DNA from: Sphingomonas bacterium
Lineage (GTDB): Bacteria; Pseudomonadota; Alphaproteobacteria; Sphingomonadales; Sphingomonadaceae
DNA: 44,113 nucleotides
Assembly: GCF_903644055.1 (NCBI RefSeq)
Contig: NZ_CAHJXD010000076.1
Location: 1-44,113, forward strand
Direction: 5' to 3'
Shown here piece by piece: positions 1 through 44,113 of this stretch. Numbering within the stretch: the stretch's first letter is position 1; the number at the start of each line of letters is the position of its first letter. A model generated the notes under the pieces. The model was not told the origin of the DNA, did no database searches, and worked only from the letters and a program-made list of their open reading frames with translations. The position numbers and the translations under genes are program-made.

Positions 1-1
1 T

Positions 2-646
2 GATGGGCGGGGCGCGGAACGCCTGCGCGGCGGCGGGATCGAGGTCGTCGGAGGCGTCCGCGCCGCCGACGCCCGCCGCGCCATGGCCGGCTGGCTCTCC
101 CGCATCGAACGCGGCCGCCCGCACGTCACGCTCAAGCTCGCGACCTCGCTAGACGGCCGGATCGCGCTGCCCGACGGCCGCAGCCGGTGGATCACGGGAG
201 ACCCCGCCCGCGCCCACGCCCACCTCGAACGCGCGCGCTGCGATGCGATCCTGGTCGGGCGGGGCACCTGTGAGACCGATGCGCCCATGCTCGACGTCCG
301 CCTGCCGGGGCTGGAAGACCGCAGCCCGCGTCGCCTCCTCCTTTCCTCGTCGTCCCGGCACGAAGATTGGGAAGCGCTCGCCACACCGGAAGCCATCTCC
401 GGCCTCACCGATGTCGATCACCTCCTGATCGAAGGCGGCGCCGCCACCGCCGCCGCCTTCCTCGCCCGCGACCTCGTCGATCGCCTGCTGCTGTATCGCG
501 CCCCGATCCTGATCGGCGAGGGACGCGCCGCGATCGGCGACCTCGGCCTCGCCGATCTCGCCGATGCGCACGGCCGCTGGTCGCTCCACGATACCCGCAT
601 GCTTGGCAGCGAGCGGCTTGAGGTTTACGAGCGCGCCCGGAGCTAG
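2..646 (+). CDS. ribD: RibD, C-terminal part (5' end outside window)
   Basis: The frame is open from base 2 to a TAG at 644-646; the N-terminal deaminase domain lies upstream of the window. What remains is the reductase domain of the bifunctional riboflavin enzyme RibD, which reduces the ribosyl side chain of the pyrimidine intermediate using NADPH. Visible family signatures are [17 protein letters not shown], then RSRWITG, the [11 protein letters not shown] segment and [14 protein letters not shown] near the end. It is followed after only 4 bases by ribE and then ribB and ribH, so it is the head of a riboflavin operon. No internal anomaly was seen. Assignment is firm; only the deaminase half cannot be judged. 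Confidence 0.93.
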
Positions 647-650
647 CCCC

Positions 651-1280
651 ATGTTCACAGGCATCATCACCGACCTCGGCGTCATCGAAGCCATCGAGCA
701 GCGCGGCGACACGCGCGTCCGCATCGGCACGCGCTACGATACCGCCGGCGTCGATCTCGGCGCGTCGATCGCCTGCTCGGGGGTCTGTCTGACCGTCGTC
801 GACAAGGGACCGGGCTGGTTCGCGGTCGATGTCTCGGCCGAAAGCCTGTCGCGCACCGCCGCCGCGATGTGGCGGCCGGGCCGCCCGCTCAACCTCGAAC
901 GCGCGCTCAAGCTGGGCGACGAGCTCGGCGGGCACATCGTCACCGGCCATGTCGATGGCGTCGCAAAGGTGCTCGGCGTCTGCCCCGAGGGCGATTCGCA
1001 CCGCATCGGCTTCGCTGCCCCCGCCGCGCTCGCCCCCTATCTTGCGCCCAAGGGCTCGATCACCGTCGACGGCGTCTCGCTGACCGTCAACGACGTCTCG
1101 GACCAGCCCGACGGCGGCGTCCATTTCGCGGTCAACATCATCCCGCACACCGCCTCGGTCACGACGCTCGGCACGCTCGAGCAGGGCGGCGCGGTCAATC
1201 TCGAGATCGATGTCCTCGCCCGCTATCTCGGCCGCATGGAGCAGCTTCGCGCAAGGAGTGATAATGTCGTCCCGGCCTGA
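651..1280 (+). CDS. ribE: Riboflavin synthase alpha subunit
   Basis: A 209-aa protein starting [10 protein letters not shown], the invariant N-terminus of riboflavin synthase, so the ATG at 651 is chosen over upstream in-frame starts. The enzyme dismutates two molecules of 6,7-dimethyl-8-ribityllumazine into riboflavin. The two lumazine-binding repeats are visible: the first with [12 protein letters not shown], the second opening with [10 protein letters not shown] and containing [14 protein letters not shown]. Length is typical for the family. It starts 4 bases after ribD and its 3' end overlaps the ribB start by 17 bases, which points to translational coupling. Cytoplasmic; acts with RibH (downstream), which supplies its substrate. 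Confidence 0.95.
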
Positions 1281-2397
1281 ACTCGCGCGGCTGCGCCATG
1301 CCTTCCTCTCCTCGCCCGAGGAAATCGTCGACGAGGCGCGCAACGGCCGCATGTACATCCTCGTCGACGACGAGGACCGCGAGAATGAGGGCGATCTCAT
1401 CATCCCCGCGCAGATGGCGACCCCCGATGCGATCAACTTCATGGCGATGCACGGCCGCGGTCTGATCTGTCTCGCGCTTTCCAAGCAGCGCGTCGATCAG
1501 CTCGGGCTGGAGCTGATGAGCCGCAGCAACGGCACCCGCCACGAAACCGCCTTCACCGTCTCGATCGAGGCGCGGCACGGCGTCACCACCGGCATCTCCG
1601 CCGCCGATCGCGCGCGCACCATCTCGGTGGCGATCGACGGGACCAAGGGCAAGGACGAGATCGTCACCCCCGGCCACGTCTTCCCGCTGGTCGCGCGGAC
1701 CGGCGGCGTGCTCGTCCGCGCGGGGCATACCGAGGCGGCGGTCGATGTATCGCGGCTCGCCGGGCTCAACGCCTCGGGGGTGATCTGCGAGATCATGAAG
1801 GAGGATGGCACGATGGCCCGCCTCGACGATCTCGTCGCCTTCGCCCAGCGTCACGCGCTCAAGATCGGCACGATCCGCGATCTCATCGCCTATCGCCGCC
1901 GCCACGATCACAATGTCGAGAAGACCGCCGAGACGCGCTTCACCAGCCGCTGGGGCGGCGAGTGGACCGCGATCAGCTATCGCAACAAGGCGATCGACAG
2001 CGAGACGCTGGCCCTGGTGAAGGGGCACATCGATCCCGACAAGCCGACGCTGGTCCGGATGCACGCGCTCGATCTGTTCGGCGACGTGCTGGGGCACGAC
2101 AGCGAACGCAACGGCCTGCTCGCGCGCTCGATGAAGGCGATCGCCAGGGAAGGCAGCGGCGTCGTCGTGCTGCTCGAACGGATGGCGTTGCTCAGCCAGG
2201 CGGTCCGCATGATGGCGGGCGAGCGCGGCCCGGACATGCAGGAGCTGCGCGATTATGGCGTCGGCGCGCAGATCCTCGCCGAACTCGGCATCCACGAGAT
2301 GATCCTGCTGACCAATTCGCACCACACGCTCGTCGCGCTCGACGGCTACGGCCTCAACATCGTCGCCGAACGCGCGATCGATGGAGCCGAGGGCTGA
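1264..2397 (+). CDS. ribB: 3,4-dihydroxy-2-butanone-4-phosphate synthase with degenerate GTP cyclohydrolase II domain
   Basis: A 377-aa two-domain protein. The first about 205 residues are a normal DHBP synthase, with the acidic [15 protein letters not shown] motif and [14 protein letters not shown]; it makes the four-carbon precursor for RibH from ribulose 5-phosphate. The second half has the fold outline of GTP cyclohydrolase II ([15 protein letters not shown] near the end), but the region where that enzyme carries its zinc cysteines (residues about 264-290, [14 protein letters not shown] then HDSERNG) has no cysteine at all. The second domain is therefore unlikely to open GTP; this matches the RibBX variant known in Proteobacteria. 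The ATG at 1264 is supported by AAGGAG at 1253-1258. Overlaps ribE by 17 bases and ribH by 1 base. Confidence 0.9.
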
Positions 2398-2816
2398 TGG
2401 CGCGCTTCCTCATAGTCGAGGCCCGCTTCTATGCGCATCTCAACGATCTGCTGCTGGAGGGCGCGCGCGGCGCGCTCGAAGCCGCGGGGCACGGCCACGA
2501 GACGATCACCGTCCCCGGCGCGCTCGAGGTGCCCGGCGCGATCGCGCTGGCGGCGGAGAGCGGGCGCTACGACGCTTATGTCGCGCTCGGCGTCGTCATC
2601 CGCGGCGAGACCTATCATTTCGAGATCGTCGCGGGCGAAAGCGCGCGCGGGCTGATGGCGCTCGGCCTCGATGGCCTGGCGATCGGCAACGGCATCCTCA
2701 CCGTCGAGAATGAGGCGCAGGCGCTCGCCCGCGCGCGGCCCGACGAGAAGGACAAGGGCGGCGAGGCGGCCAAGGCGGCGATCGCGATGCTCGCGCTCAA
2801 GGGCCGCTTCGCCTGA
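2397..2816 (+). CDS. ribH: 6,7-dimethyl-8-ribityllumazine synthase
   Basis: A 139-aa protein of typical length for lumazine synthase, which condenses the RibB product with the RibD-pathway pyrimidine to give the RibE substrate. Family landmarks: [16 protein letters not shown] (substrate loop), [17 protein letters not shown] (with the catalytic-region histidine), [13 protein letters not shown]-like segment read here as [12 protein letters not shown], and a lysine-rich C-terminus [12 protein letters not shown]. The ATG shares its A with the ribB stop (TGATG), so the four genes form one operon. It ends the operon; the next gene begins 71 bases later without an obvious hairpin between. Confidence 0.93.
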
Positions 2817-2887
2817 GCCTTGCGCTGGATATTTGTCTGTGAAGGCGCCTCGTGCCAATGAGGCAGGGGCATTCGGGGGTTTGCGAG

Positions 2888-3697
2888 ATGGTGGCTGACG
2901 TCGCGATGGAAGCGGATATCGATCGTCTCGATCGGATCGCGAACGAGCAGGCTATCGCTTATGCCGCCGCCGATCCCTTCCCGCATATCGTCATCGACGA
3001 TTTCGTCCGCCCGGACATGCTGGAAGAGGTGCTGGCGGAAGTTTCGGGCGCCGATGGCGTCCTCTGGAACGCGATGCAGGATCGCTATCAGCAGAAGTTC
3101 TCCTGCGCCACGACGCGCCAGATGGGACCGCGCACGCGCCAGCTCATCAACTTCATGAACGGCCAGGAGGTGCTGGGCTTCCTCGAGCGCCTTACCGGCA
3201 TTACCGGCCTCGTGCCCGATTGGCAGCTTGCCGGCGGCGGAATCCATGCGCTGCGCGACGGCGGTTTTCTCAACGTCCATGCCGATTTCAACCTGCACCG
3301 GCACCTCAGGCTCGATCGCCGCATCAACCTGCTGCTGTATCTCAACAAGGATTGGCGCGAGGAATATGGCGGCGGGCTGGAGCTATGGGACACGGGCATG
3401 ACCGCGTGCCAGCAGCGCATCATGCCTCTGTTCAACCGCTGCGTGATCTTCAACACCACCGACAGGAGCTTCCACGGCAATCCCGTGCCCGTCGCCGCCC
3501 CCGATGGCCGCACGCGGCTGTCGCTGGCTTTCTATTATTACACCAACGGCCGCCCCGAAAGCGAAGCCGGCAATCCGCACTCGACCCTGTTCCGCCACCG
3601 GCCAGGCGAGGAGACCGCCAAGGATCGCGCGCGAAAGTTCGCCAAGAAGCTCACCCCGCCGATCATCACCGAATGGCTGGAAAAGCGCCGCAACTGA
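2888..3697 (+). CDS. 2-oxoglutarate/Fe(II) oxygenase, prolyl hydroxylase-like
   Basis: A 269-aa protein from the ATG at 2888 (GGGGGT lies 7 bases ahead; GTG/ATG starts at 2852/2858 are also in frame). It resembles the 2OG-Fe(II)_Oxy_3 group. The iron triad can be traced as H-x-D in NVHADFNLH and a distal His in DRSFHGNP, followed by an arginine in TRLSLAFYYY suited to bind 2-oxoglutarate. The N-terminal segment PFPHIVIDDFVRPDML is typical of this fold. The protein substrate cannot be told from sequence; hydroxylation of a protein or surface component is possible. It follows the riboflavin operon but has no clear functional tie to it. Confidence 0.8.
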   Translation: MVADVAMEADIDRLDRIANEQAIAYAAADPFPHIVIDDFVRPDMLEEVLAEVSGADGVLWNAMQDRYQQKFSCATTRQMGPRTRQLINFMNGQEVLGFLERLTGITGLVPDWQLAGGGIHALRDGGFLNVHADFNLHRHLRLDRRINLLLYLNKDWREEYGGGLELWDTGMTACQQRIMPLFNRCVIFNTTDRSFHGNPVPVAAPDGRTRLSLAFYYYTNGRPESEAGNPHSTLFRHRPGEETAKDRARKFAKKLTPPIITEWLEKRRN

Positions 3698-3756
3698 TCC
3701 CGGGGTGCTGGCGCCTTCCGGCTTTGCAGGCTATCCGGAGGATAGGAAGGTCCAGC

Positions 3757-4005
3757 ATGATCGAACGCCTGTTTCTCGCGCATCCCCGCTCGGTCGGCGA
3801 AAGCTATTTCCAGCATCTGCGCGTCGCGGGTCGCGTCGGCGTGATGCTGATCGGCGGCGGCATCGCCTGCCTGATCCACGCGATCTTCCCGCAACTCCAC
3901 GTCCGCACCGGCAGCCGCACGATCTTCCGCCTCAACGCCGAGCTCAAGGGCCGCCAGCCGACCGAGGCCGAGCTCAACGGCGCCGCGCTGACCTGGGATA
4001 TCTAA
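3757..4005 (+). CDS. Small DUF6356-type membrane protein
   Basis: An 82-aa protein beginning MIERLFLAHPRSVGESYF, a start seen in a small conserved family common in sphingomonads (DUF6356, from memory). One hydrophobic segment, about residues 27-46 (GRVGVMLIGGGIACLIHAIF), predicts a single membrane span; the C-terminal 30 residues are polar. The ATG at 3757 has AGGAGGATAGGAAGG 5-19 bases upstream, a strong ribosome-binding site. Function is unknown. It ends 21 bases before the convergent divK gene. Confidence 0.75.
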   Translation: MIERLFLAHPRSVGESYFQHLRVAGRVGVMLIGGGIACLIHAIFPQLHVRTGSRTIFRLNAELKGRQPTEAELNGAALTWDI

Positions 4006-4026
4006 TCCTGCGAACTGCGCGGACCG

Positions 4027-4389
4027 TCATGCCAGTTCCTTCACCGTCGCGATGAAGCGCGCCACCGGGACCGGTTTCGAGACATAGGCCTCGGCCCCCG
4101 CCGCGCGGATCTTCTCCTCGTCGCCGCGCGCCGCATAAGCGGTCACCGCCATGATCGGCGTCGATCCCAGCGCCGGGTCGGCCTTGATCTGCTCGATCAG
4201 CTCGAGCCCGCTGACATGGGGCAGTTGGATGTCCATGATGATCAGGTCAGGAAGGAAGGCGCGCGCCCGCGTCAGCACCTCGTCGCCGTCGCGTACCGCC
4301 TCGGGCTCGTAATCGTGCGCGCGGAGGATATCGCAGAACAGCTTCGAATTGAGTTCATTGTCCTCGACGACCAGAACCTTCTTCACCAC
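4027..4389 (-). CDS. divK: Single-domain response regulator DivK
   Basis: A 120-aa receiver-only protein, start VVKKVLVVEDNELN read from GTG at 4389 (GGAG lies 9 bases upstream; the next GTG at 4386 is 12 away). Phosphoacceptor Asp is in LIIMDIQLPHVSG; the acidic pocket is VVEDN, the switch Thr in IMAVTAYA and the conserved Lys in YVSKPV. No output domain. In Alphaproteobacteria DivK controls cell-cycle kinases of the CtrA pathway. It is divergent from a DUF3572 gene (28 bases apart), an arrangement often seen in sphingomonads. Identity as DivK rather than another receiver protein rests on the KKVLVVEDNELN start and this context. Confidence 0.88.
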   Translation of the reverse strand: MVKKVLVVEDNELNSKLFCDILRAHDYEPEAVRDGDEVLTRARAFLPDLIIMDIQLPHVSGLELIEQIKADPALGSTPIMAVTAYAARGDEEKIRAAGAEAYVSKPVPVARFIATVKELA

Positions 4390-4417
4390 GAAAACATACT
4401 CCAGTAGGCAGGCGTGC

Positions 4418-4708
4418 ATGGCAAGCCACCCAGACGTTGCAAGCACCCAGCCCGGCCAAGGTTCCGAGCCCTTCGTTCTCGCGCTCGGCGCGCTCGGCTG
4501 GGCGATCGCCGATCCGGCACGCGCCGATCGCCTGCTCGGGCTGACGGGGCTCACCCCCGCCGATCTTCGCGCCCGCGCCGGCGATCCGGCTTTGCTCGCC
4601 GCAGTGCTCGCGTATCTCGCCGCGCATGAACCCGATCTGATCGCCTGCGCCGAATCGCTCGGCACGACGCCCGCCACCCTCGCCGCCGCCGGGCGGGCGC
4701 TGGCATGA
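4418..4708 (+). CDS. DUF3572 protein
   Basis: A 96-aa alanine/leucine-rich helical protein (residues 17-96 largely ALGALGWAIADPARADRLLG-like repeats of short helices). It matches my memory of the DUF3572 family, typically encoded back to back with divK in Alphaproteobacteria. Function unknown. The ATG at 4418 is chosen because it follows the divergent divK promoter region; an upstream in-frame start at 4349 would lie inside divK. Its stop overlaps the next gene's start (ATGA), so the HAD gene is translationally coupled to it. Confidence 0.75.
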   Translation: MASHPDVASTQPGQGSEPFVLALGALGWAIADPARADRLLGLTGLTPADLRARAGDPALLAAVLAYLAAHEPDLIACAESLGTTPATLAAAGRALA

Positions 4709-5376
4709 TCGGCCGCCCGCTGCTGATCACCGATTGCGACGAGGTGCTGCTGCACATGGTGCGGCACTTCGGCGAATGGCTCACGCAGGCGCATGCGATC
4801 GATTTCAGGCCCGTCGGCGGCCAGTTCGCCGAGGCGCTGCGCCACCGGCACAATGGCGAGGTTGTGCCGCCCGAGCGCGTCTGGCCACTGCTGGACGGCT
4901 TCTTCGCCACCGAGATGGCGCGCCAGACGCTCGTGCCGCACGCGCGCGAGGCGATCGCGCGCATCGCCGCGGTCGCCGATGTCGTGATCCTCACCAACTT
5001 GGGCGAGCATAATCTCGCCGCGCGATCGGGCCAGCTCGCCGCGCTCGGGATCGATCATCGCGTCGTCTGCAACGGGCATGGCCCCAAGGGAGCGGCGGTG
5101 CGCGCCCTGCTCGACGAATATCGGCCGAGCGTCGCCGCCTTCGTCGACGATCTGGCGTGGCACCACGCCTCGGTCGCCGAGGCCGCGCCGCACATATTCC
5201 GCCTCCACATGGTCGCCGAACCCTCGATCGCGCCCGACGTGCCGCCCGCGCCCGCCGCACATGCCCGGATCGACGATTGGACCCAGGCGGCGGATTGGCT
5301 GCTCGCGCGTTTCGCGGGCGTGCCGCTTGACGCTGCCGCCGCACCGACCGAGGGAGACGCGCATGAGCATCGATGA
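4705..5376 (+). CDS. HAD-superfamily hydrolase
   Basis: A 223-aa protein with haloacid dehalogenase motifs: motif I ITDCDEVLL (nucleophile Asp10 and Asp12), motif II ILTNLG, the motif III lysine in GHGPKGAAV and motif IV FVDDLAWHH. A helical cap region sits between motifs I and II (about residues 20-85). Probably a phosphatase acting on a small metabolite; the substrate cannot be inferred. Start ATG overlaps the DUF3572 stop by 4 bases and its end overlaps the RidA gene by 14 bases, so the three genes are likely co-expressed. Confidence 0.8.
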   Translation: MIGRPLLITDCDEVLLHMVRHFGEWLTQAHAIDFRPVGGQFAEALRHRHNGEVVPPERVWPLLDGFFATEMARQTLVPHAREAIARIAAVADVVILTNLGEHNLAARSGQLAALGIDHRVVCNGHGPKGAAVRALLDEYRPSVAAFVDDLAWHHASVAEAAPHIFRLHMVAEPSIAPDVPPAPAAHARIDDWTQAADWLLARFAGVPLDAAAAPTEGDAHEHR

Positions 5377-5821
5377 TCGCCTTGCCGAACTCGGCCACAT
5401 CCTTCCCGAAGCCGCCGCCCCGGTCGCGGCCTATGTCCCCACCGTCGAGGCAGGCGGGCTGCTCCACGTCTCGGGCCAGCTCCCGTTCCGCGACGGCCAG
5501 CTTATGGCGGGCCGCTGCGGCGAAGATCGCGACGAGGAATATGGCCGCCTCGCCGCCGAACGCTGCGGGCTGATGCTGCTCGCGCAGGTGAGGAAGGCGC
5601 TGGGCTCGCTCGATCGCGTCGAGCGGATCGTCAAGCTCGGCGTATTCGTCTCCTCCGCCGCGACCTTCGCGGGCCAGCCCAAGGTCGCCAACGGCGCGTC
5701 CGAGCTGATGGTCGCGGTGTTCGGCGAAGCGGGCAGACATGCGCGCAGCGCGGTCGGCGTGCCGGTGCTTCCCCTGGGCGCGGTGGTCGAGGTCGATGCG
5801 GTGGTGGCGATCAGGGGCTGA
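5363..5821 (+). CDS. RidA (YjgF/YER057c) family protein
   Basis: A 152-aa RidA-family protein of the longer, about 150-residue subgroup. Landmarks are GGLLHVSGQLPFRDGQ, AERCGLMLLAQVRKALGSLD and the C-terminal VGVPVLPLGAVVEVDAVV. Canonical RidA deaminates reactive enamine/imine intermediates; the arginine used for this in RidA sits in the segment HARSAVGVPVLP here. The ATG at 5363 is preceded by AGGGAGA. It overlaps the upstream HAD gene by 14 bases and is followed 5 bases later by the FemAB-like gene. Confidence 0.85.
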   Translation: MSIDDRLAELGHILPEAAAPVAAYVPTVEAGGLLHVSGQLPFRDGQLMAGRCGEDRDEEYGRLAAERCGLMLLAQVRKALGSLDRVERIVKLGVFVSSAATFAGQPKVANGASELMVAVFGEAGRHARSAVGVPVLPLGAVVEVDAVVAIRG

Positions 5822-5825
5822 GCCG

Positions 5826-6965
5826 GTGGCGGGCGGCGATGTCGTCGCGCGGATGGCGGACGGCGTCGGGGCGTTCGACGCCGCCGATTGGGACGCGTGC
5901 GCGGGCGCGGACAATCCCTTCGTCGGCCACGCCTTCCTCTCCGCGCTGGAAGAATCGGGCAGCGCCACCGCGCGCGCGGGCTGGCAGCCGATCCCGATTG
6001 CGATCGACGGCGGGGACGGCCGCCCCGCCGCGATCCTCCCCGCTTATGCCAAGAGCCACAGCCGCGGCGAATATGTCTTCGATGCGGGCTGGGCCGATGC
6101 CTGGGCGCGCGCGGGCGGCAATTACTATCCCAAGCTCCAGATCGCCGTGCCTTTTTCTCCTGTTCCCGGCCCGCGCCTGCTGCTGCGCGATCAGCACCTC
6201 GCCGCACCGCTGATCGCCGCCGCCGAGGCGGTCGTCGCGCAGCACGGCCTGTCCTCCGCGCACGCTACCTTCGTCGCGCCCGAACAGGTGCCCCTGTTCG
6301 AAGCGGCGGGCTGGCTGATCCGCACCGATCGCCAGTTTCACTGGACCAACCAGGGTTACGGCACCTTCAACGATTTCCTCGCCGCGCTCGCCAGCCGCAA
6401 GCGCAAGGCGATCCGCAAGGAACGCGCCGCCGCGCGCGAGGGGCTGGAGTTCGTCCACCTCACGGGCCCCGAAATCACCGAGGCGCATTGGAACGCCTTC
6501 TGGATCTTCTATCAGGATACCGGCGCGCGGAAGTGGGGCACGCCCTATCTCACCCGCCGCTTCTTCTCGTTGCTAAGCGAACGGATGGGCGACCGCGTCG
6601 TGCTGATGCTGGCGCTGCGCGGCGGTGCGCCGATCGCGGGCGCGCTCAACCTCGTCGGCGGCGATACGCTCTACGGCCGCTACTGGGGCGCATCGGAGGA
6701 GGTGCCGTTCCTCCACTTCGAGCTCTGCTATTATCAGGCGATCGATCATGCGATCGCGCACGGCCTCAAACATGTCGAGGCCGGCGCGCAGGGCGAACAC
6801 AAGCTCGCGCGCGGTTACGAACCGACGCCGACATATTCGGCGCATCACATCCCGAATGCCGGCTTCCGCCGCGCGGTGGCGGGATTTCTGGAGGCCGAGC
6901 GCGCCGCCATCGCACGCGAGATCGACGCGCTGGAGGAGTATGGACCGTACAGGAAGGGCGAATGA
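5826..6965 (+). CDS. FemAB-like (COG3146) acyltransferase-type protein
   Basis: A 379-aa protein of the PF04339/COG3146 group, annotated elsewhere as GNAT or peptidoglycan-biosynthesis protein. Features: ADNPFVGHAFLSALEESGS near the N-terminus, RKRKAIRKERAAA (basic region, about residue 195), WNAFWIFYQDTGARKWGTPYL, and the C-terminal EAGAQGEHKLARGYEPT. The GTG at 5826 is chosen because residues preceding RMADGVGAF are usual in relatives; ATG 5853 is the alternative. Substrate is unknown; family members may transfer amino acids or acyl groups. Last gene of a chain that starts at 4418. Confidence 0.75.
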   Translation: MAGGDVVARMADGVGAFDAADWDACAGADNPFVGHAFLSALEESGSATARAGWQPIPIAIDGGDGRPAAILPAYAKSHSRGEYVFDAGWADAWARAGGNYYPKLQIAVPFSPVPGPRLLLRDQHLAAPLIAAAEAVVAQHGLSSAHATFVAPEQVPLFEAAGWLIRTDRQFHWTNQGYGTFNDFLAALASRKRKAIRKERAAAREGLEFVHLTGPEITEAHWNAFWIFYQDTGARKWGTPYLTRRFFSLLSERMGDRVVLMLALRGGAPIAGALNLVGGDTLYGRYWGASEEVPFLHFELCYYQAIDHAIAHGLKHVEAGAQGEHKLARGYEPTPTYSAHHIPNAGFRRAVAGFLEAERAAIAREIDALEEYGPYRKGE

Positions 6966-6975
6966 TCGGCCGGGT

Positions 6976-7254
6976 TCAGGCCGCCTGACGCACCAACGTC
7001 AGCGTCGCCCGCGCCAGCTTCTGCGCCTCGACCACCTCGCCGCCCGACATCTCGGTCGCGACCTCGGCGCGCCACGCCTGCGCGGGCTGGTAGCCGCAGA
7101 TCGCGGCGACGTTGAGCCAGCGGTGCGCCTGCACCAGATCGAGCGGCATTCCCGCCGATCCGCTGGAATAGGCCATGCCCAGATCGAAGGCCGCTTCGGC
7201 CCCGCCCTGGACCACGTTGCTCGTCTGGTCCTGCTCGCTCAAGAGTCTGGTCAT
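6976..7254 (-). CDS. Short Sel1-like repeat protein
   Basis: A 92-aa protein with one recognisable Sel1-type helix pair: AAFDLGMAYSSG ... LVQAHRWLNVAAICGYQPA (residues about 19-57), with the alternating small and aromatic residues of this repeat. The rest is a polar helix, GGEVVEAQKLARATLTLV. Likely a small helical scaffold; function unknown. It is convergent with the FemAB-like gene (10-base gap) and divergent from mipZ, sharing a 129-base promoter region. Confidence 0.65.
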   Translation of the reverse strand: MTRLLSEQDQTSNVVQGGAEAAFDLGMAYSSGSAGMPLDLVQAHRWLNVAAICGYQPAQAWRAEVATEMSGGEVVEAQKLARATLTLVRQAA

Positions 7255-7383
7255 GGCTACATCCTTGCCGACAATGCCTACGACAAGGTTAACGGCGATC
7301 TTTTCCCAAGCTTGAGTCGGTTGCGCGCAGAAATTTGGCTGGCATAAGCCCTCGCGACGATCTGGATTTGGGACAAGAGCAGA

Positions 7384-8172
7384 ATGGCCGCGCATCGCAT
7401 CGTCTTCGCCAACGAGAAGGGCGGATCGGGGAAGTCGACCACGGCGGTCCATGTCGCGGTCGCGCTCGCCGCCGCCGGGCGCCGCGTCGCCGCGATCGAT
7501 CTCGATACCCGCCAGCGCACCTTCGGCCGCTATCTCGACAATCGCGCGAGCATGGCAAAGACGCTCGGCGTCACGCTGCCGATGCCGACCTGCGAGACCT
7601 TCGATCCCGGCAAGAGCGGCCCGATCGAGGCACGGCTGGACGCGCTGTCCGTCGACGCCGAATATCTGGTGATCGATACCCCGGGCCGCGACGACGAACA
7701 TGTCCGCGCCGCCATCTCGTCGGCGGATACTTTGGTGACGCCGATCAACGACAGCTTCGTCGATCTCGATCTGATCGGGCAGGTCCATCCCGAAAGCTTC
7801 AAGGTCACGCGGCCGAGCTTCTATGCCGAGCTCGTCTGGGACGCCCGCAAGGCGCGCGGCAAGAAGGATGGCGCGACGGTCGACTGGATCGTGCTGCGCA
7901 ACCGGCTCCAGCATCTGGAGGCCCGCAACATGCGCCGCGTCGCCGCCGCGCTTGCCGAGCTTTCGAAGCGCGTCGGCTTCCGCATCATCCCCGGTCTCTC
8001 CGAACGCGTCGTCTATCGCGAGCTGTTCCCCAAGGGGCTGACCCTGCTCGATCTCGCCGCGATCGGCCAGGATGCCGGCCTCGCGCACGTCGCCGCGCGG
8101 CAGGAATTGCGCGAGCTGGTGGCCGGCCTCCAGCTTCCCGCCGATACGCCCAAGGCGGCCGAAGCCGCGTGA
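7384..8172 (+). CDS. mipZ: Division-plane positioning ATPase MipZ
   Basis: A 262-aa ParA/MinD-superfamily ATPase. The deviant Walker A is NEKGGSGKSTTAVH (residues about 10-23), then AAIDLDTRQRTFGRYLDNR, and the Walker B-like LVIDTPGRDDEH. Segments such as VTPINDSFVDLDLIGQV, DWIVLRNRLQHLEARN and VYRELFPKGLTLLDL are distinctive of MipZ of Caulobacter. MipZ binds ParB near the chromosome ends and inhibits FtsZ polymerisation so division occurs mid-cell. It overlaps the following DnaJ-like gene by 4 bases (GTGA). Confidence 0.93.
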   Translation: MAAHRIVFANEKGGSGKSTTAVHVAVALAAAGRRVAAIDLDTRQRTFGRYLDNRASMAKTLGVTLPMPTCETFDPGKSGPIEARLDALSVDAEYLVIDTPGRDDEHVRAAISSADTLVTPINDSFVDLDLIGQVHPESFKVTRPSFYAELVWDARKARGKKDGATVDWIVLRNRLQHLEARNMRRVAAALAELSKRVGFRIIPGLSERVVYRELFPKGLTLLDLAAIGQDAGLAHVAARQELRELVAGLQLPADTPKAAEAA

Positions 8173-8570
8173 TCGCGCTCGTCCTGCTCGCCGCCGCCGC
8201 GATCGGCTATTGGGCGTGGAAGACGCGCGATTCGCAGGCGATGCGCTTCGGCGACGTCGCCGCGGTCGTCGCGGCGCTGGTCGGCCTCCGCCTCTTCTCG
8301 CGCTCGGAGACCTTGCCCGCGCTGCTGGCGCTGAGCGGTGCCGCATGGTGGCTGTGGTTCCGACGCAGCGGCAAGGCGGAAGGCGGTATGAGCGACGACG
8401 AGGCGCGTCGCCTGCTCGAAGTCCCGCGCGATGCCTCTCCGCAGGCGATCCGCGCCGCGCACCGCCGCCTGATCCTGCGCGTCCATCCCGATGCCGGCGG
8501 CTCGGCGGACCTCACCGCGCGCGTCAACGAAGCGCGTGACACGCTGCTCGCCCGCCGCTCATTGTTCTGA
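8169..8570 (+). CDS. Membrane-anchored DnaJ-domain protein
   Basis: A 133-aa protein starting at GTG 8169, overlapping the mipZ stop. Residues 1-16 (VIALVLLAAAAIGYWA) and about 28-60 (VAAVVAALVGLRLF ... LPALLALSGAAWWLWF) are hydrophobic and predict membrane anchoring. The C-terminal 60 residues are a compact J domain with the HPD motif (LRVHPDAGGS), so it may recruit an Hsp70 at the membrane. Its partner is not identified. It is coupled to mipZ and followed 48 bases later by pgmG. Confidence 0.8.
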   Translation: MIALVLLAAAAIGYWAWKTRDSQAMRFGDVAAVVAALVGLRLFSRSETLPALLALSGAAWWLWFRRSGKAEGGMSDDEARRLLEVPRDASPQAIRAAHRRLILRVHPDAGGSADLTARVNEARDTLLARRSLF

Positions 8571-8618
8571 ATTCCCGCCGGCGCGCCGGCCCCCCATCGC
8601 CCATCCACGGAGACCCGC

Positions 8619-10001
8619 ATGACGCATCGTTTCGACCCGACCTCGCTCCGCGAATATGACATTCGCGGCATCGTCGGGAAAGCGCTCGGCGGCGAGGATG
8701 GCTATGCGATCGGGCGCGGCTTCGGCACGCATGTCCTGCGCGCGGGCGGCACGCGCGTCGCGGTCGGCTGGGACGGCCGCGTCTCGTCGGAGATGCTGCG
8801 CGACCAGCTCGTCAGGGGCCTCACCGAAAGCGGCGTCGATGTCGTCCGCACCGGCCTCGGGCCGACGCCGATGCTCTATTTCGCCGAGGCGACGCTGGAG
8901 GTCGACGGCGCGGTCCAGATCACCGGCAGCCACAACCCCGCCGAATATAACGGCTTCAAGATGGTGCTCCAGCACAAGCCCTTCTTCGGCGACGATATCC
9001 AGTCGATCGGCCGCATGGCGGAGGAAGGCAATTGGGAGGAAGGCGCGGGCGCCGTCTCCGACTATGACATCGAGGATCTCTACGTGGATCGGCTGATGGC
9101 GGGCTATGCCGGCGGCACGTTCCGGATCGGCTGGGACAATGGCAATGGCGCGGGCGGGCGCATCCTAGAGAAGCTCGTCGCCAAGCTGCCCGGCGAGCAC
9201 CACCTGCTCTATACCGAGATCGACGGCCGCTTCCCCAACCACCATCCCGATCCCACCGAGGAAAAGAATCTCGCCGATCTGAAGGCGCTGGTCGCCGAGA
9301 AGGGGCTCGATTTCGGCATCGCCTTCGATGGCGATGCCGATCGCATCGGCGCGATCGACGGCCTCGGCCGCGTCGTCTGGGGCGACCAGATCCTGTCGAT
9401 CCTCGCCGAGCCGGTGCTGAAGGCGGTCCCCGGCGGCACGATCATCGCCGACGTCAAGGCGAGCCAGGCTTTGTTCGATCGCGTCAAGGAGCTCGGCGGC
9501 ACGCCCCTGATGTGGAAGACCGGCCACAGCCTGATCAAGACCAAGATGGCCGAGACCGACAGCCCGCTCGCCGGCGAGATGTCCGGCCACATCTTCTTCA
9601 AGCACGAATGGTACGGCTTCGACGACGCCATCTATTCGGCGGTGCGCCTGATCTCGTCGATCCGCATGCTCGGCGGCTCGCTGACCGATCTCAAGAGCGC
9701 GATGCCCGCCCTGGTCAACACGCCGGAGATGCGCTTCCAGGTCGATGAAAGCCGCAAGTTCGCGGTGGTGAGGGAGGTGCTGGATCGCCTCGCCAAGGAC
9801 GGCGCCGAGGTCAACGACACCGATGGCGCGCGCGTCAACACGGCCGATGGCTGGTGGCTGCTGCGCGCCTCCAACACGCAGGACGTGCTCGTCGCGCGCG
9901 CCGAGGCGAAGGATCAGCCCGGCCTCGATCGCCTGCTCGGACAGATCGACGAGCAGCTCGCGCTCTCGGGGCTGGAGCGGGGGCCGCAGGCGGGGCATTA
10001 G
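8619..10001 (+). CDS. pgmG: Phosphomannomutase/phosphoglucomutase (PgmG type)
   Basis: A 460-aa alpha-D-phosphohexomutase that interconverts 1- and 6-phosphates of mannose or glucose, feeding nucleotide-sugar and exopolysaccharide synthesis. Starts with REYDIRGIVG; the phosphoserine loop is TGSHNPAEYNGFK, the metal loop is AFDGDADRIGAID, the sugar-binding loop is GEMSGHIFF and the phosphate-binding C-terminal segment is LLRASNTQDVLVARAEA. Length equals that of PgmG from gellan-producing sphingomonads (about 460 aa, from memory), hence the symbol. AlgC/ManB are equivalent names. ATG 8619 is preceded by ACGGAGACCCGC. Confidence 0.88.
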   Translation: MTHRFDPTSLREYDIRGIVGKALGGEDGYAIGRGFGTHVLRAGGTRVAVGWDGRVSSEMLRDQLVRGLTESGVDVVRTGLGPTPMLYFAEATLEVDGAVQITGSHNPAEYNGFKMVLQHKPFFGDDIQSIGRMAEEGNWEEGAGAVSDYDIEDLYVDRLMAGYAGGTFRIGWDNGNGAGGRILEKLVAKLPGEHHLLYTEIDGRFPNHHPDPTEEKNLADLKALVAEKGLDFGIAFDGDADRIGAIDGLGRVVWGDQILSILAEPVLKAVPGGTIIADVKASQALFDRVKELGGTPLMWKTGHSLIKTKMAETDSPLAGEMSGHIFFKHEWYGFDDAIYSAVRLISSIRMLGGSLTDLKSAMPALVNTPEMRFQVDESRKFAVVREVLDRLAKDGAEVNDTDGARVNTADGWWLLRASNTQDVLVARAEAKDQPGLDRLLGQIDEQLALSGLERGPQAGH

Positions 10002-10024
10002 GGACTGTCCTGTTCAAGCCGAAC

Positions 10025-10103
10025 GTCACCCCGGACCTGATCCGGGATCCCGCTGCCTGCCGACGTTGAAGAAAAGCGGGACCCGGCTCAAGGCCGGGGT
10101 GAC
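10025..10103 (+). repeat. GC-rich palindromic intergenic repeat, family 1, copy 1
   Basis: Long imperfect inverted repeat: left arm GTCACCCCGGACCTGATCC, right arm GGCCGGGGTGAC, with a CGCTGCCTGCCGACG centre. TGTCCT (10006) and AGGACA (10121) flank it in inverse orientation. The same arms recur at 19116-19197 and 40506-40586; the centre here is the reverse complement of that in the 40506 copy, so the two are inserted in opposite orientation. REP-like; could also act as a transcription terminator after pgmG. Confidence 0.8.
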
Positions 10104-10155
10104 GACAGTTTAAGGTCAATAGGACAGATTCTCAGCCCCGCGATGGCGGCTTTCC

Positions 10156-10170
10156 GTAACATTTGATTAA
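10156..10170 (+). promoter_or_regulatory. Possible CtrA-like box
   Basis: GTAA-N7-TTAA, one mismatch from the alphaproteobacterial CtrA consensus TTAA-N7-TTAA, 36 bases before the HD-GYP start codon. A weak single match that could easily be chance. Confidence 0.25.
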
Positions 10171-10205
10171 GCGGTTGGTGAGGGATTTTCTGTCATGGCG
10201 GCGCG

Positions 10206-11573
10206 ATGTCGTCCCGTGCCCCCCTGCAATCCGCGCCGATGGCGGAAACCGCGCTGCCGCTCGCCGAGCTGCTCGGCGCGTTCAGCTATGCGCTCGACAT
10301 CACCGAGGGCCAGCCCGAGGGGCATTGCATCCGCGCCTGCTGGATCGGCAGCCATATCGGCGCCGCGATCGGGCTTCCCGAAGAGGCGCTCGCCGAGCTT
10401 TATTACGTCCTGCTGCTCAAGGATCTCGGGTGCAGCAGCAATGCCGCGCGGATCTGCGACATCTACATGGCCGACGATCGCGCGTTCAAGCGGGATTTCA
10501 AGCTGGTCGGCGCGGGCACCGGCCCGATCCTTGGCTTCTTGCTCCGTCATGTCGGGTCGAACCAGCCGCTCGGCCGCCGCGCGCGCGCGATGCTCAACAT
10601 CCTCCGCAACGGCGCCGCGATCGCGCAGGAGCTGATCGAGACGCGCTGCACGCGCGGCGCCGACATCGCCCGCCAGCTTCATTTTTCGGATGCGGTCGCG
10701 GGCGGCATCTACAGCCTCGACGAGCTCTGGGACGGATCGGGCAAGCCGCAGGGCCTGGCCGGCGCGGCGATCCCGATCTTCGCGCGCATCGCGCTGCTCT
10801 CGCAGGTGGCCGAGGTGTTTCATGCCGAGGCCGGGCCGGCGGCGGCGATGGCCGAGGTGCGTGCCCGCGCCGGCTCCTGGTTCGATCCTGCCCTCGTCAC
10901 GGCGTTCGAACGCGTCGCCGCCGATCCGGCGTTCTGGGCCGGCCTCGCCTCGCCGACGATCGAGGCGGAGGTGCTGGCGCTCCAGCCCGCGCGGCACAGC
11001 CGGCTGATCGACGAGGATTATCTCGACGATATCGCCGCCGCCTTCGGCTCGGTGGTCGATGCCAAGAGCCCTTACACGGGCGGCCACTCGCAGCGCGTCG
11101 CGCATTATGCGGTCGCGGTGGCCGAGCGCGTCGGCTTCGCGTCCGATCGGCTGCGCTGGCTGAAGCGCGGCGCGTTGCTCCACGATATCGGCAAGCTCGG
11201 CGTCAGTAACGCCATTCTCGACAAGCCCGGCAGCCTCGACGACGGCGAATGGACGCTGATGCGCGGCCATGCCGGTGCCACGCAGGCGATCCTCGGCCGC
11301 ATCTCCGCCTTCCACGATCTCGCGCCGATCGCCGCCGCGCATCATGAGAAGCTCGACGGCACCGGCTATCCGCTGGGCCTCGCCGCGCACGCGATCGATC
11401 TGGCGACGCGGATCATCACGATCAGCGACTTCTACGACGCGCTCACCGCCGACCGCCCCTATCGCAGCGCGATGCCGGCGGAAAAGGCGCTGGCGATCAT
11501 CGGCGAGAATGTCGGCAGCGCGATCGATCCGCGCTGTTACGAAGCGCTGCGGGATTTCGCGCGGGTCCGGTGA
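10206..11573 (+). CDS. HD-GYP domain cyclic-di-GMP phosphodiesterase
   Basis: A 455-aa protein. The C-terminal half (about residues 275-455) is an HD-GYP domain, with GGHSQRVAHYA, the HD pair in LLHDIGKLGVSN, HHEKLDGTGYPLG (the GYP signature intact) and ISDFYDALTADRPYR. Such domains hydrolyse cyclic di-GMP. The first 150 residues look like a second, degenerate HD domain: GHCIRACWIGSHIG followed by LLLKDLGCSSNAARI, in which the expected HD is KD. No receiver domain or membrane span was seen, so the input signal is unknown. ATG at 10206; MAETALP at 10239 is an alternative. Ends directly against the convergent ureohydrolase gene. Confidence 0.88.
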   Translation: MSSRAPLQSAPMAETALPLAELLGAFSYALDITEGQPEGHCIRACWIGSHIGAAIGLPEEALAELYYVLLLKDLGCSSNAARICDIYMADDRAFKRDFKLVGAGTGPILGFLLRHVGSNQPLGRRARAMLNILRNGAAIAQELIETRCTRGADIARQLHFSDAVAGGIYSLDELWDGSGKPQGLAGAAIPIFARIALLSQVAEVFHAEAGPAAAMAEVRARAGSWFDPALVTAFERVAADPAFWAGLASPTIEAEVLALQPARHSRLIDEDYLDDIAAAFGSVVDAKSPYTGGHSQRVAHYAVAVAERVGFASDRLRWLKRGALLHDIGKLGVSNAILDKPGSLDDGEWTLMRGHAGATQAILGRISAFHDLAPIAAAHHEKLDGTGYPLGLAAHAIDLATRIITISDFYDALTADRPYRSAMPAEKALAIIGENVGSAIDPRCYEALRDFARVR

Positions 11574-12488
11574 TTACAGCGCGAGACCGATCGCGACCGA
11601 CGCGATCCGCGCCGCGACCAGCCCCGACAATTGATGGCGGTCGTCGCGCGACGGCACATATTCGACCATCGCCAGCCCGGCGATCCGCGCCTTGGCGGCC
11701 ACCCCGCTCAGCAGGCGGATCATATCCTCATAGGTCAGCCCGCCCGGCGTCGGCATGTTGACCGCGGGCAGCACCGCCGGATCGATCCCGTCGCAATCCA
11801 CCGAGACGAAGACGTTCGCCCCCGGCGCGATCAGATCGAGCACCGCGCCGACGCCCCGCTCGTGCAGCGCATAGCTGGTGATGAGCTTGGACCCGAAGGC
11901 GCGCGCATCGTCGTGCTGCCAAGCCTCGCCCGAGCCGAGGCCCCGGATGCCGACCTGCACCATATGGGTGACGAAGGGGAGTTCGGCGGCGCGCCGCATC
12001 GTCGATCCATAGCCGTAGGGATTGCCCTGAAGCACATCGGCCCAGTCGACATGCGCATCGATCTGAAGGATCGTCAGCGGCCCGAGCGCCTCGAGCCCCG
12101 CGATCGCGGGAATCGGCACCGAATCGTCGCCGCCCAGGACGATCGGCGCCGCGCCTGCCGCCACCACCCGCGCGACCGCATCCCGGATCCGCGCGCGATT
12201 GCCCTCGGCATCCCAGGGATGGGTCGGCACGTCGCCCGCATCGACGCAGCCGCGCTTGTCCTGCCTGTCGGGAAACAGGGTCGTGTCGAGATCGAAATCA
12301 TATTGCCCGAGCGATCCCGAGAATTGCGCCGATGCCTTGCGCAACATCGCCGGCGCATCGGCCGAATGGCTGCGCTCGCCCTTTACGTAAGGCGAGGCCT
12401 CGGACGCCCCGAGCACCACCACCTTGGCGCCGGCGAGATCGTCGAGGTCGGCTTCGGGAAGGCCGGCGAAGGTCTGGCGCTTAGGCAT
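11574..12488 (-). CDS. Agmatinase/arginase-family ureohydrolase
   Basis: A 304-aa ureohydrolase. Metal motifs: GGDDSVPIP (residues about 119-127), QIDAHVDWAD (about 145) and SVDCDGIDPAVLP (about 220), all in the usual order and spacing. Members hydrolyse guanidino compounds (agmatine, arginine and others) to release urea with a dinuclear Mn/Ni centre. The first motif is normally GGDH; here residue 122 is Asp rather than His, so one metal ligand is changed. This makes the exact substrate uncertain. ATG 12488 gives MPKRQTFAGLPEAD, a normal start. Its start lies 41 bases after the TonB-receptor stop on the same strand, so co-transcription is likely. Confidence 0.8.
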   Translation of the reverse strand: MPKRQTFAGLPEADLDDLAGAKVVVLGASEASPYVKGERSHSADAPAMLRKASAQFSGSLGQYDFDLDTTLFPDRQDKRGCVDAGDVPTHPWDAEGNRARIRDAVARVVAAGAAPIVLGGDDSVPIPAIAGLEALGPLTILQIDAHVDWADVLQGNPYGYGSTMRRAAELPFVTHMVQVGIRGLGSGEAWQHDDARAFGSKLITSYALHERGVGAVLDLIAPGANVFVSVDCDGIDPAVLPAVNMPTPGGLTYEDMIRLLSGVAAKARIAGLAMVEYVPSRDDRHQLSGLVAARIASVAIGLAL

Positions 12489-12529
12489 AGCGCGATAGAC
12501 GATCCCCTCGCCGGCAGGTTCCGCCTTCC

Positions 12530-15118
12530 TTACAGCTTCATCGACAGGCCGAGATAGAAGGTCCGTCCATAGCGCTCGTTCTGGATCAGCCAGTCTTGGA
12601 TGCCCGCCTGATATTGCCGGGTGGGCTCGTCGGTCAGGTTCTGCGCCTCGAAGAAGACGCGCATGTCGCGCCACACCGCGAGGCTCGCCTTGGCGTCGAG
12701 CCGGCGGAGATCGTCGTTATACTGGTCGTTGTAGTCAGGGTTGCCGATCGCCAGCAGCGAATGGCCGGTGTTGTGATAGGCGACCGAGGCCTCGAACGGC
12801 CCCTTCTGGTAGAAAAGCTCGGCGCCGTAGAGATATTTCGACTGGCTCGGAAAGGTCGAGGTGCGGCCGGTGGGCAGTCTCAGCACGCTGTCGGTGAGCG
12901 TGCCGGTCAGCGAGATGCCGAAGCCCGAGAGCAGGCCCGGCAGGAAGGTGAACTGCTGCTGGAACTGCGCCTCGATGCCGATGATGTCGCCCTTGGCGGC
13001 GTTCAGCGGCTGGGTGATGCTCAGCACCGGGTAGGCGACGCCGGCATAGGTCGTGTTGCGGAGCACGGTGACCTGGCTGAAGATCGGATTCTTGACGATC
13101 TTCGCGAAGGCGCCGACGCTGAGCAGGCTGCCGCGCGCGAAATACCATTCGGCCGTCGCATCGAAATTGTCCGCGCGGTAGGGCTTCAGGCCGGGATTGC
13201 CGAGCGAGACGGTGGCATTGACCGAATCGATCGAGCCGCCGGGGTTGAGGCTGCTATATTCGGGCCGGCCGAGGCTCTTGGAATAGGTCATGCGGAAGAT
13301 GGTGGTGTCGGTCGGCCGCGCGCGCACGATCACCGAGGGCAGCCAGTCGCCGTAGCTGTTGGTCTGCGCCAAGGGCAGGACGGTGGTCGTGCCGGCGAGG
13401 AGTTGGTAGCCGGTGACCGCGAGACGGGTGCGCTCGTAGCGAAGCCCCGGCGTCACCGTCAGCGCGCCGAACCTCAGGTTCGCCATGACATAGCCGGCCG
13501 CCACCCGCTCCTTGAGCCGGAAGTCGGCGATGGTGTTGTTGACCAAGGTCGTCGCTGCATCGAGCGGCATCAGCGCGCCGCCGAGGTTCGCGTCGGTGAA
13601 GGCTTGGAGCGCCGGAATGTTGAAGGTCGGGCTGTTGGTGTAGCATTGATCGGTATTCGCGCTGTTCGGATATACGCAGAGCGCCGGCCCGCCGAGATTA
13701 TATTGGCCGAGCGTCCAGCGGCTCGCCGTGGGGGTCGCGCGCACCCAGGTCGGCAGATCCTGATCGAAGCTGCGATCGGTATCGCGATATTTGGCGCCGA
13801 ACTTGACGAAGCTTTCGTTGCCGAGATCGTAGGTGCCGTCGATCTTGCCCTGCCAGATCCGCTCCTTGTTGAGCTGGTTGAACTTCTGATACTGGCGGAA
13901 CTGCATCTGGTTGGCCGAGCATTCGGTCACCGGGGTCGCGGTATAGACCTTGCTGGTGAAATCGAAGGTCACCGGCCCGGTGTTGCAGCGGAACTGCCAG
14001 AGCGGATAGCGGTCGAGCGTCTGGTTGCGGCTGTACCCGCCCTCATAACCGAAGCGCAATCTGCCGAACTCCGAGGAGCCGCCGAAGATGGCGGTGGCGA
14101 GCGACTTGCGCTTGTAATCGAGCCGCAGATCCTCGCGCCGCTCGGCGCCCGTGCCCGGCGTGCCGTTGGCGGCGCTCGGCGTGCCGGCGGTGGTGCCGGT
14201 CAGCCCGTCGGCGTTGAGGGTGTAGGGCGTGGTCGTGAAATCGAGCCGGTAGCGCGGGCGAATCTCATTCTCGGTGAAGCGGCTGTAGACGGCACGGACG
14301 TAGAAGGTCTGGGTGTCGCTGGCGTGCCAGTCGAACGACCCGGTGGCGCTGATCCGCTGCCGGTCGAGCGAATATTCGGTATATTTGATATTGTCGGGCA
14401 CGCCGCCGCGGGCGAAGCGCGCGTCGGGCTTCCAATTGTCGGGATAGAAGCCCTCGCTGTTGAAGTTGCGGTCCGAATAGCCGCCGCCGAGCGTGACGCC
14501 GAACTGCTCGTCGCTGCCGAAGCGCGCGGCGAAGCTGCCGTCGACCTGATAGGGCACCTTGTTGTTGAGTTCCTGCTTGCCGGCCTTGCCCGAAATGGCG
14601 AAATTCACAGGCTTGCGGAAATCATAAGCGGTTTGCGTCACGAGGTTTACGGTGCCGCCGATACCCTGGCCGTCCATGTCGGCGGTCTTGACCTTGGCGA
14701 TCTCGACGCGGTTGAGCAATTGGCCCGAGATGATGTCGAGCGGCAGCGATCGCGTCGTGCCGTCGGGATTGCCGATCTCGAGGCCGTTGAGCGTATAATT
14801 GTTGAGGTTGGAAGGCACGCCGCGGATCGCGACATAGCGGCCCTCGCCCTGATCGTAGGTGACGCCGACGCCGGGCAGATGCTCGATCACCTCGGCGACA
14901 TTCTTGTCGGGCAGGCGCCCGATCTCGTCGGCGGCGGCGACGTCGAGCACGCCGATCGCGTCGCGCTTGGCCTCGATCGATCGTTCGAGCTGCGCGCGCT
15001 GCCCGCTGACGACGATCTCGGTCCCCGTGTCGGGCTTGGGATCGATGGCCGGGATGCTCTGCGCGCAGGCCGTGCCGGCAAGCGCGACCGCAGCCGTCGA
15101 AGCAAGATAGCGATACAT
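12530..15118 (-). CDS. TonB-dependent outer membrane receptor
   Basis: An 862-aa receptor of the Xanthomonas/Caulobacter type. Signal peptide MYRYLASTAAVALAGTACAQ, then the plug domain: GTEIVVSGQRAQLERSIEAK, DEIGRLPDKNVAEVIEHLPG, YVAIRGVPSNLNNYTLNG and VEIAKVKTADMDGQGIGGTV. The remainder shows alternating aromatic/polar beta strands ending in YGRTFYLGLSMKL. Imports large or scarce substrates with TonB energy; this subtype often takes carbohydrates or aromatic compounds, but the ligand is unknown. ATG 15118 has GGGAGGGG 7-14 bases upstream. Two cysteine-bearing loops (around CNTGPVTFDF and CVYPNSANTDQC) face outward by position. Confidence 0.88.
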   Translation of the reverse strand: MYRYLASTAAVALAGTACAQSIPAIDPKPDTGTEIVVSGQRAQLERSIEAKRDAIGVLDVAAADEIGRLPDKNVAEVIEHLPGVGVTYDQGEGRYVAIRGVPSNLNNYTLNGLEIGNPDGTTRSLPLDIISGQLLNRVEIAKVKTADMDGQGIGGTVNLVTQTAYDFRKPVNFAISGKAGKQELNNKVPYQVDGSFAARFGSDEQFGVTLGGGYSDRNFNSEGFYPDNWKPDARFARGGVPDNIKYTEYSLDRQRISATGSFDWHASDTQTFYVRAVYSRFTENEIRPRYRLDFTTTPYTLNADGLTGTTAGTPSAANGTPGTGAERREDLRLDYKRKSLATAIFGGSSEFGRLRFGYEGGYSRNQTLDRYPLWQFRCNTGPVTFDFTSKVYTATPVTECSANQMQFRQYQKFNQLNKERIWQGKIDGTYDLGNESFVKFGAKYRDTDRSFDQDLPTWVRATPTASRWTLGQYNLGGPALCVYPNSANTDQCYTNSPTFNIPALQAFTDANLGGALMPLDAATTLVNNTIADFRLKERVAAGYVMANLRFGALTVTPGLRYERTRLAVTGYQLLAGTTTVLPLAQTNSYGDWLPSVIVRARPTDTTIFRMTYSKSLGRPEYSSLNPGGSIDSVNATVSLGNPGLKPYRADNFDATAEWYFARGSLLSVGAFAKIVKNPIFSQVTVLRNTTYAGVAYPVLSITQPLNAAKGDIIGIEAQFQQQFTFLPGLLSGFGISLTGTLTDSVLRLPTGRTSTFPSQSKYLYGAELFYQKGPFEASVAYHNTGHSLLAIGNPDYNDQYNDDLRRLDAKASLAVWRDMRVFFEAQNLTDEPTRQYQAGIQDWLIQNERYGRTFYLGLSMKL

Positions 15119-15213
15119 GAGCGTTCCCCTCCCGAATGAGGCTCCCGCTACTTCGTCGCGATGACGGTTCGATGATGTCTCGGTTACAGATCGAAGACTC
15201 GGGCCGGTGCCCC

Positions 15214-16224
15214 TCAATCATCTTCATCCTCGTAATGCGCCAGCGCCAGCGCGCGCGCCTTGATCTGGCGGGTCATGCACCAGTGGACCAGAGCCTCCTC
15301 GCGGCCGTGCGTCACCCAGACCTCGCTGGGCGCGATCTCGGTCAGCGTTTCGGTCAGCTCGTCCCAGTCGGCATGGTCGGAGATCACCAGCGGCAGCTCG
15401 ACATTCTTCTGCCGCGCGCGCTGGCGCACCCGCATCCAGCCGCTCGCCATCGCGGTGATCGGATCGGGCAGGCGGCGCGACCAGCGATCGTTGAGCGCGG
15501 ACGGCGGCGCGAGGACGATATGCCCCTTGATCTCCGCCGCCTTGACCCCCGTCGCGGGCCGCAGATCGCCCAGCGCGACGCCGAAATCGCGATAGAGATC
15601 GCACAATCGTTGCAGCGCGCCGTGCAGGTAGATCGGCGCATGATGGTTGCGCCCGCGCAGCTCCATGATCACGCGCTGCGCCTTGCCCAGCGCATAAGCG
15701 CCGACCAGCACGCAGCGATCGGGATTGGCGTGCAGCGCCTCCAGCAGCCGGTCCATTTCCGATCCGGTATCGGGGTGGCGGAACACGGGCAGCCCGAACG
15801 TCGCCTCGGTGATGAAGATGTCGCACGGCACCGGCTGGAACGGCGCGCAGGTGGGATCGGGGCGGCGCTTGTAATCGCCCGAGACGACGATGCGCTCCGT
15901 CCCGGATCCGGGGTTATGCTCCAGCACGATCTGCGCCGATCCCAGCACATGCCCCGCCGGCACGAAGCCGACCTCTACGTCCCCCAGCCGGATCGTCTCG
16001 CCATAGGCCACCGCCTGGCCCTGTTGCGGCCCATAGCGGCAGTCCATGATCGCCAGCGTCTCGGCGGTCGCCAGCACCGCGCCATGCCCGCCGCGCGCAT
16101 GATCGGCGTGGCCGTGCGTGACCAGCGCGCGCGGTTGCGGGACGGAGGGGTCGATCCAGGCATCGGCGGCGGGAATGTACAGCCCCGTCGGATGCGGTTC
16201 GATCCAGGATCCGGGGCGGGGCAT
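15214..16224 (-). CDS. Ligase-associated DNA repair exonuclease (metallo-beta-lactamase fold)
   Basis: A 336-aa metallo-beta-lactamase protein of the ligase-associated DNA damage response exonuclease type (LigD-associated/Lpd family). The metal site is VTHGHADHARGG; further ligands sit in FVPAGHVLGSAQI, VVSGDYKRRPD and near the end LVISDHADWDEL and VWVTHGREEALV. Family members degrade DNA at damage sites alongside an ATP-dependent ligase and a DEXH helicase. The helicase follows at 16618 on the other strand; the ligase is absent. ATG 16224 (MPRPGSWIEP) is preferred over 16260. Confidence 0.85.
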   Translation of the reverse strand: MPRPGSWIEPHPTGLYIPAADAWIDPSVPQPRALVTHGHADHARGGHGAVLATAETLAIMDCRYGPQQGQAVAYGETIRLGDVEVGFVPAGHVLGSAQIVLEHNPGSGTERIVVSGDYKRRPDPTCAPFQPVPCDIFITEATFGLPVFRHPDTGSEMDRLLEALHANPDRCVLVGAYALGKAQRVIMELRGRNHHAPIYLHGALQRLCDLYRDFGVALGDLRPATGVKAAEIKGHIVLAPPSALNDRWSRRLPDPITAMASGWMRVRQRARQKNVELPLVISDHADWDELTETLTEIAPSEVWVTHGREEALVHWCMTRQIKARALALAHYEDEDD

Positions 16225-16254
16225 GGGAGCTATATGGTCCTGGCGCGTGACGGT

Positions 16255-16330
16255 TCCCACCCCGCGCGACCGTCACCCCACTTCCTCCAATTGCGGGGTG
16301 GATGCCGGAACCCGTCCCGCATGACGGTTG
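16255..16330 (+). repeat. Degenerate palindromic repeat
   Basis: Contains ACCGTCACCCCACTTCCTCC and CGCATGACGGTTG, with an inverted CCACCCCGC / GCGGGGTGG pair around the centre. It resembles a decayed copy of the family-1 repeat. It fills most of the gap between the exonuclease and the small membrane protein. Confidence 0.5.
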
Positions 16331-16392
16331 AGCGGGGGAAACCTTCCGTTCCCAACTCGTTGAGCCGTCGCAACAACAAGAAGGAACAGGCG

Positions 16393-16581
16393 ATGGAAGG
16401 CATCGGCACGGTCGCGGCGGTCGGCGGCATCATCCTGGCGCTGGTGCTGCTCTATGCGGTCATCGCCAACCGCAAGCGCAGCGCCAACGACGTCCGCCGC
16501 ACCGAGGAGGCCACCCGCGCGCTCAATCAGCAGATCGATCGCGAGGACAAGGTGAGCGACCCCGATACCAAGACGTTTTAG
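16393..16581 (+). CDS. Small single-span membrane protein
   Basis: A 62-aa protein: residues 1-24 (MEGIGTVAAVGGIILALVLL, then YAVI) form one membrane helix, followed by a charged tail with NRKRSANDVRRTEEATRALN. ATG 16393 is preceded by AAGAAGGAACAGG. High-GC, host-like codon use. Topology suggests an N-out membrane anchor with a cytoplasmic charged helix. No known family recognised. Stop codon at 16579-16581 directly abuts a palindromic repeat. Confidence 0.6.
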   Translation: MEGIGTVAAVGGIILALVLLYAVIANRKRSANDVRRTEEATRALNQQIDREDKVSDPDTKTF

Positions 16582-16582
16582 C

Positions 16583-16709
16583 TCCTCCCCGGCACGGGGA
16601 GGTGGCATGCCGAAGGCATGACGGAGGGGGCTCGGTTGAGCGCGGCATCTGACGGCGAACCCCCTCCACCATCGCTACGCGATGGTCCCCCTCCCCGTGC
16701 CGGGGAGGA
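16583..16709 (+). repeat. Palindromic intergenic repeat, family 2, copy 1
   Basis: Perfect 20-bp inverted repeat: CCTCCCCGGCACGGGGAGG at the left and its reverse complement at 16690-16709, with internal short palindromes (GCATGCCGAAGGCATG; CCATCGCTACGCGATGG). A second, diverged member is at 19969-20097. The helicase start codon lies inside it. Confidence 0.8.
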
Positions 16710-19106
16710 CCTGCCATCCCCCATCGCCGCCTGGTTCGCGGCGCGCGGCTGGTCCCCCCGCCGCCACCAGCGCGAGATGCTCGCCGCCGCGCGCGCCGGG
16801 CGCCATGCCTTGCTCGTCGCCCCCACCGGCTCGGGCAAGACGATGGCGGGCTTCCTCCCGAGCCTCGTCGAACTCGTCGCCGCCCCCCCCCCGGCCTCCA
16901 CACGCTCTACGTCTCGCCGTTGAAGGCGCTGGCGATCGACGTTCAGCGCAACCTGCTCGATCCGATCGGCGAGATGGGGCTCGATATCCGCGTCGAGACG
17001 CGCACCGGCGATACCCCCTCCGATCGCAAGGCGCGCCAGCGCGTCAGGCCGCCGCAGATGCTGCTCACCACGCCTGAATCGCTCAGCCTGCTGCTCAGCC
17101 ACACCGACGCCGCCCCTTTGTTCGAGCATCTCTCGACGATCGTCGTCGACGAGGTCCACGCCTTCGCCGGCGGCAAGCGCGGCGATCTGCTCGCTTTGTG
17201 CATGGCGCGGCTGCAAACGCTCGCCCCGGCACTCCGCCGCGTCGCGCTCTCCGCCACCGTCGCCGATCCCGACGCCTATCGCGCCTGGCTGGCGCCCGAC
17301 GGCGATATCGATGCGGTGACCCTGGTGCGGGGCGATCCCGGCGCCGATCCCGATCTCGCGATCCTGCTGCCGCAGGACCGCATTCCCTGGTCGGGCCATT
17401 CCGGGCGCTACGCCGCCGCCCAGGTGATGGCCGAGATCGAGACGCACCGCACCACGCTCGTCTTCTGCAACACGCGCAGTCTCGCCGAGCTGATCTTCCA
17501 GGATCTGTGGGCGGTCAACGAGCTCAAGCTGCCGATCGGCATCCATCACGGCTCGCTGTCGATCGAGGCGCGGCGCAAGGTCGAGGGCGCGATGGCCGAG
17601 GGGCGCCTGCGCGGGCTGGTCTGCACCGCCAGCCTCGATCTCGGGGTCGATTGGGGCGACGTCGATCTCGTCATCCAGATGGGCGCGCCCAAGGGGGCGT
17701 CGCGGCTGACGCAGCGGATCGGCCGCGCCAACCATCGCCTCGACGAAGCCTCCGAAGCGGTGATCGTCCCCGGCAACCGCTTCGAATATCTCGAGGCGCG
17801 CGCCGCGCTCGATGCGATCGAGGAGGGCGAGCTCGACGATGAAATCTTCCGCCCCGGCGCGCTCGACGTGCTCGCCCAGCATGTCATGGCCTGCGCCTGC
17901 GCGGCGCCTTTCGAGGAAGCGGCGATGCTCGCCGAGGTGCGATCCGCGCTGCCCTACAGCGCGCTCGCCCCCGAAATCTTCGCCCAGGTGCTCGATTATA
18001 TCGCCACCGGCGGTTATGCGCTCAAGGCCTATGATCGCTTCCGCCGCCTCGTCCACGAAGGCGGCATGTGGCGCGTCAGCCACCCCAAATTCATCGCGCA
18101 GCACCGCCTCAACGCGGGCATCATCGTCGAGGCGACGATGCTCAACGTCCGCTTCCGCAATGGCCGCGGGCTCGGCAAGGTCGAGGAAAGCTTCGCCGCG
18201 ACGCTCAGCCCGCGCGACACCTTCTTCTTCGCCGGCCTCAGCCTCGAGGTCGAGCGGATCGACGGCGAGGATCTTTTCGTCCGCGCCACCAGCAAGCCCG
18301 CGCGCATCCCGACCTACGGCGGCGCGCGCATGCCGATCTCGACCAACCTCGCGACCCGCGTGCGCCGCTATTTCGCCGATCCCGCGCAATGGCCGCGCTT
18401 CCCCGCCGACGTGCGCGACTGGCTGGAGATGCAGGCGCGCCGCTCGGTGCTGCCCAAGCCCGGCCAATTGCTCGTCGAAACCTTCCCGCGCGAGGGGCGG
18501 CATTATATGGTCGTCTACAGCTTCGAAGGATGGAACGCGCACCAGTCGCTCGGCTTCCTGCTCACCCGCCGGATGGAGACCGCGGGGCTGAAGCCGATCG
18601 GCTTCGTCGCCAGCGATTATGCGATCGCCACGTTCGGCCTCGAACCCGTCACCGATCCCGCCTCTCTGTTCGATCGCGACGTGCTGGAGCATGAGTTCGT
18701 CGATTGGGTCCAGCAATCGAGCCTGCTCAAGCGCGCGTTCCGCGAGGTCGCGGTGATCGGCGGGCTCGTCGAGCGCCAGCACCCCGGCAAGCGCAAGACC
18801 GGCCGCCAGGTCAGCTTCTCGACCGATTTGATCTACGACGTGCTGCGCAAATATGAGCCCGATCATTTGCTGATGCGCGCCGCCTGGCAGGACGCCCGCG
18901 CGCGGATGACCGACGTCGGCCGCCTCGCCGATCTGCTCGATCGCGCGGCAGGCACGATGCTCCACGTCGATCTGGCGCGCGTCTCGCCGCTCGCCGTCCC
19001 CGTGCTGGTGCTGATCGGCCGCGAACGCGTGACGCAGGGAACCACCGACGACGCGCTGCTGATCGAGGCCGAGGCCTTGGTGGCGGAGGCGATGCGCGAA
19101 GACTGA
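16618..19106 (+). pseudogene. Ligase-associated DEXH-box helicase, frameshifted at a C-run
   Basis: A large SF2 helicase of the Lhr/ligase-associated type. The first reading frame (16618-16923) holds WSPRRHQREMLAAARAGRHA and Walker A LVAPTGSGKTMAGFLPS; it loses frame at a run of ten C (16883-16892). The second frame carries on in register from GLHTLYVSPLKALAIDVQRN at about 16893 to the stop at 19106, with DEVHAF, TRIG-like RLTQRIGRANHR and a normal C-terminus. One extra C (11) or two fewer (8) would restore one protein of about 830 aa. The break may be a real mutation, a phase-variable tract or a base-call error in a homopolymer. The start codon ATG 16618 sits inside a palindromic repeat, giving a proline-rich N-terminus. 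Confidence 0.85.
16883..16892 (+). other. Poly-C tract of ten causing the helicase frameshift
   Basis: Ten consecutive C in the sequence GTCGCCGCCCC... of the helicase. Frame upstream is 1, frame downstream is 0 (relative to base 1), so the tract is one base short or two bases long for continuous translation. Confidence 0.9.
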
Positions 19107-19115
19107 CGCACCATC

Positions 19116-19197
19116 GTCACCCCGGGCTTGACCCGGGGTCCCGCTTTCCTGGCGCGGTGGAGAAGGAAGCGGGACCCCGGGTCAAGCCCGGGGCGAC
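19116..19197 (+). repeat. GC-rich palindromic intergenic repeat, family 1, copy 2
   Basis: Left arm GTCACCCCGGGCTTGACCCG then GGGTCCCGCTT; the right arm is AAGCGGGACCCCGGGTCAAG then CCCGGGGCGAC, an almost perfect inverse complement. Same family as 10025-10103 and 40506-40586. Lies just after the helicase stop and could terminate its transcript. Confidence 0.85.
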
Positions 19198-19299
19198 GAG
19201 AGTAGAACCGCTTGCCCCAAATCCGCCACGCGGCTACATTCGCCCCACATATAGGCCGCTCCGGTGAGGGGCGGCCCTTTCTTTATCTGGAGTATCCCC

Positions 19300-19959
19300 G
19301 TGGCCCAGCCGCTCATGCCCCACGCGACCGCATCCTGGCTGGTCGACAACACCTCGCTTTCCTTCCAGCAGATCGCCGCCTTCTGCGGGCTGCACATTCT
19401 CGAAATCCAGGCGATCGCCGACGATACCGCCGCGACCAAGCTCACCGGGCGCGATCCGATCCGCGCGCACGAGTTGACGCAGGACGAGATCGACAAGGGC
19501 CAGGCCGATCCCGATCACGCGCTCGTCATGTCCAAGGTGCCCGATCAGCAGCGCCGCACCAAGGGCCCGCGCTACACCCCCGTCTCCAAGCGGCAGGACA
19601 AACCCGACGGCATCGCCTGGATCATCCGCAACCATCCCGAGGTCACCGACGGCCAGATCAGCCTGCTGATCGGCACGACGCGCACCACGATCGCCGCGAT
19701 CCGCGACCGCAGCCACTGGAACATGGCGAACATCACCCCCAAGGATCCCGTCACGCTCGGCCTTACGTCGCAGCGCGAGCTCGACGCGATCGTCGCCAAG
19801 GCCGCCAAGGCCGCCGGCATCGAGGCGCCGGTCGACACGCGTCTCGAAGGCGACCGCGAGGCGCTGATCACCCAGCTCCGCCACGAGCGCGAAGTCGCCA
19901 GCCACGCGGGCGAGGCGGTGCTCTCGGACGTCGACCAGCTATTCGGCAAGCGGAGCTAA
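19300..19959 (+). CDS. trcR: TrcR-type cell-cycle transcription regulator (DUF1013)
   Basis: A 219-aa protein starting [20 protein letters not shown], the characteristic opening of the DUF1013/TrcR family, restricted to Alphaproteobacteria. GTG 19300 has GGAG 8 bases upstream; ATG 19315 is a fallback. An atypical helix-turn-helix runs through [20 protein letters not shown], and a second HTH-like segment is [20 protein letters not shown]. The C-terminal tail ([20 protein letters not shown]) looks coiled. Linked to cell-cycle transcription in related species. Monocistronic by position, flanked on both sides by palindromic repeats. Confidence 0.85.
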
Positions 19960-19968
19960 ATCCGTTAG

Positions 19969-20097
19969 TTCCTCCCCCATCGGGGGAGGGGGACCAGCCG
20001 CAGGCTGGTGGAGGGGTATCCGCGCTATCGATAAGGCGACACCCCTCCGCCCTGCCTCGCGGCATGCCACCTCCCCTTCCAGGGGAGAATCCCTCCA
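19969..20097 (+). repeat. Palindromic intergenic repeat, family 2, copy 2
   Basis: CCTCCCCCATCGGGGGAGGG hairpin, CAGCCGCAGGCTGG hairpin, then a complementary arm ACCCCTCCGCCCTGCC ... CCTCCCCTTCCAGGGGAG. Same architecture as 16583-16709 but diverged. It occupies most of the 221-base gap between trcR and xseB; no gene seen in it. Confidence 0.7.
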
Positions 20098-20180
20098 CCC
20101 ACACGCGACTAAGTGAGTCACCCGATCATCAACCCTCGCTTGACCCTAACGCCCGCCACGCTCACAAATACGCGCGAGCC

Positions 20181-20447
20181 ATGAGCGACCTTTCTCCCGA
20201 AACCCCGCCGGTCGCACCGATCGCCGATCTATCGTTCGAGGATGCGCTCAAGCGCCTCGAAGCGATCGTCCATCGCCTCGAAGGCGGCGAGGCCAGCCTC
20301 GAGGAATCGATCGAACTCTATGGCGAGGGCGATCGCCTGCGGAAGCAGTGCGAGACGCGGCTTCAGGCGGCGCAGGCGCGAATCGAGCGCATCACCCTCG
20401 ATCCCGATGGCGCGCCCGCCGGGGTGCGTCCGTTCGATGCCGGCTGA
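20181..20447 (+). CDS. xseB: Exodeoxyribonuclease VII small subunit
   Basis: An 88-aa protein with the XseB core [20 protein letters not shown] and [19 protein letters not shown], followed by a coiled helix [18 protein letters not shown]. XseB associates with XseA to degrade single-stranded DNA. Length is typical. It ends 7 bases before ispA, a linkage commonly seen in Proteobacteria (xseB-ispA). Its start ATG 20181 is followed by a proline-rich lead ([13 protein letters not shown]), usual for the family in sphingomonads. Confidence 0.92.
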
Positions 20448-20454
20448 GGTCAGG

Positions 20455-21357
20455 ATGAGCAACGTCGTCTCGATCTCGCTCAAGGCGGCGATGGACGGCC
20501 TCGCCGCCGAGGTCGACAAGGCGTTCGATCGCCTGCTCGCCGTGCCCGATGATCCGCGCGCGCGCCTCTACGAAGCGATGCGCCACGCCGCGATCGGCGG
20601 CGGCAAGCGGCTCCGCCCCCTGCTCGTCCGCGCCGCCGCCAATCTCTACCATGTCGATCCCGCCGCCTCGCTGCGCGTCGGCGTCGCGGTCGAATGCGTC
20701 CACGTCTACAGCCTGATCCACGACGATCTGCCGTGCATGGACGATGACGATCTCCGCCGCGGCCGCCCCACCGTCCACAAGGCGTTCGACGAGGCGACCG
20801 CCGTACTCGCGGGCGATTCGCTCCACGCGCTCGCCTTCGAGATTCTCGGCGAGCCCGATTGGCAGGCCGATCCCTTCGTCCGCGCCGAGCTCATCGCCGA
20901 GCTGGCGCGCGCCAGCGGCCCGGCGGGGATGGCGGGCGGGCAGATGATGGACATCGCCGCCGAGAACCAGACCTTCGATCTTGCGACGACGACGCGGCTC
21001 CAGCAGCTCAAGACCGGCGCGCTGATCGCCTTCTGCCTCGAAGCCGGCGGCATCCTCGGCAAGCTGCCGCCCGACGGGCGCCGCCCGTTGCGCGGCTATG
21101 CGCGCGACATCGGCCTCGCCTTCCAGATCGCCGACGATCTGCTCGACGTCGAGGGCGAGGCCGCCAACACCGGCAAGGCGGTGGGCAAGGATGCGCAGGC
21201 GGGCAAGGCGACCTTCGTCTCGCTGCTCGGCGTCGATCGCGCGCGCCGCCAGGCGCAGATGCTCGTCGAGCAGGCGATCGGCCAGCTCGCGAGCTTCGGC
21301 ACCGAGGCCGATCTGCTCCGCACGATCGCGCGCTACGTCATCGCGCGCGATCGCTAG
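20455..21357 (+). CDS. ispA: Farnesyl diphosphate synthase
   Basis: A 300-aa trans-prenyltransferase. First Asp-rich motif: SLIHDDLPCMDDDDLRRGRP (DDxxxxD type, as in bacterial farnesyl synthases); second: FQIADDLLDVEGE. GGGKRLRPLLV and GGQMMDIAAE are also typical. It condenses isopentenyl with dimethylallyl and geranyl diphosphates to farnesyl diphosphate for quinone, carotenoid and lipid-carrier synthesis. AGGTCAGG precedes the ATG. Follows xseB by 7 bases and precedes coaD by 12. Confidence 0.9.
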   Translation: MSNVVSISLKAAMDGLAAEVDKAFDRLLAVPDDPRARLYEAMRHAAIGGGKRLRPLLVRAAANLYHVDPAASLRVGVAVECVHVYSLIHDDLPCMDDDDLRRGRPTVHKAFDEATAVLAGDSLHALAFEILGEPDWQADPFVRAELIAELARASGPAGMAGGQMMDIAAENQTFDLATTTRLQQLKTGALIAFCLEAGGILGKLPPDGRRPLRGYARDIGLAFQIADDLLDVEGEAANTGKAVGKDAQAGKATFVSLLGVDRARRQAQMLVEQAIGQLASFGTEADLLRTIARYVIARDR

Positions 21358-21369
21358 GGCTGGGCGCAG

Positions 21370-21855
21370 ATGCACACCGCCGTCTATTCGGGAACCTTCG
21401 ATCCGCCGACGCTCGGCCACCTCGATATCATCGCGCGCGCCGCCAGGCTCTGCGATCGGCTGGTGATCGGCATCTTCGGCAATTCGGCCAAGACGCCGTT
21501 GTTCACGCGCGACGAGCGTCTCGAAATCCTCCGCCGCGAGGTTTCGGAATATGACCATGCGATCGAGGTCATGGCCTGCGACGGCCTGCTCGTCGATTTC
21601 GTCAGGATGATCGGCGGCACCACGATCGTGCGCGGCCTGCGCAGCGGCACCGATCTGGATTATGAGGCGCAGATGGCGGGGATGAACCGCATGCTCGATG
21701 GCGGGATCGACACGGTCTTCCTGATGGCCGATCCGGCGCTGCGGCCGATCGCCTCGAGCCTGGTCAAGGATGTGGCGCGGGGCGGCGGCGATATCGGCCA
21801 CTTCGTCACGCCAGGGGTGGCGGCCGATGTGACCGCGAAGTTGGCAGGAGCGTGA
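21370..21855 (+). CDS. coaD: Phosphopantetheine adenylyltransferase
   Basis: A 161-aa protein with the nucleotidyltransferase signature [15 protein letters not shown] (TxGH as TLGH) at the N-terminus, [36 protein letters not shown] and the C-terminal ISSTLVR-equivalent [16 protein letters not shown]. It catalyses the penultimate step of coenzyme A synthesis. Full normal length. It is followed 2 bases later by the cyclophilin gene, so the two are likely coupled. Confidence 0.94.
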
Positions 21856-21857
21856 GC

Positions 21858-22571
21858 ATGTTCCGGAAAAGCATCGCCCTCGGGCTCGGCGCCTTCGCCG
21901 CTCTCCCGCTGCTGGCGCAGGCGACGGGGCCGCAGGGCCTCGCCGAGCCCAAGCCGCTGTCCAGCGACACTCCCGCGCCGATCGCGCCCAGGGCCGATCC
22001 CGCCAACATCATCAATATCGAGCTTTCCAGCGGCGGCACCGTCTCGGTGCTCGTCCGTCCCGACAAGGCGCCCAAGGCGGTCGAGCGGTTGCAGACGCTC
22101 GCGGCGCGCCACTTCTACGACGGCCTCACCTTCCATCGCGTCATCGATGGCTTCATGGCGCAGGGCGGCGATCCCAAGGGCACCGGCGAGGGCGAATCGG
22201 AGCTGCCCGATCTGCCCGACGAGATCAACGATCTGCCGCATTTTCGCGGCGCGATGGCGATGGCGCGCACCTCCGCGCCCAACAGCGGCAACAGCCAATT
22301 CTATCTGATGCTCTCGCCCAATCTCGCGCTCGATCGCGGCTACACCGTCGTCGGCCGTGTCATCCAGGGCATGGCCAACGTCGATCATATCGCGCGGGGC
22401 GAGCCGCCGCCCGCGCCGACGCGGATGGTCCGCGTCTATTTCGGCGCGCCGCCCGCCGATCCCGGCCTGCCCGCGCCCTCGGTCGGCTCGCTGCCCTCCG
22501 CGCCGATCGTGCTGCCGCCCAAGCCCACGGCCCCCGCTTCCGCTCCTGCGAAGAAGCCGGTTCGCCGCTAG
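21858..22571 (+). CDS. Exported cyclophilin-type peptidyl-prolyl isomerase
   Basis: A 237-aa protein. Residues 1-22 ([20 protein letters not shown]) are a signal peptide, so it acts in the periplasm. The cyclophilin core contains [39 protein letters not shown] and [16 protein letters not shown]. The C-terminal 45 residues are a low-complexity proline tail ([17 protein letters not shown]). GGAG lies 8 bases before ATG 21858, which decides it over the GTG at 21852. It folds prolines in exported proteins. Precedes queA by 20 bases. Confidence 0.9.
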
Positions 22572-22591
22572 GGCGGGTCGGCCGCTCGCTT

Positions 22592-23617
22592 ATGCGCGTC
22601 GATCGCTTCGATTTCGCGCTGCCGCCCGAATGCATCGCGCTCCGGCCCGCGTCGCCCCGCGATGCCGCGCGGCTGCTGGTGCTGGAGGGTGAAGGCACGC
22701 GCGACGCGCACGTCCGCGATCTGCCCGGCCTGCTCCGCGCGGGCGACTGCCTGATCTTCAACGACACGCGCGTCATCCCCGCCCAGCTCGAAGGACGGCG
22801 CGGCGACGCGCGCATCGGCGCGACATTGCACAAACGCGAAGGCCCGCGGACCTGGGTCGCCTTCGTCCGCAACGCCAAACGCGTGCGGATCGGCGACCGC
22901 ATCGATTTCGGCGAAGGCGTCTCGGCCATCGCCGAAGAACGCCGCGACGATGGCGCGCTGTTGCTGAGCTTCGAGGGTGACGAGCCCGTCGAACTGCTGC
23001 TCGCGCGCGTCGGCCGGATGCCGCTCCCCCCCTATATCGCCGCCAGACGCCCCGCCGACGCGCGAGACGCCAGCGATTATCAGACGATGTTCGCCGCCGA
23101 ACCCGGCGCCGTCGCCGCCCCCACCGCCGCGCTCCACTTCACCCCCGCCCTGATCGAAGCGCTCGCCGCCATGGGCATCGCCCACGAAACGCTGACGCTC
23201 CACGTCGGCGCGGGCACCTTCCTCCCGGTCAAGGCCGAGGACACCGCCGATCATCGCATGCACGCCGAATGGGGCCGCATCGATCCCGCCACCGCCACGC
23301 GCCTCGATGCCGTCCGCGCGGGCGGCGGCCGCCTGATCGCGGTCGGCACCACCAGCCTGCGCCTGATCGAAAGCGCCTGCGACGAACACGGGCATATCCG
23401 GCCCTTCGAAGGCGACACCGCCATCTTCATCACCCCCGGCTATCGCTTCAAAGGCATCGACGGCCTCCTCACCAACTTCCACCTTCCCCGCTCGACCCTG
23501 TTCATGCTGGTATCGGCGCTGATGGGGCTTGATCGTATGAAAGCCGCTTACGCTTATGCGATCGAGAATACCTACCGTTTCTATTCCTACGGGGATGCGT
23601 CGCTGCTCCTGCCTTAA
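22592..23617 (+). CDS. queA: QueA, S-adenosylmethionine:tRNA ribosyltransferase-isomerase, with island-supplied 3' end
   Basis: A 341-aa QueA of full length; it adds the cyclopentenediol ring during queuosine synthesis. Landmarks: [64 protein letters not shown] and [19 protein letters not shown]. The last about 29 codons (from 23530) are lower in GC and use different synonymous codons (GCTTACGCTTATGCG and so on). A separate host-like copy of the same tail is at 39175-39297 next to tgt. The coding region is thus a chimera: the host 5' part fused to a tail brought by an integrated island. Ends with LLLP at 23617; the displaced copy ends LLLPS. Confidence 0.95.
23498..23529 (+). repeat. Left attachment-site repeat inside queA
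   Basis: CTGTTCATGCTGGT, one mismatched base, then TCGGCGCTGATGGGGCT. It matches 39175-39206 at 31 of 32 bases, 15,677 bases away, in direct orientation. The matched DNA is within the queA codons for [11 protein letters not shown]. Confidence 0.92.
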
Positions 23618-23732
23618 GGCGCATTCCGATGGGAAGTTGGTGGGCTTCTGATCAAAGCTCTAATCGCCCGAAAATTAATTCGATCATGGTATGTTCCGCC
23701 TATTGCATGTGACCGAGTCATTGTGCAGAACA

Positions 23733-23748
23733 CTGCTGCAAACAGCAG
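23733..23748 (+). promoter_or_regulatory. Inverted repeat before the ribbon-helix-helix gene
   Basis: CTGCTG-CAAA-CAGCAG, 6-bp arms, ending 11 bases before the ATG at 23760. Candidate operator for the downstream ribbon-helix-helix protein or a structure near its ribosome-binding site (GGGGCGG). Confidence 0.4.
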
Positions 23749-23759
23749 CAGGGGCGGAT

Positions 23760-23951
23760 ATGGCGGTTATCGCAGATGACGGCGTTGCCCGTGTGACAGC
23801 ATCTTTAAGTAGGGCTCAGGAGCAAGCTCTCAAAGATCTCGCTGCAAAACATAAGGTCAGTGTCGCTTGGCTGGTTCGCCATGCCGTAGATCAGTTTCTC
23901 GAACAAAATCGCGAAACGCAACTTCCGCTTAATCTCGGGCAGCTGAGCTAG
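23760..23951 (+). CDS. Small ribbon-helix-helix (CopG-like) protein
   Basis: A 63-aa protein MAVIADDGVARVTASLSRAQ, with a beta strand (ARVTASLS) followed by two helices (EQALKDLAAKHK and SVAWLVRHAVDQFLEQ), the layout of a CopG/Arc-type ribbon-helix-helix DNA-binding domain. GGGGCGG lies 4 bases ahead of ATG 23760; an upstream in-frame start at 23691 would add a non-conserved lead. It precedes a methyltransferase by 2 bases, so it may control the restriction-modification genes, or be an antitoxin-like partner. No toxin gene is adjacent. Confidence 0.65.
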   Translation: MAVIADDGVARVTASLSRAQEQALKDLAAKHKVSVAWLVRHAVDQFLEQNRETQLPLNLGQLS

Positions 23952-23953
23952 CT

Positions 23954-25114
23954 GTGGCGTTGCTCGATTCACTGGTTTCGTCGCGCAGGGCTAACAATGC
24001 CTTTTCGTACGCGAAAACGCGTATGCCCGTGATCGATCTCTTCGCAGGGGCTGGCGGTCTCAGCATCGGCGCACATCATGCAGGCTGCGAAGTACGTGTT
24101 AGCGTCGAGCAGGACACAATTGCCTGCCGAACGCTGCGTGCCAATGAGGGCCTTCACGGTGCGGTGATCGAAGCCGATGTTTCAACACTGACTGGTCTCG
24201 CGTTGCGGAATGCTGCACGATTGGGTCCGACTGACCCTTTGATCGTTGTCGGCGGCGCGCCTTGCCAGCCATTTTCTAAGGCTGCTTATTGGGTCGAAGA
24301 CGGCGACGAGGCTCGTTATCGGCAGGCACGTGCTGCTGGCATTGCAATGGAGCGCCCATTAGCCCCTACAGCGGTGCGGCCCGATGCTCGCCGGACATTA
24401 GTCGAAGAGTTCTGGCGGCTAATCTTCGAGTCAAATGCGGATGGATTCGTTTTTGAGAACGTCCCCAGCATCAAGCATCCACGCAACAAACCGGTGCTCG
24501 AGGGTTTTCGGACATCGGCAGAAGCAGCGGGATATCAAGTTGTTGAGGTCACTGCCAATGCTGTCGAATATGGCGTCGCGCAAGCCCGGCAGCGCGTTTT
24601 CCTATTGGGCGCAAAGCGTTGCAACCCGATAGCGCCGAAGCCTACGCACGCTCTCAAGTTTGAGGCGGGACGGAAGTCGGCAATCACGGCAGGCGAGGCT
24701 CTCGAAGGTTTTGATCACCCTCGCTTTTTCGAACCGGAGGAGCTCGTAATCGGTCGATGGGCGGAGCATCTGCGAACCGTGCCTCCGGGTGGCAACTACA
24801 AGGCCCATACAGCTTGGGCGGGACATCCCAGTCCCACATTCGTCACTGAAACGCGCTTCTGGAATTTTCTTCTAAAGCTAGCGCCTGATCGGCCTTCTTG
24901 GACGATTGCAGCATCGCCTGGGCCATGGACCGGACCATTCCACTGGTCGGACCGCCGTCTGCGCACCGTAGAAATGGCAGCGCTTCAGGGCTTTCCGAAT
25001 AACTATAGTTTGGCTGGCAGCAGGCGAGATCGTGTGCGCCAATTGGGCAACGCGGTGCCACCTCCATTAGCGTGTCGAATGGTTGAGGCTGTGCTTGCGG
25101 CAGTCGATCGATAG
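23954..25114 (+). CDS. DNA C5-cytosine methyltransferase 1
   Basis: A 386-aa C5-cytosine methyltransferase. Motif I DLFAGAGGLSIGA (residues about 28-40), motif IV GGAPCQPFSKAAY with nucleophile Cys104, motif VI FVFENVPS, motif VIII QARQRVFLLGAK, motifs IX-X RQLGNAVPPPLACRM. Between VIII and IX lies a target-recognition region ending FLLKLAPDRPSWTIAAS. GTG 23954 chosen (2 bases after the RHH stop); ATG 24023 is another candidate that trims the lead. Shares long blocks with the next gene: a paralogous pair. Together they probably protect both strands of one asymmetric site. Confidence 0.9.
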   Translation: MALLDSLVSSRRANNAFSYAKTRMPVIDLFAGAGGLSIGAHHAGCEVRVSVEQDTIACRTLRANEGLHGAVIEADVSTLTGLALRNAARLGPTDPLIVVGGAPCQPFSKAAYWVEDGDEARYRQARAAGIAMERPLAPTAVRPDARRTLVEEFWRLIFESNADGFVFENVPSIKHPRNKPVLEGFRTSAEAAGYQVVEVTANAVEYGVAQARQRVFLLGAKRCNPIAPKPTHALKFEAGRKSAITAGEALEGFDHPRFFEPEELVIGRWAEHLRTVPPGGNYKAHTAWAGHPSPTFVTETRFWNFLLKLAPDRPSWTIAASPGPWTGPFHWSDRRLRTVEMAALQGFPNNYSLAGSRRDRVRQLGNAVPPPLACRMVEAVLAAVDR

Positions 25115-25122
25115 GAGGGCGT

Positions 25123-26172
25123 GTGCGAAGCATAAGCCTGTTTAGCGGTTGCGGCGGCCTTGATTTGGGACTGCATGAGGCTGGATTCCGAACTGCGCTT
25201 GCCAGCGATTTCGAGGCTTTGTGCAGCGAGACGTGGCGGCGCAATATGCCTAAAACTCCTTTCCTTGTCGGCGGGATCGGCACGATTGATCGTAATGATG
25301 TTGCCGAGGCTCTCGGCGGGACAATCGGAGAGATCGATCTCGTTGCAGGCGGCCCTCCTTGTCCTCCGTTTTCAAAAAGCCGCTTCTACCGCAAGGAAAT
25401 GCCTCGTGCGCTCGATGACCCTAGCGGTTGGGAGACGATCAACGGTTATCTCAATATGCTTGATTGGGTACGCCCTCGGGCGTTTATCCTAGAGAATGTG
25501 AAGGGCTTAGCCTACAAAGTCCATGCGGACGCACTTGAAACGATTATTAGCCGCGCGGAGGGGTTAGGCTATAAAGTCACAACAGGCGTTTTGAACTCTG
25601 CTGATTACGGGGTACCGCAGATTCGTGAACGCTGTTTTGTAATTGGTTCGTTAGAAGCGCGCGTTGAACTTCCGAAACCGACACATTCTAATCAGCCGGA
25701 TTCTATTTTGTTACCATGGGCTACTGCGGGTGAGGTCCTGGCCGACCTAGACACTGAACAGAATGCTGGCGACTTGGGCCATTTCGCCGGTGGCCAACAC
25801 CACGACTTGCTTCGTCAGGTACCGCCGGGAGATAACTACCTATATTTTACAGAAAAGCGCGGCCATCCCGAGCCTAAGTTCAAGTGGCGCGGGCGGTACT
25901 GGTCGTTCTTACTAAAACTTAGTCCGGATATGCCATCGTGGACTATCCAGGCGCGGCGCTCCAACAACATGGGGCCATTCCATTGGCGCAATCGTATCTT
26001 GAGGATCAGCGAAATTAAGCGGTTGCAGACATTTCCCGACAACTTCGATCTTTCCGGCACTATTGAGCGGCAATGGCGTCAAATCGGCAATGCCGTTCCA
26101 CCTGTTCTGGCGGCGGCGGTGGGGCGCAGCGTTGCCGAGGCGCTAGGGACGCCGTTACGCAAAGCTGCATGA
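25123..26172 (+). CDS. DNA C5-cytosine methyltransferase 2
   Basis: A 349-aa C5-cytosine methyltransferase: motif I SLFSGCGGLDLGL (residues 5-17), motif IV GGPPCPPFSKSRF with Cys80 (the rarer PCP form), motif VI ILENVKGLAY, motif VIII PQIRERCFVIGS, motifs IX-X QIGNAVPPVLAAAV. The segment FLLKLSPDMPSWTIQARRS and GPFHWRNRILRISEIKRLQT matches the first enzyme, so they arose by duplication. GTG start with AGGAGG 4 bases ahead. Its stop overlaps the nuclease start (ATGA). Lower GC than the host. Confidence 0.9.
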   Translation: MRSISLFSGCGGLDLGLHEAGFRTALASDFEALCSETWRRNMPKTPFLVGGIGTIDRNDVAEALGGTIGEIDLVAGGPPCPPFSKSRFYRKEMPRALDDPSGWETINGYLNMLDWVRPRAFILENVKGLAYKVHADALETIISRAEGLGYKVTTGVLNSADYGVPQIRERCFVIGSLEARVELPKPTHSNQPDSILLPWATAGEVLADLDTEQNAGDLGHFAGGQHHDLLRQVPPGDNYLYFTEKRGHPEPKFKWRGRYWSFLLKLSPDMPSWTIQARRSNNMGPFHWRNRILRISEIKRLQTFPDNFDLSGTIERQWRQIGNAVPPVLAAAVGRSVAEALGTPLRKAA

Positions 26173-27569
26173 GACGCCTTCCATCTTTCAACGATTTCTC
26201 GCCGGGCATTATCAAAGATGTTCGACGTCCGCTCGAGATACTCGAACGTTTGGCACCAGACATGTCAGCAATTGTCGCTGAATGGGATGGTGCGTTCTTT
26301 GCGAGCGCCGGCAACAAGCGCGCCAGCACGAACATTCCCGCTACGCTAAACAGTCTTGGCCTGATGACCCGCCAACCACTTGCTCTCACCGACGTGGGTA
26401 AAGCTATTCTCGCCGCACCAGATGCTACGGAAGCCGCACAACGGATGATCAGTCACATCGTCGCCACGGGCAACGGCATGGCTATCGTCGATGCGGTGCG
26501 CTCGCTTAATCGTCGGGGAGAAGACCTAACCAAGGCAAGTCTGAAGCGTGAGCTAGAGGTCGGCGGCATACAGGGGTTGTCGAACGCGACGACTGATCAC
26601 ACGACGTTACTTAATTGGATGGTGTTAGCAGGGCTTTTCACCAAAGACGGGCGGGGCAATCCAGAACCTGTAGACGCGGTGATGAAGGCGGTCCTCGGCA
26701 TTTCGGATTCTGAGCGGTCTGGCTTTGCCGAGTTGCCGCTGAATCAGCAGATCTTTATCCGAGTGCTGCGCCGGCTTGCTGAGACCAATGGCGGAACGGA
26801 AACCCCAGCTAAGCAAGTAATTGACGAGTGTTTACGAGAACATCGCGCACGGTTCGATGAGGATCAGATCCGATCGAAAATCATCAATCCTCTTATCGAC
26901 GCCGGCTGGGTCGAGGTGCCGGCTGGTCCCAGCGTCACCGGCCGAGGCGGTAAAAGCGGGGTGATCATACCATCAGCTAAGTTGATGGGCATTCCGATCA
27001 CTTCTGTGCTGCCCGACTTCGATCAAATTATCCCGTCCGACCTTCGCGCCAAAATCGACCTCCCCCGCGCTGAAGTGCAGCAGCTGCTAGAAAGCAGAGA
27101 CACTTATGAAAGAGGCCTGGGCCTCGAATTGCTCGCGCTTAAAATGATCCTTGATATCGGACTTGAACCAAGGGCGTTTCGTTTGCGAAGCCGCGACACG
27201 GCTCACGCCGAGGTTGATTTGACCGCTGAGGGCAAAAACCTGCTATTTTCGCGCTGGAATTTTCAATGCAAGTGCATAACCAACCGGGTCAGCTTAGGTG
27301 ATGTGGCTAAGGAAGTCGGCCTTGCCATTTACTCGAAAGCGCATGTTGTCGCCGTCGTTACTACGAGCGACTTCTCTAGCGAAGCCATTGCATACGTTCG
27401 CGAGATTACGCAGGCGACGCATCTACAGTTTTTGCTTATAAACGGTGTGATTGTTAAAGGCTATCTCGACAAGGGAGCTAGCGTTTTATTGGATTATGTT
27501 GCCGCCAACGCTGCTCGTGTCATGGCGCAAAAGCGCAATCAATCAATTGCTCCCGAGGACGGTAGTTAG
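26169..27569 (+). CDS. Putative PD-(D/E)xK restriction endonuclease
   Basis: A 466-aa protein coupled to the second methyltransferase (ATGA overlap). A nuclease-like core is near the C-terminus: Glu320 in GLELLALKMILDIGLE, then E348-V-D350 in HAEVDLTAEGK and Q366-C-K368 in WNFQCKCITN, the spacing expected for an Mrr-type PD-(D/E)xK fold. The N-terminal 200 residues contain winged-helix-like helices (for example RMISHIVATGNGMAIVDAVR), possibly for DNA recognition. Function inferred from context with two methyltransferases: the cleaving partner of a type II system. Recognition sequence unknown. Confidence 0.75.
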   Translation: MRRLPSFNDFSPGIIKDVRRPLEILERLAPDMSAIVAEWDGAFFASAGNKRASTNIPATLNSLGLMTRQPLALTDVGKAILAAPDATEAAQRMISHIVATGNGMAIVDAVRSLNRRGEDLTKASLKRELEVGGIQGLSNATTDHTTLLNWMVLAGLFTKDGRGNPEPVDAVMKAVLGISDSERSGFAELPLNQQIFIRVLRRLAETNGGTETPAKQVIDECLREHRARFDEDQIRSKIINPLIDAGWVEVPAGPSVTGRGGKSGVIIPSAKLMGIPITSVLPDFDQIIPSDLRAKIDLPRAEVQQLLESRDTYERGLGLELLALKMILDIGLEPRAFRLRSRDTAHAEVDLTAEGKNLLFSRWNFQCKCITNRVSLGDVAKEVGLAIYSKAHVVAVVTTSDFSSEAIAYVREITQATHLQFLLINGVIVKGYLDKGASVLLDYVAANAARVMAQKRNQSIAPEDGS

Positions 27570-27580
27570 TTTCCGTATTA

Positions 27581-28630
27581 TTAAAAGATCAAGCTCAACC
27601 AGTTGAGAGTTGCCTCAACAATCTGCGCAGCTATTTTGCCCACTTCATGATGATATAAAGCTCCACCGCCTGCGACAGTGGTTATGACTGCGCCGACTGC
27701 ACGTTTCCTGATTTCGTCTTTGGCGACATCTTTGACCTTTAGAGCCTCACTCTGGACGGATCGCCAAACCTTGGCAACTCGCTCGATCACGGTGACGCGG
27801 TCCACTATCTCACGAGGTCGAGGCTCGTCCCGCTCCATTTCCTCGCCCATCCCGCGCACGGCATCGGCAATCTCAGCGATGCTCGGATCAGTCAGAGCCT
27901 CCTCCGGTGGGGGGCGATTGTGTCCCATCATTCCCGGTTGTTGGCGTATCTGATCAATTTCACGCTCTAGCGTCGCCAGCCTTTCCAGGATGACGCGCCT
28001 CTCTACCATTTCCGCCTCATCGCCAAAGACTGCCTTGCGGCCGCCGATGGCAATTTCGGCGTATCGCGCCAATTCCGGCAGCCGGTCTTCGCGGTCGCGC
28101 CGAAGTGTCTCGCGGAGAGCCTCGACAGTCATTTGCGCCTCAGCCGGGCTATGAAGTCGCGCTCGATGATTCACATATTCCGCGAGAACATCGGACCTTA
28201 CGGCCACCACTATTTCACTGTTGCTCTTTGTACGCGCCGCGATCCCGGACGCTTCTGACGACTCAAGGGCGGACCGACTAATCTGTAGGGAAGGCGAAGA
28301 CCCCAAAGCACCGAGATGGCGATCGATATCAAAGCAGGCGAAAGCATGGAATTCTTGGCTCCAACCAAGGATTATGGTCTGCGCGCCGATCGCCCGATCG
28401 AAAGATTTTATCCCGGTCGCCTGAATGCGAAGTTCGTCTCTGGAGCGAGTTTTTCCTCCGTGGGTCAGATTCCAAACATAAGCACGGACAGCCAGGCGCT
28501 TATGTCCTCGCGCGATACTGAGCTCAATGGGGTGGACCCCGATCTCGGAAAGCAACTCAACTGACCACCCCGCATCTTTGAAGGATGCGGTGATGCGCTG
28601 AAGCAGGTCGCTTTTCGTCGGTCGTGCCAT
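27581..28630 (-). CDS. Unknown, possibly restriction-related protein with hydrophobic tail
   Basis: A 349-aa protein convergent with the nuclease (11-base gap). Residues about 48-160 hold a conserved-looking block, YVWNLTHGGKTRSRDELRI then IILGWSQEFHAFACFDIDRH and SEIVVAVRSDVLAEYV; I recall similar blocks next to HNH or restriction nucleases, but cannot confirm. A central helix-rich part has MVERRVILERLATLEREID, then the motif GHNRPPPEEAL (a proline-rich signature found in varied alphaproteobacterial mobile-element proteins). The last 40 residues (AVGAVITTVAGGGALY ... LNWLSLIF) are hydrophobic, suggesting membrane attachment. It may sense or act with the RM system; function is not assigned. 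Confidence 0.55.
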   Translation of the reverse strand: MARPTKSDLLQRITASFKDAGWSVELLSEIGVHPIELSIARGHKRLAVRAYVWNLTHGGKTRSRDELRIQATGIKSFDRAIGAQTIILGWSQEFHAFACFDIDRHLGALGSSPSLQISRSALESSEASGIAARTKSNSEIVVAVRSDVLAEYVNHRARLHSPAEAQMTVEALRETLRRDREDRLPELARYAEIAIGGRKAVFGDEAEMVERRVILERLATLEREIDQIRQQPGMMGHNRPPPEEALTDPSIAEIADAVRGMGEEMERDEPRPREIVDRVTVIERVAKVWRSVQSEALKVKDVAKDEIRKRAVGAVITTVAGGGALYHHEVGKIAAQIVEATLNWLSLIF

Positions 28631-29102
28631 CTGATCGACTTACCTTCTTATCAATCCGCCAGCCAGTATCTCCTTTAAACTGTTGGGCAGCGAGGCAGAA
28701 ACACCACCTTATATGAGGGTCTCAAACCCTTCCCACGCAAACGGGTATTGCGAACACCGTCCGGCCTGACCATGATCCGCCGGCCTTCCGTGAAAGCCGG
28801 AAGGTGGGGCGTCGAAACCTCAATCGATGAACTCGGTCCACGGAACTTGATTCCGAGGCCGGGTGGCATGCGCGTATGTCCAGCCGGCGACGGTAAAGGC
28901 GCATGCGCCTGTTCATCGATCAGGTTTCGAACATCCGGCTTCGGCCGTCGCCCCGAGAGGAACATAGGGGCGGCACGAGGTTGAGCCGAAGGTCGCTCCG
29001 CAAGTGGGGGCGACATCAATGACAGCAACGATCTGACACGTCAGCGCAACCGCGTTCTGACGCGATTTCGCATGCCTTCAATCATCAACAGGGGAACAGT
29101 TT
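28631..29102. other. 472-base gap without convincing gene
   Basis: No coding region with good support: short frames exist on both strands (117 aa minus, 78 aa plus) but show no recognisable domain or ribosome-binding site. It holds two perfect palindromes: CCTTCCG-7 nt-CGGAAGG (28784-28804) and AGGCGCATGCGCCT (28897-28910). Could hold regulatory RNA or the remnant of a gene. Confidence 0.5.
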
Positions 29103-29540
29103 ATGAAGCGAACCATCTTTTCCGAAAAATACGATTACCTGCTTGCAGTGGCAGCGCTCGCGCTGACGTTCTGGGCCTTTTACGACATGAAAGCTGCTGT
29201 GGGCGGCGGAGTAATCTTGATAGCCGTCGCCAACTTACAACCGATTCAGCGTCTGGGAATTTCCCGCAACACGGCCACCCTTCTGGGGGTGTCGTTACTC
29301 CTCATCCTATCGATCAGTCTCAAGCTCATCGACCAAACAGGATATTGTTACGCATTCTTTGGCCCGCAACGGCAAGGAATTGATTTCATCAACATCCAGA
29401 TGCCGTGCTTTGCTAACAACGACTTCTATTCTGATGTTGATCAACCGGGCGGCATGGGCTTCGTCCGCGATATTGGGCTCCCGCTAGGCGGGCTGGCACT
29501 AGGCCTGATTATGCTCAGCAACTCACGCAAGGAGCTTTGA
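29103..29540 (+). CDS. Four-span membrane protein of unknown function
   Basis: A 145-aa protein with about four hydrophobic segments: LLAVAALALTFWAFYDM (12-28), AVGGGVILIAVANL (32-45), TLLGVSLLLILSISLKLI (58-75) and IGLPLGGLALGLIML (about 126-140). A loop of about 45 residues with two cysteines (GYCYAFFG and MPCFANNDF) sits between spans 3 and 4, possibly disulfide-linked outside. AGGGGAAC precedes ATG 29103. No family recognised. Ends 1 base before the small gene at 29542. Confidence 0.65.
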   Translation: MKRTIFSEKYDYLLAVAALALTFWAFYDMKAAVGGGVILIAVANLQPIQRLGISRNTATLLGVSLLLILSISLKLIDQTGYCYAFFGPQRQGIDFINIQMPCFANNDFYSDVDQPGGMGFVRDIGLPLGGLALGLIMLSNSRKEL

Positions 29541-29541
29541 T

Positions 29542-29706
29542 ATGACCAAGAAGCTCCGATCCATCGTCGCAGCGCTGCTCATTCTGCTGACAGCGTTACC
29601 GCCAATCATACATCTTACACTCGGCGATGCCATTAAAGCAAAACAGAATCGAGACGCTGTTCAGTCAATAAAGGAACTAGAAAGATTGTCAGACTCTATG
29701 CATTGA
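29542..29706 (+). CDS. Small single-span peptide
   Basis: A 54-aa protein, MTKKLRSIVAALLILLTALP followed by PIIHLTLGDAIKAKQNRD and a charged helix QSIKELERLSDSM. A positively charged start and a hydrophobic stretch resemble a signal anchor or exported peptide. GGAG at 29531 precedes the ATG by about 7 bases, inside the previous gene's end. It belongs with the 29103 gene by position. Function unknown. Confidence 0.5.
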   Translation: MTKKLRSIVAALLILLTALPPIIHLTLGDAIKAKQNRDAVQSIKELERLSDSMH

Positions 29707-29780
29707 TCACGTCAATCTAAGCCTACACGACTTTAAGTGCTTCGCTGTAGGGCGATCGCGCTCACTACTAACCAAAGCCA

Positions 29781-29810
29781 AGCCCTCGGCCTCACCGCCG
29801 GGGGCTTTTT
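29781..29810 (+). terminator. Rho-independent terminator before the 29826 gene
   Basis: Stem AGCCCTCGGC / GCCGGGGGCT (10 bp with one G-T pair), loop CTCACC, followed by TTTTT. A textbook terminator, yet it ends only 15 bases before the next start codon. Confidence 0.8.
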
Positions 29811-29825
29811 ATATTGGAGAAAACT

Positions 29826-30215
29826 ATGTACATCATTGCCAGCCCGAGTGCGTTTAGCAGCGCGCTCGATCCTCCAACCGCTCCTGCCATCCGATCGCTA
29901 TTGCGCCTCCGCATTGATCTGGCGGAGGAAGCTTGGTTCTACATCGTCGAGCCCGGTGATGGCCTTCCAGAAGTGGAGCAGACACTCGGCTTTCCGCTGT
30001 TGGTCAACTTGACCGGCGACGGCCCCGCTCCATCATGGGAATGGTCAATGGACCACGGCGGCTGCATCGAAGTCGCGTTCATTCTTTCCGATGACTTTGC
30101 TCACATCTTGGTAGTGCTGACCAGCAGCGAAATCGATCCTGCTCTGCTCGCGCTAGTGCGCGTCGGAGCCATTATCGCACCAACATCCACCGAGGCTGCA
30201 ACACCTAAGGGCTAA
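29826..30215 (+). CDS. Unknown small protein, paralogue of the 30355 gene
   Basis: A 129-aa soluble protein. The core FYIVEPGDGLPEVEQTLGFP, EWSMDHGGCIEVAF and ILSDDFAHILVVLTS aligns with the 30355 protein (FVIVEQGDREADIIDAIGM; VMIVSFGSAFAYILII). ATG 29826 is preceded by GGAGA. It starts just after a terminator, so it is likely transcribed under its own control or by read-through. No known family recognised. Confidence 0.6.
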   Translation: MYIIASPSAFSSALDPPTAPAIRSLLRLRIDLAEEAWFYIVEPGDGLPEVEQTLGFPLLVNLTGDGPAPSWEWSMDHGGCIEVAFILSDDFAHILVVLTSSEIDPALLALVRVGAIIAPTSTEAATPKG

Positions 30216-30309
30216 GTTGTCCATCGTCGTTCCTGGCCGCCGCAGTCTCGAACGAAAAGCCAAATAAAGCCAACAAACCTGCCGCCACAACGCGGCTCCC
30301 AGTTCGCAA

Positions 30310-30335
30310 GGCCCTCGCCTTCGCGGGCTATTTTT
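30310..30335 (+). terminator. Hairpin with T-run before the 30355 gene
   Basis: Stem GCCC-x-CG / CG-x-GGGC with loop CCTT, followed by TATTTTTATG. Weaker than the one at 29781 but placed the same way, 20 bases before a start codon. Confidence 0.5.
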
Positions 30336-30354
30336 ATGCCTGGAGCATATCCAC

Positions 30355-30747
30355 ATGAAGACTATCTACGATCGCGCCTCAATAGCGCACACGCTCACGC
30401 TCGACCTCAACCCCGACCTCCGCGCAATCCTCAAACGCCGCTTCGCCTCCCTGCACACACGCTGGGGAGATTTAAGCGATCACACCGAGTTCGTGATCGT
30501 CGAGCAGGGTGATCGCGAAGCCGACATCATTGATGCCATCGGCATGTCGCCGCTTCTCGATCCCGATGGAGGCCGCTTTGGTAACAAAGGATTCCATCCC
30601 TTTTGGGATCACCTCGATTACGAAGACGGCCACTGGGTGATGATCGTCAGCTTCGGCTCGGCTTTCGCGTATATCTTGATCATCCCCAACGCAGACGGCG
30701 TGATACCAGAGCTTCAGTGCCTATGCCGAATGTTCGCAGAGGCATGA
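30355..30747 (+). CDS. Unknown small protein, paralogue of the 29826 gene
   Basis: A 130-aa soluble protein beginning MKTIYDRASIAHTLTLDLNP. Central FVIVEQGDREADIIDAIGM and PFWDHLDYEDGHWVMIVSFG, then SAFAYILIIPNADG and ELQCLCRMFAEA. It shares its layout with the 129-aa protein at 29826, including an acidic, tryptophan-rich middle and a FAxIL segment. GGAG at 30341 (9 bases ahead) is the ribosome-binding site. Function unknown. Confidence 0.6.
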   Translation: MKTIYDRASIAHTLTLDLNPDLRAILKRRFASLHTRWGDLSDHTEFVIVEQGDREADIIDAIGMSPLLDPDGGRFGNKGFHPFWDHLDYEDGHWVMIVSFGSAFAYILIIPNADGVIPELQCLCRMFAEA

Positions 30748-30983
30748 AGATCATAGGCATCTTCATCGTCGCTTGCGTCGTGATTGCGGCGGCATAAGCC
30801 ATTGCCGTCGCATTGTACCTCGCCGTCCTTCTCAGCATCATCGTGGGCTTGTTCACCAAACCACGAGAGGTATTTGGCTTACTCGCGATATGTACGGTCA
30901 TCGGTATGGTTCAGGCTCAGCCGGCGGTCAGCCTTGGCGTCGCCGCGTTGGCAATAATCGCTCGCACAATTCAACGGCAATAG
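30744..30983 (+). pseudogene. Small membrane ORF interrupted by an in-frame TAA
   Basis: From ATG 30744 (overlapping the previous stop as ATGA) it reads MKIIGIFIVACVVIAAA, then TAA at 30795-30797. The same frame goes on without another stop to TAG at 30981: AIAVALYLAVLLSIIVGLF, KPREVFGLLAICTVIGMV and so on, two more hydrophobic segments. Either a broken three-span protein, or a 17-aa peptide plus a second small protein started at TTG 30813. Not decided. Confidence 0.4.
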
Positions 30984-31002
30984 CCCTACACGTCTCCATC
31001 AA

Positions 31003-31413
31003 TCAATCTATCTGATAGTAGGTTTCGCCCGTGACTTTGTTCGTGACTTCCCGGCCTAAGGGCTGATCAAGGGGCACACCTTTCAATTCCATGATGCGCT
31101 CGAAGTTGGTTTTTTCGCGAGCTTCGTACAGCGAGCGAACTAACAGCTCAGCAGTAGGGCGAAACCGGTGCCCGTAGGGCGTCAGCCTGTAAGTCGGCCT
31201 CTTCGTGAAAAGCGTTCTGCCGAGCCATGCTTCTAGGCTCCGTATGCGTCCCCGCAGCGTCGAATCATCAATCGCAAGCCTGTCAGCAGCAGTCTTCGTC
31301 GCTCCGGTTCGAATGATTGCCAAAAACGTTTCAAATTGGGCGAGGCTGACCGTGGTCGGGGTGGGGGACTCATCCGCTTCATTTGGTTCGGCCGACTTTT
31401 TGCTGACTCCCAC
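31003..31413 (-). CDS. LysR-type DNA-binding domain protein, no ligand domain
   Basis: A 136-aa protein. The helix-turn-helix of LysR regulators is clear: LAQFETFLAIIRTGATKTAA, then LAIDDSTLRGRIRSLEAWLG and RTLFTKRPTYRLTPYGH. A normal LysR regulator has about 200 more residues for ligand binding; here only 55 follow, ending VTGETYYQID. GTG 31413 has GGGAG 6 bases upstream (TTG 31419 would overlap it). Divergent from the 31641 gene, with two palindromes in the shared region: a likely switch for the island. Confidence 0.75.
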   Translation of the reverse strand: MGVSKKSAEPNEADESPTPTTVSLAQFETFLAIIRTGATKTAADRLAIDDSTLRGRIRSLEAWLGRTLFTKRPTYRLTPYGHRFRPTAELLVRSLYEAREKTNFERIMELKGVPLDQPLGREVTNKVTGETYYQID

Positions 31414-31431
31414 GTGCAACTCCCAGCCTCG

Positions 31432-31450
31432 GATTAATTCTGAATTAGTC
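31432..31450. promoter_or_regulatory. AT-rich palindrome, candidate operator
   Basis: GATTAATTC-T-GAATTAGTC: 9-bp arms with one mismatch, centred 28 bases before the LysR-like start codon. Size and position fit autoregulation by that protein. Confidence 0.5.
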
Positions 31451-31499
31451 GCACAAACGAATCGCGAAATCGAGAGTCTACCGTGGCGCAGGAGTGCGA

Positions 31500-31516
31500 C
31501 CGGGGAATTTCCCCGG
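31500..31516. promoter_or_regulatory. Perfect GC palindrome, candidate operator
   Basis: CCGGGGAA-T-TTCCCCGG, 8-bp perfect arms, between the divergent LysR-like gene and the 31641 gene. Could be a second operator or a hairpin in the leader of 31641. Confidence 0.45.
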
Positions 31517-31640
31517 AAGCTCTAAGTGGGCCGTGGGGGAAGAACGCTCTCCAGAACGCATTGTCGAATTGGATCGAGAAAGTATCATGCACAGCAGACA
31601 GAGCGATAACACTCTGCGAATCGATTAAGACAGGACAAAC

Positions 31641-31799
31641 ATGAAAGACGATCAGAAACGTCAAAGTTTTGGAGATTTCGATATTCCGGATAACTCACCT
31701 CTCCAATACCGGAAACAACTCAAACGACTTAGGGATGTGTTGCGGATGGCCAACAAGGTGATCGCGGAACATGATCGCAAGGCGCGTGCTTCATCTTAG
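31641..31799 (+). CDS. Small basic protein of unknown function
   Basis: A 52-aa protein: MKDDQKRQSFGDFDIPDNSP, then LQYRKQLKRLRDVLRMANKV and EHDRKARASS. Highly basic helix in the middle, suggesting nucleic-acid or protein binding. ATG 31641 is preceded by AGACAGGACAAAC. It follows the divergent LysR-like gene and precedes the RepA-like gene by 124 bases. Possibly an excisionase-like or regulatory protein, but no such motif is clear. Confidence 0.45.
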   Translation: MKDDQKRQSFGDFDIPDNSPLQYRKQLKRLRDVLRMANKVIAEHDRKARASS

Positions 31800-31923
31800 C
31801 TTTACAGCGCTGCAGCGCGTCACGGTGTTCATGCGAAGCTCGCACCGAAACGGTGCGGCGCTGCCATCCAAGAAAAGCTCGGCTGCCCGCTGGCTTACCA
31901 ACTTCAACTGAAAGGCATCGTTG

Positions 31924-33432
31924 ATGCTAACCTCCTTTTCAGCAATTTCGGCTGTACCTGAACCTCCACAATCGTCTGCGAAGATCGCGGTCAGCAGCCT
32001 GTTCCTCGACCCGCCTCCCGTAGACCCGCTTGTCGAGTTTGGCCTTATACCAACCGGCGAGGGCGAATATCTGCTCCCTCCCTCTGTCATCATGCTTCAG
32101 GCGAACGGCGAGCACACGCACGCCGCATTGATTGAAATGCTCAAAACGATGGGCGTCCCGTCGCACTTTGCCCTCGTGAAAGGTGACCGCCGCCTGGCAC
32201 TCTACAGATTGGACAATCCTGCGCTAATCAGTCCGCTCAGGCGCGCTGTGCCAGACGGGGTCGATCTCATCAGCGAAGGTGAGAAGGTCGATCTCAGTGG
32301 CGTCGATCTCAGCGAAGGTCTCGCGAAAAACGTCGCTGAGCTTTCGGTGCTCGCTGCCGCCCACGTCAATCAGCTGACAACCTCGGCACCTGAACCGGCC
32401 GCGAGCAGTAATGCGCTTGTTCCGTTCAGCCTGCGCGGACAGGCAGATAAGTTCAAGCGGCTCGCGATCGAGGCGAAACCTCTCCTTGGCGACGTATGCC
32501 TCAAGGGGCAGGTAACAATCTGGTATGCCGGTCCCGGCATAGGGAAAACGCTGCTTGCGTTGAGCCTCGTCGTCGATGCCGTGCGGGAGGGGCGGATTGC
32601 TGCCGGCAATGTGTTCTTTGTGAACGCCGACGACAACGGTTCCGGCTTTGCCACAAAGCTTCAGATCATGGACGACCTCGGCGCACACACCCTTTCGCCG
32701 GGCTTCCGAAACCTGCGAAACAGCGTGCTTATAGCGCTACTCCACAAGCTGGCGGACGATGACGACGCGCGGGGTGTTTTGGTCATCGTCGACACGATCA
32801 AGAAATTCGGAAGCCTCATGGATAAGAAGGAATCAAGCGCCATCGCCCAAGCGTTTCGACAGGTTGCCATGAGGGGTGGCAGCGTACTTGGCCTCGCGCA
32901 TACCACCAAGAACGCTAACGCCGATGGGACCGCGCGTTACGCCGGAACTTCCGATCTCGTTGATGATGCCGATGCCGTTTACACTATCAGCAAGCTGTCC
33001 ACCTCGACCGAAGAAAAAGAGAAGGTGGTCGAGTTCCGGCGGGTCAAAGCCCGTGGCGACTCCGCCGAAAGGGCGGCCTACGCCTATGCTGGCGAGACCG
33101 GCGTACCGTACGACGAACTGCTGGCATCGGTCCGCCTCATCGATCCGCAACAGATCGACGAATTCAAGCGAGTCGAAGAACAGCGATCGGACGCCGATCT
33201 CATCACGGTCGCGTCTGCCTGCATCACAGAGGGCATCAATACTAAGATGATCCTCGCCAAAGAGATCGCGTCCAGGACCGGGATCAGCGGCCGGGAGGGC
33301 GGCCGACTGATCGATCGCTACACCGGCGATGATCCGCTGCAACATCGCTGGCAGTTCAAACGCGGCGGGCGAGGAGCGTTCATTTACGAGCTGCTTCCAT
33401 TGTTGCCGCCGGGCGATCTCGCGCCCACCTAA
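31924..33432 (+). CDS. RepA-like AAA ATPase (helicase family)
   Basis: A 502-aa protein. The AAA_25/RepA-like ATPase domain starts near residue 165: Walker A YAGPGIGKTLLALS (Lys208), then FFVNADDNGSGFATKLQIMD, and Walker B-like RGVLVIVDTIKKFG, with sensor region VLGLAHTTKNANADG. Hexameric helicases of this type unwind DNA for plasmid or phage replication. The N-terminal 160 residues (with LIPTGEGEYLLPPSVIML) are not recognised. ATG 31924 (TTG 31921 alternative). Near the integrase, this suggests the element can replicate after excision. Confidence 0.75.
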   Translation: MLTSFSAISAVPEPPQSSAKIAVSSLFLDPPPVDPLVEFGLIPTGEGEYLLPPSVIMLQANGEHTHAALIEMLKTMGVPSHFALVKGDRRLALYRLDNPALISPLRRAVPDGVDLISEGEKVDLSGVDLSEGLAKNVAELSVLAAAHVNQLTTSAPEPAASSNALVPFSLRGQADKFKRLAIEAKPLLGDVCLKGQVTIWYAGPGIGKTLLALSLVVDAVREGRIAAGNVFFVNADDNGSGFATKLQIMDDLGAHTLSPGFRNLRNSVLIALLHKLADDDDARGVLVIVDTIKKFGSLMDKKESSAIAQAFRQVAMRGGSVLGLAHTTKNANADGTARYAGTSDLVDDADAVYTISKLSTSTEEKEKVVEFRRVKARGDSAERAAYAYAGETGVPYDELLASVRLIDPQQIDEFKRVEEQRSDADLITVASACITEGINTKMILAKEIASRTGISGREGGRLIDRYTGDDPLQHRWQFKRGGRGAFIYELLPLLPPGDLAPT

Positions 33433-33606
33433 CAGCATCACAGCAGCGTTTCAGATTTTTGCCGTCGCGCAGCCGCGCCCGGCCGCAACGCTGAACCTTC
33501 CCGCAAATCTGCCGCGCTGCACTGAGCGAGTGCCCGCGCACCGTGCTCTGAGTCTCAAAACCGAGGTTCGGAAAACGACTTCCCTTGCCATTTTTAGGAG
33601 ACCGAT

Positions 33607-34014
33607 ATGTCCAACATTAAGACCGCCACCGAAATGCTAGCACAGCGCCGCACTTACAAAGCGCTCATCGAACGGGGCAGAGCCTTCATGCGCGACCGAC
33701 AAGCGATCGTCGCCGATGAAGATTGCCTGCTCATCATGATTATGGCGTGCATCGCCGAAGGCGCTCGGACGCGAGACGATATCGTCCGGAATGTCCCTCG
33801 ATTTGTGGGCTTCGGCTATGCAGAGGTCGCCTCCGTCTTGGACCGCTTTTCGGGTCCGACGATCAACGACGGGTATTGGTACCGCGATGATAACAAGGCT
33901 TATCATCTCCAGCTCCCGGTAGTCCGTATAGAGCCGCCTGTTGATTTACGGACGGGCCCCATACTGCGGAAACGAAAGCCTTCAACGGTCGCCGATCTCG
34001 ATCAGCCATACTGA
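33607..34014 (+). CDS. Unknown small protein between RepA-like gene and integrase
   Basis: A 135-aa protein: basic start (TATEMLAQRRTYKALIERGR), a helical middle (CLLIMIMACIAEGARTRDDI) and a wing-like segment YAEVASVLDRFSGP ... YWYRDDNKAYHLQ, which could be a winged helix. AGGAG lies 6 bases before the ATG. May be a DNA-binding partner of the RepA-like protein. No family recognised. Confidence 0.55.
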   Translation: MSNIKTATEMLAQRRTYKALIERGRAFMRDRQAIVADEDCLLIMIMACIAEGARTRDDIVRNVPRFVGFGYAEVASVLDRFSGPTINDGYWYRDDNKAYHLQLPVVRIEPPVDLRTGPILRKRKPSTVADLDQPY

Positions 34015-34021
34015 TTTAATT

Positions 34022-34038
34022 GCGGGGTAACGCCCCGC
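34022..34038 (+). terminator. GC hairpin after the 33607 gene
   Basis: GCGGGG-TAACG-CCCCGC, 6-bp stem, starting 8 bases after the stop codon; no T-run follows. In the 209-base leader of the integrase there is also an inverted pair CGGCTCTCC (34063) / GGAGAGCCG (34127). Confidence 0.45.
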
Positions 34039-34223
34039 TGTAGCCCCGCTGGGAACGCCAACCGGCTCTCCCCGGCTCCCCCTGAACGCGCCGGAAACTG
34101 CCCAACCTCGCCCGCCTGCGGACCGAGGAGAGCCGACCCGCGCCCGTGCATCAGCCGACCATCGCCGCCGCTCGGCGCGCTCCTGCGTGCCCAACCGCCC
34201 CTCAATTGCTCAAGGAAACAGAA

Positions 34224-35390
34224 ATGCCAGTCATAAAAATCACCAACACCGCAATCTTGATCGCGACCTGCCCGCCCGACAAACGCAAGATCACGCTGTT
34301 CGACGAGGCTCTGACGGGCTTCATGTGCGAGATCGCCCACAACCGCAAAACATACGCGGTTCGATACACCGACGATCGCAGCAAGCAGATTCAGTATAAG
34401 ATCGGGGATGCGTCGGTATTGACGGCCGACCAAGCCCGTAGGGTGGCCTTGAGGGTCAAGGCGCAAGCCTTAACTGGTGAAAGCCCCCAAGCGAAGCGCA
34501 AGGTCATCCGGCAGGTGCCGACCCTGGCAGAATTCGCTCCGCGCTATCTGGACCACGCCCGCGAGAACAAGCGCTCGTCAGATATCGATGAGCGATATCT
34601 ACGCCTTCACCTGCTTCCGCGCTTCGGCAAGCAGCATCTCGATAAGCTCAACCAGACCGAGATCATGGAATGGCTGAACGGGAAGGTGAAGGATGGCTAT
34701 GCACAGGCGACCGTAAATCGCTGGCAGGTGATCCTGTCGTGCATGATGCGGCTCGCCGGGGACTGGGGTGTGCCGGGGGCGGAGCGCAATCCTTTGAAGG
34801 GCGCGAAGCTCAAGGATCCCGACAACAGGAAGGAACGGTTCCTTACGCAGGAGGAGGTCAGGCGGCTCAAGGTCGCGGTCGAGCAAAGTCCCAACGCGAA
34901 GTTGGGCCAGATCGTCGCCTTGCTCCTGCTTACAGGGTGCCGGAAACGGGAAATCCTGGATGCCAAGTGGGATCAGGTCGACTTCGAGAACAAGAGCCTA
35001 AAGATCCTGAAGGGTAAAACCGGCGCTCGGCATGTGCCGCTCGGGGATGAGGCGTTGGCGGTCTTCCGTTCAATTCCTCGTCTTGATCGGTGCCCATACA
35101 TCGTGGCGAACCCCAAAACGAAGGTACCGTTCACCTCGATCTTCACGAGCTGGGATCAGGCGCGGCATCGAGCAGGCCTTGGCGACGTCCGCTTACATGA
35201 CCTGCGCCACACTCTGGCAAGTCACCTTGCCCAATCTGGTCATTCGCTCTGGGTCATCGCGAACGTGCTGGGCCATGCCCAGACACGGACCACCGAGAGG
35301 TACGCTCACCTCTCAACCGAGACACTTCGCAACGCGGTGAACACGGCCGTCAAGGCGAGCGGCACGACTTGGACGCTTCCCACCATCTAA
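34224..35390 (+). CDS. Tyrosine recombinase (phage-type integrase)
   Basis: A 388-aa integrase with all catalytic residues: Arg240 in LTGCRKREILD, Lys in GKTGARHVPLG, His325/Arg328 in LHDLRHTLASHL, His351 in LGHAQTRTTE and nucleophile Tyr360 in RYAHLS. The N-terminal arm-binding and DUF4102-like regions (TDDRSKQIQYKIGDASVLTA) are present. AAGGA sits 8-12 bases ahead of ATG 34224. It lies 3.8 kb from the right end, unlike many islands where it borders the attachment site. The most likely enzyme for insertion into queA. Confidence 0.92.
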   Translation: MPVIKITNTAILIATCPPDKRKITLFDEALTGFMCEIAHNRKTYAVRYTDDRSKQIQYKIGDASVLTADQARRVALRVKAQALTGESPQAKRKVIRQVPTLAEFAPRYLDHARENKRSSDIDERYLRLHLLPRFGKQHLDKLNQTEIMEWLNGKVKDGYAQATVNRWQVILSCMMRLAGDWGVPGAERNPLKGAKLKDPDNRKERFLTQEEVRRLKVAVEQSPNAKLGQIVALLLLTGCRKREILDAKWDQVDFENKSLKILKGKTGARHVPLGDEALAVFRSIPRLDRCPYIVANPKTKVPFTSIFTSWDQARHRAGLGDVRLHDLRHTLASHLAQSGHSLWVIANVLGHAQTRTTERYAHLSTETLRNAVNTAVKASGTTWTLPTI

Positions 35391-35397
35391 CCGAAAC

Positions 35398-35422
35398 CCG
35401 GCCTGCGCTTCGGCGCAGCCGG
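35398..35422 (+). terminator. TTCG-loop hairpin before the 35440 gene
   Basis: CCGGC-TGCGC-TTCG-GCGCA-GCCGG with one bulged C, just after the integrase stop and 17 bases before the next start. No strong T-run. Stabilising tetraloop suggests a real RNA structure. Confidence 0.55.
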
Positions 35423-35439
35423 TAATCATTGGACACACC

Positions 35440-35733
35440 ATGACTACACCGGATGATTCCACTAACTGGACGCCTGATCAGAACGCCGAATTCTTTCGAG
35501 GTCTGCGGGCACTCAAGCGGGCCAGCGGCTCAAATAAGCACGAGCAAGCGACCAATCTGATTCATGCGCTACTCGATGCGCGCATCAACACCCGGCGTCG
35601 TATTGTCGGCGCGTTGCGCGAACTCGAATTCAACCACCAGCATGTCGTCATTACGTTGAAGGCAGGATTACGAGCTGGCAATTGGTCGTGCGATGACGAC
35701 GGCTATTACCGTTCCAGCTCATCCCCGCCGTAA
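35440..35733 (+). CDS. Small unknown protein after the integrase
   Basis: A 97-aa helical protein: TPDQNAEFFRGLRALKRASG, TNLIHALLDARINTRRRIVG and ELEFNHQHVVITLKAGLRAG, ending WSCDDDGYYRSSSSPP. The middle helix is Arg-rich. Preceded by a hairpin like other small genes of the island. No family recognised; a DNA-binding or antirestriction role is possible but not shown. Confidence 0.55.
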   Translation: MTTPDDSTNWTPDQNAEFFRGLRALKRASGSNKHEQATNLIHALLDARINTRRRIVGALRELEFNHQHVVITLKAGLRAGNWSCDDDGYYRSSSSPP

Positions 35734-35742
35734 CCAAACCTG

Positions 35743-35771
35743 ATCCCATCCGCGAAGCTCGCGGGTGGGAT
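35743..35771 (+). terminator. Strong hairpin after the 35440 gene
   Basis: 13-bp stem ATCCCATCCGCGA / TCGCGGGTGGGAT with one G-T pair and loop AGC, starting 9 bases after the stop; followed by ATTCCTATT. Likely ends the integrase transcript. Confidence 0.65.
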
Positions 35772-35831
35772 ATTCCTATTATGTTTACGGCGCCGGGTGG
35801 CGTCATATCGAAGGAATTGTTGGGCGTGCAG

Positions 35832-37058
35832 TTAATACCAGAGAGGCGATTTGAACCCATGGTCATCGTCGTCGCCAAACAGCCGGGTTTCTTCGAAGCG
35901 CCTATGCAAGCCGGACGCCGATAGCGCCTCTTCCCTCACGTTAAGCTCGATCTGCGCCCGAGAGAGGAACTCCGACACCCTCGTCGATGCCCCGTCCTTC
36001 TTGATGTCCTTTAAGCCCGCCAGCATCCGCCGCAGACGATCAAGATTTGCGAGGTCCACCAATACGCTGTCCAGCCCTTCGCGCCGCCGCTGGGCGATGT
36101 GTTTCGCCCTGAGCGGTTGCTCCCGGCGGCGCTTCTCTTCCAGCCGGATACACTCGGCCTGGTCACGGCGTTCGCGCGCATCGCGTTTGGCGACAGCAAG
36201 CACTGCTAACGCAACCGAGATATCCTCGGCCATCTTATCCAGGCGCTGTATCTTTGCATCGCGGAACGTGCTGCGCGGACCCTGTCTGCCCTCTATATGC
36301 GCGGTTTCCATCTCAAGGCTGAGCTGGCCAGTGCAAATATAATCCCACTCGGCAAAGAACGGCCTGCTCGAGTAATCTAGGTTCCACGTTCGTCGTTTCG
36401 CTTCGCGTTCGACCTTGGCGTCCCGAGCGTCCTGCAGTTTCTGCTCTTGGGCCGTCAGTTCATGCTTCACGCGCTTGACGGTTTCAGTCACCCGAAGGTG
36501 GATCGTCTCACCATCGCCCGCGAATTGGACGCCCCGCTCACCATCTTTAAGTTGGAAGCCCTGAACCTCCGCCGCTGCGGCTAGGCGCGAGAGAAACAGT
36601 TTGAGCCGATCCAACGCCGCCTTGCTGACTTCGCAGCTGATGAGGCTAGGCCCCGAAACCGTCGAGAGACCATTGTATGCCACATCCGCCTGGCGAAGCG
36701 CAGTGATGGTGCGATCGATTATAGGAAACGAGCGCGAGACACTGGAATCTTGGCTGCTGGCCCGAATGCGTGCTTGCTGTCGGGCATCGGCGAGCGAACC
36801 GCCTTCTTTGCTGAGGTCGAGCGTCGTGATGACGATCCGATCCGCACTGTTGGCGGGCGCAGAAGGAAGGGGCGTTTGCTTTACCGGCTTTCCAGCCTGC
36901 ATCTTTGTCCACCAGCCTAATGGCGGGGTCGGAATACCATGTTTGCGGCAAATCTTGTGAACCGCGACATCGGAGAGGGCAAATTCCTTCGCGACGTGCG
37001 TGATCGGCTTCGACCAGACCAATTCGTATAGCGACTGCCGGGTAAATTCGCGCGCCAT
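35832..37058 (-). CDS. Helix-turn-helix and coiled-coil protein of unknown function
   Basis: A 408-aa protein. The N-terminus is a homeodomain-like HTH, REFTRQSLYELVWSKPITHV then AKEFALSDVAVHKICRKHGI and PTPPLGWWTKMQAG; I recall such a start in a widespread family of uncharacterised accessory-region proteins. The middle (LTAQEQKLQDARDAKVEREA, then RDARERRDQAECIRLEEKRR) is a long charged coiled coil. ATG 37058 has GGGAGAG just upstream. Divergent from the 598-aa gene at 37140, with 81 bases between starts, so the two may be co-regulated. Function unknown. Confidence 0.6.
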   Translation of the reverse strand: MAREFTRQSLYELVWSKPITHVAKEFALSDVAVHKICRKHGIPTPPLGWWTKMQAGKPVKQTPLPSAPANSADRIVITTLDLSKEGGSLADARQQARIRASSQDSSVSRSFPIIDRTITALRQADVAYNGLSTVSGPSLISCEVSKAALDRLKLFLSRLAAAAEVQGFQLKDGERGVQFAGDGETIHLRVTETVKRVKHELTAQEQKLQDARDAKVEREAKRRTWNLDYSSRPFFAEWDYICTGQLSLEMETAHIEGRQGPRSTFRDAKIQRLDKMAEDISVALAVLAVAKRDARERRDQAECIRLEEKRRREQPLRAKHIAQRRREGLDSVLVDLANLDRLRRMLAGLKDIKKDGASTRVSEFLSRAQIELNVREEALSASGLHRRFEETRLFGDDDDHGFKSPLWY

Positions 37059-37139
37059 AACTCTCTCCCGCTGCTTTGCGCTGGCCCGCCGGCTCAGCGT
37101 ATGTGTTGGCATGCATTCGTCGGGAGCCCATGGGAAACT

Positions 37140-38936
37140 ATGGCTCTGATAATCCCCACGGCGATCGCACAAATACTCGCTGATTTTGACCAACGCTCGA
37201 CTCCATTCGATCGCGTTGAGGTGTTAACCGCTCTACAAGCCGCGAGGCAGTCTTTGGGCGCTCTGTCTGACGACCAGCAAAAGGGAGCGTGGGCAGAGAT
37301 TTTAGCGTTCGCGCTTGTCAATTGCGATCCGCGCGACAGTCCTTGGTCAACCCATTTTGGACCAATAGCGTCTGGTGAATATGCGGATGGAACGGCATTT
37401 TATAGCCCAGATATATCCCAAGCGGACGCTGAGATTCTTGAACATTGGTGCAGCCGATCGCAGTCATTGACGCATCCCGCACTTCGCGCTCGATATGCCG
37501 ACCTTTGCTGGGATCTTAGCAAGACGATTGCGGGCATTAACGGCGTCTTCTCGGACGTGAAGCTCGCTATAGATAGTTACATAGAGGCGGCCAGCACGGT
37601 CGCAGCTGCCAACCTTCATCAAGGTTTCGAGGACGGTGCCAGGGCGCTGCAGCTAGCAATTCAAATCAACGATAGCGTTCGGATTCCGGCTGCAAAACAG
37701 GCGGTGCTTGCGTTGCACTTCCGAGCAATGAGCGAAGGCACTCTATGGTGGCAGGCGTACGATATTCTCGTCCAGCAGAGAAAAGCAGGCCTATCGGATT
37801 CCGAAAGATCGTCGCTTGTATGTGACCTTGAATCGATGCTCGTGCATCATTCAAACGCGGCCGATCCAAATGCCTTCGATCCGCATTTCGTAAAAATGAC
37901 GGCGGACCGTCTATCCAAGCATTACGAGCGAACGGGACAAGTCCAAGACGCCGGTCGCTGCCACGCTACGGTAGCCCGTGCCGCCGAACACCATGCAAGC
38001 CTCGGCAACGCCTTACTGGCATCTGCCGTCCTGCAGAGTAGCATGGAAGCATATCGCAAGGCCGGCATGTCCGAAGAGGTCGAACGGATACGTCGCGAAA
38101 TGGCGGTGAAAAGCCGCCAAGCACAATCCGAAATGACGGCGATTCAAGAGGAGTTCACCGTCACATTTGATAAAGTGGAGGAGTTTCTCTCAGGTGTTAT
38201 TAAGCCGTCCGCCGATGCAACGTTGCAAGCCATAGCCGTCGGCTTTTTGCTGAAGCGCGCGCCGCTCGAAGCCTTAATCGAAGAGGGCAAACGGGAGGCA
38301 CCGCTTTATTCAATGATCACCCAATCGATTTTCGACGGCGATCATGTGGTGGCGACAGTTGGCTCAGCAGAGGACGACCCGAATGGGCACCTACTTCGTC
38401 GAGCAGTCCGCAAAGTCATGTTCGACACACCGTTCCTAGGTTGGGCTATGAAACGTGCGATTGAGGTACACCGCCTCAAGGCCTTAGAGTTTGCCCGGTT
38501 TGCCAACCGCGCCGGACTGTTTGGCGACGGACTTTTACTGCAGGATGGACTTGAGGCCTATTTTGATGGCGATTTCGTCAAGGCTGTGCATGTTCTCGTT
38601 CCTCAGATCGAGCGCGGCTTCCGCAACCTTATCGAAGTTGCCGGCGGGGCCTCAACCAAACCGCATCCTAGGTTCTCGACGGCACAGGTAGTCATCACGA
38701 TGGGCGACATCATGCATGACAAGATTCTCACCACCAAATTTGGGACGGTCGGTGAAGGTATCTCACTGCAAATCGCTACACTCTACGCGGATTCCCGCGC
38801 ACGCAATGTTCGGAACGACCTTGCCCATGGCATTCTCGACCGACAGGATATGACGCAAGAATTGACCCATTGGCTCATTCATTCAGCATTACTGCTCGGT
38901 AGCCTAGCCAACCGTTCCCCGGAGCAAGCCACCTAA
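37140..38936 (+). CDS. 598-aa helical protein with C-terminal HEPN-like motif (DUF4209-like)
   Basis: A 598-aa largely helical protein. The last 60 residues carry R558-NDLA-H563 in NVRNDLAHGILDRQDM, the R-x4-H arrangement of HEPN ribonuclease domains, and the family outline resembles DUF4209 (from memory). Upstream: FRNLIEVAGGASTKPH and a TPR-like middle (AARYADLCWDLSKTIAG-like helices, GFEDGARALQLAIQINDSV). HEPN proteins often cut RNA in phage-defence and toxin systems. ATG 37140 is chosen (GGGAAACT ahead); a GTG at 37101 is possible. Divergent from the HTH protein gene. Effector role is inferred. Confidence 0.65.
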   Translation: MALIIPTAIAQILADFDQRSTPFDRVEVLTALQAARQSLGALSDDQQKGAWAEILAFALVNCDPRDSPWSTHFGPIASGEYADGTAFYSPDISQADAEILEHWCSRSQSLTHPALRARYADLCWDLSKTIAGINGVFSDVKLAIDSYIEAASTVAAANLHQGFEDGARALQLAIQINDSVRIPAAKQAVLALHFRAMSEGTLWWQAYDILVQQRKAGLSDSERSSLVCDLESMLVHHSNAADPNAFDPHFVKMTADRLSKHYERTGQVQDAGRCHATVARAAEHHASLGNALLASAVLQSSMEAYRKAGMSEEVERIRREMAVKSRQAQSEMTAIQEEFTVTFDKVEEFLSGVIKPSADATLQAIAVGFLLKRAPLEALIEEGKREAPLYSMITQSIFDGDHVVATVGSAEDDPNGHLLRRAVRKVMFDTPFLGWAMKRAIEVHRLKALEFARFANRAGLFGDGLLLQDGLEAYFDGDFVKAVHVLVPQIERGFRNLIEVAGGASTKPHPRFSTAQVVITMGDIMHDKILTTKFGTVGEGISLQIATLYADSRARNVRNDLAHGILDRQDMTQELTHWLIHSALLLGSLANRSPEQAT

Positions 38937-38940
38937 CGGA

Positions 38941-38960
38941 GTCACCCGTTGAGCGGTGAC
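38941..38960 (+). terminator. Short inverted repeat after the HEPN-like gene
   Basis: GTCACC-8 nt-GGTGAC, 6-bp arms, starting 4 bases after the stop. Weak terminator candidate. The rest of 38961-39174 shows no supported gene; a 62-aa minus frame has no recognisable content. Confidence 0.35.
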
Positions 38961-39130
38961 AAGTCAGAGCTTAGTCGGCTCTCGAAAGCAATTTGCGGTG
39001 GCGGGGAGTAGGTCACCGTAACGCGATTCGTCCTACCAAAGTGCTTTTCGCTCGATAGCGGCGTACCTAGAGGCTTCGTTGAGATTGGGTCGTTCATGGG
39101 AAGGCAAAAAGATTGCCTGAGAAACTCCAT

Positions 39131-39160
39131 AAGTCGTTTGATCTAAATCAGAAAGTCGTT
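39131..39160 (+). repeat. Paired AAGTCGTT direct repeats near the right att site
   Basis: AAGTCGTT at 39131-39138 and again at 39153-39160 (22-base spacing, two helical turns), 15-44 bases from the recombination repeat. Position fits integrase arm-type sites. Two copies only; may be chance. Confidence 0.3.
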
Positions 39161-39174
39161 GGCCTCCGCTAAAT

Positions 39175-39206
39175 CTGTTCATGCTGGTCTCGGCGCTGAT
39201 GGGGCT
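39175..39206 (+). repeat. Right attachment-site repeat
   Basis: CTGTTCATGCTGGT, C, then TCGGCGCTGATGGGGCT. Matches 23498-23529 at 31 of 32 bases. Similarity to queA begins exactly here: the bases just before (TCCGCTAAAT) do not match queA. Confidence 0.92.
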
Positions 39207-39297
39207 GGATCGGATGCAGGCGGCCTACGCCCACGCGATCGCCGAGGGCTATCGCTTCTACAGCTACGGCGATGCGAGCCTGCTGTTGCCTAGCTGA
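39175..39297 (+). pseudogene. queA: Stranded host queA 3' end
   Basis: A 40-codon fragment in the queA frame, reading [20 protein letters not shown], then [20 protein letters not shown] and TGA at 39295. GC-rich, like the host. The corresponding part of the intact gene (queA at 22592) reads [20 protein letters not shown] with A/T-rich codons. This fragment was the original 3' end of the host queA before the island inserted. It sits 51 bases before tgt, restoring the ancestral queA-tgt order if the island were removed. It has no start codon or ribosome-binding site of its own. Confidence 0.93.
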
Positions 39298-39348
39298 AGA
39301 CGCTGATACTCGACACGTGGCGCGGTGGGCGGCATGCGCTCGGCTGCC

Positions 39349-40482
39349 ATGCCCGCCCCCCGCTTCGCCTTTTCGATCCACGCCACCGACGGTGCCGCGC
39401 GCACCGGCGCGATCGCGATGCGGCGCGGCGCGATCCGCACACCCGCGTTCATGCCGGTCGGCACCGCGGGCACGGTCAAGGCGATGCGCCCCGCCGAGGT
39501 TCGCACGACGGGCGCCGACATTCTCCTCGGCAACACCTATCACCTGATGCTCCGCCCCGGCGCGGAGCGCGTCGCGCGGCTGGGGGGTTTGCACGGCTTC
39601 ATGGGCTGGGACCGTCCGATCCTCACCGACAGCGGCGGCTATCAGGTGATGAGCCTCTCCGCGCTGACCAAGCGCAGCGAGGAAGGCGTCGCCTTCAAGA
39701 GCCACCTCGACGGCTCGGCGCACCTGCTCAGCCCCGAGCGCTCGATCGAGATCCAGCGGCTGCTCGGCGCGGACATCGTCATGGCGTTCGACGAACTCGT
39801 CCCCACCACCGCGACCCGCGATATCCAGGCCGAGGCGATGGCGCGATCGATGCGCTGGGCGAAGCGTTCGCGCGCCGCGTTCGACGGCGGCGGCGCGCAT
39901 GCGGAGTGCGCCGCGCTGTTCGGCATCCAGCAGGGCGCGCTCGATCGCGAACTGCGCAAGGCCTCGGCGGACGCGCTGCTCGACATCGGCTTCGATGGCT
40001 ATGCGGTCGGCGGCCTCGCGGTCGGCGAGGGGCAGGAGGCGATGTTCGCCTGCCTCGATTACGCGCCCGCCCAGCTCGATCCGGCCAGGCCCCGCTACCT
40101 GATGGGCGTCGGCAAGCCCGACGATATCGTCGGCGCGGTCGAGCGCGGGATAGACATGTTCGATTGCGTGCTGCCGACGCGCTCGGGCCGCAACGGCCAG
40201 GCCTTTACCTGGGACGGCCCGCTCAACCTCCGCAACGCCGCGCATGCCGAGGATGTGGCGCCGATCGATCCGGATTCGCCGATCGCCGGCTGGAGCCGCG
40301 CCTACCTCCACCACCTCACCAAGTCAGGCGAAATGCTCGGCGCGATGCTGCTCACCGAACACAACCTCTGGTTCTACCAGCAGCTCATGGCCGCGTTGCG
40401 CGACGCGATCGCGGAGCGGCGGCTGGCAAGCTGGGCCGATGATTTCCGCAGACGCTACGGAGCGCGGCGCCCCTCGCCCTAA
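39349..40482 (+). CDS. tgt: tRNA-guanine transglycosylase lacking the zinc cysteines
   Basis: A 377-aa Tgt starting [20 protein letters not shown] (ATG 39349; 39334 is an alternative). Catalytic parts are intact: Asp94 in [12 protein letters not shown], nucleophile Asp272 in [20 protein letters not shown] and [12 protein letters not shown]. Tgt exchanges guanine for the queuosine precursor in tRNA anticodons. The zinc site, in Zymomonas Tgt SECHCAVCQKW, is here PDSPIAGW (residues about 309-315): three residues shorter and without any of the three cysteines. The fourth ligand, His338 in [10 protein letters not shown], remains. The sequence upstream is the stranded queA tail. Its promoter was probably shared with queA. 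Confidence 0.9.
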
Positions 40483-40505
40483 AGGCTGTCCTATCCAAGT
40501 TAACC

Positions 40506-40586
40506 GTCACCCCGGACTTGATCCGGGGTCCCGCTTCTTCTTCAGCGTCGGCAGGCAGCGGGACCCCGGAACCAGTCCGGGGTGAC
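40506..40586 (+). repeat. GC-rich palindromic intergenic repeat, family 1, copy 3
   Basis: Left arm GTCACCCCGGACTTGATCC then GGGGTCCCGCTT; right arm AGCGGGACCCCGG ... CCGGGGTGAC. TGTCCTATCCAAGTT lies just ahead (40488), as with copy 1. Its central CAGCGTCGGCAGGCAGCG is the reverse complement of copy 1's. Confidence 0.85.
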
Positions 40587-40600
40587 GATACGGGAAGGGC

Positions 40601-40894
40601 TCACTCCCCTGCCTTCTTCCGCCGTGTATCCCACCCCTTCCTCGCCGCCGCCGACCGCGCCTCCGGCGACCCCGCCTTGTGCGCCTCACCGCCCCGGCTC
40701 GACGAGACATGCGTATCCGCCTTGCCGCGCCCGGAGCCGGATTTGTTGCCGCCGCCGCTCTCCTTGTTCACCGTCGCCCAGGCGCGCGCCTCCGCCGCCG
40801 CCTTGGGCACGCCGCGCTGCTCATAGCCCTGCTCGATATGTTCGGCCTTGCGCTTCTGCTTGTCGGTGTAGGCGCCTTTGTCACCACGCGGCAT
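40601..40894 (-). CDS. Small hydrophilic stress-type protein
   Basis: A 97-aa very hydrophilic protein: MPRGDKGAYTDKQKRKAEHI, then EQGYEQRGVPKAAAEARAWA, a Gly/Ser/Lys-rich stretch with NKSGSGRGKADT, and SPEARSAAARKGWDTRRKK. Often annotated as plasmid stabilisation or general stress protein in sphingomonads and rhizobia, though its role is unknown. ATG 40894 is chosen because it starts MPRGDKG as in relatives; upstream frame would overlap the LysE gene. Divergent from the LysE gene at 41019. Confidence 0.7.
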   Translation of the reverse strand: MPRGDKGAYTDKQKRKAEHIEQGYEQRGVPKAAAEARAWATVNKESGGGNKSGSGRGKADTHVSSSRGGEAHKAGSPEARSAAARKGWDTRRKKAGE

Positions 40895-41018
40895 GATCGC
40901 TCTCCTGATCTCCACGGCCGCAACGCCCGCCGCTTCGGCGGGTTTCGATTCCGGCGCCGGGCGCCTCCAAATCGCCCCACTCACCGGGCAGAGGGCGCGC
41001 TTCGCCGAGGGGAGAGTC

Positions 41019-41633
41019 ATGACCGCGGGAAGTTGGTGGCTCTATGCGGTGACGGTGTTCCTGGTGTCGGCGACGCCCGGCCCGAACATGTTGCACGTCA
41101 TGACCCGCTCGATCGAGCATGGCGCGCGCAGCCTCTGGGCGATGGCCGGATGTCTGACGGCGGTGCTGCTCGCCCTGCTCGCGTCGGCGGCGGGGCTGGC
41201 TTCGCTGCTGGCCGCCTTCCCGCGGCTGTTCGATGCGCTGCGCTATGCCGGCGTCGCCTATCTCGTCTGGCTGGGGATCGCGAGCTGGCGCGCCGGCGAC
41301 GGTCCGCGCGATCCCGCAGGCGTCGACACCGCGAAGGGCGTGTCCGCCGGCCGTCTCTATCGCGATGCCTTGCTGACCGGCCTCTCCAACCCCAAGCTCA
41401 TCGTCTTCGCCGGCGCGCTGTTCCCGCAGTTCATCGCGCCGCAGCTTCCGCAGCTCCTGCTGCTCGTCACCACCTTCGCGGTGATCGAATCCGGCTGGTA
41501 TGCGGCCTATGCCCTTGGGGGCCGGCGGCTCGCGCGCCATCTGACGCGGCCGGGCCGGCAGCGCCTGTTCAACCGCGCGACCGGCGCCCTGTTCGTCGCG
41601 TTCGGCGCCGGCCTGCTCGCGGCGCGCGCCTGA
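41019..41633 (+). CDS. LysE/RhtB-family amino-acid exporter
   Basis: A 204-aa integral membrane protein with about six hydrophobic segments. The family signature is near the N-terminus: FLVSATPGPNMLHVMTRSIE. Others: AVLLALLASAAGLASLLAAF, YAGVAYLVWLGIASW, TGLSNPKLIVFAGALFPQFI and ALFVAFGAGLLAA. Exports amino acids or homoserine lactone-like metabolites; substrate unknown. GAGGGGAGA precedes ATG 41019. Followed 70 bases later by typA. Confidence 0.85.
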   Translation: MTAGSWWLYAVTVFLVSATPGPNMLHVMTRSIEHGARSLWAMAGCLTAVLLALLASAAGLASLLAAFPRLFDALRYAGVAYLVWLGIASWRAGDGPRDPAGVDTAKGVSAGRLYRDALLTGLSNPKLIVFAGALFPQFIAPQLPQLLLLVTTFAVIESGWYAAYALGGRRLARHLTRPGRQRLFNRATGALFVAFGAGLLAARA

Positions 41634-41703
41634 CTGCTTGTTGCGTTGCCGCAATTCGGCTAAGGGCGCGGCACTTCTGAAGCTTCTGATCCGAAAGACC
41701 ACC

Positions 41704-43542
41704 ATGCGCCTCCGCAACGTGGCCATCATCGCGCACGTCGATCATGGCAAGACCACCCTGGTCGACCAGCTCTTCCGCCAGTCGGGCACCTTCCGCGACA
41801 ATCAGCGCGTCGAGGAGCGCGCGATGGATTCGAACGATCTCGAGAAGGAGCGCGGGATCACCATCCTCGCCAAGCCGACCTCGGTCGAATGGACGCCTGC
41901 GGGCGAGAGCGACCCTATCCGCATCAACATCGTCGATACGCCGGGCCACGCCGATTTCGGCGGCGAGGTCGAGCGCATCCTCTCGATGGTCGATGGCGTG
42001 ATCCTGCTTGTCGATTCGTCCGAGGGCGCGATGCCGCAGACCAAGTTCGTCACGGGCAAGGCGCTGGCGCTCGGCCTGCGCCCGATCGTCGTCGTCAACA
42101 AGATCGACCGGCCCGACGAGCGCATCCAGGAAGTGCTCGACGAAGTGTTCGATCTGTTCGTCAGCCTAGAGGCGACCGACGAACAGCTCGATTTCCCCGT
42201 GCTCTACGCCTCGGGCCGCAACGGCTATGCCAACGAGGATCCGGCCCTGCGCGAAGGCACGCTGGCGCCGATGTTCGAGAAGATCATCGAGCATGTTCCC
42301 CCGCCCTCGGCCGATCCCGATGGCCCGTTCAAATTCCTCGTCACTTTGCTCGACCGCGACAATTTCCTCGGCCGCATCCTCACCGGCCTCGTCTTCTCGG
42401 GCTCGGTCAAGACCAACATGCCGATCCACGCGCTCGATAACGACGGCAATGTCGTCGAGACCGGCCGCGCATCGAAGATCATGACCTTCCGCGGGCTCGA
42501 GCGCGTGCCGACCGACGAGGCGCAGGCGGGCGACATCATCTCGATCGCCGGCCTCACCGTCGCGACCGTCGCCAACACGATCGCCGATCCCAGCGTGACC
42601 GAGCCGCTCCATGCGCAGCCGATCGATCCGCCGACGCTGTCGATGCGCTTCGCGGTCAACGATTCGCCGATGGCGGGGCGCGAGGGCACCAAGGTCACCA
42701 GCCGCATGATCCGCGATCGCCTCACCCGCGAGGGCGAGAGCAATGTCGCGATCCGCGTCACCGAGAGTGACGACAAGGACAGTTTCGAGGTCGCCGGGCG
42801 CGGCGAGCTCCAGCTCGGCGTGCTGATCGAGACGATGCGCCGCGAGGGCTTCGAGCTCAGCATCAGCCGCCCCCGCGTGCTGTTCCACGAAGGCGAGAAT
42901 GGCCGCGAGGAGCCTTACGAGACCGTCGTGATCGACGTCGACGAGGAATATTCGGGCACGGTCGTCGAGAAGATGGCCAATCGCAAGGGCGAGATGACCG
43001 ATATGCGGCCGTCGGGCGGCGGCAAGACGCGCATCACCTTCTCCGCCCCCTCGCGCGGGCTGATCGGCTATCACGGCGAATTCCTGTCCGATACGCGCGG
43101 CACGGGCATCATGAACCGGCTGTTCGAGAAATATGGTCCCTACAAGGGCAGGATCGAAGGCCGGAAGAACGGCGTCCTGATCTCCAACGGCGCGGGCGAG
43201 GCCAACGCTTATGCGCTGGGCCCGCTCGAGGAGCGCGGCATATTGATGGTCGCGCCGCAGGAGCTGCTCTACGAGGGCATGATCGTCGGCGAGAATGCCA
43301 AGACCGACGATCTCGAAGTCAATCCGATGAAGGCCAAGCAGCTCACCAACTTCCGCGCGTCGGGCGGCAAGGACGACGCCATCCGCCTCACCCCGCCGCG
43401 CCGGCTGACGCTGGAGCAGGCGATCGCTTATATCGACGATGACGAGCTGGTCGAGGTCACGCCCAAATCGATCCGCCTGCGCAAGCGCTACCTCGATCCG
43501 CACGAGCGCAAGCGCGCCAGCCGGGCCAAGCAGGCGGCCTGA
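41704..43542 (+). CDS. typA: Ribosome-associated translational GTPase TypA/BipA
   Basis: A 612-aa translation-factor GTPase. G1 is [14 protein letters not shown], switch 2 is [14 protein letters not shown] and G4 is [12 protein letters not shown]. Domain V-like and C-terminal blocks include [40 protein letters not shown] and the BipA-type [15 protein letters not shown]. It acts in ribosome assembly and stress translation. ATG 41704 fits the usual start ([16 protein letters not shown]). Its stop shares one base with the next start (TGATG). Confidence 0.95.
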
Positions 43543-44113
43543 TGGCGCGGACGGGGACGGCCGGCTGGTCGATCCCCGCCGCGTTGGCCGATCGCTTTCC
43601 GGCGGACGGCAGCCACCTCGAACGCTACGCCCGGCGGCTGAACGCGGTCGAGATCAACAGCAGCTTCTATCGCCCGCACCGCCGCGCCACCTATGCGCGC
43701 TGGGCGGCGAGCGTGCCGCCCGGCTTCCGCTTCGCGGTCAAGCTGCCCAAGGCGATCAGCCATGAGCGCCGGCTGGAGGATTGCGCCGAGCTGCTCGCGC
43801 GCTTCGCCGAAGAGGTCGACGGCTTGGGCGAAAAGCGCGGCCCCCTGCTCCTGCAACTGCCGCCGAGCTTCGCCTTCGCGCCGATAACGGCGGAGCGTTT
43901 CTTCGTGCTCGCGGCCGGGTGCCTCGGCGGCGCGATGGTCTGCGAGCCGCGCCACCCGAGCTGGTTCACCGCCGAAGCCGATGCGCTTCTCGCCGGCCAC
44001 CGGATCGCGCGCGTCGCCGCCGATCCCGCACTCGTCCCGGCCGCCGCCGATCCGGGCGGCTGGCGCGGCCTCACCTACCGCCGCCTCCACGGCAGCCCGC
44101 GAATCTACTGGTC
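43542..44113 (+). CDS. DUF72 protein (3' end outside window)
   Basis: Open from ATG 43542 to the window end (190 codons visible). [69 protein letters not shown] and CEPRHPSWF are the conserved marks of DUF72 (YecE-like), a TIM-barrel family of unknown activity. It overlaps typA's stop by one base. The C-terminal GXYGR-like part is outside the window. No signal peptide seen. Confidence 0.85.
   Translation, partial: MARTGTAGWSIPAALADRFPADGSHLERYARRLNAVEINSSFYRPHRRATYARWAASVPPGFRFAVKLPKAISHERRLEDCAELLARFAEEVDGLGEKRGPLLLQLPPSFAFAPITAERFFVLAAGCLGGAMVCEPRHPSWFTAEADALLAGHRIARVAADPALVPAAADPGGWRGLTYRRLHGSPRIYW

What the first reader, a model, noticed from the sequence alone, without database searches (positions are those of the whole stretch)
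23760..27569. Restriction-modification cluster with two paralogous C5-cytosine methyltransferases and a nuclease
Two methyltransferases share long blocks (FLLKL-PD-PSWTI; GPFHW--R-LR--E---LQ-FP-N) but differ in catalytic context (PCQ versus PCP) and in the variable region. Paired enzymes are typical of systems that modify an asymmetric target, one per strand. The coupled ORF has a PD-(D/E)xK-like core. Recognition site unknown.
Basis: partly seen in the sequence, partly recalled or inferred. Interest (0 to 1): 0.6.

Follow-up and report, generated by a model that had tools for sequence, protein, structure and literature searches.

The report
Twin-methylase restriction system on a mobile island
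A Sphingomonas-type bacterium carries a DNA-cutting defence system protected by two sister cytosine methylases; the kind is known, but no curated gene model clearly covers this cutter, its relatives swap methylase partners, and the comparison yields a testable guess at the sequence it reads.

Summary
At 23760-27569 lie a ribbon-helix-helix (RHH) regulator, two intact C5-cytosine methyltransferases (M1, PCQ; M2, PCP) and a 466-aa protein (R) with an Mrr-type PD-(D/E)xK domain: a Type II restriction-modification system on a ~15.7-kb integrative island at the 3' end of queA, conserved in other sphingomonads. (2) M1 and M2 are more alike in the target-recognition block (56%) than in the core (29%), and that block occurs in single C5 methylases beside SacI-family (GAGCTC) nucleases in 7 of 14 loci. 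I predict a target built on AGCT, perhaps asymmetric CAGCTC/GAGCTG, one enzyme per strand: inference, nothing biochemical tested. (3) An MTaX1-domain protein is a recurrent partner, often fused to HNH or, with LlaJI, to a GTPase; in the window it has a GHNxPP motif and hydrophobic tail. New variant of a known kind.

The parts
23700..23759 (+). putative operator of the RHH regulator: TGCA boxes at -56, -36 and -23 from the RHH start
   Evidence: 31 TGCA in the 640 bp of -80..-1 over 8 loci against 26 in the 8000 bp further upstream; aligned columns conserved mainly here
23760..23951 (+). ribbon-helix-helix regulator, 63 aa (a longer ORF starts at 23691)
   Evidence: PF12651 E 3.9e-4 and PF01402 E 8e-4, both just under cut-off; 70-77% identical genes in the same place in L005-L010, L019 and L034
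23954..25114 (+). M1, C5-cytosine DNA methyltransferase (PCQ)
   Evidence: PF00145 E 3e-43, TIGR00675 over cut-off; motifs present
25123..26172 (+). M2, C5-cytosine DNA methyltransferase (PCP)
   Evidence: PF00145 E 2e-53, TIGR00675 over cut-off
26169..27569 (+). R, restriction endonuclease: N-terminal winged-helix recognition part (about 1-290) and C-terminal Mrr-type PD-(D/E)xK domain (about 310-440)
   Evidence: PF04471 E 8.7e-8; AF2 model pLDDT 81, pTM 0.55; nucleases among the nearest solved folds: Nt.BspD6I, MspJI, PaqCI, BpuJI recognition domain
27581..28630 (-). convergent MTaX1-domain protein with a GHNxPP motif and hydrophobic C-terminal tail; possible accessory effector
   Evidence: PF20296 E 1.3e-25; full-length relative G149/L083 33%; MTaX1 proteins beside R in L005, L006 (partial), L034, L015, L019, L020, L021, L029
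34146..35390 (+). tyrosine integrase of the island
   Evidence: PF00589 E 8e-26, PF13356
23498..23614 (+). queA 3' end, left border repeat of the island
   Evidence: 117-nt direct repeat, 77% identical to 39175-39291; queA and tgt adjacent in congener G028 (L073)
39175..39291 (+). displaced queA 3' end before tgt, right border repeat

Best explanation
A self-contained Type II restriction-modification system carried by an integrative island. M1 and M2 put 5-methylcytosine on the two strands of one target (inferred: one enzyme per strand of an asymmetric site). R binds the unmodified site through its N-terminal winged-helix part and cuts with its C-terminal Mrr-type domain (motif and predicted fold shown, binding and cutting inferred). 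The RHH protein represses the operon through TGCA boxes, so that expression is timed when the island enters a new cell (box conservation shown, repression inferred). The target most likely contains AGCT: R's other relatives work with M.PvuII-like (CAGCTG) methylases, and the M1/M2 recognition block is that of C5 methylases beside SacI-family (GAGCTC) nucleases; the best single guess is CAGCTC/GAGCTG.
For: Family models; conserved operon and purifying selection. Of 22 R loci none lacks a methylase: 12 have M1 and M2, the other 10 have an M.PvuII-like MTase (L015's aligns to M.PvuII 1boo at E 1e-107 over residues 12-292). R of L057, which sits with a C5 pair, is 36-42% identical to six PvuII-partnered R (30% to L016) and 28% to the window's R. 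TRD identity M1 to M2 56%, core 29%; M1 and M2 to six SacI-linked MTases 54/58% in the TRD, 34/38% in the core. SacI-family R beside single MTases of this TRD class in 7 of 14 loci (L018, L045, L060, L062, L063, L065, L066); in the viral-contig search with the block profile 5 of the 8 single-MTase loci, that profile itself holding the two SacI-linked rows L018 and L045. Architecture compatible with Type IIS/IIT enzymes. RHH operator.
Against: No methylation or cleavage data. M.SacI itself could not be compared; the SacI link is by neighbourhood, and 7 of 14 single-MTase loci show no SacI-family R in the stretch held (L061, L064 and L067 are short upstream; L017, L069, L070, L071 are not). L045 was found by searching for the SacI nuclease, so its link is not independent. 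The same M1/M2 pair type also serves LlaJI-type nucleases (L055, L056 by Pfam; probably L058), and LlaJI itself reads GACGC (PMC1459862), so other targets are possible. L071 holds a single MTase with an M1-like recognition block beside an MTaX1 protein, which fits a palindrome better than one strand of an asymmetric site. A single origin of the C5 pairing of R is not rejected (p 0.358). pTM of the R model is only 0.55, and rows unrelated to nucleases (ORC/Cdc6, RPB5) reach equal or higher Z. RHH models are just below cut-off.
Confidence: 0.75

Rival explanations
1. Both C5 MTases act on one palindrome (for example CAGCTG or a degenerate AGCT-centred site), redundantly or as an obligate pair, and R cuts that palindrome.
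For: 10 R relatives live with an M.PvuII-like MTase whose target is palindromic; M1 and M2 recognition blocks are alike; a single MTase with an M1-like block exists (L071).
Against: For one palindrome a single MTase suffices, yet both are present in all 12 C5-type R loci and both are under purifying selection where compared; the M1 and M2 blocks keep different, clade-specific residues even in distant systems (L055, L057, L059).
Confidence: 0.2
2. The Mrr-type protein is a modification-dependent (Type IV) nuclease that merely sits beside a methylase pair.
For: Its catalytic domain is near Mrr/MspJI-type folds, and its only PADLOC hits are weak ones to a candidate-system model (PDC-M58A, E 0.003) and a Type IV restriction model (mREase_IV, E 0.026).
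Against: All 22 R loci examined have an MTase, and in at least 8 (the window, L005-L010, L019) the R start overlaps the M2 end; a nuclease cutting the product of its partner would be suicidal.
Confidence: 0.08
3. M1/M2 belong functionally to a LlaJI-type system (target GACGC-like) and R is a later add-on.
For: M1/M2 pairs of the same type precede MTaX1-GTPase and RE_LlaJI in L055, L056 and, with R as well, in L057; L058 has genes of like size in the same places.
Against: No RE_LlaJI or MTaX1-GTPase hit among the eight proteins of the cluster and its neighbourhood that were scanned; LlaJI-family nucleases need not share LlaJI's specificity; R and the pair occur together in 12 loci.
Confidence: 0.1

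Closest known systems
PvuII restriction-modification (CAGCTG, m4C; PMC2997769, passage read)
   Same: 10 R-family loci carry an MTase of this family; L015's aligns to M.PvuII at E 1e-107
   Different: Here two C5 enzymes stand in the MTase's place; R is an Mrr-type two-domain protein, whereas R.PvuII is a small unrelated enzyme (recalled)
SacI restriction-modification (GAGCTC, C5; PMC4725820, passages read)
   Same: Recognition block of the C5 MTases found beside SacI-family nucleases
   Different: The seven SacI-linked loci found here have one C5 MTase of this class and a PF09566-type nuclease; the window has two MTases and no PF09566 hit
LlaJI (GACGC/GCGTC; two 5mC MTases, GTPase R1 and PD-(D/E)xK R2; PMC1459862, abstract and first part of Results read)
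   Same: Two 5mC MTases for an asymmetric target; L055-L057 pair M1/M2 homologues with RE_LlaJI
   Different: Window has a one-protein nuclease instead of the GTPase plus LlaJI pair
Type IIA/IIT systems with two MTases, such as BbvCI (PMC4081073, passages read)
   Same: Asymmetric target with one MTase per strand is described there as general for Type IIT and common for Type IIA
   Different: BbvCI has two R subunits (PMC6326814, abstract in listing); here one R chain
Nt.BspD6I, BpuJI, PaqCI (Type IIS architecture)
   Same: N-terminal recognition part and C-terminal PD-(D/E)xK domain by model comparison (Z 8.7-9.3)
   Different: Catalytic domain is Mrr/MspJI-like; no significant sequence match of R in the PDB
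MTaX1-domain proteins (PMC10853773, one passage read)
   Same: Methylase-linked MTaX1 gene, suggested there to discriminate modified DNA
   Different: Window version ends in a GHNxPP motif plus hydrophobic tail instead of HNH or a GTPase

Membership tests
Type II restriction-modification with paired C5 MTases | two complete C5 MTases | tested here: met
   PF00145 148.9 and 182.3 bits; motifs aligned
Type II restriction-modification with paired C5 MTases | linked restriction endonuclease with an intact active-site motif | tested here: met
   Mrr_cat; EVD and QCK invariant in 12 aligned sequences
Type II restriction-modification with paired C5 MTases | asymmetric target, one MTase per strand | not testable with these tools
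   needs methylome data
Type II restriction-modification with paired C5 MTases | R cuts unmodified DNA | not testable with these tools
   needs protein
Type IIS | separate N-terminal recognition and C-terminal cleavage domains in one chain | tested here: inconclusive
   AF2 model and middling structural matches
Type IV (Mrr, MspJI) | no cognate MTase | tested here: not met
   MTase present in 22 of 22 loci
Type IV (Mrr, MspJI) | cuts modified DNA | not testable with these tools
   needs protein
LlaJI | GTPase R1 and PF09563 R2 | tested here: not met
   no such hit among the eight proteins scanned at the cluster; present in relatives L055-L057
SacI | PF09566 endonuclease | tested here: not met
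   R gives no PF09566 hit; no match of two SacI-family nucleases anywhere in the window; no SacI-profile hit in L005-L011, L019, L035, L057
SacI | C5 MTase recognition block | tested here: met
   54/58% identity to six SacI-linked MTases against 34/38% in the core; M.SacI itself not available
PvuII | M.PvuII-type m4C MTase | tested here: not met
   no match of the L015 MTase in the window; M1 and M2 are PF00145
MTaX1 | PF20296 domain | tested here: met
   90.6 bits, cut-off 25

The most novel reading that the evidence does not exclude
One specificity neighbourhood around AGCT is shared by interchangeable parts: a PvuII-type m4C MTase or a split SacI-type pair of C5 MTases on the modification side, and Mrr-type R, MTaX1-HNH or MTaX1-GTPase plus LlaJI on the restriction side. 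The window's system reads the hybrid asymmetric site CAGCTC/GAGCTG (half PvuII, half SacI), and its MTaX1-GHNxPP protein reads the same mark and kills or arrests the cell through the membrane if cutting fails.
Probability: 0.12. Interest if true: 0.7.

Novelty: new variant of a known kind. Interest (0 to 1): 0.45.

Why it matters
It links a restriction-enzyme family that no searched NCBIfam or PADLOC restriction model clearly covers to two well-known specificities, and turns 'site unknown' into a one-experiment question. If right, it shows how a palindromic MTase could become a strand-specific pair, and how one modification can be shared by several restriction modules. It would also add an Mrr-type enzyme with an asymmetric six-base site, and a concrete test of what the MTaX1 domain reads.

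Tried and rejected
Sequence search of R in the PDB gave only chance hits to glycogen phosphorylases, E 0.23 and up. R in phage records: none. The best PADLOC model for M1 and M2 is a Druantia methylase (DruM), followed closely by Type II MTase models; none of the other three proteins scanned in that call matched a Druantia model, so I did not pursue it. SacI-family R in viral contigs by its own pattern scan: none; such genes came up later through the recognition block. Literature: the rows listed by searches (capped lists) showed no paper on this R family, on an Mrr-type PvuII isoschizomer or on the GHNxPP tail; the MTaX1 search gave one relevant paper of five. An analogy with BsuM of B. subtilis was considered from memory and dropped (one search gave no usable paper). 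The first tree of R had two rows in a wrong frame (L035, L032) and was redone with L014 and a corrected L032. Structural look at the MTaX1 protein: top Foldseek rows are SPARDA subunits (E 1.1e-3 and up, none at or below 0.001); VIA-align lists mostly PD-(D/E)xK folds for the N-terminal part (I-Ssp6803I Z 8.3, Hjc 7.6, NhoI 5.7), within the range that chance can give; the C-terminal part was not modelled with confidence (pLDDT mostly under 50). Only a lead. The promoter and terminator scan found no more than shuffles give.
Full report
What is there. Window 23760-27569 holds RHH, M1, M2 and R in one direction, the R start codon overlapping the M2 stop. The window is contig C76 of a fragmented genome (G000, 2.41 Mb, 297 contigs, 92% complete). 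The named loci with a relative of R found are from Sphingomonas (3) and Sphingopyxis (3), at 75-81% identity, and Phenylobacterium (1, 60%). One search shows one further C5 MTase in this genome (contig C162), apart from the pair. M1 and M2 are clear PF00145 proteins; R carries Mrr_cat with an invariant EVD...QCK signature. No NCBIfam model hit R (E up to 1), and in PADLOC its only hits were PDC-M58A, a candidate-system model (E 0.003), and mREase_IV (E 0.026); R of L015 and L020 had none at 0.01.

Conservation and spread. R is rare and scattered: 3 of 397 genomes of the family and 6 of 385 of the class, own genome included in both counts, yet 75-81% identical between two genera, which speaks for horizontal transfer. 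RHH-M1-M2-R keeps its order in L005-L010, L019 and L034; L011 has M1-M2-R without a detected RHH; L014/L035 has M1-M2 with a convergent, much more diverged R (36%). dN/dS is about 0.1 or less for all four genes in the 4 pairs compared for each (dS saturated in 12 of 16, then taken as 2).

The island. A 117-nt stretch of the queA 3' end (23498-23614) is repeated at 39175-39291 just before tgt, 77% identical. Between them lie a tyrosine integrase and an AAA ATPase. One congener of six, G028, has queA and tgt side by side (L073), the arrangement expected of an empty site; in G110 the start of tgt comes about 1.4 kb behind queA, and in the other four no tgt lies in the 1.5 kb held behind queA. Congener G217 has another queA 3' fragment about 5 kb behind its queA. 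The R-M operon is therefore most likely cargo next to the left border of an element that uses queA; excision was not tested. No queA match was found in the stretches held around the relatives' operons.

The regulator. Over eight loci the DNA upstream of RHH is unalike except for about the last 60-80 bases, which repeat TGCA: 31 in 640 bp against 26 in the 8000 bp before. Short repeated boxes before its own gene are what an RHH repressor would use (general knowledge). The Pfam RHH hits are just below the curated cut-off.

What R works with. I examined 22 R loci. Twelve (window, L005-L011, L013/L034, L014/L035, L019, L057) carry the M1/M2 pair. The other ten (L015, L016, L020-L022, L029-L033) carry an M.PvuII-like N4-cytosine MTase, L016 three of them (Pfam PF01555 in the eight of these loci whose MTase was scanned). 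That of L015 matches M.PvuII over 12-292 with E 1e-107, the whole region between included. M.PvuII reads CAGCTG (PMC2997769, passage read). R of L057, with a C5 pair, is 36-42% identical to six of the PvuII-partnered R, 30% to L016 and 28% to the window's; the tree suggests but does not prove two switches (p 0.358 for one clade). Among the ten, L016 has lost the QCK residues and the R of G439 (L032) and G654 (L033) have in-frame stops.

What M1 and M2 read. C5 MTases usually differ most in the target-recognition domain (general knowledge). Here it is the reverse: 56% identity in the 61-column block against 29% in the core. The same block is found in single C5 MTases beside SacI-family nucleases: L018, L045, L060, L062, L063, L065 and L066, 7 of the 14 single-MTase loci (L017, L018, L045, L060-L067, L069-L071). 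L045 entered by a search for the SacI nuclease, L018 by a plasmid search with M2, and both are rows of the block profile A5; among the eight single-MTase loci that this profile brought from viral contigs it is 5, and L061, L064 and L067 hold little DNA upstream of the MTase. Among the three other genomes of the class that the profile found it is 0 of 3 (L069-L071). A SacI profile found nothing in ten R-plus-pair loci or in three PvuII-type loci. M.SacI is a C5 MTase for GAGCTC (PMC4725820, passages read). Relative to the SacI-linked block M2 keeps FxWRxRYW and changes the PG loop; M1 keeps PGPWxGPFHW and changes the WR part; mean identities of M2 and M1 to the SacI-linked rows are 80 against 60 in the first sub-block and 54 against 64 in the second. 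Put together with the PvuII link, an AGCT core is likely (I would say 0.45) and CAGCTC/GAGCTG is the neatest reading (0.2). L071, a single MTase with an M1-like block, speaks against strict one-strand action of that block type.

The other effectors. M1/M2 pairs of the same type also precede an MTaX1-GTPase and an RE_LlaJI protein (Pfam in L055 and L056; L058 has genes of the same size in the same places, the first with a weak MTaX1 match); L057 has R as well, five genes in a row. MTaX1-HNH proteins sit beside R in L005, L034, L015, L019, L020, L021 and L029 (HNH_2 confirmed by Pfam in L005 and L015, elsewhere read from the sequence or from a full-length match), and a partial one in L006; one lies beside a PvuII-like MTase in L085. 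None was detected near R in L007, L009-L011, L022, L030-L033 or L035; L008 ends soon after R. In LlaJI the GTPase subunit alone bound the site in gel shifts (PMC1459862, first part of Results read), so MTaX1 may be a site or modification reader, as PMC10853773 proposes (passage). The window's MTaX1 protein lacks HNH and ends in GHNRPP plus a hydrophobic helix; one full-length relative was found (G149), and the tail recurs behind other N-termini, among them pentapeptide repeats. A membrane-acting back-up is a guess.

How R is built. The AF2 model (pLDDT 81, pTM 0.55) has a helical N-terminal part and a C-terminal PD-(D/E)xK domain. Best Foldseek hits are Nt.BspD6I (7e-4) and MspJI (9e-4); VIA-align gives AF1548 Z 10.4, MspJI 9.2, Nt.BspD6I 9.3 (rmsd 20), PaqCI 9.0 and the BpuJI recognition domain 8.7, among ORC/Cdc6 winged-helix and RPB5 rows of equal or higher Z, up to 11.1. 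This is compatible with a Type IIS-like layout and so with an asymmetric site, not proof of one.

Verdict. The kind is known; the R family, its partner swapping and the target prediction are what is new here.

Noticed in passing
window 23498-39291: About 15.7-kb integrative island in the 3' end of queA, bringing its own queA end; congener G217 (L081 6641-6760) has another queA 3' fragment, so queA looks like a recurrent integration site.
   Followed up: partly
window 27581-28630 (-); L083, L086-L089: GHNxPP plus hydrophobic C-terminal tail shared by otherwise different proteins (MTaX1, pentapeptide repeats, others) in Sphingomonadaceae; no paper seen in the rows listed.
   Followed up: partly
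L057 3250-10146: Five-gene operon M1-M2-R-(MTaX1-GTPase)-RE_LlaJI: two kinds of restriction module behind one methylase pair.
   Followed up: partly
L021 6138-10706: PvuII-like MTase, MTaX1-HNH, R and an EVE-HNH protein in one cluster.
   Followed up: no
L037 4001-6051: Prophage-like Paracoccus plasmid with a C5 MTase followed by an MTaX1-HNH protein between terminase and portal genes.
   Followed up: no
L016 4470-9817: Haloarchaeal plasmid with three PvuII-like MTase matches around an R homologue that has lost the QCK residues, beside BREX-5 pglZ.
   Followed up: no
L009 9440-15448: Directly after R a DUF4420 PD-(D/E)xK protein and, further on, a weak C5 MTase match: looks like a defence island; L010 has ORFs of like size in the same places.
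   Followed up: no
window 6947-7024 (-): tRNA-like hit of ARAGORN with an undetermined anticodon.
   Followed up: no
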